Shown here piece by piece: positions 1-64,000 of a stretch of DNA of 64,000 bases. This stretch comes from Tubulanus polymorphus (Eukaryota > Nemertea > Palaeonemertea > Tubulaniformes > Tubulanidae), in NCBI RefSeq assembly GCF_964204645.1, contig NC_134036.1:1054001-1118000 (forward strand), in the 5' to 3' direction. How positions within the stretch are numbered: position 1 is the first letter of the stretch; each line of letters starts with the position of its first letter. The notes under the pieces are model-generated. The model was not told where the DNA came from. It searched no databases and saw only the letters and a program-made list of their open reading frames with translations. The translations under genes were made by a program, and so were the position numbers.

Positions 1-3000
1 CTACTGTACGAGTCTTAGGATAGAACTGTACAGTTCACGGAAACCAACATCGGAGTCAAACTAAATGATAAAGCGACTTAATGAATGGGTATTCCACAAA
101 TCTGTAATTGTAATGGCGATTTTCAGGAAATGTATTTCAGTTCCTCTCTATAGATATTATGTTTTTGTAGATATTAGTTTAGAGTACCCTCCCCGCGGCA
201 GAGACGGAGGTTTATTTCCAATGAAGAAATATTTTTAAATTGATAAAAGACTTAGCATTTATGAATAAATGTAGCGGTATTTGGGCTGGTGTTTTTTGGG
301 GGTTTCACATATATCTGAGTTGAATTTTCTGAGGTCAGCTGAATACAGAACTGGGAGCTGACCGGTGAGGTCACTCATGGACCCAGTTTCACGAAAAAGT
401 TAAAGCCTATAACAGTTTTAAGTTTGAATTGTCCTCGTTGAAAACATGAAGTAACCAATAGAAATAACATCAAAAATTTGAGTTTACATTTTTTGTGAAA
501 CTGGGCCCAGGCAGTATCCACTGAGCCTGCCTATAGGTATGGTTGACGTGGGTGGTGCGAGCAGATTTCCACTCAATGGCATCTCCTTTGCATGTTGGAA
601 GCAATGCTGTTCTGAATATTGTATTTAGTGGTACCCTCCGCATGGGAGAGGCAAAAATTGATTTAAGAAGTTAATATTTTTATTGAGGTGACTGGGAGAC
701 ACTTGTGTAGTTATCATTTCAATGTAGTTGTATTTTGACTGGTGTTTACTGGAGGTCTCACATATAACTGACTTGAATTCATCGATATCAATTTCAAACA
801 TTTAAAGCATTCTCAAATTCCAGTTTAGTCGCCGATTTCAGAAGATGTTTCAAATTCTTTTTAGAAATTTTGCAGTTAACACCTACAAAGGATGATACAG
901 AGATTGCTATAGTTTTATTATTTGCAACCAGATGTCTCTGTGTGTCATTTCTTTTATGTTCGACAAACTGATTGTTGGGAGCTCCCAAAATGGAAGTCAA
1001 ATGAATAGAACAAATCATTTAATGTTAAACAGTTGTCTAGAATTTATAGCGAAAAAATTAGTCCTTTTTTAAGGCGATATTTTCTAAGGGGAATTCATCA
1101 GAATTTGCTAAAACAGTTGTGCTTGTGTCAAACCAAAAATTCATATGAATTTTTAGTCATACTCAAATCTAGAATCTTCTGCTCGTGACACCTACCTCAA
1201 GTCTATTGATTTAGAGAATAATGGTTTGTTTATTGTTGTAGATATTAATCACGTCTTGTTTTACCCTCCTCTCGGGATTGACAAAAATTATTTCATTTTC
1301 GATATGAAGAAAGAAATCTTTGTTACACAAATAGAGTTGAGAATTTTATGAATAAATATAGCTGTATTTTGGCCGGTGTTTTGTGAGCAGTTCACATATA
1401 TCTAACTAGAATTCATTGATATAAATTCGATACATTTGAAGTGATATCAACTTCGGTATGTTTTGATTTCTTCAAAATACTTTGCGATAAACACGTGTTC
1501 AGGATGTTTCAGCGATCGATTCGGTACCGTAATTGATCACCAGATGTCTCCGCGTGTCTTTCCCTAGTAAATATTCATATATTCGTATTTGTGATTATAT
1601 CAAGATAATACGATTGAACCAATATCGACCGATTTCCCCTTTGTATCTTGGAACTGTTTTGATCGAATTCGACAAACATGTGCTTTTAGGTGTCATTACT
1701 ATTCCCATAGAGCGATTACTGAAATTAAGTTGGAATTATTTACGTGTGCGCCGATCTCTGAGACAGCCCGAAAATAAATCCTACTTGCAAAAATGATCTT
1801 TTCGATCTTAAGATAGGGATTGTCCCCATTATTTATTTTATTCAATATAACAGTTGATACCTAGAAATAAATCAGGAGAGTCTATATATGACCACCAGAT
1901 GTCTCTGCCTGTATGACTAAATGAGGATTCAATTCTCCAGTGTGGGCTTATCTTGTTTGTATATTATGAACTCTCCATTTTGCGGAGAGCTCAAAAATTC
2001 AATCATAGAACATGTTTTGAGCTTCAAATTTAGCTGCTCAGAAAAGGGTCTTAAGAATTATTTATAAGCGGAAATAAACGTCTTTTTGAATGGTGTTTTA
2101 TTTTCGAGGTAATCAGTCGTTTCAACGCGAATTCGAACCATTTGTCAGTTGTGAAACACTTCACGAATTGCTACCCGTTTAGAAATGCCTGTCCGGGCCA
2201 TTCCTCGACCCCTCCGGAAACAAATGGAAACTTTTCTATCCCATTGTTCCAAAAATTTATTTAGTACTGTATTCTGTCAACAGGTGGCACTGATTTTCAG
2301 AATTATTTTGACACGAAAAAGCATAGAATTCAAATATGGAAAAAGCCAGCATCATATTTTGTTATGAAAAATCCATTGTTAGAAATATCCCTCAAAATTT
2401 GGTTAGAATTTTTAGTTAGAATTTAGAAAATTTGGTCTGGATTTCTTTTTTGTAGTAATCGTAATAGTTAATGTCTTGGATGATTCGAATCCCTACCGGG
2501 CGGGAGGTCAGGGTCTGGATATTTGGATAAGCTCATGAGCAGCAACTTTTTTTCTTATTCCAAATTTGAGTTATGACTTGCGTCCCAAAGCAGAATTCTC
2601 TTTAGTTCTATTGATTAGTTGACTAGTTGAAATACATTTAAACTTTCTTTCAAATATTCCACAATCGTTAGGTGTAGTAACTGAATTGGTCACCAGGTGG
2701 CAGTTCATCAACAGTATATCGCAAAGCTCAAGGGGGCAAGGTTACGGTAGGTGAATAGGCACCTAGATTGTTTCATACCATCGTGTGAGGTTGAGTTAGA
2801 AAGTGTTAAGCCTAGCGCACATCGACAAAGCGACTGGAGACAACTAGTTGCTAGTGAGCGAGTACCCCGCGCACATCGAAAATTTAGTAAAAACCAGCAA
2901 CTGCGTGGCTCATGCCGGTCGCTAGGTCCATAGCGCACACATCGACAGCAACTGAGATGTGGTTTAGCAAATATTCTTGAGGGCATCACAAGTCACGTGA

Positions 3001-4489
3001 CAAATAGCTTTGTTTTAGTCAGTTACAACCATGTGTTGTTGATTATGGAGCGCTCACATCGACGGATATGAGAGCAACTGAGTACAACTAGTTGCTCAAA
3101 AGTAGAACATGAGCAACTGGGTGGAACTGGAGATAGACGCTAACCAGTCGTAAGCTCGCTCACATCGACAAATTCGAGCAACTGATTGTATCCAGCCAGT
3201 TGCTCTCATGCGCCGAAAACTGCCTGGCAACTAGTTGTCTCCAATCGCAGTGTCGATGTGCGCTAGGCTTTAGCGTTCATGATTTGGTTGTCTTATATTC
3301 GGTTAGCTGGTTCTCCTTTGCGGAGCTCAAAAAAAATACGTAAGATTGTACGTAACACAGGTGACGGTGGCTCGTTACGAGAATTCATATATAACATAAT
3401 ATATACTCCAGTTTGACTGGTGTTTCTACACGATAATTATCACGTAAATGTTAAGAATCCTACAGCATCTATTAAACAGTTTTAAAGCGACGAAAAACCG
3501 AGCGAAGTCAAATTTTTACGAAGATTTATCCATTGTTTTGAATATTCCACGATCGACACGTGTAAGACGTGTTGCTAGAATTTGTGTAGTGCCTTAATCG
3601 GTCGCTAGATGGAGCCAACAGGGTTGTAGCTAAATATATCAGAACAGATCTCTCTAGATGAAGGCTGTAAGCGCTGTTTATTTTGCTCCATATGAAGTGT
3701 AATATATACTCCGATTATAGGTCAGACAGGGTCGTAAATTTTATTAGTCTCATACCGTGAAGTGTCTATTAATATAGTTCAAGCAATTAGCCCCTATCAT
3801 AGTATGACATATCTGCCTCCGTCCCTTATTTACTACTATAGAGAGCTTGAAAAATGGTGAGGATAATTTCTGGAATTATTCCGAGATAGAGCAGACTGGT
3901 TATCTTACATCGTTATGATTTATTACGTAAAACCATATTCATCATTATCGGTGTTGTCACGACGATATCAACAATATCTGATCGACGTGTCGTTAGAAGT
4001 GAACCCCCGGGTGAAATTACCGGTCAAATTTAATCGTGTTTTAAACACCTTTTACACGGCACAGCTAAGCGCGGGACCAAGGGAAAGACTTCTTCAGGAA
4101 TGCAAAGAAATGAAAAGGGAATTTTTCACTGTGAAAAATGAAAAACGGAAGGTTTCCACGCAGAGAGCAAGCGCCGAGCCAAATCAGAAGTCGGAAAAAA
4201 ATTTTAGAAATTCCATTGTATTTTCATTCTAGACACCTGAGCGACCTTCATGAGCATAAGCAATTCTGTGCCGTGAACTGCAGTCTTATTAGTTGCGTGT
4301 GGAGAAAGCGCCCTGAAATCAACTGCCTTCATATTTTCAAATGTGCACGGCAGAATATATTGCGAGGGCAGGACCGCACGTGCTCCTAGTGCTCCTTTTC
4401 GAAACCGCCCCTAACAGCTGCAGAGCATTGCTTACCTAGAAATCATTCAGTACGTGTAGTCGTTGATAGATGGCGCTGTATATTTTCAG
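1..4489. other. No gene recognised; DPP8/9 upstream intron or flank with diverged repeats
   Basis: No DPP8/9 exon is recognisable here, although N-terminal exons are expected upstream, so this is probably a long intron. Loosely similar blocks recur. Each has an ACCCTCC motif, then a tract ending GCTGGTGTTTT or GACTGGTGTTT and TCACATATA, then a CACCAGATGTCTC-like motif (blocks near 180-340, 630-800, 1250-1420 and 1860-2130, with weaker echoes to 3600). They look like decayed copies of one repeat family. A MITE lies at 2809-3269. The open frame at 3915-4232 has no recognised domain and is not called. Confidence 0.5.
2809..3269. mobile_element. PIF/Harbinger-like MITE (461 bp)
   Basis: Terminal inverted repeats begin AGCCTAGCGCACATCGAC at the left end and are mirrored at 3252-3269. 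Both ends are flanked by the trinucleotide TTA (2806-2808 and 3270-3272). A TTA/TAA target duplication is typical of PIF/Harbinger elements. The interior repeats CACATCGAC and GCAACTG or CAACTAGTTG motifs in both orientations. No transposase is present, so it is non-autonomous. Confidence 0.8.
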
Positions 4490-9991
<5,502 letters not shown>

Positions 9992-10038
9992 ACTGTGTTC
10001 CTTCCACGCTATACTACAGGGGGCAGCACGGTATATTC

Positions 10039-10103
10039 AGTAGTTTAGACGCTAATGCTCATTATGAGATATTTACAGAGACATCTTTTAGACTGTGTTC
10101 CAC
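10039..10103 (+). pseudogene. Partial copy of the last DPP8/9 exon in the 3' flank
   Basis: The sequence from TAGTTTAGACGCTAATGCTC through ATATTTACAGAGACATCTTT and GACTGTGTTCC repeats the end of the terminal exon (about 9930-10003), with an internal 9-bp deletion. It lies beyond the stop codon at 9989-9991. It is probably a local duplication within the 3' UTR. Confidence 0.8.
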
Positions 10104-11290
10104 ACCGCGTCGCGGTTCCAGGCCTAACTTAGAATTGCTATTCATCCAGTTCTGAGTCACCTACAGAATCTTAGAAATAATTTTTTTGTGAAAGAATCTT
10201 ATGTGAAATATCTTATGCGAAAAAATCTTATTAGGTTCTGAAATCTTAATTGGTTAAAAAGTATATATTTAGGGTTTGTTGAAATGGTTCCAACTCGAAT
10301 GAAATGGTTCTAAAACAAGTTTTGTGCTAATGCAAGTATTGATAGAATTTGTTGCACGGTAAAATTTTCTGTTCAATTTCTTCGTATATTTTTTCCTGAA
10401 CTTTTGAACAGAACGAAAAGATTCTATTCGTTCTTTTCTATGACTTAAGATGATATTTAAGAATGATATGTGCTTTAAATTGTTGTAAATTTCTAAATAG
10501 TGATTTTATTTACAAAATATCGGATTAAATGTAAATAAAAAAGTGGAAAGTGATGAAAAATGTTTTCGTTGTTGCTATTTTATTATGGATATGGATGATT
10601 TTTGGAGGAGTTTGTGGTCTTTTCGCCAGAAATACACAATAATATTTCCTCAAAATAGCGAGAATTGTTGGACAAGGACGTGCTGCCATCTGTTGGCCTT
10701 TCATGTAACTAATCACTTCAGGATTTACCGCCTAAGTTTAATTTTGTACATTTGATCCTTATTTTTAATTACAGTTCAAGCGATTTCAATCATGGACTTC
10801 ATTTATTTTCAAATATCATTTTGGCAAACAGGAGAAAAGAGGGAAGAAGGCCCCAGAATACTGTTGATCTGAAATATATACATTGATTCGGCGAGGAGGA
10901 CATTGACCGAAGTGGACCATACGGGTATAAAGTGACCTCTGACCCACTGGTCAGACTCGTGTGGGGTGGACTTTGATATTGAACCATGACCGTCAACCAA
11001 ACGGAAATTCTCAGCACTTTTGCTGAGTCCCTCGGCCTCTTAGAATAATTCAACTGGAAAAAAAAATTCAAGAGAATTTTGCTATTCGAATATCAGAAAG
11101 GGACTTAGGGGCTAAGTGCGGTGTAGTATAATGCAAGTCCATTCATTTCCGTGTCATATTTTATCTTAGTTGGATCAACACAGGACCAGGTCCAAACCCT
11201 ATCGAGTGAAAAGCGGGATTCGAACCGTCACGATGCAGAGATGCGGCACTGGGGGAGACTGACGGGGAAATTTACTATACATCCCACGCG
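10104..11290. other. Intergenic / 3' UTR region between DPP8/9-like and PSAT1-like
   Basis: AT-rich sequence, with an AATAAA-type signal near 10532 that could end the DPP8/9 transcript. Near 11215-11260 the reverse strand has a GGTTCGAATCCCGC B-box-like stretch, which may be the head of a tRNA-derived SINE. No coding exon is recognised. Confidence 0.4.
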
Positions 11291-11390
11291 TTCGCTGTTC
11301 ACGTGTTCATCGCCCAGCTAACGGGTCGACCAATCACCGGCTTCGCAGCGTGTCCATTCATGCCGGCTGTCAAATCAACGCGCGTCCTAG

Positions 11391-11425
11391 CAACCACGTG
11401 ACAGTATGTACCGGGTATAAATACG
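11391..11425 (+). promoter_or_regulatory. Candidate PSAT1-like core promoter
   Basis: A TATAAATA box at 11416-11423 lies about 118 bp before the ATG at 11541. Just upstream are a CACGTG E-box (11395-11400) and CCTAGCAACC, which resembles half of an RFX X-box. No transcription start was mapped, so this rests on motifs and position only. Confidence 0.5.
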
Positions 11426-11540
11426 ACTGTAAACAGTACATGGTTGTCTAAACTTGTTTGATCACCGATCTGGCTCACATTATAGCAGTATCGCTGTAAA
11501 CGCTTCACTTGTCAAAAAACAGCTGTTTCTCAAAGCGAAA

Positions 11541-14500
11541 ATGGAAACTCAACGTGTTATCAACTTCAGCGCCGGGCCTTCAAAACTACCAGAACCGGTG
11601 AGTAACAAGTTATAAAGATACGGTTGTGATTTGGCGGATGTTATTTTTCGATAATTCTGCCTCCTAATATTTTTTTGAAATCGTATAAAACCAGTCTTTT
11701 GGGGCATCCTGATATCCAATCTACGGGTGGGTATGATTTCCAATGGGTTGATTTGATTGGGTTTGATTCTTGCCGTAATAACTAAAATTTAACCTCGGCG
11801 AAAATTTCTTCCTAATTATCGACCTTCCTGGAGCGGGACTAGCCGGGAAATAGGGTCACGTGGTTTGTTTCCCAACAAAAAACCGTAAACACAAGCACGT
11901 GCGACCAGAGGGAAATAAAAGTCTCATTTTGTTCTGTCCTATTTTGAAGGTTTTGCAACAAGCCCAAAAGGAACTGTTGAACTATAAGGGAATCGGAATC
12001 AGTGTAATGGGTAAGTAATTCAACCAAGATGAAATTCAGCTGAGAATATAGAAAAAGGCTCAATAAACATATTTATTTTAGTTAAGAAATGTTGATTGAT
12101 GATGAAATGTTGTTTTGTTTTTGACAGAGATGAGCCATCGATCGGCCGAATTTGGTAAAATCCTCGCTGATACTGAACGAAGTCTACGAAATATTATGTG
12201 AGTAGAAAATCTTTCATTTTAAGCCACGGGTTGGAAATGATATTTCTGCACCCAGAATCATGAGTTAAAACATTGAAAATGATGGAATCTTATTCGGTTA
12301 AATCAGAACTATGGAACTGGATCGCGAAATTAAAGATTTCGTGGCTGTTATCAAATATGATTTCATGGGCCGAAGAATTTCATAATCAATTTTGAAACGA
12401 TCTACTTACCTAGACGCGCGGTACGGACTGGAGATCAAATTTCACTGATTGATGTCTAAGGAGGTCCTACTCTAGCGTTTATTGTTCGCTTATAAAAAAA
12501 ACCGAACTGACGAGATACAAAGTTCAATTCGTATCATTTCTTTCGATATTTCAAATAATAATTAATGAGGTCAAACCGATCTTCAATGTCATGGTTGTTT
12601 TTGTGTTTTATTGAGATATATCATTTGAACCGGTTTAGGGGTTATCTACTATTCCATTATTTTCAACATTTCAAAGTCCTTCACTTTGGAGTAGGTGGTA
12701 TAAGCACCTAGATCAACATGAAAGATATAAATCTAACATTCTATTTATAGTTTTAATTTTCTATTCTTAAGTCTTTTGACCGCAAGGGTTTTTAAACGCT
12801 ACCGATCTCGAGAATAGTTGCTCGAATAACCAATTTTGAATATTTGTTTCGTTAAAATGTTTGAAAATATATTTCGCGTGTTGTGTTGTAGGGATATTCC
12901 TGATAATTACAAGGTACTGTTCCTGCAAGGCGGAGGTAGCGGTCAGTTCGCCGCGATTCCGATGAATCTGATGAATCTACGTCCCGGTCGCCGTGCCGAC
13001 TACATCGTCACGGGAACCTGGTCGGCGAAGGCGGCTGTCGAGGCCGAGAAATTCGGAAAAGTTCACCACGTCTTGCCGAAAACGAAATCTTACAAAAGTA
13101 AGTCAATATTTCACCATTTAAGATATAGATGGCGCTAACTTGACATAGATGGCGCTAACTTCATAAAAATCCTATTATGCAGCGAAGATTTTAGATATAC
13201 GTTTATTTTATTGTGTTAGACTAAATGTATGGAGAAAAAAAATGAATAATTTTGATGATGTCATAGGGTGATAGGTTCTAAGGTCCTAATTGAACCAGTG
13301 GAAAAATACCAGTAACTGGTAGTAGTTCGGTATAGCGCCTGATTATTGATTGATCTCGAATTGAAGTGTCGTTGATTGATAAAACTCTTGAACAGTTTAA
13401 ACAACCCGATACCTGAAACCCGATACCCGGCAAGTATTCGATCAAAGTCCTATCGTTTAACGCGACATTATCTTATTACAAGCTGAAACAGGGGAAATTA
13501 TTCAATTTTACTTCCTTCGAATTTGGACCCAATGAAAAAAATCGTTTTTAGTTACATCTCTGTACTTATCGGAGTCAGAAAAAGCTTTCTTCGAAAATTG
13601 TTAAGTTATTATTCAACTATATGACCTGTATTTAATTGATTATCTCATCATTATTATTATTATTATCATTATTATATATTATTAACTGTTATTAATTCAA
13701 CTTATTTTTAACAACAATTCTTTCATGAGTTTTTTATCATAAAAAATATTCACTTCGAAAAAACTTCTTAATCGTCAAACGGTTTCATTTCTTCAAACTA
13801 AAAGGTTTTTAAAATATTTTTCTAAACAAGTTTTAAGCCGGCTTTTTGAGATTCATAATGATATCTCCCTGAGTGGGTATTCGGACACCAATCACACGCT
13901 GTTACTGGTAATTCTAACCCACTCCTCTCTCTCTCTCTGTTACAGGTATCCCAGACGAGTCAATGTGGGATCTAAGTTCCGATGCTTCGTTCGTTTATTT
14001 CTGTTCGAATGAAACTGTGAACGGTATCGAATTCCAGGATATTCCCGACATTCCTGAAGATATTCCGCTAGTATGCGACGCGTCGTCCAACTTCCTGTCC
14101 CGTCGTGTCGACGTTTCCAAGGTAACCGACCGATTCAATTGTCAACGACGACATTTGAATTAAAATAAGATCTGGGATATTTTTAAAAAATCGTGAAATT
14201 AATTTCTAAAATTTGTTCGTCTCTCGTAGTTCGGAGTCATTTTCGCCGGAGCGCAGAAGAACGTTGGTTGCGCTGGTGTTACCGTGGTGATAATCAGAGA
14301 GGATTTGATCGGCCACGCCGTACGCGAGTGTCCGTCTGTATTAGACTTTCAGAAACAGGCGGCAGCCGGCTCGATGTATAACACCCCTCCGACTTTCAGG
14401 TAAGATTGTGATTGAATATTCGTTTCAGCTTCAGTAGATTGAAAAATGCATGTTTTTTTGGGAATTGATTTTGGCAATTGCTGAAGAAAGATTCTTTTCT

Positions 14501-15478
14501 TTAAAAAAAGAAGAAAACTGAAGCTGCTGGTCGAAAGTTGGTTACAGTTAACCAGTGGATAGGTTGACATAGTGACAATTAAAAGTTCATTGTTAATATG
14601 GTATTTATCCACCGGTCATCTTTAACCAACTTTGCGCAACTGCAGCCCCTGCTGAGGTTTAACTTTCAAAAGCTCACAACTTTGGAACTGGATCCAGCAA
14701 CTTTCATAAAAATTGATGCCGATATTGATGTTGTTTTGTTGTATTTCAGTATTTATATGATGGGGTTGGTTTTAGAATGGATTAAATCCCAGGGCGGAAT
14801 CGACGTAATCGAACAGAGAAATATCGCGAAATCTCAAGCACTTTTCGATATTATCGATAATTCGAACGGATTTTACAAGTAAGTCGAACTCCTTCCGATA
14901 AACCCTATAACACACCGTGTAGTTGTTGAGAGTCCGAAACTCAGTCCGCGTTCTGACACTCCTTGTTTTAGTTCTGGTATCCTGCCGAAGCACCGCAGTC
15001 GTATGAACGTCGTGTTCCGTATCGGTAGCGTAGACGGAGTCGAAGAGCTGGAGAAACAGTTCGTAGATCAGGCCGGCAAGATGGGCTTGAAATCGCTGAA
15101 AGGCCACAGGTTAGTTCGTACACTTGTCACCAGGGGGTGTTGTTTAGTGAAAATTATAGACTTTGCATGGTACATAAATAAAGAATAAAGAAATGGTAGA
15201 CATAATTAGGGGTGGAATTGAAGACAAACAAAGTCACATTTAAGATTCTCATAGTTTCATAGTCATGCATCTCGTTCTATGCTAGTTATTAATAAAGTGG
15301 GAGGGGGGTGAGGGAGTATGAAATTTTTGACGGTTGAATTTGAATTTTGAATTCGATTGTTTTCTACAGATCGGTCGGCGGTATCCGAGCGTCGATATAT
15401 AACGCGATCACGATGGAAGAAGTCGCTCATCTCGTCGATTTCATGCAGGATTTCATGGAACGACATCAAGCGTTATAG
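11541..15478 (+). CDS. PSAT1: Phosphoserine aminotransferase, complete, nine exons, 371 aa
   Basis: Catalyses 3-phosphohydroxypyruvate + glutamate = phosphoserine + 2-oxoglutarate, the second step of cytosolic serine synthesis. Exons: 11541-11597, 11950-12010, 12128-12197, 12892-13097, 13946-14121, 14230-14399, 14750-14878, 14972-15109 and 15370-15478. Total is 1,116 bp including TAG, so 371 residues against 370 in human. The start [18 protein letters not shown] fits the family N-terminus. Other family segments: EMSHRSAEF, the PLP phosphate-binding [22 protein letters not shown], and FAGAQKNVG with the Schiff-base lysine at about residue 200, then NTPPTF and the C-terminal [12 protein letters not shown]. 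All class V fold landmarks are present and no break is seen. A palindromic MITE sits in the intron at 14400-14749. Confidence 0.97.
14522..14648. mobile_element. Palindromic MITE, copy 3 (in PSAT1 intron)
   Basis: Same family as 4698-4828 and 6715-7006 but in the opposite orientation. Arms carry AAGTTGGTTACAGTTAACC and ACCGGTCATCTTTAACC..., ending GCAACTGCAGCCCC. Confidence 0.7.
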
Positions 15479-18130
15479 TACGAATCCGTTACGCCACCTA
15501 TTATCACCATTATGAACTATATATATAGACGCGCTCTTGCGGTTTCTCCCGTAGTGAAGACTTTTTTCAGAAAATGAGAGAAATTGTTAAGAATTAATTA
15601 TTATTGTAATGTATGAAATTCAGATATATTTTTATTTGTTGTTGCATTTTGTTGTCCACTCAATATTAGAATTAGATCTCTCTCACAATACTATAAAGTT
15701 CTATCATTTACTAATTGAGTCTAGGATTTAAAACTGCATTGAAAATGAATTGTTTTGCGTCAAACTTGAATGAAGAACTGTAAAAATGGTTTTGAGTTCT
15801 GTGTGTCACTTGTTGATTCGATTTGAAAACGACAGTTAGGTTTTAATAGTTTAACCTATTGGGGCTCCTTAGAAAATGACTGTTATGTTCGCCGATAAAC
15901 TGGGACCAATTCAACTGTTGTAATTGAGATATGAAACTACAGTCAACCCCCGACATACCGCCCACATCGGTGCAGAATGATTTTGGAGGTATAGATAGTG
16001 TGGCAGCATATCGGGTGTGTTTTACTATGTATTTGTATTGAGACATACATTAAGAAAACCTGGTGGTAGGCGGGGGTGGCAGTAAATGGGAGGGCGATAT
16101 ATCGGGGGTTGACTGTAGTTCATTTTCAACAGTGCGGTATCTTCACTCGCAACTGTGAAACTGGGTCCAGGGCCCAGAGGTTCTATTAGTATATACACTT
16201 AGTAATTTAAATCATATACATTGTTTAGAGTGGTTGTTATGTTCATTGTACGCGCTTTCATTTAACAAAACAGTTATATTGAAATTACTTTGTTGATACC
16301 TATATGTTATTATATGTTAAAAAAATCTAGGAGACACTAATAGGATATTGATAATTATGTAACAAGGGCTAAGAATATCTAAGAAGTATCCATGCAGGGC
16401 TGGATAAGGGCAAGGGCTAGAATATGGGCTAAGATTGTGTCAGTGCAGGGCTAGATAATTCAATGGTTAGGGCTAAGAGATTATGGGCTTAAACTAAAGG
16501 CTTATGTTGTCAAGTTTTCCGCACTTATTGAAGGAAAGTCGACTTTTAAATCAATTGTATATAAAACTGTATTAAAAACTGTAAATAAGAAGTTCTTGTT
16601 TTTTTATACTAAAGAAAAGATGTGTGAACCGCAAATAAAAGCAAAGCCTATTTTTAGTAGAAAAATAATTATGAAATTTTCTCCGTGTTAGTTTTTCTTT
16701 GGAGACTGTCGCTGTTGACCCAGTTGTCCGAGGGATTAAAGGATTATCTCGATATGGGGATGTTCACAAGTTAACAATTGTGATTGATTTGGTCAGCTAT
16801 ATTCTATAGAATGAGACGGTCGTCTTAGATGTCCCGTGTTAGCGGACATCTAGAGGATTGAAGTGAAGACATGTTCTCGTCGAAATCGAGAAATATGAAA
16901 GAAAATTGGTCTCAAATTCACCAGTAATCAATAGAGGTGAGATCTTCAGTAACGTCTTTCATATTTTTCAGTAACAAACAAAAAGAACTTTGCTAACATC
17001 TTCCACATTTCTGTTCAAACTAATAAAGATAAAGGGGACCCTCAATACCATTCATACTTCTTCAAAGGGGTGTAGGACCCTCGGTATTAACACCTTCCAA
17101 ATCTCTGGCAGATGTTATTCAGTTATCAACGGAGTTAGATCTTCAGTAACATAGTCTATATCTGTACAAGTTAATCAGTTTGAGAGTATAACATCTCCAG
17201 TAACAACACCTTTCATAAACAAATCAAATCTGTATTTCTGCGGGGTCAAAAATAGGTGACAAATTGAAAATCAGTGTAACAGTTGTTTGTGTTAACTGGT
17301 GCTCAGGCATTCATCTCTCTGGAACTGGTCAGATTTCTAACAGGTTTTCGTCACCTGCCGTGTGTGTGTGCGTGTGTCTTTATGAATTGGAACATGTGTC
17401 ACAGGTGTTTGTTGAATTTATGTAGAACATTTTTTAATGGTCATTTAAGACCAGTGACAATCTGTGCAGCGATGTATGGTTAACAAGGCGACTCTGAGAG
17501 ATGCGACAATTGTGGTCCTCCGGCAGGAGAAATGGACCCTGAGAAGGACCTCGATAAAACTCCATTATATCATTACATAAAATTCATAAGACAAGAAAAA
17601 TCAAATCGAACCCCGTTGATACGAGTCCGTTTTTAAAGATGTTACCCGTTTATTGTGGTCAGATTTACAGCATGTCCCAGCTAACAACATTCTTAACATC
17701 AATCCAGATTTGGAAACCGTTTATGACACGACAATTTCGGCACTATGGCCGGTTCCACTGTAATCCATATTTACCCTTGAAATAACTGTCTTATCCTGAA
17801 ACACACGACATACAAACAATTGCAAATTGCTCTATTAAGTCTATCATAATTAATACTAATAAGTTTGCAAATAATTTCATAATTTGAGCTTACAATAGTT
17901 TTCATGGTCCATTCGACTTTTCAGATCTGGAATATGTCTACAATTGAAACTAGGTCTACGTTGGATATTTCTTAGATAGTCAGGATGAATTCTAAGGTCA
18001 TCAGAAATGGAAAAAGGTACGTGATATTTGTCTTTTCAAGTTTATTAATGGCAAACTGGCGTTGAATAGATATTCCTTTTCCAATTGCAAACTTCTAAGT
18101 ATTGTTTACTCTGTAGAGACCAATCTTTTA
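15479..18130. other. PSAT1 3' flank and gene-free DNA
   Basis: 3' UTR-like AT-rich sequence, with an AATAAA signal near 16635. It includes a small MITE (15940-16115), a GGGCTA-rich low-complexity stretch (16365-16500) and scattered TCTTCAGTAAC or CAGTAAC repeats (16930-17210). A TGTGTGCGTGTG microsatellite lies near 17362. No exon is recognised. Confidence 0.5.
15940..16115. mobile_element. Tigger/pogo-like MITE (176 bp)
   Basis: Terminal inverted repeats start CAGTCAACCCCCGACATACC and are mirrored by GGCGATATATCGGGGGTTGA...CTG. The element is flanked by TA on both sides (15938-15939 and 16116-16117). TIRs starting CAGT with a TA target duplication are typical of the Tc1/mariner-pogo group. 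No transposase is encoded. Confidence 0.8.
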
Positions 18131-18201
18131 GATTAACATTCATGGTCGTTTTGACGACTTAAAAATCTCTCAAATTGCGATGAACATGTTTTCGCTATAT
18201 T

Positions 18202-18339
18202 CCAAATAAGGCGCAAGCTGTTCACGCCAAATATGGGCGAACTTGACAGACGAACAAGACATAAAAAATGTCTCGACAATACGACATGTGCGCGCTCTTC
18301 CCATTTTATTCCAAATAAGCAGTGACGTACCAAATATGG
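18202..18339. promoter_or_regulatory. CArG-box cluster 1 (three perfect, one near match)
   Basis: CC(A/T)6GG sites at 18202-18211 (CCAAATAAGG), 18227-18236 (CCAAATATGG) and 18330-18339 (CCAAATATGG). A one-base mismatch lies at 18311-18320 (CCAAATAAGC). CArG boxes are the consensus binding sites of the MADS factor SRF. Occupancy is inferred from sequence only. Confidence 0.55.
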
Positions 18340-18654
18340 CACATTCGTTGAAACAATTGTTTCTTACAAGAGTTGTCGTGGTAACAGGTTTCAAGGCAGT
18401 AAGAATTTACATATTTGTGTCTTCGGTAGCGAAAAAAATATCATTATCTTTCGAAACCGGCTATTACTTATTTGAAATTTCTGAACCGGTTTTTTACGAT
18501 AGCCTTACAGAAAATATGTAAAATTGGTATTCATGTTTTTTTTTTAAATCGAATATTCCTATCTTATCAAGCCTATATACGTTGCATGTGTCTGGTGGCA
18601 AAAAAATCATGAAACCCCTTACGACATCCATGAACCCTAATATAGCTGATTGCA

Positions 18655-18735
18655 AATCTATACCGGCCTCGAACACGCGACCTATCGCATGCCAGCCGAG
18701 AATGCTAACCACAAGACCAACGAACTGTTCCGACT
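18655..18735 (-). repeat. tRNA-like (SINE head) sequence
   Basis: On the minus strand, TGGTCTTGTGGTTAGCATTC resembles a pol III A box and GTGTTCGAGGCC resembles a B box, about 35 bp apart. A full cloverleaf was not verified and the 3' side lacks a clear acceptor stem. A tRNA-derived SINE head is more likely than a functional tRNA. Confidence 0.45.
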
Positions 18736-18764
18736 GGAGGACTTTGTAAGTTTGTCTGGTCAGT

Positions 18765-18950
18765 GCGGTGACCATTCAGCTCTGGGAATGACCAGTCAGT
18801 TCTAGGAATGACCGTCAGCTCTGAGAATGGCCATGTCAGCTCTGGGAATGGCCAGTCAGCTCTGGGAATGGCCAGTCAGCTCTGAGAATGGCCATGTCAG
18901 CTCTGAGAATGACCAGTCAGCTCCGTGGCGACCAGTCAATTCTGCAGCTG
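18765..18950. repeat. 20-22 bp minisatellite (CAGCTCTGGGAATGGCCAGT type)
   Basis: About nine imperfect units of (GA/GG)CCA(T)GTCAGCTCTGGGAATG run in tandem. Unit length alternates between 20 and 22 bp according to whether CCAG or CCATG is used. Confidence 0.85.
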
Positions 18951-19275
18951 TGGCGACTGATAATTGAGAAATGACTCTCTAGGTATCATTATATCATTCT
19001 CAGATTTTTAGCATAGTCTCTTTAGTATACACAAACTGAAGTTAAAAACCCGTCAATTTATTTCTATAACCCGCGGCATAACACTAACACCATGCATTTC
19101 GCTCACATTCAGAATAGCCTTTAAATCATAGATTCTATAGTCATAACTATTAGCATCAAAATATTTGTTTGATATCAGGATTCTATATAATTGGAATTAC
19201 TCAATATGTTACGCAAAACAATTTCGAGAACCCTGGAATTTCTAAACTAGAAATTAATATAGTTTGGGCTTTACA

Positions 19276-19562
19276 CCAAATAAGGCATCTGTTCGTACCT
19301 ATAGATCAACCTGTCACCCAAATATGGCATAGTCTATAGGATTATTGATTAGTCTGTTCCAAATAAGGCTGATGCAATATCTGCTTGTAGAACAGCTGTC
19401 TCGCCAAATAAGGGGTATACATCATTATAACAGCTGGTCTTACAGAGCCATGTATTCCTAATATGGAGTAAAATACACTGTAACTCCCATTTCCCCAAAT
19501 ATGGCACAAACTAGTAGAAACACCCATTTTGCGCCAAATATGGTACATTTACCCTAATAAGG
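19276..19562. promoter_or_regulatory. CArG-box cluster 2: eight perfect CC(A/T)6GG sites in 287 bp
   Basis: Sites at 19276, 19318, 19359, 19404, 19457, 19495, 19534 and 19553 (10 bp each). Sequences are CCAAATAAGG (three), CCAAATATGG (three), CCTAATATGG and CCTAATAAGG. Spacing is mostly 38-53 bp, but the intervening DNA is not recognisably repeated. CArG boxes bind SRF, usually at muscle, cytoskeletal and immediate-early genes. No target gene can be assigned; PSAT1 is 4 kb to the left and receptor gene A ends 2.6 kb to the right. Confidence 0.65.
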
Positions 19563-19569
19563 CACGTAC

Positions 19570-22120
19570 TCACAATTTATAGTTATGTTGAGTTAAAATG
19601 TAGTTTTAATTCATCTCTGGCAAAAGCGTCTGACAAAATCTTCAAAACTGAATCGATGGCCAGCGATAAACTGTAGAACTGGTTGGAAGTGCTAGTCAAG
19701 AGTAACCGTGGTACTCCGGAGGGCCTGCCGTGGGTGGAGCTGGGTGGTATGCCTGGGTGATCCACAGTGGAATCGTTGAAGCTTCAGAGTAAATTGAATC
19801 TCGATAAAGAATCTATTTTTCCAAAAACGTCCAGTTTAACGGCACAATTTATCACTGAATGACCCAAAAAAGCCCCCATGAGGCGGACAATTAAAATGTA
19901 CTTAAAATCCCCAGCAGGAATCTGGCAACCACTAAAGGGTTTTGATTATAACAGTGCAGGGGTCTGATTACCCCCTGTATGGGAGTGAGAACCCCCTGTA
20001 GGGTACGTCAGTTCACACTGTGATTTTATAAGTGGCTGACACCAGTCACTCGCTGTATTAAATTTATCTGAAGCACGGCGGCTTGTGATAATTGGATTTA
20101 GTCTTAGAATTGGTTGATATTTTATGTCTCTGTATCTGAAATTATACAAACATTTTATTGTACAGTACGATCTATTTCAGAAACAAACAATTGTTTGATA
20201 TTTCATGTTTTGATTTTTGAGTGACTCCTAGTGTGGTGCCCCCGATAAACCACATTCAAACCAATCATGTATTTGTGAGGCTGCCAAAAATTGGGCCTTC
20301 TAGTAAAAATCCGACAATTAGACAAGGGGTTTGGAAGGAAAACAGTCACTGGCCAATAATTTTGTCAGGTGGCTGGAGACATTAGTTCGAAAATTAGTTT
20401 CTGTTTTGTCTTCCAGATGTCAGTACTTCCCAGAGGGAAAAAACTGCAAATACATGAGCTGTTGTTAGCGCGGGAACCTGTCGGATTTTGAACGAAAAGA
20501 GGTTTCATAATAACGGGCTAGGCTGTCGAATGCCCGATAGTAATCGGACTAGGTGCAGAGTATCCCGAAAGGGCCTCCAATCAAGGCTTTAGGAATCAAA
20601 ATTCAAATTTCGGTCCTTCTTTTATTTGATCTATTCGAGGTAATTTAAACCTGGGGAATTACAGGGGCTGAGGCTGGGTTCACTTCGGGCCCGAGTTAGG
20701 GCGGCCGCGGGTGCGGGGCAATGAATCAAGTAAAAGTGCCTTAATCACTTTATTGAAAGCAGATTATTCTCCAATGAAACCAAGCGATGATAGAACTATT
20801 CATTTGCAGCATAATAGAGCTTTTGACTCGATGTTTTGCCTCCGTTCACCGCGCCACAGCTGTGATCTCTAAATCCGGTTCGTCAGATCTCAACCGTCTA
20901 GTGCTGCCCCTATATATAACGTTGGCGGTAAATGCGAGAACTAATTTTGTACTCGCCTGCCAGACACTTTTGACTGGTGTTGCGGCGAACTATTTACCAC
21001 AAAGAAACTTTAATTTCCGGCGTCACAGGATGGCCGTCAGGTGCTGCCCCTATGTAAAACGTTGGCGGCAAAAGCGTAAACTAACTTTACGCTCGCGTGC
21101 CAGAGTCTTTGAACTGACAAACTATTTATCGAGAGAAACATTTATGTGTATCGGTTCGAGCTGCGGGCCGGATTAAACGCCACTTCCTCAGATAATCCTT
21201 GAGGCGGCCCCGAAATGGCTCGTTTAACTAAAAATTGATTTCTATCTATGAAGAAGTTATGAATTTAAGGCACTCCGTTACTTTATCAAATATTGTTTTC
21301 TGTCAAAACCGCGACAATTTATTCGTCAAAAATAATTGATAGTCTATTTATCTAAATTTCCGATTCACTTATCTGATTATATTTCTAAAAATTGCTCTTT
21401 ATATTTTCTTCTAAATGGATACAACTAAATGATTTTTAACATAGCAATATCAGACTCCTTTGTATGATATAAAATCCATTGTTTTTTCGATATGCTCAGC
21501 AAGTTATATAATCTATAAGCTGTCTATGTCTCTCCATCGTATGAGTAGGTATCACAGGTTTTGTAAAACTTGGTAAAAATTATTTTGAGAAATTACACTA
21601 AGAATAAGTAAAGGTTATTTCTTTAAAGATAGATTGAATGATTAAATATCACACATTCTAAACTATATATAATGAAACACAATGAAATCGAGTTATATGT
21701 AGATTTCGACTTTGCTTTGAGAGGATGCCGGGTCGTGGCCTGGCTTAGTCAAATTTCTCAGTCAATCTGTACTCAATCTGTGCTGGTCCCAATGAATGGC
21801 CTGTACTACCAAAACCGACTGAACTAAGCCACGGACCGGCGGGGTTCCCTAACGAAAGCTGCGTTAATCATTATCTACAAGAAATCCGTTTATATTTTGA
21901 ATAAAACAAAATAAGAGCGAATGAACAGTTGCTCATATAATGAAATGAAATGAAATAACATCTACTTACACTGATCACCTCAACGAGAGCTATACAGAGA
22001 AAACATCAAGAAGTATTTACAATTGTAAAACATAAACATAAAATATAGAATAAGCAATACAATTTTCGCCGCTTCAGTGGCGCCAAATTCACTAAATGTT
22101 TTCCATTTCCAGTCATAATT
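19570..22120. other. Gene-free DNA between the CArG cluster and receptor gene A
   Basis: No exon recognised. A GC-rich spot (GGCGGCCGCGGGTGCGGGGC, near 20700) stands out. It is followed by a 140-bp direct duplication at 20901-21155 (GTGCTGCCCCTAT...CGTTGGCGG at 20901 and again at 21041). The 129-codon open frame across that duplication (20787-21176) has no domain and is not called. Gene A's 3' UTR probably occupies the right end. Confidence 0.45.
20901..21155. repeat. Two 140-bp direct repeats
   Basis: Unit 1 starts GTGCTGCCCCTATATATAAC at 20901 and unit 2 starts GTGCTGCCCCTATGTAAAAC at 21041. Both continue with CGTTGGCGG, ACTCGC or GCTCGC, GTGCCAGA or CTGCCAGA, and AACTATTTA. They differ at many positions, so the duplication is not recent. 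Confidence 0.75.
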
Positions 22121-25100
22121 CTAACTAAGGTTCACATAAGTGTCGTGTCCTTCTAAATACAATATCATCAAATCATGCAGTAACTTGTATTGTTCCTTTA
22201 AAAACGACAAAAAGAAAGTACATCAATAAAATTACTCGTGAAAATACACAGAAATCGATTAATTTCTTACCAAATTTGGAATGAATTGAGGTCGAGTCAT
22301 TCGTAATTTTTGTATACAGTGATAGATATCGATTTGTTCGCTAGATGGCGCTTTGGAGATCAGTTCAAATGCCGCACAAAATATCCCCGTTCTCGTTGTG
22401 CTGTCCCTGTAAAATTTGCATAATCGATAAATATATAGATGATTTTTTGAATAATATTGACTGACGTTGCTAAGATACGAACATGCAATGCACAACAATA
22501 GGACTTGTGACGTGTTCTCTTGTAACTAAATTCACAAATTCAAAAAGATCCTGTACATCAGGAACTGGTTCATCCTCAGGCCATCCTAAAAATTGGATCT
22601 GACGAATCTGATGCGATTCCTGTGAGATCAAAGAAATAAGATTGATTTGATCAAATTGATCTGATCACGTCAAACTAAATAACGATGCCAAAAATGCAGC
22701 CATATTTCTCTGAACAGTAGCTACCGAAACAACTCAACATACATTCTGTTTTTGGAGGATCAAATCCCGACGAACGATGGTCTTACAGGGCAATGATACC
22801 TCCTCCACAGTGACAGCAATAGGACCAAATTTAATACTTCCAACTCCAGGCCAATAGCTTGCATATGTCTAAAATCAAAAGATATATTTTAGAAGATACC
22901 TGCAAAGCAAACAGACCTATACAAGGAAGGCAGTGCTAGACTAGGAGTAAGCCTTACCGGATCTTGTGGATATTCTTGATGCATCATTACAATGAGTTCA
23001 CAGTTATAATCAAAGATCATTTGCCAGAAATCAATAATTGTATTTGCCAATGGACTTTGTGTAGCTATAAACACGTTGGTATCTGTGATCGTCTGTTAAA
23101 AGGAAAGTATTTCAATCAGATTCTTATAACTCATCGATATCTCAACTGAAGAATATCGAGGCTTAATGCCCCCCTCCACCGGATATTCTACGGATGGCTA
23201 TTAAATCAGAATCAAACTCACGTGCACAAATGTAGCATTGATGAACCCTTTATGTGAGAGTTGCGGTTGATACTGTGCCTCAGGAAGGATGTCTTTGTAT
23301 CGAGACTTGTAAACATTGTTGAGTAGTTTGGCCACTGCTAGTGATTCCTCGTCTTGAATCGGAGTAGATGCCTTCAATACCTGTATTAGAAAAAAACTCA
23401 TTGAGAAAATCGTTTCCTCAAAACCAACTCAAGGAAGAACGATTTAATTGCTGCCATCCTGTTTTTTGTTCCAGGATCGAACCCTTCATGTCATTTTGGC
23501 CGATCTTAATACGTACAAGAAATTGTTCCTCTATTTTATCAGACACGTTTTTAGATACTGGTCGCGTTGCCTTTCTTTCCTCGTATGATTCTCTGAAACT
23601 CGTGGTCGGATATGCCACCGGTCCCAGTACCAGTTCCTCCAGTAGAATCTGGTGCACGAGAATGTACTGTTTCTGCAGGGAATGGTAATAAAACATATTG
23701 AAGAAGTTCTGGATCTTGAAAACGTGAAATAAAAGACAGTAACTTTATTAAAATTTACCATATTTTGGATCATTTCTGGTCTTTGTGGTCGTAATTTCCT
23801 AAACATGTCGAATACGTTAACGAGTCCATCTTTCTTAGCTTTTTCAAGAAGCTGCTCCGTTGCGATATAACAACCTGTCCTTCCAGCACCAGCCCTGGGA
23901 ACACAAAACAAGCCATAACATTTCTACACGTCTCCTTAGCAGTAAAGGACTGGAAGATTTCGAATACATTTACCTGCCATGAATCAGCACAAGTCCTTGA
24001 TCCGGGTCGGTAAGACGCTGTTTGATGAACTGTTGCATACGAACAACAGATGAAGCCGGGAACGGTACACCATGATCCGGCCACCCTCGATAGTGAAACA
24101 CTATCAGATTATGTGCTTGTTTGTGGCCACGCTATAAAATAAATCCAACGTTACTCATCGATAGAGACTGGTTATAGATATTGCTTATGTGATACAATGT
24201 AACATCGAAACAAAACCTCATCATAAAATGTTGTCATATCGATGTCTACACGTACGAAGTCGTTTGAAATTACAGATAACAACACTTATAACTAATGGTA
24301 AAACAAGAGTATGATCATTACCTTTTTAATCGACAGGAAATTAACCTCTGCCGGAGGCTCAGTGTGTTTTTCCATTTTCTCTGCAACTGTCACTGTAATA
24401 TCTCCATATCGACCTATTGCATCCAGTTTTGTGGGCCAATATCGATGACACTTCACCTGCAATTGGAATATGAAAAGACACATTTTTATGATTCTTCTGT
24501 TTCCACAGCACTATTCGAAAGTGTTTTTGCAACCTTCTTATCTTTGCCTTGTCCTTCAGTCAGATCAGTAAGTACAATAATAGCCGGACATTTCTCTTGC
24601 CAAATCATCCGCCAATGGTCATTGATTGTAGATGGCAATGGAGCTGAAAGAGCAAGTTAGATGAGCGTCCAAGTAACATAAACATATAGAACATGGGATA
24701 GTTAACAAGACTTACCCTGGCAAGCAATGCATATCATATGACCAGTAAATCCCTGAAAATCAAATATCTATATCAACTACAACATTATGAGCACGTGAAA
24801 AAACCTCTCAAGAACAGAAGGATTGATTCCTTACCCGAATATAGTTGGCATTGATGTAATCTGATGTTGGATCTTCACCGATTTGTTCCAGAACAACTCT
24901 AGTCGAATCATCTAGAAAAACAACACAGCTAAGTCAATAGAACGACAAAAAGTTATAGAAATAATTCTTGTATGTTCTTTTAAATGCGATAGAACGTATT
25001 TGGACATGATGAACAGGTAATACTTACAGGCCAAAATGTTTGGAAACCTGTTTTTCTCAAGATTGTCCACTTTCTCAGCGCACTCGCTCAATTCTCGTCG

Positions 25101-28100
25101 CAACTTAAGAACACTCTAAAGACAAAATAGATCCAAAAAATAATCACATGTCTTACCGACGAGCAGTTTTAACCTCCCTGCAATTTTACCTGGAATTCTT
25201 CGCTCATATTCTTCCACTCATCAGAGGTCTTCATCAAAGTGTCTCCCAACAGGTCACAAATCATAGTAGCGCCTTTAGAAGCGATTTCGTAGTGATGATC
25301 CTCGCCATCTTGCGTTTCGGGATCATGATAGATATTGAAATACGCGGAGCTTTCTATATAGACAGGATAAGAATCTTTGGTGTTAAAACATTAGGCTTCA
25401 ACTTTCAAAATCTAAAAGCTTCATTAGACGAACCTCTTGAAAATGCAGAATTTACATCAGCTGAATTTTCTTGTCTTGGGATACCCTTCAATCTCACCAA
25501 AGGTTTACCAATAATGTTATCGGAAGGTGAAATATTCTCCATGGATACATCTGCATTGTTGGATGTTTCTCTAGTTTTGAACCCACCGCGTCTGAAAGAT
25601 GTGAAAAGCTTGAGGCGACCGCGTTGTGGGTAACTGAATTAGGGGTATTTCTGTGAATAGGGGGCATCGGATGATCGTCAAATGATAATGTTATAGAGGT
25701 CGCCACTATTCACTCGTACCTCCAAACTATTAATAGAACAACGGCCACCAATAACAGTATAAGAACAGCTGCAACAACGCCACCTATTATCCCTGCATTA
25801 CTAGACGATGCTTTAACAGTGATTCTCTCTTGTTGTTCTATTGGTGGATAATGCTTAAAAGTTTCCTGGAAAGTCAAGAAGAAATGGACAATTCCAAATT
25901 GGAAACGACAATTTGCATTGAAACACTAGATGAACTCACTCCGTTATAATTGACAACGATTCCTAAAATAAAACTGTAAGATTTCCCAGTTTCTAGAGGA
26001 GCATTAAAGTAACCATTATAGTTACGTGTATCACCAACTGTAAACTCAGAGGGCACTTCCGGTGGTAGAACTGCAGTAATATAAACTGATAATCCTCGCT
26101 GTTTAGCTTCTCCGTACGAGACGTACTGTGATTGGTTGACTGCTCGCTTCCGGCGACGGTTGATTGGTCCATCGTGTTTCTTCACGATCACCTCGTAATC
26201 GCTGAAAATCAGAGAATATCCAGTTTAAAAAAATCATGCGTTATTTATGGATAAATGTATGGAGGACACTTACGTAATGTTACCAGTGTTAACACGTGTT
26301 ATTTGAAGTGTAACAGTCGTGTCTGTTACCGCTGCGTTCTTGAAAACCAGTTGAGGAATTGTTATTTTACCTGAAATATTAGTTACTTCAACTGGTGACA
26401 CGTGACATCAATGGTTACTTGGGGTTGATGTTTTAACGACTCACCTGTCCAAAATCTAACACTGGCAGGCGAGCCTTCACCTTTACTATTCGAGGAAAAA
26501 ATCGAACATTTATATTGAGTAAAAGGTATCAGTGACGTCGTTATGTCTAAAGTTGTGATGGAGCCTTCGATTTTAGATTTGTTAACTGTTTTTATCTTTG
26601 GTAAAGGTGTTGTGGAAGTTGTACTGATGGGTTCACACGTGAGCTGAAAACAGAATATGTAAGAGTAGAATAGTCTGCGCGCGAGGTTACAGTTAGTGCC
26701 TCCTACAGGTCAATACAAGTTAATTCCTACCCGATAATTGATGACGTCACAATTTGGAATGTTTGCTGCTGTCCATGTCAATGTAGTTTTCATTGTGTCC
26801 CATGTGAATGAGAAGTCGAGAGAAGCGGGAGGTTCTGGTACTGAAATAAATACCACAGATAGATTTAGTTTATACGATTCATGAATTGACATATACTTGA
26901 TGACGACGGCAACCTATAACCATCTTTAGGAGTCTAATGTATCTACAGTAAAACAAACATGTTTAACACAATTCTGTGTTTAAATTGATGATTAAGAGTT
27001 TATTAGAATGAGGGGTTTTTACCTGCACACAAAGTCTGTATAGTTAGTATTGGACTAGTCAGACTCGCAGTTGATATAAATTGATTGTTCACTAATTTCT
27101 GTAGACTAACAGCTATCTTATACCCGGTATTAGGAGTTAAACCAGTAATTGTGTGATGTGTAAGGATTCCTGCAGATTCCTGATTAGTCCAAGTGTTTTC
27201 TGATATCTTACGATAAACGACTTGATACTGAACGCTGACAGTACCACGTCCTGAATCTACTACAGAACCCGAGTAAGCTTTCCAACTGACTAATACACTG
27301 TTATTTGTCAGCGCAAATTTTCTTAATTGAGAAAACGACTTAAATTCTGAAAAAGGAAATTGGTTTGTATTAGAGTTAAACCAATATTTTATTTTCGGTC
27401 ATTTCAGATTCATATTGGTACGATATTTAGGGAATAGGGAGTGAGATTCTTAGGAATCTCTGATTCAGTGTAATATACCTGACTCGCACCACTTTCCGAT
27501 GTAATTCTGCGAACAGCCAGATTGACAGATACCACTCAAATAGTCACAACTTTCACTGTTGTTGTAACATCTACATTCAATCATACATCCAAATGAGTTC
27601 GATCCCTTACTGCAATAGCCGGGCGCTAAACATAAATTTTAAACATTTTAAAGGCGATATAAAAAAGCTAATATTTTCATTAAAAAGTAACTGAATATTT
27701 TTTAATCACTAATCGTTAGTTAAACAATTCATAAAATTGATTTATAATCTATTTTCATTCTTTACAATTTTATAAAGTTATGCAAAACTCACCGATATAT
27801 TTGAACCCGAAAACTTCTATTTCTCTTAGGTTGAGATACTCTGCTTTACCAATGTTCTTGTGATGAACGGTGACGTATCGTCCAACTATAGGACCTGGGC
27901 TGCATGGTAATGTTTTATTTGTACCACAGAGAGGGGGGCCCTGGTAAGCACATTTCTGGTTAGATGTAAAAATACTCGGGCTTTTTCCGACTCGAATCTC
28001 CAGGTTGCGCGAACGTTTTTCTGAAAAGAAAATATACAGTTGAAGAAATAATAAACTCGATGCAAAAAATTCTTTTCAAGTTGTCTTCGAATCAAATTTT

Positions 28101-31100
28101 AACTCATAACTCGTGGACCTGGGTCCAGTGTTCCACAAACCTCGGTAGAAAATCAACTCAAGAGTTTTAATTTTAAACTCATCTCGAGTTAAACGTAACT
28201 GAAAACTGTGGGATTATTTATTGTTCGTAGAATCAATATTTGGTTGGTTATAAGAATATTCTTTTTAGTTGAGAGTAAATGAAGTCTATCTGAAGTACTA
28301 TCCAATCATATTTAACCAACATAGAATTTCTTGCCGTACGTTCAGTTCTAGTTGACTTTTAGTGAATAGTCTCATATCCTGTTCATATTTGTTGGTCTTA
28401 TTGTCATATAATACAATGTCGTAAATGTGACAGGTATATCAGCCTCGAATCCCGAACAACAAATAATTCTTATGTTTTATTTACAATTCTAGTTTGCAGA
28501 TATCTAGGCAGAAAACCCATTATCTATTATTGCTTTGCTTATTTAACAAACTTTTTGAGTTGGAAGTCGTTTCGTTTATCACATTTTATTTAACATAATC
28601 AATTATATATCAAACATTGATAATTAGTACTCACTCCATTCAGCGTAACAATCGGCTGCGTCTGTTCTATCCCATAGTGTAACTTCATGTACCACGTATT
28701 GAGTTCCGAGATCAATTCTAATCCAGGCGTCTTGATCCTCATTAGTGTGACATAGTTCAGCACCACCACTTGTTACCGTCTGACCATCTGTACATTTACT
28801 ACCGGGTGAGAGAGTGGATGACATGTTAACTGTTTTACCACGAGCCACGTTACCTACAAAACACATTTTGTGTAGAAGCGATTTAGACACAGCGGAAAAT
28901 TATCTTCAAAAAATTTCTTAAAAGCATTTTTCTTGAGACCTTGTTTTTCAAAACTTTTCACATCATTATTCCTGTTATGATTCATGTATGGGCAGTTCAA
29001 TAATAACCGATCACATGGCAGGTTTGAGTAGTTAATCCGTTAATCTAGGATAAATCTGAGGTTCAGTGATATTTGACCTGACTAACTGGAGCAGAAACAG
29101 AAACTTTACCGATTTGACAAGCTGGTCCGGTCCATCCTGGTGGTGTCCAGGGATATGGAGTTTTTATTGTAGACTCACATGCAGTGTTAGGATTTGGACA
29201 CGTTAAAGCGCCATTTATATTCTGACCCTTTGTTGGACAAACATTCATGGCTGTATTACTGCAATGACACTCCCAACCAGTACAACTCTTCCCAAAACAT
29301 TTTGCTGAAATGACGAAAACATGGTTTTGAAACCTTCAGGAATTTGTAGAATCGTCTCGTTCCATTTTTGAATTACCTGCAGTCGCCGTTTGGTAAGATA
29401 CAGTTTGGGTGTAGACTAACTTCTGAGTGACGTCATTCTTTACACCAACTCTAACTTCATAATCAGTATATGGTTCTAATCCTGTTAGTGTGTGGCCGGT
29501 AGGTTGCGCCACTGTTGTGGTCCATATTTGTCCGAGTTGTTTATATTCGACTTGATAAACAGCTTTAGTGACGTCACACTGTAACTCTGCAGCAGTTAAA
29601 GCCTGCAACATAATAATAATTCACTACACGTTTGTATCGTGTGTCAGTGAAAGAGAAGGTGCACATTTTCTTTGCTTCCAATGGAAATAAATGAACATCA
29701 GGTGAATTTATGTAATTCTGCTCGAGACACACTTACGGTCCATGCAAGTATCAGATAGGCTGTCTGGAGCCACGTGTTACTGTTCTCAACCGCTGTGGAC
29801 ACCACACGTACATCTTTAGGACCGTTTAATGGATCTACAGTAAAACAAACATGTTTAACACAATTCTGTGTTTGAATTGATGATTTAAGAGTTTATTAGA
29901 ATGAGGGGTTTTTACCTGCACACAAAGTCTGTACAGTTAGTATTGGACTAGTCAGACTCGCAGTTGATACAAGTTGACCGTTCTCTAATTTCTGTAGTCT
30001 AACATCTATCTTATACCCGGTATTAGGAGTTAAACCAGTAATTGTGTGATGTGTAAGGATTCCTGCAGATTCCTGAATAGTCCAAATGTTGTCTGATATC
30101 TTACGATAAACGACTTGATGCTGAACGCTGACAGTACCACGTCCTGAATCTACTACAGAACCCGAGTAAGCTGTCCAACTGACTTTTACACTGTTATCTG
30201 TCAGCGCAGATTTTGTTAATTGCGAAAACAACTTAAATCCTGAAAAAGGATATCAACTTATACTGACGTACGTTTCACGGTTATTTTACTTTCAGTCATG
30301 TTCACTTGGCATCATTTTCTATTCATATTGGTTACTATATTTAGGTAGTTGGAGTGAGATTCCCAGGAATCCATGATTCAGTGTAATATACCTGACTCGC
30401 ACCACTTTCCGATGTAATTCTGTGAACAGCCAGATTTACAGATACCACTCAAATAGTTACAATTACTTTCACTGTTGTTGTAACATGAATAACATTCAAT
30501 CATACATCCAAATGAGTTCGATCCCTTACTGCAATCACCGGGCGCTAAACAAACATTTAAAAGTAACAGTAACTTTCGTTTTCATTTCAAAAATTGTTCG
30601 ATTTTTCAGAGATTATGTTCTTAGTCTCCAGAAATTCAATCTAGTCTTAACATTTAGAAAATATCATTTGTTCGATATTTTGGGTAAATTCTTATTACAA
30701 ATATCACTGAATATTTTTGAGAAAGGGAAAATTTGTTTTCATACGTTCTCAATTTTACATATAAAGTTATGCAAAATTGTTTGACATTCTTCCACGAGTC
30801 AATGAATATTTTTCAATCGACCTAATTTTTGTAATCTGTATAATGTATGATCAAATAGATTTCACAGAGGTAGTTATGAAAAACTTACCGATATATTTGA
30901 ACCCGATAACTTCTATTTCTGCCAGGCTGAGATACTCTGCTTTACCAATGTCCTTGTGATGAACGGTGACGTATCGTCCAACTATAGGACCCGGGCTGCA
31001 TGATAATTTTTCATGTTCACCGCAAAGAGGAGATTCCTGGTAAGCACATTTCTGGTTAGATGTAGAAATACTCGGGCTATTCCCAACTCGAATCTCCAGG

Positions 31101-34098
31101 TTGCGCGCGCGTTTTTCTAAGAAAAGAAATTTCGAAATATCGAAGTTTCGAAATGTCGCAGTCAACTCCGTAAAAACAGAAAATAATGCATGGAATTTAG
31201 GGAAGTTGAGAATTTCATCGATTGCTGAACAATTCTATTCGAGTTCGTTTGAAAACGGATGGACTTATTTGCAAAGAAAATTTAAAAGCTGCGAAATATC
31301 TCGGATTATGTTCGTAAAAAACTGGAAGAACTTCGTCGATTGTTTTGGATGCAAAATAATTCTATTCAAATTCTATAGAAAAAGAAGTGGACAAGAATTA
31401 TAGAGAAAAAAAAAGAAGTAGGATAAATTCATTGTTTTCGATTCAAAATCTTCCAACAACGTATTTTGACTGTTTTCACGGATGATAATGACCCAAAGTT
31501 CCACAGTTATAATATACAATGAAATGGAAGAAAGAGTGAAAATTTTAGAAATTTTGTTCTTGAGTTAAAACTGTATCAATTTATCTCGAGCCAAACGTGG
31601 AACGGAATTCAGGATATTTGTGGTTCCTAAAGAATCCATCAATAATTGGTCGATTTTAAGAGTCTCTCGCTCGTCTAAACAGGATTCATATCTAATGAGG
31701 CTTTTCCAGGTGTATTTTCATTCTCATTTTCTATCAGATTTCATCAATCATATTAGCAATGATAATTTGTACTCACTCCACGCGTCTTCAGGGTTACCGG
31801 TGCAACCAGTCGCGTCTGTTCTATCCCAAAGTGTAACTTCATGTACGACGTATTGAGCACCGAGATCAATTCTCATCCAAGCGTCTTGATCCTCATCAGT
31901 GTGACATACTTCAGCACCACCCGTCCCAGTATCCGTCTGACCATCTGTGCATTTATCGCCAGTCCCATGCCGCTTCAAATGGGATGACATAGTAACTGTT
32001 TTACCACGAGCCACGTTTCCTACAAAACACATTTTGTGTAGAATCGATTGAGTGCCAGTTTTTCAAAACGAACCTTTCTTTAGTGTTAGAGATTCAATTC
32101 AAATGCATCGAACTTGATTTCTTTTTTTCTGAACAAACATTTCATTTTTTTCCTCAATTCAAACAATTTGTGTTGGTCTTAGACTCGAATCACAGCAGTT
32201 CCCGGATGTTTGACATTTTCATGAACATAATGCATTTCAGTTCCGTTTTCCCTCATATGGGATTTCAATAAAAGCCGCTTCGCACGATGGATTAGTAGAG
32301 TTAATCCGTTTAACTCAGATAAATCAAACGGTCAGTGATATTTGACCTGACCCCGGTTTACTGGAGCAGAAACAGTTGATACAGAAAACTTACCGATTTG
32401 ACAAGCTGGTCCGGTCCATCCTGGTGGTGTCCAGGGATACGGAGTTTTTATTGTAGACTCACATGCAGTGTTATGATTTGGACACGTTAAAGCGCCATCT
32501 ATATTCTGACCCTTTATTGGACATATGTTCACGGCTGTATTACTGCAATGACACTCCCAACCAGTACAACTCTTCCCAAAACATTTTGCTGAAATAACAT
32601 TAACGAGATATTTTGCTGAAACAATCCTGCCAGTGACAGAGTTTCTTTCTGTAGTTCTTCTCTGGCTCTCAACCCCTGACAATTGATAGTTTGAATCCTG
32701 ACAGTGACAGAAATTCTTTTTGTAGTTGTACTCTGAGCTCTCCACCCCCGACAATTGATAGTTTGAATCCTGACAGTGACACAGTTTCTTTCTGTAGTTC
32801 TTCTCTGAGCTCTCCATCCCCGACAATTGATAGTTTGAATCCTGACAGCGACAGAGTTTCTTTCTGTAGTTCTTCTCTGAGCTCTCCACCCCCGACAATT
32901 GATAGTTTGAATCCTGACAGTGACAGAGTTTCTTTCTGTAGTTCTTCTCTGAGCTTTCCACCCCGACAATTGATAGTTTGAATCCTGACAGTGACAGAGT
33001 TTCTTTCTGTAGTTCTTCTCTGAGCTCTCCACCCCCGACAATTGATGGTTTGAATCCTGACAGTGACAGAGTTTCTTTCTGTAGTTCTTCTCTGAGCTTT
33101 CCACCCCGACAATTGATAGTTTGAATCCTGACAGTGACAGAGTTTCTTTCTGTAGTTCTTCTCTGAGCTTTCCACCCCGACAATTGATAGTTTGAATCCT
33201 GACAGTGACAGAGTTTCTTTCTGTAGTTCTTCTCTGAGCTTTCCACCCCGACAATTGATAGTTTGAATCCTGACAGTGACAGAGTTTCTTTCTGTAGTTC
33301 TTCTCTGAGCTTTCCACCCCGACAATTGATAGTTTGAATCCTGACAGTGACAGAGTTTCTTTCTGTAGTTCTTCTCTGAGCTTTCCACCCCGACAATTGA
33401 TAGTTTGAATCCTGACAGTGACAGAGTTTCTTTCTGTAGTTCTTCTCTGAGCTTTCCACCCCGACAATTGATAGTTTGAATCCTGACAGTGACAGAGTTT
33501 CTTTCTGTAGTTCTTCTCTGAGCTTTCCACCCCGACAATTGATAGTTTGAATCCTGACAGTGACAGAGTTTCTTTCTGTAGTTCTTCTCTGAGCTTTCCA
33601 CCCCGACAATTGATAGTTTGAATCCTGACAGTGACAGAGTTTCTTTCTGTAGTTCTTCTCTGAGCTTTCCACCCCGACAATTGATAGTTTGAATCCTGAC
33701 AGTGACAGAGTTTCTTTCTGTAGTTCTTCTCTGAGCTTTCCACCCCGACAATTGATAGTTTGAATCCTGACAGTGACAGAGTTTCTTTCTGTAGTTCTTC
33801 TCTGAGCTTTCCACCCCGACAATTGATAGTTTGAATCCTGACAGTGACAGAGTTTCTTTCTGTTGTTCTTCTCCGAGCCCTCCACCCCCGACAATTGATG
33901 GTTTGAATCCTGACAGTGACAGAGTTTCTTTCTGTAGTTCTTCTCTGAGCTCTCCATCCCCGACAATTGATAGTTCTACGTGTTAACAACTCTGGAACCA
34001 ATAAATTTATATTGATTTAACTCACCTGATGTGTTTGTGATGAATAAACATAGAATCAACAACAGCAAAAAACGAAAGATGTTTCTTTCACGATACAT
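22121..34098 (-). CDS. Gene A: receptor-type PTP with duplicated lectin/EGF/FN3 module, 34 exons, 1,817 aa
   Basis: Single-pass receptor with two PTP domains; no orthologue named. Signal peptide 34026-34098 (MYRERNIFRFLLL). Module I: Cys-rich 32394-32588, FTP lectin 31777-32019 + 30889-31116, EGF-like 30392-30544, FN3 29916-30239, FN3 29737-29834 + 29377-29602. Module II: Cys-rich 29110-29304, lectin 28635-28853 + 27793-28020, EGF-like 27479-27625, FN3 27023-27346. Further FN3/stalk 26731-26840, 26445-26643, 26274-26370, 25940-26201; TM 25720-25865; juxtamembrane 25434-25591. D1: 25190-25353, 25028-25115, 24835-24911, 24716-24752, 24534-24643, 24322-24456, 23974-24131, 23759-23894, 23517-23672. 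D2: 23222-23380, 22958-23092, 22743-22868, 22483-22619, 22271-22406, 22121-22195. Total 5,454 bp, in frame. D1 has KNRFPNI and GWPDHGVP but HGRAGAGRTG, so no catalytic Cys. D2 has WPED and HCMDSTTRTG. A phosphotyrosine-binding or weakly active receptor is inferred. Confidence 0.88.
27023..29304 (-). repeat. Second copy of the lectin/EGF/FN3 module inside gene A
   Basis: The exon set Cys-rich (195 bp), lectin part 1, lectin part 2, EGF-like (147 bp) and FN3 (324 bp) is repeated downstream of the same set at 29916-32588. All junctions are phase 1, so the duplication keeps the frame. The second set lacks the extra FN3 pair. A decayed relic of its first exon (ATCTTTAGGAGTCTAATGTATCTACAG) is visible near 26920-26945. 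Confidence 0.85.
32622..33975. repeat. 71/72-bp minisatellite in intron 1 of gene A (about 19 units)
   Basis: Units contain CTGACAGTGACAGAGTTTCT, GTAGTTCTTCTCTGAGCT and CCGACAATTGATAGTTTGAA. The central units are almost identical at exactly 71 bp, while edge units are mostly 72 bp with one more C (CCACCCCCGAC against CCACCCCGAC). It lies between the signal-peptide exon and the Cys-rich exon, and the same repeat is in intron 1 of genes B and M. No stop codon occurs in the three minus-strand frames through most of the array, which produces overlapping open frames of 381-544 codons. These look incidental. Confidence 0.95.
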
Positions 34099-36662
34099 TT
34101 TGTTCATCTGAAATGACGCAATCTAATATCACTTATTTATAGTCATGTGATTAACTCACTTTTATATATGAAAATTACGCAGTTGAGAATAACAAGAATA
34201 TTTTCAAGGGGGGGGGGGAGGTGGCCAGAACACAACATCGCGGGCCTCAGAGTTAGAAGTAGGTGTGTTATAAATGAAACAAGAAAAAACAAATCTTTGA
34301 AAAGTAAAAAGAAAATTTATCAAAAATGAAAAAAATAAACTTCAATTCATTGTGTTCTTGTTAAACACGATAGACTGGGCCCCCTTTCATGTAAAATAAG
34401 ACAAACCATAGGTTTTTCCCGCGTTAAAAAAAACAGGTCTCAGATGAATGAACGTAGATATTAAAGGAATGCGCATTATATGAGAAAGATTTATATACAC
34501 AATATTGAATACAGATATATCCAGGGGCAGAATATTTTAACCACGCGCAAAAAAAATCATCTAGACGTATCGGCCCCACTCCGCGCGGTTGCGCCATTGG
34601 CGGGATTTACGCGAAGCAGCAGAACACAAACACGGCCATTCTCTCAATTTTCAACGATAGAAATCGTGTGTACATTTCATTTATTTCGGCTGTTAGGGTT
34701 TTAAGGCACAATATAAGTTGATGATGTGATATGGCGATGTTAATTAATGATAATTCCGCAGTGAAGCTAGTCACGAACGGTGCCGATTGAGTGTACAGCT
34801 GCCAAAAACACTGAAATGTGCGTAGTTGCGTAACTATTTGCAGTGAATTGCAGACGAAACATGAAGCCTTAACGGCCGTTTAAAAAAAAATTATACCAAT
34901 CGCAATTGTAAAATAAAAATGAGATAGAACCTAAGTTAAATTTTGGCCATTTCTAAAATGTTATTACTAATTTTTAGTCAGTGCCGAACGTTTAGTTTTC
35001 CAACAATAATGAGGGGTGGTAGGTAGTCATGCAATTCAAGTCATCATTTATTACACGTTACCTCCGTGTTGTTGAAAATCTCGCGAGTCCTGGACTAAAC
35101 CCCAATGAACAATGTGATCTGTGTGCTGGCCACAAATGCACACAGATGACACTACACTACCCATTACACACTCCAGTACCCACAGTTTTCATATATCCAT
35201 CCAAATATTTAGAGTGTCTTTCTTCCTGGATATTAGTATCCGTAATATCTATATTTCCCATTTTTCAGTAGTTTAAGAACGTTAACAATAATATGGCTTG
35301 CGCGGGTTGAATTTTCTTGACAGTTTTCACGACCACTGATCTTTGATATGAGATAAGCGGTATTTTTCTGAAAAACTGTAACAAAACATATAAAATCATT
35401 TATGAAATACATGACCACTTGAGTTTGAGATAACGCAGCCCCCCACTGCGCGCCGCAACATGTCACTGAACATGGAACTTTGCTGGTGAAATTTTTTTGA
35501 ATGATCGATTTCACTTTCGTGAAAAATCTTCATTTCATTTCCTTTATAAAGGTGTATGTATAAAATAATTTATGTTGATCTGTTTAAGTGATGGTTCCAG
35601 GATGTTTGACATTTATCTCAATGATGAATTTCATTTCAGTTTTCCCCTTATAAGGACATTAAAATGAGACAAGCCATCGGGTTTTCCCCCATCGCACAAA
35701 ATAGGTCTCAGATAAATGTGGGTACTCATCGTCAGATGATAACGCCACCTATTGCTGCAGAATTAAAACCGAGATCACAGTGAGTTGTATTGCAGCAGTG
35801 AGGCTGCAACACGACGTTCAGCCATCTATATTTTCATGACAGATAATAAGATATAAAATCTAAAGGATATGAATAACAGAACAGTCTTGATCAAAGTTGT
35901 TTGAAAGTGTGGTTTATCGTAACCATTATTTGATATCACGATAGTTAGAGTGTGATTCTTTTTTGAAAACTAGGTCTCTGGGTTTTGAAACCATTCGTAA
36001 TTCATGGTAAGATCGAAAATCCATAAAAGCAAAAACAGTACATATCTCATTTTCTAATGAGTGTATATATTTATTATAGCGAACGTTTTCGGGAGTTACA
36101 TTATCCCCTCTTCAGGCATAGCGCAAGTGATTAAATTTACATATCATATTGGTATTTATATAGAATAAGACGAAGCTAATTACAAACAATTTCAAACCAT
36201 TCAGTGACAGTTAGTTATAATAAGAATAAAAGGTAATTAATGACATACGATCCAAATTACTGAATGACTCAACTTGACTAATAGTTAGTTATCTAAAAAC
36301 CCGTGTTCAAATAGTTGTTGATTGAGGGAGGGCTGTTGAGTTTTCATAAAACGTGCTTCTCTAATTTTGCAATCTAAATCAGAAAATGCTTAATCAAAAA
36401 TTTTGAAATTCACTAAACGAGACCTGATAATCACGGAAATTTGACAGATGTTGGCGAATTGCTGAAGTCTTTAGTTTATGCTCCTGTACCCGGTTTTATA
36501 GACAAATCATTGGTTTTTCCCCGTGTTACAAAAACAGGTCTTCGATGAATGAACGTAGATATTAAAGGAATGCGCATTTATATTAGAAAGATCAATATGC
36601 ATAATAATATTGAATATAGAAGTTTCCAGGGGCCGAATATTTTATTCGTTTCGTTTCGTTTT
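34099..36662. other. Spacer between gene M and gene A: duplicated 5' flank and retroelement relics
   Basis: Directly upstream of gene A is a poly-G tract (34208-34218), then 34418-34545. This block, with GATGAATGAACGTAGATATT and GGAATGCGCATT, is repeated at 36513-36648, right against the last exon of M. A segment at 35230-35830 matches 40920-41560. A Penelope-like relic occupies roughly 36080-36490. No further gene seen. Confidence 0.55.
36080..36490 (-). mobile_element. Penelope-like retroelement relic (GIY-YIG C-terminal part and hammerhead-like motif)
   Basis: Read on the minus strand, 36490-36300 encodes HKLKTSAIRQHLSNF, then (after in-frame stops) DLDCKIREARFMK and QQPSLNQQLF. This resembles the end of GIY-YIG endonuclease domains of Penelope-like elements (S-AIR-H...IRE...K...P-LN). 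About 200 bp further on, the minus strand has CTGAAGA...CCCGAAAACG at 36116-36081, a hammerhead-ribozyme-like core as described for these elements. It is degenerate and not functional as a protein. Confidence 0.5.
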
Positions 36663-39600
36663 TTAATTATCTGCAGTCGCCGTTTTGTGGTTAACAGTTT
36701 GGGTGTAGACAAACTTCTGAGTGACGTAATTCTTAACACCAACTCTAACTTCATAATCAGTATATGGTTTTAATCCTGTAAGTGTGTGGCCGGTAGGTTG
36801 CGCCACTGTTGTGGTCCATGTTTGCCCGTTCAGTTGTTTATACTCGACTTGATAAACAGCTTTAGTGACGTCACACAGTAACTCTGCAGCAGTTAAAGCC
36901 TGCAATAGAAGAGATAATTCACCACATATTTTCATCGTGTGTCAGTGAAAGAGAAGGTGCATAAATGAGCATCAGGTGAATACATGTAATTGTGGTTGAA
37001 GCACACTTACGGTCCACGCAAGTATCAGATTGGTTGTCTGGAGCCGCGTGTTGCTGCTGTTCTCAACCGCTTTGGACACCACACGAACATCTTTAGGACC
37101 GTTTAATGGATCTACAGTAAAACAAACATTTTTAACACAATTCTGTGTTTGAATTGATGATTAAGAGTTTATTAGAATGAGAGGTTTTTACCTGCACACA
37201 AAGTCTGTACAGTTAGTACTGGACTAGTCAGACTCGCAGTTGATACAAGTTGACTGTTCACTAATTTCTGTAGTCTAACAGCTATCTTATACCCGGTATT
37301 AGGAGTTAAACCAGTAATTGTGTGATGTGTAAGGATTCCTGCAGTTTCCTGATTAGTCCAAGTGTTTTCTGATATCTTACGATAAACGACTTGATACTGA
37401 ACGCTGACAGTACCACGACCTGAATCTACTACAGAACCCGAGTAAGCTGTCCATCTGACTTTAACACTGTTATCTGTCAGTGCAGATTTTCTTAATTGAG
37501 AAAACAACTTCAATTCTGAAATTAGAAAATTCGATGTTAGTTTTAGATGGATCTTTCTTTAGTTCTTACTTTTGTCATTTCCATTCGGGATCAGATTTGA
37601 TTCATATCAATCATACTTAAGGAACAGCTAGGAATGAGATTCCCAGGAATCTATGAATCAGTGTAATATACCTGACTCGCACCACTTTCCGATGTAATTC
37701 TGTGAACAGCCAGATTCACAGATACCACTCAAATAGTCACAACTTTCACTGTTGTAACATGGATAACATTCGATCATACATCCAAATGAGTTCGATCCCT
37801 TACTGCAATCGCCGGGTGCTAAACAAAAAACCAAGAAATCCAAAGGTGATACGAAAAACTATTATTTTCATCTTTTCATCTTATAAATGTCCTTATTAGT
37901 CTCTCAATATTTCTGAATCAATGTCTTTATATAAAGATAAAGATCTTTTTCATACGCTCTCAATTTTTTATAGTTATGTAAAACTTACCGATATATTTGA
38001 ACCCGATAACTTCTATTTCTGCCAGGCCGAGAAACTCTCGCCTACCAATGTTCTTGTGTTGAACGGTGACGTATCGTCCAACTATAGGACGTGGGCTGCA
38101 TGATAATGTTTTATGTGTTCCACAGAGAGGGGGGCCCTGGTAAGCACATTTCTGGTTAGATGTAGAACTACTTGTTAAATCGCCATATTCATTTCCAACT
38201 CGAATCTCCAGGTTGCGTGCGCGTTTTTCTGAGTGAGAGAATAAAGATGCTTTGAATCATGAAAACAAAAAATAATGCACAAAATCCGGGAAGCTGAAAA
38301 TTGCTTTGGGTGCAAAACGATTCTGTTCAAGTTCTTTTGAAAAATAAGTAAGGGGCCGTGCATATAGAACGTTCGCTTGACTTCCGGTTATATTAACCCA
38401 TCCACTTCCCCTTTTTATACCCCCCCCCCACCTTGCGTACATACTTTTATGAGAGCCCCTTGTGAAACTGAATTAGTCAGGATCCATGCTCTAAACAAGG
38501 AAAAAGTCACCAGATTCCCACGACGAAGTGAAAGCAGAGAGTGGGAAATTCCCAGGAAATACCACGAAATATAGACATTTGTAAAAATCACATTTTGTTT
38601 GTCCAAAAGTATGTACACTTTGAGCTCCTCTCCTCCCCCCCCCCCCCCGCTAAGATGTTGAAACGTTGGAAAAATTGATTCAAGATTTTCCAATGACGCA
38701 TTTTCTACGAAGTTGTCATCCATGGATACCACAGACACATTGTTGTCGAACTGACTTTATTTACAGATTATTGATGACTGAGGGTTCAATATTTCAACTC
38801 ATCTCATAGAATCCATCAATGATTGGTTAGTTTTGAAGATATTTCATCTACTAGACGGAATTTATATCTAACGAGACTTTTCCAGTTAAAAGTTATATTT
38901 TTTTCAGATTTGACCGAAATAATCAATGAAATAATCAACATTAATAATTCGTACTCACTCCACGCGTATCTAGGGTGACCGGTGCAACCAGCCGCGTCTG
39001 TTCTATCCCAAAGTGTAACTTCATTTACCACGTATTGAGTTCCGAGATCAATTCTAATCCAGGCGTCTTGATCCGCTAAAGTGTGACACATTCCACTTAC
39101 CGTCTGACCATCTGTACATTCACTACCGGGATACAACGCAAAAGGGGATGACGTTGTAACTGTTTTACCACGAGCCACGTTTCCTACAAAACACATTTTG
39201 TGAATAAAAGATTTGAATTATTTCACGAATTTTCAAAACGAACAAAAACAAATTGATTCAAAGTTATTTCACAATTTCAACTAGAATTAAACAAAACTAA
39301 CATTTTTTTTTCTTTACGCGATGAAATAATTAAGAGTTGATCTCAGTTCGTCGACAGTTCCCTGGTGTTTCATAAATCTATGATATCTTTACTAATAGAT
39401 TTTTTCCAGCTTATGGATTAGTGACGTTAATCCGTATATGGATTAGTGTTAGTGTTATTCCGTTAATCTGAGATAAATCTAATGAAATTTACAACATTCA
39501 TTTGTATATTTTTTAGATTTATTTTTGTAAAGGCTTTTACGGAGTTAATCCGTAAATCTGATATAAATCCGAGGTTCAGTGATATTTGACCTGACCCCGG

Positions 39601-40139
39601 TTTACTGGAGCAAAAACAGAAAACTGACCGATTTGACAAGCTGGTCCGGTCCATCCTGGTGGTGTCCAGGGATACGGAGTTCTTATTGTAGACTCACATG
39701 CAGTGTTAGGATTTGGACACGTTAAAGCGCCATCTATATTCTGACCCTTTATTGGACATTGGTCCACGGCTGTATTACTGCAATGACACTCCCAACCAGT
39801 ACAACTCTTGCCAAAACATTTTGCTGAAATAACAAAAACTAGATTATCTAAAAAAATGTCCACTCACCAAACAATCCTGACAGTAATAGAGTTTCTTTCT
39901 GTAGTTCTCTGAGCTGTCCATCCCCGACAATTGATAGTTTGAATCCGGACAGTGACAGAGTTTTCTGGTCACATCTTACTGAGGTCTACTTTAAGGTGTG
40001 AAATGTCAAATCTATAATTTCTACGTTTTCAACAGCTCTGGAACCAATGAGTATTGATTAACTCACCTGATGTGTTTGTGATGAATAGACATAGAATCAA
40101 CAACAGCAGAAAACGAAAGATGTTTCTTTCACGATACAT
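36663..40139 (-). CDS. Gene M: ectodomain-only paralogue of the receptor PTPs, 8 exons, 513 aa, predicted secreted
   Basis: Exons: signal peptide 40067-40139 (MYRERNIFRFLLL), Cys-rich 39629-39823, FTP lectin 38959-39183 + 37989-38228, EGF-like 37672-37818, FN3 37192-37515, FN3 37011-37111 + 36663-36899. Total is 1,542 bp, in frame with no internal stop. In A and B the equivalent of the last exon ends ACTGCAG|GTAAT. Here the donor GT is AT, and translation runs on two codons (Asp, Asn) to TAA at 36663-36665. No transmembrane or PTP exon follows before gene A starts at 34098. As read, the product would be a soluble lectin/EGF/FN3 protein. Alternatives are a recently truncated pseudogene, or a transcript spliced onward into gene A through an unseen donor. 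Confidence 0.75.
39868..39965. repeat. Intron-1 minisatellite remnant in gene M (about 1.3 units)
   Basis: CAATCCTGACAGTAATAGAG...TTTCTTTCTGTAGTTCTCTGAGCT and CCCCGACAATTGATAGTTTG match the unit arrayed in genes A and B. Barely more than one unit is present, so it may reflect the pre-expansion state or a contraction. Confidence 0.85.
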
Positions 40140-42567
40140 TTTGTTTATCTGAATGACGCAATATGATATCGCTCACATAAATATGTGATTAACTTCCTTT
40201 GAATTTTCAAATAAATCATTTTAAAGGAAGTTTAAACTTTCAAAGTTCACAATTGCTAGTTTATTCTGTTCTGAAGGGGGGATAGAGGTAGGGAAGGAGG
40301 CCAGAACAGAACTTGAAGGGTCACCGTTTAACACGATGAGTCTTACAACCGAGAAAACAAATCTTTGGAAAGTAAAAAAGAAATTGTATCATCAAAAGAA
40401 AAATACACAGTTTAATTGATGGTGTTCTCACTGAACACGATAGACTGGGCCCCCTTTCATGTAAAATGAGACAAACTATAGGTTTTTCCCCCATATCAAA
40501 CAAAATGATTATAAATATAGAAATATAGTCTTAGATAAGTAGATACTACAAAAGAAGTGTAAATAAAAAACTATAGATTATTTCTAAACATGATATTGTG
40601 TGATCATTTAAAATCATGAATCATTACTTCCTAAATAACCCAGGACCCCACCTCTACATACTCTCCGCAAATAATATTTTCAGAAACAAATGTTGTAACA
40701 TAAAACTAGGGTTTGAGAAAAAAAGGTAAAGCGGGTATATGAATTGAAACCCAGAAAAGGAATTTGTGATATAAAATGTAGTATTTCTTTTTTCAGTTTT
40801 ATGAATTTCTGAATACAACCCAGTTCTTCGTGAAAATGAACTGGATCAATAACGGAGGAAATCGATTGATTAAGTAAGTTGGCCCATATGTAGTGTAGAT
40901 TAGAATAGTTTCATAGAATAGTAGTATCCGTAATATCTATATTCCCATTTTTTTCAGTGGTTAAAGATCATTATTAGTAATTATGGCTTGCGGTTGAATC
41001 TTTCGAATAGCTTTCACAACTGATGTTTGATATAAGATGAGCTTTATTTTTCTGGAAAACTGTAACAAAATATCATTTATATTTACAAGATACATGATAC
41101 ACTTGACCGCTTGAGACTGAGAAAACGCGTGTAGGGATTCCCCACTGCGCGTCGCCATGTCGCTGAACATGGAATTTTGCTTGCGATATCTTTCGGAATG
41201 ATAGATTGATAGATGATAGATAATAATCTATATTTCACTTCCTTTATAAATGGTGTATGGGACTGTAGAGCTAATTGATACACAATCAAAACTTGTGTTT
41301 CTAAAAAGAGTAGAAATTATCGTAACAAGGAAGGAACCTCGAGGGACCGCATAAAATGGCGCCTAGAAACTGGAACCGTCTTTATTATCAATCACTTATT
41401 TTTAATGACAGAGTTACCCCAAATGAACCTATCGTCTGCCATCATCAGTTGAGACATCATATTGCTGCGTGAGTCTTATTACAGCAGCCAGGCTGCATCA
41501 CGACGTTCAGCCATCTTTATTTCCATGACAAATAAGATACAAAACCTGAAGGAGCCCTGTATACTCGCCGACTGTAATTCCATAAATGAGTTCGTGCACG
41601 ACTTTCCTTTTGTAAAACAAATCAAGACAAAACTAAATATTAAACGCAAAAACAAACATCAAATTCAAATCAGTAAAAATCTACATATTTTATTCTAGAT
41701 TATGTAAAATATTCGAGTTCCTCATGAAAGTAGAATAAATCAGTTATATCTTGGAGTATCAGTCTGGTTACTCCAAGCTGTCAATTAGAATTTACGAGTT
41801 TTCGCTACTAGTGTAACACACGTATAGTAGTAACTTCATCAATAAACAGTGACCAACAGTACAATAATATTGATAACAAAGAACAATAAAATAACGAATA
41901 AAACCAGAATATTTTATAGAATATCATGTATTGCTTACATTATAATTGATACGATGAAAATAAAATTCATTCATTTATTAAAATCTATATCGAGGAGATA
42001 AATCAGAATTACTATAATACAAGTCTTCTTTATATTTCATAAGCTGTCAATCAATCTCTATAAGCTGTCACTCTATTTTATAAGCAGTCACGATGAAACC
42101 GCAGTAATCGTGGAGTAGGGCTATAGGTCTATATACGAAAGCTACGTTAATCGTTATGTACAAGAAATACGTGTATATTTTATATAAAATAAGTAACGAG
42201 ACGAGTAGCTCTGTATAGGTTAACTTTTTATTTGACGCACGAGGATTTCGCTACTAATGAATAGAAGTTTCATCAGGTGAATGGGTCCTGATGAAGTTTC
42301 TATTCATTAGAAGCGAAAGCTCGTGCGTCAAATAAATAGTTAACCTATACAGCACTACTCGTCTCGTTACTTATTTTAAACCTGGTTAACACGGCTACTC
42401 TACGAATACTTTATATAAAGCAAAGGAAATGCGATTTAGTTGCAAACCGATGCACCAAGTTAGTTCACACTTTTATTCCTTCAGTTCCAAAACTCAAGTC
42501 TTATTTTAGTTGTTGTTTTTAGATCTATCAAAATGATTTCTTCATTTCTTCTCTTCAAGTTGTAGTT
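40140..42567. other. Spacer between gene B and gene M
   Basis: The first 550 bp (40140-40690) are nearly identical to the 5' flank of gene B (53646-54195) and probably hold M's promoter and 5' UTR. 40920-41560 is the counterpart of 35230-35830. 41840-42060 matches 54270-54500, the 3' flank of gene C. A long palindrome lies at 42187-42378. No independent gene is recognised. Confidence 0.55.
42187..42378. repeat. 192-bp near-perfect palindrome with hammerhead-like halves
   Basis: The left arm reads AATAAGTAACGAGACGAGTA...TATAGGTTAAC...GACGCACGAG...GAATAGAAGTTTCATCAGG. The right arm is its reverse complement with a few differences. The centre is near 42282. Each arm, read outward, contains CCTGATGAA...GCGAAA...CTCGTGCGTC, which resembles the hammerhead-type repeats of Penelope-like elements, here head to head. 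Confidence 0.75.
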
Positions 42568-45500
42568 CTAATTGAGGGTCATATAAGTGTCGAATCCGTG
42601 GAAGTTGAATATCACAAGGTCATGCAGCAACTTGTATTGTTCCTAAAAATGAAAAAAAGTTATATCAATAACTGACACTATCAATTCTTTCTAAGAGCAT
42701 TTTGAAGTTAATTTCTTACCAAATTTGGAATGAATTGAGGTCGTGTCATTCGTAGTTTTTGTACAGAGTGATAGATATCGATTTGCTCGCTAGATGGCAC
42801 CTTGGTGATCAGTTCAAATGCCGCACAAAATAGCCCCGTTCTCGTGGTGCTGTTCCTGTAAAATTTGCATAATCGATAAATATGTGATGGAGTTTTGAAT
42901 AAATGATTGATGTTACTAAGATACGAACATGCAATGTACAACAATAGGACTGGTCACGTGTTCTCTTGTAACTAACTTCACAAACTCGAATAGATATTGT
43001 AAATCAGGAACTGACTTATCCTCAGGCCATCCTAAAAACTGGATCTGACGAATCCGACGCGATTCCTGTAGTGAAATATAGGCTAACATGCATTGTTATG
43101 TTAAATAATGTTAATGGTAATGTTAAATAGCAATGTCAATGAAGGATAATTTCGTAAAATGCGGCCATCTTTCTCTGAACATATGGCTATCGAAAATAAA
43201 TCAACCTACATTCTGTTTTTGGAGGATCAAATCCCGACGAACGATGGTCTTACAGGGCAATTGAACTTCCTTAACGGTGATCGTAAAAGGACCGAATTTG
43301 ATACTTCCAACTGCAGGATAATAGCTTGCATATGTCTGAAATCAAAAGAAATCTTAAATCTTAGAAAAAGACATCTGCAAAGCAGTGCTAGACATTGGAG
43401 TAAGCCTTACCGGATCTTGTGGATATTCTTGATGCATCATTACGATAAGTTCACAGTTATAGTCAAAGATCATTTGCCAGAAGTCAGTAATTGTCTTTTG
43501 TAGAGGACTTTGTGTTGCTATAAACACGTTGTCATTTGTGATCGTCTGTAAAAAAGAAAGTATTTACATCAGTCAGGTTCTTACATCTTATCGATATCTC
43601 AACTAAAGAATTTCTAGGCCTTTTCTATCTCAGCCCAGATATTCCATGGATGGCTATGAAATCATAATCAAACTCACGTGCACAAATGAAGCATTGATGA
43701 ACCCTTTATGTGAGAGTTGCGGTTGATACTGTGCCTCAGGAAGGATGTCTTTGTATCGAGACTTGTTAACATTGTTGAGTAGTTTGGCCACTGCTAGTGA
43801 TTCCTCGTCTTGAATTGGAGTCGATGCCTTGAACACCTGTATTAATTAATAGAAGCTCAGTGAAAAAATTGTTTCCTCAAAACCAAACCAAGATGAAACA
43901 ATTTGGACCCCGAAGGAGGAACGATTTGGTCTCTAGTTTAACTTGGTCCGTGGATTAATTGCTGCCATCTTAATGTATGTTCTCAGGCTTCGAAACCTTC
44001 ATCTCATTTTGGCCGATCTTAATACGTACAAGAAATTGTTCCTCTATTTTATCAGACACGTTTTTAGATACTGGTCGCGTTGCCTTTCTTTCCTCGTATG
44101 ATTCTCTGAAACTCGTGGTCGTGTATGCCACTGGTCCCAGTATCAGTTCCTCCAGTAGAATCTGGTGCACGAGAATGTACTGTTTCTGAAGTAGATAGTA
44201 ATAAAGGAACACGTTGAAGTTATCCATTTTGGAAGCGTGAAATGAGAGGCAGTAACTTTGTTAAGATTTACCATATTTTGGATCATTTCTGGTCTTTGTT
44301 GTCGTAATTTCCTAAACATGTCGAATACGTTAACGAGTCCATCTTTCTTAGCTTTTTCAAGAAGCTGCTCCGTTGCGATATAACAACCTGTCCTTCCAGC
44401 ACCAGCACTGAGAACACAACACAAACAATAACATTTCTACACGTCTCCTTAACGGTAAAGGACTGGAAGATTTTCGAATTAATTTACCTGCCATGAATCA
44501 GCACAAGTCCCTGATCCGGGTCGGTAAGACGCTGTTTGATGAACTGTTGCATACGAACAACAGATGAAGCCGGGAACGGTACACCATGATCCGGCCATCC
44601 TCGATAGTGACAAACTAACAGATTATGTGCTTGTTTGTGGCCACGCTATAAAATACATCTAACGTTACTCATCGAGAGAGAGACTGGTTATAGATACTGC
44701 TTATGTGATACAATGTAACATCGAAACAAAACCTCATCATAAAATGTTGTCATATTGATGTTTACACGTATGAAGTCGTTTGAAATTACAGATAACAGCA
44801 CTTATATAGGTCACTAGGTGCCATGGTGAAACAAGAGTATGATCATTACCTTTGTAATCGATAGGAAATGAACCACTGCCGGAGGCTCAGTGTGTTTTTC
44901 CATTTTCTCTGCAACTGTCACTGTAATATCTCCATATCGACCTATTGCATCCAGTTTTGTTGGCCAATATCGATGACATTTCACCTGCAATTGGAATATG
45001 AAGAGACACATTTTTCCTAATTCTCTTGTTTACACAGAAGCATCTGAAAGCAATTTTTGCCGCCACCTTCTTATCTTTGCCTTGTCCTTCAGTAAGATCA
45101 GTAAGTACAATAATAGCCGGACATTTCTCTTGCCAAATCATCCGCCAATGGTCATTGATTGTAGATAGCAATGGAGCTGAAAGAGCAAGTTAGATGAGCG
45201 CATAAGTAACATAAACATATAAAATATGGGAAAGATAACAAGACTTACCCTGGCAAGCAATGCATATCAAATGACCAGTTAATCCCTGAAAATGAGATAT
45301 CCATATCATCTACAACATCATCATATGCACATGACAAAAACTTCTCAAGAACAGAAGGATTGATTCCTTACCCGAATATAATTGGCATTGATGTAATCTG
45401 ATGTTGGTTCTTCACCGGTTTGTTCCAGAACAACTCTAGTCGAATCATCTAGAAAAACAACACAAAATTAAGTCAATAGAACGACAAAAACCTGGAGAGA

Positions 45501-48500
45501 TGTTGTATGCGATAGAACGTATTTGGACATGATCACCAGGTAATACTTACAGGCCAATATGTTTGGAAACCTGTTTTTCTCAAGATTTTCCACTTTCTCA
45601 GCGCACTCGCTCAATCCTCGTCTCAACCTGAGAACACTCTACAGACAAAATAGATCCAAAAAATAATCCCATGTCTTACCGACGAGCAGTCCCAACTTCC
45701 CAGCAATTCTACCTGAAATTCTTCATCCATATTCTTCCACTCATCAGAGGTCTTCATTAAGGTCTCTCCCAACAGGTCACAAATCATAGTAGCGCCTTTA
45801 GAAGCGATTTCGTAGTGATGATCCTCGCCATCTTGCTTACCGTTTACTGGTCTCGGATCGTCATAGATATTGAAATACGCGGAGCTTTCTGTATAGAGAG
45901 GAACCATTAGTGTTCAAACATTGGGCTTCAACTTTTCAAAATCAAAAAGCTTTATTAGACAAACCTCTTGAAAATGTAGAATTTACAAAAGCAGTATTTT
46001 CCTGTCTTGGGATACCCTTCAATCTTGCCAATGGTTTACCAATTATTTTATCGGAAGGTGAAATATTCACTATGGATATTTCTGCATTGTGCGATGTTTC
46101 TTTAGTTTTGAATCCACCGCGTCTGGAAGATGTAAAAACGTTAAGGCATCTAATTGAGGGGTAACTCAATGAGATATTTTTGGTGAATAGAGGGGAATCG
46201 GGCCATTTTCAAATGATGAAATATATGCATTGTATTATAGAGGTCGCCACTATTCACTCGTACCTCCAAACTATAACCAGAACAACAGCCACCAATAAAA
46301 GTATTAAAACTGCTGCAACAACGCCACCTATTATCCCTGCATTATTAGACGGTGCTTTAACAGTGATTCTCTCTTGCTGTTCTATTGGTGGATAATGCCG
46401 AAATATTTCCTGAACAATGGAAAAGAATTGATTGAAGTCATCTTCGAATTGTAAACTAGAATTTATATTTAAAGACAATATGAACTCACTCCGTAATAAT
46501 TCTCAACGATTCCTAAAATAAAACTGTAAGATTTCCCAGTTTCTAGAGGAGCATTAAAGTAACCACTATAGTTACGTGTATCACCAACTATAAACTCAGA
46601 AGGCTCTTTCGGTGGTAGAAATGCTGCAGTAATATAAACTGATAATCCTCGCTGTTTAGCTTTTTCGTACGAGACGTACTGTGATTGGTTGACTGTACGA
46701 TTATGGCGACGGTTGATTGGTCCATCGTGTTTCTTCACGATCACCTCGTAACCGCTGCAAATCATCAGATAAAAATTGTTTTCTTAAATCATGCATTATT
46801 TATAGATGAAAATAAGAGGACACTTACGTAATGTTACCAGTGTTATTAACGCGTGGTATTTGAAGTGTAACAGTCGTGTCTGTTACCGCTGTCTTCTTGA
46901 TAACCAGTTTAGGAATTGTTATTTTACCTGAAATTGAAGAATAAAGCTGTTGACACGTGACTTCAATGGAAACTTGAGGTTGCTGTTTTAACAACTTACC
47001 CGTTGTCCAGAAGCTTACACTGGCAGGCAAACTTTCGCCTTTACTAGTTGAGGCAAAAATTGAACAGTTGTATTGAGTAAAAGGTATCAGTGATGTCGTT
47101 ATGTTTATAGTCGTGGTGGAGCCTTCGATTTCAGGTTTGTTGAATGTTTTTCTTTCTGATAAAGGTGTTGTGGAAGTTGAACTGATGGGTTCACACGTGA
47201 GCTGAAAACAGAAAGGAGACATGTTTAAGTATAGAGCAGGTGGTGCCCTCTACTGGTCAGGACAAGAGAATTCCTACACGATAATTAGTGATATCACCAT
47301 TGGGACGGTTTGGTGGTGTCCATGTCAATGTAGTGTTCAATGTATCCCTTGTGAATGAGAAGTCGAGAGAAGCGGGAGGTCCTGGTACTGAAATAAATAC
47401 CACAGACACATTTAACGTATACAATACAATTCTGCGATTCTCCAACATGTCGTTTTACTTACTTCCAACCTGCGTCAAAAAGTGAACTTTTTTACTCCAT
47501 GGTCCCCAACCCTTTTTGCCTTGTGCCATTACCTATGATGTATCACATTGCTTTAATTTCAATGCATTGTTGAGAAAAGCGAGATTTATAAATTCGCACC
47601 TACCTGGCAACCATACCATTTGTTTTGTGTGAGTCCAGTCACTGTTTTTGTAAGCACAGTTGGTTCAACATCCTCCCTTATAAATTCCTGAATTTGATCA
47701 GAATTATTTTTAGTGGCGTTGCCACACATGAAATTATATTTGATAATTCTTGCTAACGGAGGAACAGGAGAACTCCACGCGAATATGATACTGTTTGGAG
47801 CAGCTGATCGAGCTTCAGGGATCGGTACACCTGGAACTGAAATGTATAAACACATCAAGTTTCTCAAGGTTCATTTATGGATTCATTCCTCAGATTTGAG
47901 GACAGATGAGTTGAATTTCGAAAACTCACCAGCTTCGTCAGTTGTGAATATTTTGCTTGGAGATTCTTCACTGGAACCTTTACTGTTCACCCAGTTATAC
48001 GTCAATTCATACTCTGTAAACGGAATCAGTTTATCTATTCTGAACTGTTTATTCGATGTCGTTCCATCTTTAACAAGTTTCATCGTATCTTTCTCCAGTA
48101 ACTTGTATCTGTAATGTTTGAGAGGTCCGTGTTGGTTTTCACACGCCAAATCCTTGAAAGTGGCATCAATATAAGTGTCTGGCTTGGATACGCTATTTGG
48201 AATAGTCTCAACAGTGACATCAGCCAAGTCAGGTTTACCAGTTGGTTCTGTAACATTGAGGGAAATATTTATTGGTTACAACCGCATTTTTATATCAATC
48301 GAATTTATTTCATAAATCTACAACTAACCAGACTGAAGAGTTATCCCGGTAACAGTCCTCTTGTTTAGATCTAAGCCACCAGCCGAGGTTTCGGCCGAGA
48401 CCGTGATTTCATATTCCGCATAAGGCTTTAACCCAGTGAATACATGTTCTACAGCAGTATTTGATGAAAGTGAAATCTCTTTAGGTTCACCGCCCTGTGC

Positions 48501-51500
48501 TGGAGTCGGACAAGTTTTATATCTGAGAAGTTTGTACCACAATCTGTATTGAATGATAATTCCATTTGGTTTATCAGGTGTAGAACATGTGACTCTGAAG
48601 CCGCTGTTTGTTTGCCGGGACACAGTGAGTGACGTCACAGGTCCAGGAGCTGAAGTAAATGGAAAAATGGCAAATGCGATCAAAATATCTGTGACCAAGA
48701 GTGACGGACGGTTAACTAACCAGTGCTGGAACAGTGTAGTGGGTGTCTGGGATCCTAAGTAAGATCTTTCTTTTAAATTACCTGAGTCTCTATGATAAAA
48801 ATTTGGAAGATCTGTCTCTAATTTCAGATTACCTGCAGTCGGCGTTTGGTAATTTATAGTTTGGTTGTAGATAAACTTCTGAGTGACGTCATTCTTTACA
48901 CCAACTCTAACTTCATAATCAGTGTATGGTTCTAGTCCTGTTAGTGTGTGGCCGGTAGGTTGCGCCACAGTTGTGGTCCATGTTTGTCCGTTCAGTTGTT
49001 TATATTTGACTTGATAAACAGTTTTAGTGACGTCACACTGTAACTGCGCAGCAGTTAAAGCCTGCAACATAATGATAATTCACTACGTAGTAGTCAAATG
49101 AAACACTCTAATCGGTGTACGCTATTCGAAGAAGTCCCACAATGCGAATTGTATATGAAACAACTCATTAAAACAAAACCACAACGGCTATGGACTATAA
49201 CAGCGCACATCAGGTGAAATGACCAGAAAACCTCTTAATTATCAACGTATTAATGAACATAGATTAGATATCAGTTATCAAATGCATGACAGTGGGATTG
49301 CAAACCTTGCTTTTACAACCGACCACCAATTTGACTTTCAGAATTCGAAACTCATTTATCCTTGCAAAGACATCCATAAGAGACACATAGTTGAATCAGC
49401 CCTTTTTTGTAAACTTTCGAAATCCAACATAACTTCCATCATCCGGCCACATAATCAATTATTATCTTGAGATATCAACTCTCTACTAGATTTTGGTTAA
49501 TGTCACTTTGTGTCACACTGCCTTCTCCGTCATCTTCTACTCCTCCGGGGCCGGTTCCATAGTCAAGGCTTAAAATAAGTCTAGTCTTAAGTAATTTTTT
49601 TTCTTAAATCCTCTAAGATCGACTTAACTAAGTTAGTCTTAATTTTGCGTTCCAAAGAGTGGTCTTAGTCTAAGACCAGACTTAAGATTTAAGACCACTT
49701 TTTGGGCATAATTCTCGGAACCGGCCCCTGGTCTACTTCATTTAGTTACATAATTGTATTCATCCTTAGAATTAAATTGTGGTTTCTACGGTAACCCTGG
49801 TTGTTTTCATTTGTCATCTATTCTGTTTACATTTATTCTGACACATCGCTTTTGTTAATGTCCTGTAAGTTTATATGCCAGATGCAACGTTACTTCTGTT
49901 TTCTGGTCATTCCACCTGATAATGGCTGTTAGTCAACAGCCGAAACGTTGAGGTTCCGTTTTGATAAATTGATACATTGCATAAAAATTCGAATTTTGTG
50001 GGACTTCTTCGGTTAATTTACAATATGTCTGTATCGTGTCTCAGTGAAAGAGAAGGTTCACATGCAATTGGATTTATGTAATTCTGGTTGAGGCACACTT
50101 ACGGTCCACGCAAGTATGAGATTGGTTGTCTGGGGCCACGTGTTACTGTTCTCAACCGCTGTGGACACCACACGAACATCTTTAGGACCGTTTAATGGAT
50201 CTACAGTAAAACAAACATGTTAAACACAATTCTGTGTTTGAATTGATGATTAAGAGTTTATTAGAATGAGGGGTTTTTACCTGCACACAAAGTCTGTACA
50301 TTTAGTACTGGACTAGTCAGACTCGCAGTTGATACAAGTTGACTGTTCCCTAATTTCTGTAGTCTAACAGCTATCTTATACCCAGTATCAGGAGTTAAAC
50401 CAGTAATTGTGTGATGTGTAAGGACTCCTGCAGATTCCTGATTAGTCCAAGTGTTTTCTGATATCTTACGATAATCGACTTGATAATGGACGCTGACAGT
50501 ACCACGTCCTGAATCTACTACAGAACCCGAGTAAGCTGTCCAACTGACTTTTACACTGTAATCTGTCAGCGCATATTTTGTCAATGGAGAAAACAATTTA
50601 AATTCTGAAAAAGAAAATTGATTTGTATTGAAGTTTCATGTATATATTACTTTCGGTCATTTCTGATTCATATTGGTTACTATATTTCGGGAAAAGGAAG
50701 TGAGTTTAATTCTGAAAAACAAATCGATGTTAAATTTAGGTGAATCAAATAAAATGAAGTGTAAGGATCTTTTACTTCCGGTCATTTCTGATTCATATTG
50801 TTTAATATATTCAGGGAATAGGGAGTGAGATTCCAGGAATCTATGATTCAGTGTAATATACCTGACTCGCACCACTTTCCGATGTAATTCTGTGAACAGC
50901 CGGATTGACAGGTACCATTCAAATAGTTACAACTTTCACTGTTGTAACATGGATAACATTCAATCATACATCCAAATGAGTTCGATCCCTTACTGCAATC
51001 ACCGGGTGCTAAACAGACATTTTAAACGTGATACGTAAATATGAATTGTTTGACATTCTTCCACGAGTCAATGAATATTTCTCAATCGACCTAATTTTTG
51101 TAATCTGTATAATGTATGATCAAATAGATTTCACAGAGGTAGTTATGAAAAACTTACCGATATATTTGAACCCGATAACTTCTATTTCTGCCAGTGCGAG
51201 ATACTCTGCTTTACCAATGTTCTTGTGTTGAACGGTGACGTATTGTCCAACTATAGGACCTGTGCTGCATGCTGATGTTTTATTTTTACCACAGAGAGGG
51301 GGCCCCTGGTAAGCACATATCGGGTTAGATGTAGAAATACTTGTATTGGTGCCATATTCATTTCCAACTCGAATCTCCATGTTGCGCGCGCGTTTTTCTG
51401 AGAAAAAATTAAGAAGCTTTGAAATATCGCAGTTTACTCCGTGAAAACAAAATTAATGCGCAAAATCAGAGAAGTTTAAAATTGCTTTGAGTGCAAAACA

Positions 51501-53645
51501 ATTCTGTTCAAGTTCTTTTGAAAAATAAGTAAAGAGGCCGTGCATAAAGTACGTACGCTTGACTTGCGGTTATTTTTAACCCTCCATCCCATGTATGTTT
51601 TTGATATCTCTCCGAGTACATATGAGAGAGAACCCTGTGAAACTGAATTTGTCAGGATTCATGCCCTAAACAAGAGTGGGAAATTACCAGGAAACCCCAC
51701 GAAATATAGGAGGCATTTGTAAAAATCACATTGTGTTTCGTGCAACTGTAAATATTAACCCCTAAGGAAAAGTATGTACACTTTGAGCTTCCCTTCTACC
51801 CCCCCCCCCCCACTACAGGCGCACGGCCCATAACACAAATTTATTGTTATCGACTGAAAATTTTCGGAAAAGTTGATTCAAAATTTTCCAATGACGTATT
51901 TTTTCAGACACATTGTTGTCGAACTGACTTCATTTACAGATTATTGATTATTGATGACTCAGAGTTCGATATTTCGGTAGAGTTCAATATTTCAACTCAT
52001 CTTGTTTAAACGTAGGGTAACTGAAAACTGTATGGAACTGAGTCCGGGATATTTATTTGTGATTCCTAGAATCGATCATTAATTGTTTGATTTTGAAGAT
52101 ATTTCATCTTTTAAAGGGAGTTTATATTCAAAGAGGCTTTTCGAGTTTAAAGTTGTATTTTTTTTCTATCAGATTTGACCGAATGAAATAATCAATGAAA
52201 TAATCAACAATAATAATTTATACTCACTCCACTCACTCCACTCAGCGGTGCAACCAGCCGCGTCTGTTCTATCCCAAAGTGTAACATTATGTACCACGTA
52301 TTGAGTTCCGAGATCAATTCTAATCCAGGCGTCTTGATCCGCTTCAGTGTGACAAATCTCTTTACCACCAATCCAAGTATTCGTAGCACTTACCGTCCGA
52401 CCATCTACACATTTACTACCGGAATGGGCATAGTAAGTGGATGACATTGTAACTGTTTTACCACGAGCCACGTTTCCTACAAAACACATTTTGTGTAGAA
52501 TCAATTTAGATTCAGCAGAAAATTATTTCATGATTTTTTTCGAAACATACATTTTATTTTTGTGATACACTTTTTCTTCACGCGATGAACCAATTAGAGT
52601 CTCAGTTTATTGAGTCGCAGCAGTTCCCCGGATGTTTCATGTCTGACATTTTTATCAACGAAAATCTGAATTATTTCAATAATTTATCACGCGAGGTATT
52701 AGAGTTAATCCGTTAATCTAAAAAAACTGGGGTTCAGTAATATAAAACCTGTGATCCCTATTAACTGGAGCAGAAACCTGACCCCGGTTTACTGGAGCAG
52801 AAACAGTTGATACAGAAAACTTACCGATTTGACAAGCTGGTCCGGTCCATCCTGGCGGTGTCCAGGGATACGGAATTTTTATTGTAGACTCACATGCAGT
52901 GTTAGGATTTGGACACGTTAAAGCGCCATCTATATTCTGACCCTTTATTGGACAAACGTCCAAGGCTGTATTACTGCAATGACACTCCCAACCAGTACAA
53001 CTCTTCCCAAAACATTTTGCTGAAATTACAAGACGAAATTATTTTACCAGAACAATTCTGACAGTGACTGTTTCTTTCTGTAGTTCTTCTCTGAACTCTC
53101 CACTCCCGACAATTGATAGTTGGAATCCTGACAGTGACAGAGTTTCTTTCTGTAGTTCTTCTCTGAGCTCTCCACCCCCGACAATTGATAGTTTGAATCC
53201 TGACAGTGACAGAGTTTCTTTCTGTAGTTCTTCTCTGAGCTCTCCACCCCCGACAATTGATAGTTTGAATTCTGACAGTGACAGAGTTTCTTTCTGTAGT
53301 TCTTCTCTGAGCTCTCCACCCCCGACAATTGATAGTTTGAATCCTGACAGTGACAGAGTTTCTTTCTGTAGTTCTTCTCCGAGCTCTCCACCCCCGACAA
53401 TTGATAGTTTGAACCCTGACAGTGACAGAGTTTCTATCTGTAGTTCTTCTCCGAACTCAACATCGCCGACAATTGCCTTGAAACCGATGGCACCTCTTAG
53501 GGCCGGGTCTGTTATAATAGCAGATTTATCATTTCTACGTTTCAACTAATGAATTATTATTGATTAACTCACCTGATGTGTTTGTGATGAATAAACACAG
53601 AATGAACAACAGCAGAAAACGAAAGATGTTTCTTTCACGGTACAT
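42568..53645 (-). CDS. Gene B: receptor-type PTP with FTP lectin, EGF-like and FN3 ectodomain, 32 exons, about 1,750 aa
   Basis: Signal peptide 53573-53645; Cys-rich 52825-53019; FTP lectin 52228-52476 + 51158-51397; EGF-like 50862-51008; FN3 50281-50604, 50103-50200 + 48833-49061, 48329-48649, 47930-48247, 47600-47836, 47278-47387 + 47000-47201; stalk 46828-46927, 46490-46754; TM 46264-46409; juxtamembrane 45965-46122. D1: 45713-45888, 45551-45638, 45372-45448, 45249-45285, 45067-45176, 44850-44984, 44488-44645, 44272-44407, 44030-44185. D2: 43678-43836, 43411-43545, 43210-43335, 42929-43065, 42720-42855, 42568-42642. Summed exons give about 5,253 bp in frame. D1 has GWPDHGVP and a P-loop HGSAGAGRTG with Gly for the catalytic Cys. 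D2 has WPED and HCMNSTTRTG. B has three FN3 domains (47600-48649) that A lacks. The lectin domain suggests fucosylated-glycan binding; the ligand is unknown. Confidence 0.88.
49125..50020 (+). mobile_element. Penelope-like element fragment in an intron of gene B
   Basis: The + strand frame 49219-49470 ends in a GIY-YIG-like C-terminal pattern: HDSGIANLAF, DHQFDFQNSKLIY and HKRHIVESALF, followed by a stop. Downstream, at 49916-49948, CTGATAATGGCTGTT-AGTC-AACAGCCGAAACG forms a strong stem resembling a hammerhead core with one changed core base. Inverted copies of GAAGAAGTCCCACAA (near 49129 and 50000) bracket it. It is a 5'-truncated or decayed copy in the 49062-50102 intron. Confidence 0.55.
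53047..53480. repeat. 72-bp minisatellite in intron 1 of gene B (about 6 units)
   Basis: Same unit as at 32622-33975, but mostly 72 bp (with CCACCCCCGAC). Because 72 is divisible by three, the plus strand carries an incidental repeat frame (CSSSLSSPPPTIDSLNPDSD-like, 53064-53549), which is not called as a gene. Confidence 0.93.
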
Positions 53646-54884
53646 TTTGTTTTGCGGAATGACGAGTTATGATATCATTTTTCTATGTGATTAACTTCCT
53701 TTGAATTTTCAAATAAATCATCTTAAAGGAAGTTTAAACTTTCAAAGTTCACAATTGCTAGTTTATTCTGTTCTGAGGGGGGGGGGGGGTAGAGGTAGGG
53801 AAGGAGGCCAGAACAGAACATCAAGGGTCACCGTTTAACACGATGAGTCTTACAACCGAGAAAACAAATCTTTGAAAAGTAAAACAGAAATTGTATCATC
53901 AAAAGAAAACTACACAGTTTAATTGATGGTGTTCTCAGTGAACACGATAGACTGGGCCCCCTTTCATGTAAAATGAGACAAACTATAGGTTTTTCCCCCA
54001 TATCAAACAAAATGATTATAAATATAGAAATATAGTCTTGGATAAGTAGATACTACAAAAGAAGTGTAAATAAAAAACTATAGATTATTTCTAAACATGA
54101 TATTGTGTGATCATTTAAAATCATGAATCATTACTTCCTAAATAACCCAGGACCCCACCTCTACATACTCTCCGCAAATAATATTTTCAGAAATAACTGA
54201 ACAAATTGATGCATAATATTTAGAGATAAACCGATTATTCGCACGGAGAGCAGGTGTGACAGACAGTTGTGTATATAGTAGTAACTTCATCAATAAACAG
54301 TGACCAACAGTGAAATGATATTGATAACAAAGAACAAGAAAATAACGAATAAAACCAGGATATTTTATAGAATATCATGTATTGCTTATTTACATTATAA
54401 TTGATACGATGAAAATAAAATTCATTCATTTATTAAAATTTATATCGAGGAGATAAATCAGAATTACTATAATACAAGTCTTCTTTATATTGAAAGTTCT
54501 TTACATATCATAAGCTGTCAATCATTCAATCATTATAAGCTGTCTCTATTTTATAAGCTGTCTCTTTTTTTAAGCTGCCTCTATTGTATAAGCTGTCTGT
54601 GCGCCTGTTTTAAAGTATCTCGTATCTTAAAACATATACACACGATGAAACCGCAGTAATCGTGGAATAGGGCTATAGGTCTATATACGAGAGCTACGTT
54701 AATCTTTAGGTACAAGAAATACGTGTATATTTTATATAAAGCAAAATAATGGCGAATTAGTTGCAAACAGAACCAAGTTAGTTTACACTTTTACTCCTTC
54801 AGTTCCAAAACTCAAGTCTTATTTAGTTGTTGTTTTTAGATCTATCAAAATGATTTCTTCATTTCTTCTCTTCAAGTAGTAATT
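53646..54884. other. 5' flank of gene B and 3' flank of gene C
   Basis: 53646-54195 is a near copy of 40140-40690 and should contain gene B's promoter. It has a poly-G run near 53777, the conserved GACTGGGCCCCCTTTCATGT and AATGAGACAAACTATAGG. 54196-54275 is a fragment of the palindromic element found whole at 62227-62730. From 54280 the sequence matches 41840-42060. No additional gene seen. Confidence 0.55.
54196..54275. mobile_element. Solo arm of the ACTACTGTCTGTCACACC palindromic element
   Basis: ACTGAACAAATTGATGC...GATAAACCGATTATTCGCAC and GGTGTGACAGACAG match the right arm of the 62227-62730 element, with the outermost bases missing. Confidence 0.65.
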
Positions 54885-57800
54885 CTAATTGAGGGTCATA
54901 TAAGTGTCGAATCCGTGGAAGTTGAATATCACAAGGTCATGCAGCAACTTGTATTGTTCCTAAAAATGAAAAAAAGTAATATCAATAACTGACACTATCA
55001 ATTCTTTCTTAGAATATTTAGAATTTAATTTCGTACCAAATTTGGAATGAATTGAGGGCGTGTCATTCGTAGTTTTTGTATACACTGGTAGATATCGATT
55101 TGCTCGCTAGATGGCACCTTGGTAATCAGTTCAAACGCCGCACAAAATAGCCCCGTTCTCGTTGTGCTGTTCCTGTAAAATTTGCATAATCGATAAATAT
55201 GTGATGGTGTTTTGAATAATTGACTGACGTTGCTAAAATACGAACATGCAATGTACAACAATAGGACTGGTGACGTGTTCTCTTGTAACTAGATTCACAA
55301 ACTCGAATAGATATTGTAAATCAGGAACCGACTCATCCTCAGGCCATCCTAAAAACTGGATCTGACGAATACGACGCGATTCCTGTGAAATCAAAGAAAT
55401 AAAATTAATCTGGCCAGGCAATGTTAAATAATGTTAATGGTAATGTTAAATAGCAATGTCAAAGAAGGGTAATTCCGTAAAATGCGGCCATATTTCTCTG
55501 AACTTGGCTACCGAAAATAAATCAACATACATTCTGTTTTTGGAGGATCAAATCCCGACGAACGATGGTCTTACAGGGCAATGAAACTTCCTCCACAGTG
55601 ATCGTAAAAGGACCGAATTTAATACTTCCAGCTCCAGGCCAATAGCTTGCATATGTCTGAAATCAGAAGATGTATTCTAGCAAAGGATCCCCGACCAAAC
55701 TTTCATACTTTTAGGAGATATATTATAGATAAGGCAATGGTAGAATAGGAGTAAGCCTTACCGGATCTTGTGGATATTCTTGATGCATCATTACGATAAG
55801 TTCACAGTTATAGTCAAAGATCATTTGCCAGAAGTCAGTAATTGTCTTTTGTAGAGGACTTTGTGTAGCTATAAACACGTTTTCATTTGTGATCGTCTGT
55901 AAAAAGGAAAGTAATTTCAATCAATCAGATTCTTACAACTCATGGATATCTCAACTGAAGAATTTCTAGGCCTAATGCCCCCTTTTCTCAGCCCAGATAT
56001 TCCATGGATGGCTATGAAATCATAATCAAACTCACGTGCACAAAAGAGGCATTAATGAACCCTTTATGTGAGAGTTGCGGTTGATACTGTGCCTCGGGAA
56101 GGATGTCTTTGTATCGAGACTTGTAAACATTGTTGAGTAGTTTGGCCACTGCTAGTGATTCCTCGTCTTGAATCGGAGTCGATGCCTTCAACACCTGCAT
56201 TAGAAAACAACTCATCGAGAAAATGTTTTCCTTAAAAAAAAACTAAGGAAGAACGATTTGGTCTCTAGTTTAATAAGGTCAGTGGATTCATTGCTGCCAT
56301 CTTAATGTATGTTCTCAGGCTTCGGGCCCTTCATCTCATTTTGGCCGATCTTAATACGTACAAGAAATTGTTCCTCTATTTTATCAGACACGTTTTTAGA
56401 TACAGGACGCGTTGCCTTTCTTTCCTCGTATGATTCTCTGAAACTCGTGGTCGGGTATGCCACCGGTCCCAGTATCAGTTCCTCCAGTAGAATCTGGTGC
56501 ACGAGAATGTACTGTTTCTGTGGTAAATGGTAATAAAACATATTGAAGAAGTTCTGGATCTTGAAAACGTGAAATGAGAGGCAGTAACTTTATTAAGATT
56601 TACCATGTTTTGGATCATTTCTGGTCTTTGTTGACGGAGTTTCCTAAACATGTCGAATACGTTAACGAGTCCATCTTTCTTAGCTTTTTCAAGAAGCTGC
56701 TCCGTTGCGATATAACAACCTGTCCTTCCAGCACCAGCACTGAGAACACAACACAAGCCGTAACATTCCTTAACGTCCCCTTAACGGTAAAGGACTGGAA
56801 GATTTCGAATTAATTTACCTGCCATGAATCAGCACAAGTCCCTGATCCGGGTCGGTAAGACGCTGTTTGATGAACTGTTGCATACGAACAACAGATGAAG
56901 CCGGGAACGGTACACCATGATCCGGCCATCCTCGATAGTGACAAACTAACAGATTATGTGCTTGTTTGTGGCCACGCTATAAAATAAATGAAACGTTACT
57001 CATCGAGAGAGACTGGTTATAGACAATACTGATGTCAAACAATCTAACATCAAAACCCATCAGAACTCATTAACTATGTCGGAATACTGTAGTGAAACAA
57101 TGTAACAGCGAAACGAAACCTCATCATAAAATGTTGTTATAATTATCATATCGATGTATACACGTATGAAGTCGTTTGAAATTACAGATAACAGCACTTA
57201 TATAGGTCACTAGATGCCATGGTAAAACAAGAGTATGATCATACCTTTGTAATCGACAGGAAATGAACCACTGCCGGAGGCTCAGTGTGTTTTTCCATTT
57301 TCTCTGCAACTGTCACTGTAATATCTCCATATCGACCTTTTGTATTCAGTTTTGTGGGCCAATATCGATGACACTTCACCTGCAATTGGAATATGAAAAG
57401 ACACATTTTTATGATTCTTCTGTTTCCACAGCACTATTCGAAAGTGTTTTTGCAACCTTCATTTCTTTGCCATGTCCTTCAGTCAGATCGGTGAGTACAA
57501 TAATAGCCGGACATTTCTCTTGCCAAATCATCCGCCAATGGTCGTTGATCGTACGGTTCCTGAACTTCGCTGAAAAAGCTGAAACACTGAAACGCTGAAT
57601 CGCTGAAATAAAAACGCTGAAATTTCAGGGAATTTCCGAAAAACGCCGAAATTTCAGGGAATTCCCGAAAAACGCTGAAATCGTGCTAGGTACCGACAAT
57701 ACACGTTTTGAAATAATATCCGGGCCGGTATCCGCTGCCGAGTCCTGAACCGTCTTTTAGTCTCCACCTTCGGTTACAGAGACATGCATGGGCAGTATGT

Positions 57801-58112
57801 GTGGAGTATACTTCTAGAGGGCCACTTGTTGAACAAATTAATTCGCTTGAAATCCGGATTTTTAATGCATACAGGCAGCATGATGAGGAAAACCCTTTCA
57901 CAAACCGTGCAAGCCAACTTAAACACTATGCTCAATATTCCAAGAATATGGTTTACTTCTATCGTTCATGTATAAAACAGGATTATAAGCAACTTTTCTT
58001 TTGTCAACACGTTGATGGGCGACGGACTATGGTATTCTCTGAAGGAGGTAAATTAAATTTGACAGCTAGTTATATAAATGATGCAGCTTTTGGACAAAAG
58101 GGATCTAACTAA
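57801..58112 (+). CDS. Unassigned 103-aa open frame inside the transposon
   Basis: An ATG-started frame just inside the left TIR, with KHYAQYSKNMVYFYRSCIKQ and FFCQHVDGRRTMVFSEGGKL. It is not low-complexity and not a shadow of another gene. I do not recognise it. It may be a transposase fragment, a captured exon, or chance. The transposon's other internal frames are short. Confidence 0.25.
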   Translation: MEYTSRGPLVEQINSLEIRIFNAYRQHDEENPFTNRASQLKHYAQYSKNMVYFYRSCIKQDYKQLFFCQHVDGRRTMVFSEGGKLNLTASYINDAAFGQKGSN

Positions 58113-59094
58113 ATGTCTTTTTAATTCACCGTGGAATGGAATGGATTGACGCCAATGACATGCAGTAGGCCCCTACTTATAGGTCATACTAATTAGCGTC
58201 AACCAATTAATCTAAATCGGGCAAACCATTCAACAACTGTAATTTATTTGCTGTGTTGTGATAATAATAGGTTTTTTTTTTTTTAATGACATACCAACTG
58301 TTAGAAAAATGTACCGATTCTTATTTTTAGACTACTACGGTATCTATAAAAGGAGGAGTCATAGATAAAGTTGATTTGCTCAGCTGGACACACTTCTTGT
58401 CAAGTACATCATCTCAAGTATTGGGTGTTTTGTAAGTTTGATTTCAGTATTTATTTACTAAGTGCTGTTCCCTCGGGCCTCAGTGCTTTCAAACTAGGCC
58501 CACCCCATAGGCTATATCTCCAGAGTGTGTTAGCCACTATTCTTTTATTTCCTACTTTAAATGCACTTTTTTTCTATTTTTAGACTCGGGCTAAGAATGT
58601 GCAAATTTGAGATACTGAGAAATCAGATGGCACTAGTTAACTTGAACTGCGAAATTTGCAGCAGGATAGCTGAACGACACAATTTTTAAAAACAAAATGG
58701 CTATTCGAATGCTATTTCAGTGATAACTTGATTCAACCAGAGAGAAATAAGTCAATTGGGGATGTACAGTACACCCACTTTACTTCCCCGTTTTCCTGGT
58801 ACCAAATATTTTATCTTAAGCTAAGCAATATTCTAAGGTATGCTAGTGAATTTCATTAGAATATAAAGCAATGGAACCAGAATTCAAGCCCGAGTTAAGC
58901 GAACTATTGATTCTGATATAATGTAAGAACTGATTTCTTTTGTGTATTCTTATAATGTGTTAAGTATTATTTTAAGCTGTTAAATAATATAATTAGACAA
59001 ACGTCAAATTATTGGATCTTTCTTGTTGACTCGTTTAATTTTGTGAGTTTAGAGTTCCAGTCAATCCACAATGTGCAGTGCCTAGCCTTCATCT

Positions 59095-59325
59095 AGTACT
59101 AAAGCCAAGCCTGTGTATGGGAAAACGTTGTTCGACTCTCATAAGCCAGACAAATAAAAACTTGCAATACATTGCAGATAGAAGTCTCCAGCAAGTAGAC
59201 AGAGAAAGTAAACCAGGTTTTACCCCGTACCCTACCCGGCATCTTCACCTGTCAAGGGATTCGAACCCACTACACTAAAGCTGTTCTCCGAACCGCTTGA
59301 CCTCGAGTCGTTACTAGCCGACCAG
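59095..59325 (-). repeat. tRNA-derived SINE candidate within the transposon
   Basis: On the minus strand, an A-box-like GAGGTCAAGCGGTTCGG (59291-59308) is followed by a B-box GTGGGTTCGAATCCCTTG (59253-59270). A non-tRNA body with GATGCCGGGTAGGGTACGGG follows. This layout is that of a tRNA-derived SINE. The 3' end is not defined. Confidence 0.55.
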
Positions 59326-59329
59326 AATC

Positions 59330-59640
59330 AGGTCGGGCCAATCACAGCGCTTGTTACAAACGACATTTGGCATCTATGGAATTTCCCGGTAAATGGACCA
59401 ATCAGCGAACACGTAGCGAAAACGGAAGTATTGTCGCGTGTTGATATATGACGTCATTCGCAAAAACGCCGGTAATGAAATCGCGCGTCGTGAGGCCAGG
59501 GGGCAGGTGGAAGCGAGTTTGGGAGCGATACTGGTCTCCTGGCAAGCGAGGATGCCTACCCGGGAACGAAAGACACTCCAAGACTCCTTCCTTGAAGAGA
59601 TTGTAGAAATATGGCACCCAATCGTAGTAATGCTAAGTAC
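59330..59640. promoter_or_regulatory. Promoter-like segment inside the transposon
   Basis: Less AT-rich and CpG-bearing compared with its surroundings, with CCAAT boxes (GCCAATCACA near 59338, ACCAATCAGC near 59398) and a perfect CRE, TGACGTCA, near 59449. Short open frames exist on both strands but none is recognised. It could be the element's own promoter or a captured genomic piece. Confidence 0.35.
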
Positions 59641-62226
59641 AGTATACTATGACGGTTGAACCTTTATTCACACCAAAATAGAATCAAAGTAGTCATAAGT
59701 TCCATGATAGCACTTAATTTGGGTTATCAGGTTCAGCCTTACTAGCTGTACTTTCATTCAGCTACTACTTTTGTATGAGACTTGGCAATGATAAGTTGGA
59801 AGAAATCACCAAATATAAGAAAAAATATTGAGAATTAATATTACTGTAATTAAGAATTTATTCAAATGAAGTGATAATTTCATTGTTAGATCGTACCGGT
59901 ATATGCGCATAAAACAAAAAACACATCTAACAATCCACGCAATCCGCAATCGATCAAGTCGAACATGACGACGACCTCAAGGCATGTCTCTGTAACCGAA
60001 GGTAGAGTCTAAAAGACGGTTCAGGACTCGGCAGCGGACACCGGCCCGGAAAGAATTTCAAAACGTGTATTGTCGGTACCTAGCACGATTTCAGCGTTTT
60101 TCGGGAATTCCCTGAAATTTCGGCGTTTTTCGGAAATTCCCTGAAATTTCAGCGTTTTTATTTCAGCGTTTCAGCTTTTCAGTGTTTCAGCTTTTTCAGC
60201 GAAGTTCAGGAACCGTTGATCGTAGATGGCAATGGAGCTGAAAGAGCAACCTACATGAGCGTAACATAAAAGAAATCAATTATGAGAAAGGTAACGAGAC
60301 TTACCCTGGCAAGCAATGCATATCACATGACCAGTTAATCCCTGAAAATGAAATATCCACATCATCTACAACAACATTAAAGCACGTGACAAACTTCTTA
60401 AGAACAGAAGGATTGATTTCTTACCCGAATGTAATTGGCATTAATGTAATCTGACGTTGGATCTTCGCCGATTTGTTCCAGAACAACTCTAGTCGAATCA
60501 TCTAGAAAAACAACACAAAATTATCTCAATAGAATGACATAAACTAATACAATAGAAAATATTAAAAAAGCAAAATCAATGGAAGTCAATAGACCTAATA
60601 GAGATGTTGCACTTGTACAAGGCAAGTCTTGTAAATACGACAGAACTTATGTAAACATGATGAACAGGTAATACCTACAGGCCAATATGTTTTGAAACCT
60701 GTTTTTCTTAACATTTTCCACTTTCTCAGCGCAGGCGCTCAATCCACGTCTCAACTTGAGAACACTCTACAGACAAAATAGATCCAAAAGATTGACGTAC
60801 ATGCTACCAGCAAGCCCCAAAGTGCCTTAAAACAAAATAGATCCTGAACATAATCACATGTCTTGCCAATGCGCAGTCCCAACTTCCCAGCAATCCTACC
60901 TGAAATTCTTCATTCATATTCTTCCACTCATCAGAGGTCTTCATTAAGGTCTCTCCCAACAGGTCACAAATCATAATAGCGCCTTTAGAAGCGATGTCGT
61001 AATGATGATCCACGCCATCTTGCTTACCGTGTACTGCTCTCGGATTATCATAGATATTGTAATACGCGGAGCTTTCTATATGGAGAGGAGTCACGAGTCA
61101 TTATAGTGTTAAAACATTGGGCTCCAAATACAAAAGCTTCATTAGACAAACCTATTGATAATGTAGAATTTACATAAGCAGTATTTCCTTTCCTTAGGAC
61201 ACCTCTCACTTTCAATCTTGCCAAAAATTTACCAATACTTTTATCAGAAATATACTCCATGGATACTTCTGCATTGTTCGATGTTTCTTTAGTTTTGAAT
61301 CCACCGCGTCTGGAAGATGTGAAATAGTAAAGGCGTCGAAATTGTGGGAACCTGAATGAGGGGGTCTCGGGGAATCGGACGATCGCTGAATGATGAAATA
61401 TTTGCATTGAATTAAAGAGGTCGCCACTATTCACTCGTACCTCCAAACTATAAATAGAACCACAGACACCAATAACAGTATTAGAACAGCTGCAACAACG
61501 CCACCTATTATTCCTGTAATACCCCACGGTGCCTTAACAATGATTCTCTCTTGCTGTTCTATTGGTGGATAATGCCGAAACGTTTCCTGAACAATGAACA
61601 AGAAAAGGCTTGAGGCTTTCAAATTGTAAATTACAATGTGTATGAAAGACGCATTTAAACTTTGTTTTTTTTTCGTGGAATTATCGAATCCAGATTCTGT
61701 TATTATCATTATTGTTCTTATTATTATTATAATCATTAATCATTATTATCAATTATCAAACACAAGATGAACTCACTCCGTTACAATTCTCAACGACTCC
61801 TAAAATAAAACTGTAAGATTTCCCAGTTTCTAGAGGAGCATTGAAGTAACCACTATAGTTTCGTGTATCACCAACTGTAAACTCAGAGGGCACTTCCGGT
61901 GGTAGAACTGCAGTAATATAAACTGATAATCCTCGCTGTTTAGCTTCTCCGTACGAGACGTACTGTGATTGGTTGACTGCACGCTTCCGGCGACGGTTGA
62001 TTAGTCCATCGTGTTTCTTCACGATCACCTCGTAACCGCTGCAATTCACAGAAAATATTTTTCTTTTAAATCACGCGTTATTTGTGGATAAAGGTTTTTA
62101 GGACACTTACGTAATGTTACCAGTGTTAACACGTGTTATTCGAAGTGTAACAGTCGTGTTTGTTATCGCTGTCTTCTTGACAACCAGTTGAGGAATTGTA
62201 ATTTTACCTGAAATATCAGCAATAGA

Positions 62227-62730
62227 ACTACTGTCTGTCACACCTGCTCTTCGTGCGACGTTTTGATCCGTAATTTCGTTAATAATCGGTTGATCTGTAA
62301 ATATTATGCATCAATATGTTCAGTAGGGAATTTGCATTCAGAAATAAAACATTAACTGGCATAAATTTGTTTGTGTTTTCATCCATCAGCGATAGTTTAC
62401 CCAGCATACGCTCGCGTAATGCTGAAAAACGGCTTTTATGGCCCGTCACGTGGCGCCACCTACTGTATTTTGATATGCTAATGAGCAGGTGATGACGTCA
62501 CTGTAACGTTTCCGAGCGTCGAGCGGGTTTTTCAGCATTACGCGAGCGTATGCTGAGTAAACTATCGCTGATAAATGAAAACAAAAACAACTTTAGTGAA
62601 AATTGTTGTTTATTTCTGAATGCAAATTCCTCACTGAACGAATTGATGCTTAATAAAGGTAGATAAACCGATTATTAACGAAATTAAGGACCAAAACGTC
62701 GCACGGAGAGTAGGTGTGACAGACAGTAGT
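62227..62730. mobile_element. 504-bp palindromic foldback element in gene C
   Basis: The two arms are inverted copies along most of their length: ACTACTGTCTGTCACACC outside, TGCATTCAGAAATAAA in the middle, and CAGCATACGCTCGCGTAATG inside. Only a short unique centre remains. It lies where gene C has lost two FN3 exons relative to A. No clear target duplication was found. A fragment of the family is at 54196-54275. Confidence 0.75.
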
Positions 62731-63829
62731 AACACGTGTCAATACATACTTGAGTTTGCTGTGTTCTGATTTGTTATAACTACGAGCAATTATCTATAAC
62801 CATTAGATAATTGCTCGTAGGTTAAAACGACTTACCCTTTGTGCAAAAGCTTACACTGTTGGGGCAAAGATTGAACAATTTACTGGTTGTAGGTCAGTTT
62901 AATTGATTGTAAGGAAATACTTTTGTTGGAAGCGTCCGAACATAATGGACTGCTCAATTTCTATCGACATAAATTCGGTTTCAAAATTACTGAGCAGCGG
63001 ACGGATTTGAGCATAGAATTCATTGAGGGTTTACCGACTTAATCTACTGTAGTTTTCTTAATTCAAAGTTTTCGGAGGTTTATTCCGAATTTGTAACACG
63101 GAATTAACAGGTTATTCAATTAAAGGTGATTTTGGGAGGTTTATCCTCGAAATTGTCTTCAAATAATAGGTATGTCCCTAGGGCCCTTCCATACATCTTG
63201 TGTTTGAATTGATGATTAAGAATTTATTAGCTCGAGGGGTTTTACCTGCACATATAGTTAGTATTGGACTAGTCAGACTCGTAGTTGATATAAGTTGACC
63301 GTTCCCTATTTTCTGTAGTCTAACAGCTATCTTATACCCGGTATAAGGAGTTAAACCAGTAATTGTGTGATGTGTAAGGCCTCCTGCAGAGACCTGATTA
63401 GTCCAAGTGTTTTCTGATATCTTACGATAAACGACTTGATACTGAAAGCTGACAGTACCACGTCCTGAATCTACCACAGAACCCGAGTAAGCTGTCCAAC
63501 TGACTCTTACACTGTTATCTGTCAGTGCAGATTTTCGTAATTGAGAAAACAACTTCAATTCTGAAAAAGGAAATTGGTTTGTATTGAAGAATATTTTACT
63601 TTCGGTCATTTTCGATTCATATTGGTTACTCTATTTAGGTAGTTGGAGTGAGATTCCTAGGAATCTATGATTCAGTGTAATATACCTGACTCGCACCACT
63701 TTCCGATGTAATTCTGTGAACAGCCAGATTCACAGATACCACTCAAATAGTTACACCTTTCATTGTTGTAACATCTACATTCAATCATACATCCAAATGA
63801 GTTCGATCCCTTACTGCAACCATCGGGCG

Positions 63830-64000
63830 CTAAAAAAAAAGAACAAGGAAATCTAAAAGTGATACGGAAAACTATTATTTTCGTGTCCATTTTTCTAATT
63901 TTCGATCTTTGGGAGGTTAATTCTTATTAGTCTCTCAATATTTTTGAATCAATCTCTTTATACCGATAACAGAAAAAAGGAAAAGCAGATACGAAAGACT
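63830..64000. other. Intron of gene C at the right window edge
   Basis: AT-rich intronic DNA like that upstream of the EGF-like exon in A, M and B. The lectin part-2 exon is expected just beyond base 64,000. Confidence 0.6.

Follow-up and report, generated by a model that had tools for sequence, protein, structure and literature searches.

Receptor tyrosine phosphatases with a lectin-like/FN3 ectodomain and glycine in place of the D1 nucleophile cysteine: a candidate multigene family of receptor pseudophosphatases

Genes A, B and C, which lie in the window (the whole stretch of 64,000 nucleotides that was analysed, G000:C12:1054001-1118000, within a 268 Mb animal assembly), encode what their domain composition identifies as two-domain receptor tyrosine phosphatases (RPTPs) with lectin-like/FN3 ectodomains. 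In all three, the codon of the nucleophile cysteine of the first phosphatase domain (D1) is replaced by a glycine codon, GGC. They belong to a larger family of at least 17 genes, best read as receptor pseudophosphatases of the lectin/FN3 type, with D1 putatively inactivated by the type of substitution known from STYX.

The cytoplasmic part of these proteins is matched by Y_phosphatase (PF00102) in two stretches with an E-value of 1e-121, and it is preceded by a transmembrane exon, as is characteristic of two-domain RPTPs. D1 and D2 sequences form separate clades. The departure from this class lies in the P-loop of D1, in which the catalytic HCX5R is substituted by HG(GGC)SAGAGRTG in 17 copies. 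HGSAGAGR agrees with the HGX5R signature of STYX; a dual-specificity type domain is not the best match, as DSPc reaches only 1e-11 in Pfam versus the value given above for PF00102. The ectodomain was scanned with Pfam exon by exon, on part of the exons. An F5/8 type C / F-lectin fold was recognized above cut-off (PF22633, E 4e-8), the membrane-proximal FN3 domain matches Fn3_PTPRU (PF23144, E 4e-11), and the other exons scanned gave F5/8C and FN3 matches and none to MAM or Ig.

The cytoplasmic part of gene B is split into 15 exons, of which nine encode D1 and six encode D2 (Table 1). The interval 44272-44645, which had been flagged in the first-pass annotation, coincides exactly with its D1 exons 8 and 7, and the P-loop spans their junction: exon 7 ends with CAT GGC AG followed by gtaaat, and exon 8 starts after tcag with T GCT GGT, giving H-G-S-A-G-A-G-R-T-G. 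The junctions of the cytoplasmic exons are GT/AG except for two ends, which were set by the sequence conserved in all copies: the start of D1 exon 1 was moved one base later relative to the drawn model, and D1 exon 9 more likely ends at ~44030, at a donor GTACGT kept in all copies. The annotation had attributed a shared Cys-to-Gly change in D1 to the three genes, and intact frames to A and B. Both statements stand, as all three genes carry GGC and read HGSAGAGRTG over the same exon junction; genes A and B have no frameshift or stop across the 15 cytoplasmic exons. Gene C is changed in exon 5, where the insertion into intron 4 of a high-copy repeat (at least 40 genomic copies, 90-100% identity) took out the acceptor and the first codons. 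An AG at about 57570 would preserve the frame of this exon (CQAKFRNRTIND).

Table 1. Positions in the window of genes A, B and C and of their parts, and genomic locations of the family members by D1 nucleophile codon
Feature	Position	Strand	Description
Gene A, D1 + D2 exons	22121..25354	-	D1 P-loop HG (GGC), exon 7 at 23974-24131; frames open
Gene B, D2 domain, 6 exons + stop codon	42568..43836	-	KSRY, WPE, HCMNSTTRTG, EQY
Gene B, D1 domain, 9 exons	43997..45889	-	KNRF, IACQ, CHRYWP, WPD, HGSAGAGRTG, KQY
Gene B, D1 exon 8	44272..44407	-	P-loop second half SAGAGRTG + next helix; tblastn/splice model
Gene B, D1 exon 7	44488..44645	-	WPD loop GWPDHG + P-loop first half HG, GGC replacing the Cys codon
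Gene B, transmembrane exon + juxtamembrane exon	45945..46502 (approximate)	-	open frames GGVVAAVLILLLVAVVLVIVW and RRGGFKTKETSHN...
Gene B, ectodomain exons	46472..53038	-	Cys-rich, F5/8 type C (fucolectin-like), EGF-like, FN3 repeats, PTPRU-type membrane-proximal FN3
Gene C, D1 + D2 exons	54885..61076	-	D1 P-loop HG (GGC), exons 56819-56976 + 56604-56739, the same exons (7 / 8) as 44488-44645 / 44272-44407 of gene B; exon 5 altered
Dispersed high-copy repeat insert, gene C intron 4	57570..60304 (bounds approximate)	.	replaces exon 5 start
Gly/GGC copies	A, B, C; 11 at C12:1.32-1.47 Mb; C12:2.51 Mb; C9:4.32 Mb; C7:6.505 Mb		C7:6.505 Mb truncated
Cys/TGC copies	trio C12:0.28-0.31 Mb; trio C12:4.02/9.25/10.63 Mb; C10:9.38 Mb		

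Some other elements of the window deserve a description. Between 27000 and 39900, upstream of the membrane exon of gene A, there are three sets of Cys-rich/F5/8C/EGF-like/FN3 ectodomain exons, which could thus represent either a repeated ectodomain of gene A or separate module-only genes. A minisatellite with a unit of 71-72 bp occurs at 32623-33975 (19 copies) and 53054-53475 (six copies), with copies 95-96% alike. It sits 5' of the ectodomain modules, in the interval between A and B and in gene B, and all three of its minus-strand frames are open. Further minisatellite arrays are found in the left part of the window, at 5975-6173, 7367-7685, 9099-9301 and 18769-18923.

The distribution of glycine and cysteine was studied by whole-genome PF00102 and exon searches, after which 40 loci were fetched. 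Apart from A, B and C, the Gly copies comprise a second cluster of 11 and three dispersed ones; together they are distributed over three chromosomes, and the identity of the GGC codon in all 17 of them rules out chance or an assembly error as its origin. Fourteen have all 15 cytoplasmic exons open, with neither frameshift nor stop, and in a fifteenth one (L016, C12:1.347-1.351 Mb) doubt is confined to exons 1 and 4. A sister trio at C12:0.28-0.31 Mb, on the same chromosome as the array, has HC with open D1 exons. As this trio and the subfamily at C12:4.02/9.25/10.63 Mb keep TGC, cysteine is ancestral and glycine derived and older than the array duplication, a polarity judged from subfamilies inside one genome. 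This bears out the earlier proposal that the change preceded the duplications, the 14 open copies all having Gly and the outgroup subfamilies Cys, and makes the event wider than A/B/C. Outside the family, the PTP loci with a readable P-loop have cysteine in all cases except for the intronless gene at C7:6.352 Mb, a count that covers all but a few of the loci. A search of every copy for an alternative, Cys-bearing exon 7 found none.

Two other features of the copies were observed. In D1 exon 8, every Gly copy also carries a second derived change, nine residues past the lost cysteine, RTGCY versus RTGSY in the sisters. The copies L011-L013 are 84-90% alike to gene B in exons 7 and 9 and D2 exons 4-5, and only about 57-71% in D1 exon 8 and D2 exons 1 and 3, which suggests conversion between subfamilies or an exchange of exons among them.

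D1 is under purifying selection that is as strong as that on D2 and similar to that on D1 of the Cys-bearing sisters. By the Nei-Gojobori method, applied to the 14 open Gly copies, dN/dS is 0.287 for D1 (bootstrap 95% 0.22-0.36) and 0.259 for D2 (bootstrap 0.18-0.37), whereas codon models give an omega of 0.39 and about 0.36-0.39, respectively; omega = 1 is rejected for both domains (2dlnL 76.2 and 76.9). The core of D1 (exons 3-9) has an omega of 0.33 in the Gly copies vs. 0.32 in the Cys-bearing trio (exons 3 and 5-9), thus relaxation is not indicated. Exon 8, which encodes the rest of the P-loop, has the lowest dN/dS among the larger D1 exons (0.15). Among the 19 pocket columns of D1 (KNRF, Q, WPD, P-loop and Q-loop) only one varies, compared to 85 of 277 elsewhere (Fisher p 0.011), a value that is indicative only, as the copies are partly non-independent through conversion. 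Gene conversion leaves fewer independent observations and may make the conservation look stronger than it is. The first-pass annotation had held that D1 was apparently maintained without catalysis and had named a dN/dS near 1 in D1 as evidence against this. Such a value was not obtained, the estimates being 0.29 for D1 vs. 0.26 for D2, so maintenance is supported; the loss of catalysis would follow from the substitution itself. The combination of a lost essential residue with a kept fold and purifying selection places this domain, by its sequence, among the putative PTP pseudophosphatases.

A thiolate cysteine is the nucleophile in all classical PTPs. Having lost it, D1 should not hydrolyse phosphotyrosine, and with the Arg, WPD, Gln and KNR(F) loop kept, a phosphate-binding pocket devoid of its nucleophile is expected. 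The following route may be proposed. One T-to-G transversion, TGC to GGC, would have occurred at the nucleophile codon of D1 in the array ancestor, in which D2 would have been impaired beforehand (WPE, MDSTT P-loop), and GGC would then have spread via duplication and gene conversion. The resulting D1 would still fold and could bind phosphotyrosine proteins or partner receptors, in the manner of a natural counterpart of laboratory trapping mutants. The receptors would then work as decoys or scaffolds under ligand control, shielding phosphotyrosine substrates or concentrating them, the competitors being the Cys-bearing sister receptors at C12:0.28-0.31 Mb. We think that non-enzymatic decoys or scaffolds competing with the Cys sisters are the best overall explanation for the Gly-D1 receptors, with a probability of roughly 0.6.

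A different role of D1 would be purely structural, i.e. stabilization of D2, dimerization or partner docking, with phosphotyrosine binding being without a role. RPTPs share a conserved D1-D2 orientation with conserved head-to-toe contacts (PMC2638020), and the pocket of PTPRU-D1 is occluded while the receptor nonetheless binds substrates (PMC7320164), both of which are compatible with this role. We consider it rather unlikely, given that the pocket residues are more conserved than other D1 positions, though some of them are also structural. The decoy or scaffold reading could also be carried further, to a diversified surface repertoire of ligand-gated phosphotyrosine sponges that would oppose the few active sisters, as paired receptors of the immune or recognition type made of phosphatases and pseudophosphatases; we regard this extension as speculative and, on the sequences at hand, unlikely.

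The history of the substitution is complicated by the copy at C10:9.38 Mb (L030), which has HC with the codon TGC and nests inside the Gly group behind a branch supported 98/95 in a D1 tree built with this codon removed. A Cys-bearing copy within the A/B/C clade had been named beforehand as evidence against a shared loss. Formally such a copy does exist, but it is a pseudogene: exon 3 contains a stop, and D1 exon 1 as well as D2 exons 3, 5 and 6 are frameshifted. Its nearest neighbour shifts along the sequence, a sign of conversion that marks the copy as mosaic. The Cys-bearing trio was ruled out as the conversion donor of exon 7 in this copy, because the flanking residues are of the array type, LTDPDQGLVLIHC, and not LTEQNQGPILIHC. 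Either the cysteine was regained by back mutation in a dead copy, or it is an ancestral residue within a mosaic; the sequence is compatible with both. On the second view, cysteine might have been lost repeatedly, or glycine spread by conversion, while this copy retained the ancestral state. We find this distinctly unlikely: a single Gly clade is not rejected (AU test, p-AU 0.08), and the Gly copy at C12:2.51 Mb is less similar to the remaining copies than the C10 copy is (mean identity 0.83 vs. 0.88), so that a back mutation in a dead gene is the simpler account.

D2 has to be considered as a possible seat of the activity. It keeps the Cys and Arg of CX5R in every copy with a readable exon, the Tyr of KSRY in nearly all copies and the Gln of the Q loop, and dN/dS of its P-loop exon is as low as 0.135, which would suit a hand-over of catalysis to D2 with the two domains swapping roles. 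Nevertheless, such a hand-over is very unlikely. The general acid loop of D2 reads WPE (WSE in one copy), a motif shared by several D2 domains whose activity is negligible (PMC2638020), and its P-loop is HCM(D/N)STTR, in which M(D/N)STT stands in place of SAGxG and brings in an acidic or polar residue. The same motif is present in the sister genes with cysteine in D1, hence it is not a compensatory change. D2 is thus probably inactive like D1, and with it the whole receptor, as in vertebrate PTPRU. Finally, the recent decay of a young pseudogenising cluster, with glycine as an early lesion spread by gene conversion, would fit the broken copies (C10:9.38 Mb, C57 and C7:6.505 Mb), the altered gene C and the clear mosaicism among copies, but is highly improbable in view of 14 copies with 15 open exons, dN/dS of about 0.3 in both domains and the rejection of omega = 1 with a 2dlnL of 76.

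The first-pass annotation called the loss of cysteine in D1 unusual, which is right for the known animal RPTPs; vertebrate PTPRU, with its inactive D1, and STYX, with its Cys-to-Gly change, are precedents. Among human RPTPs, PTPRU is described as the only one with both domains inactive. This vertebrate R2B receptor PTP resembles the present family in the inactivity of both PTP domains (predicted for the receptors studied here), the kept D1-type fold and a similar membrane-proximal FN3 (PF23144). It binds substrates without activity and can compete with active paralogues, as formulated in a decoy model (PMC7320164). However, PTPRU retains the D1 cysteine and is inactive via WPE, GSRQ and a P-loop threonine, whereas the family has WPD, Arg and Gly for Cys; in addition, PTPRU is encoded by one gene and has a MAM-Ig-FN3 ectodomain, and here there are many genes with F5/8C-FN3. 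STYX, a DUSP-family pseudophosphatase, shows the identical substitution, HCX5R to HGX5R; Gly-to-Cys restores its activity, and it acts by substrate competition (PMC9464862). Unlike the classical receptor PTPs studied here, it is a soluble protein of the dual-specificity type. A PTP fold without activity is also retained in the receptor IA-2 (PTPRN), which has one PTP domain and other substitutions, and in the D2 domains of RPTPs, D2 and not D1 being the dead domain of standard RPTPs. Among lophotrochozoans, the part considered here of the report on the mollusc Gigantopelta aegis describes expanded fucolectin genes and PTPRK-annotated genes (PMC7895826), a likeness by annotation that does not cover catalytic residues. 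In the open-access literature we found no described invertebrate RPTP family with a dead D1.

Two other changes in RPTPs of this genome are relevant. In the subfamily with cysteine at C12:4.02/9.25/10.63 Mb, the copies at 9.25 and 10.63 Mb (L027 and L028) read HCSSGCGWTG in D1 exon 8, which is open. The P-loop Arg is thus changed to Trp, by sequence a further D1 inactivation in a sister subfamily; their relative at 4.02 Mb (L026) keeps this Arg. The intronless gene at C7:6.352 Mb (L001, G000:C7:6352250-6353824) encodes an FN3-TM-D1-D2 receptor PTP in an open frame of 837 codons, with HGGTGVSRS and WPP for WPD in D1 and HCVDGAGRS in D2. Its D1 falls outside the lectin-RPTP group in the tree (100/99), so its Cys-to-Gly change would be independent, with the caveat of long branches.

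In a whole multigene family, D1 catalysis thus appears to have been lost through the simplest of changes, with selection on D1 matching that in the catalytic sisters. In our opinion, this may constitute a natural experiment on the roles of RPTP D1 domains beyond catalysis, in which the catalytic sisters in the same genome provide the controls, and to which the two additional D1 changes, presumably inactivating as well, would add.
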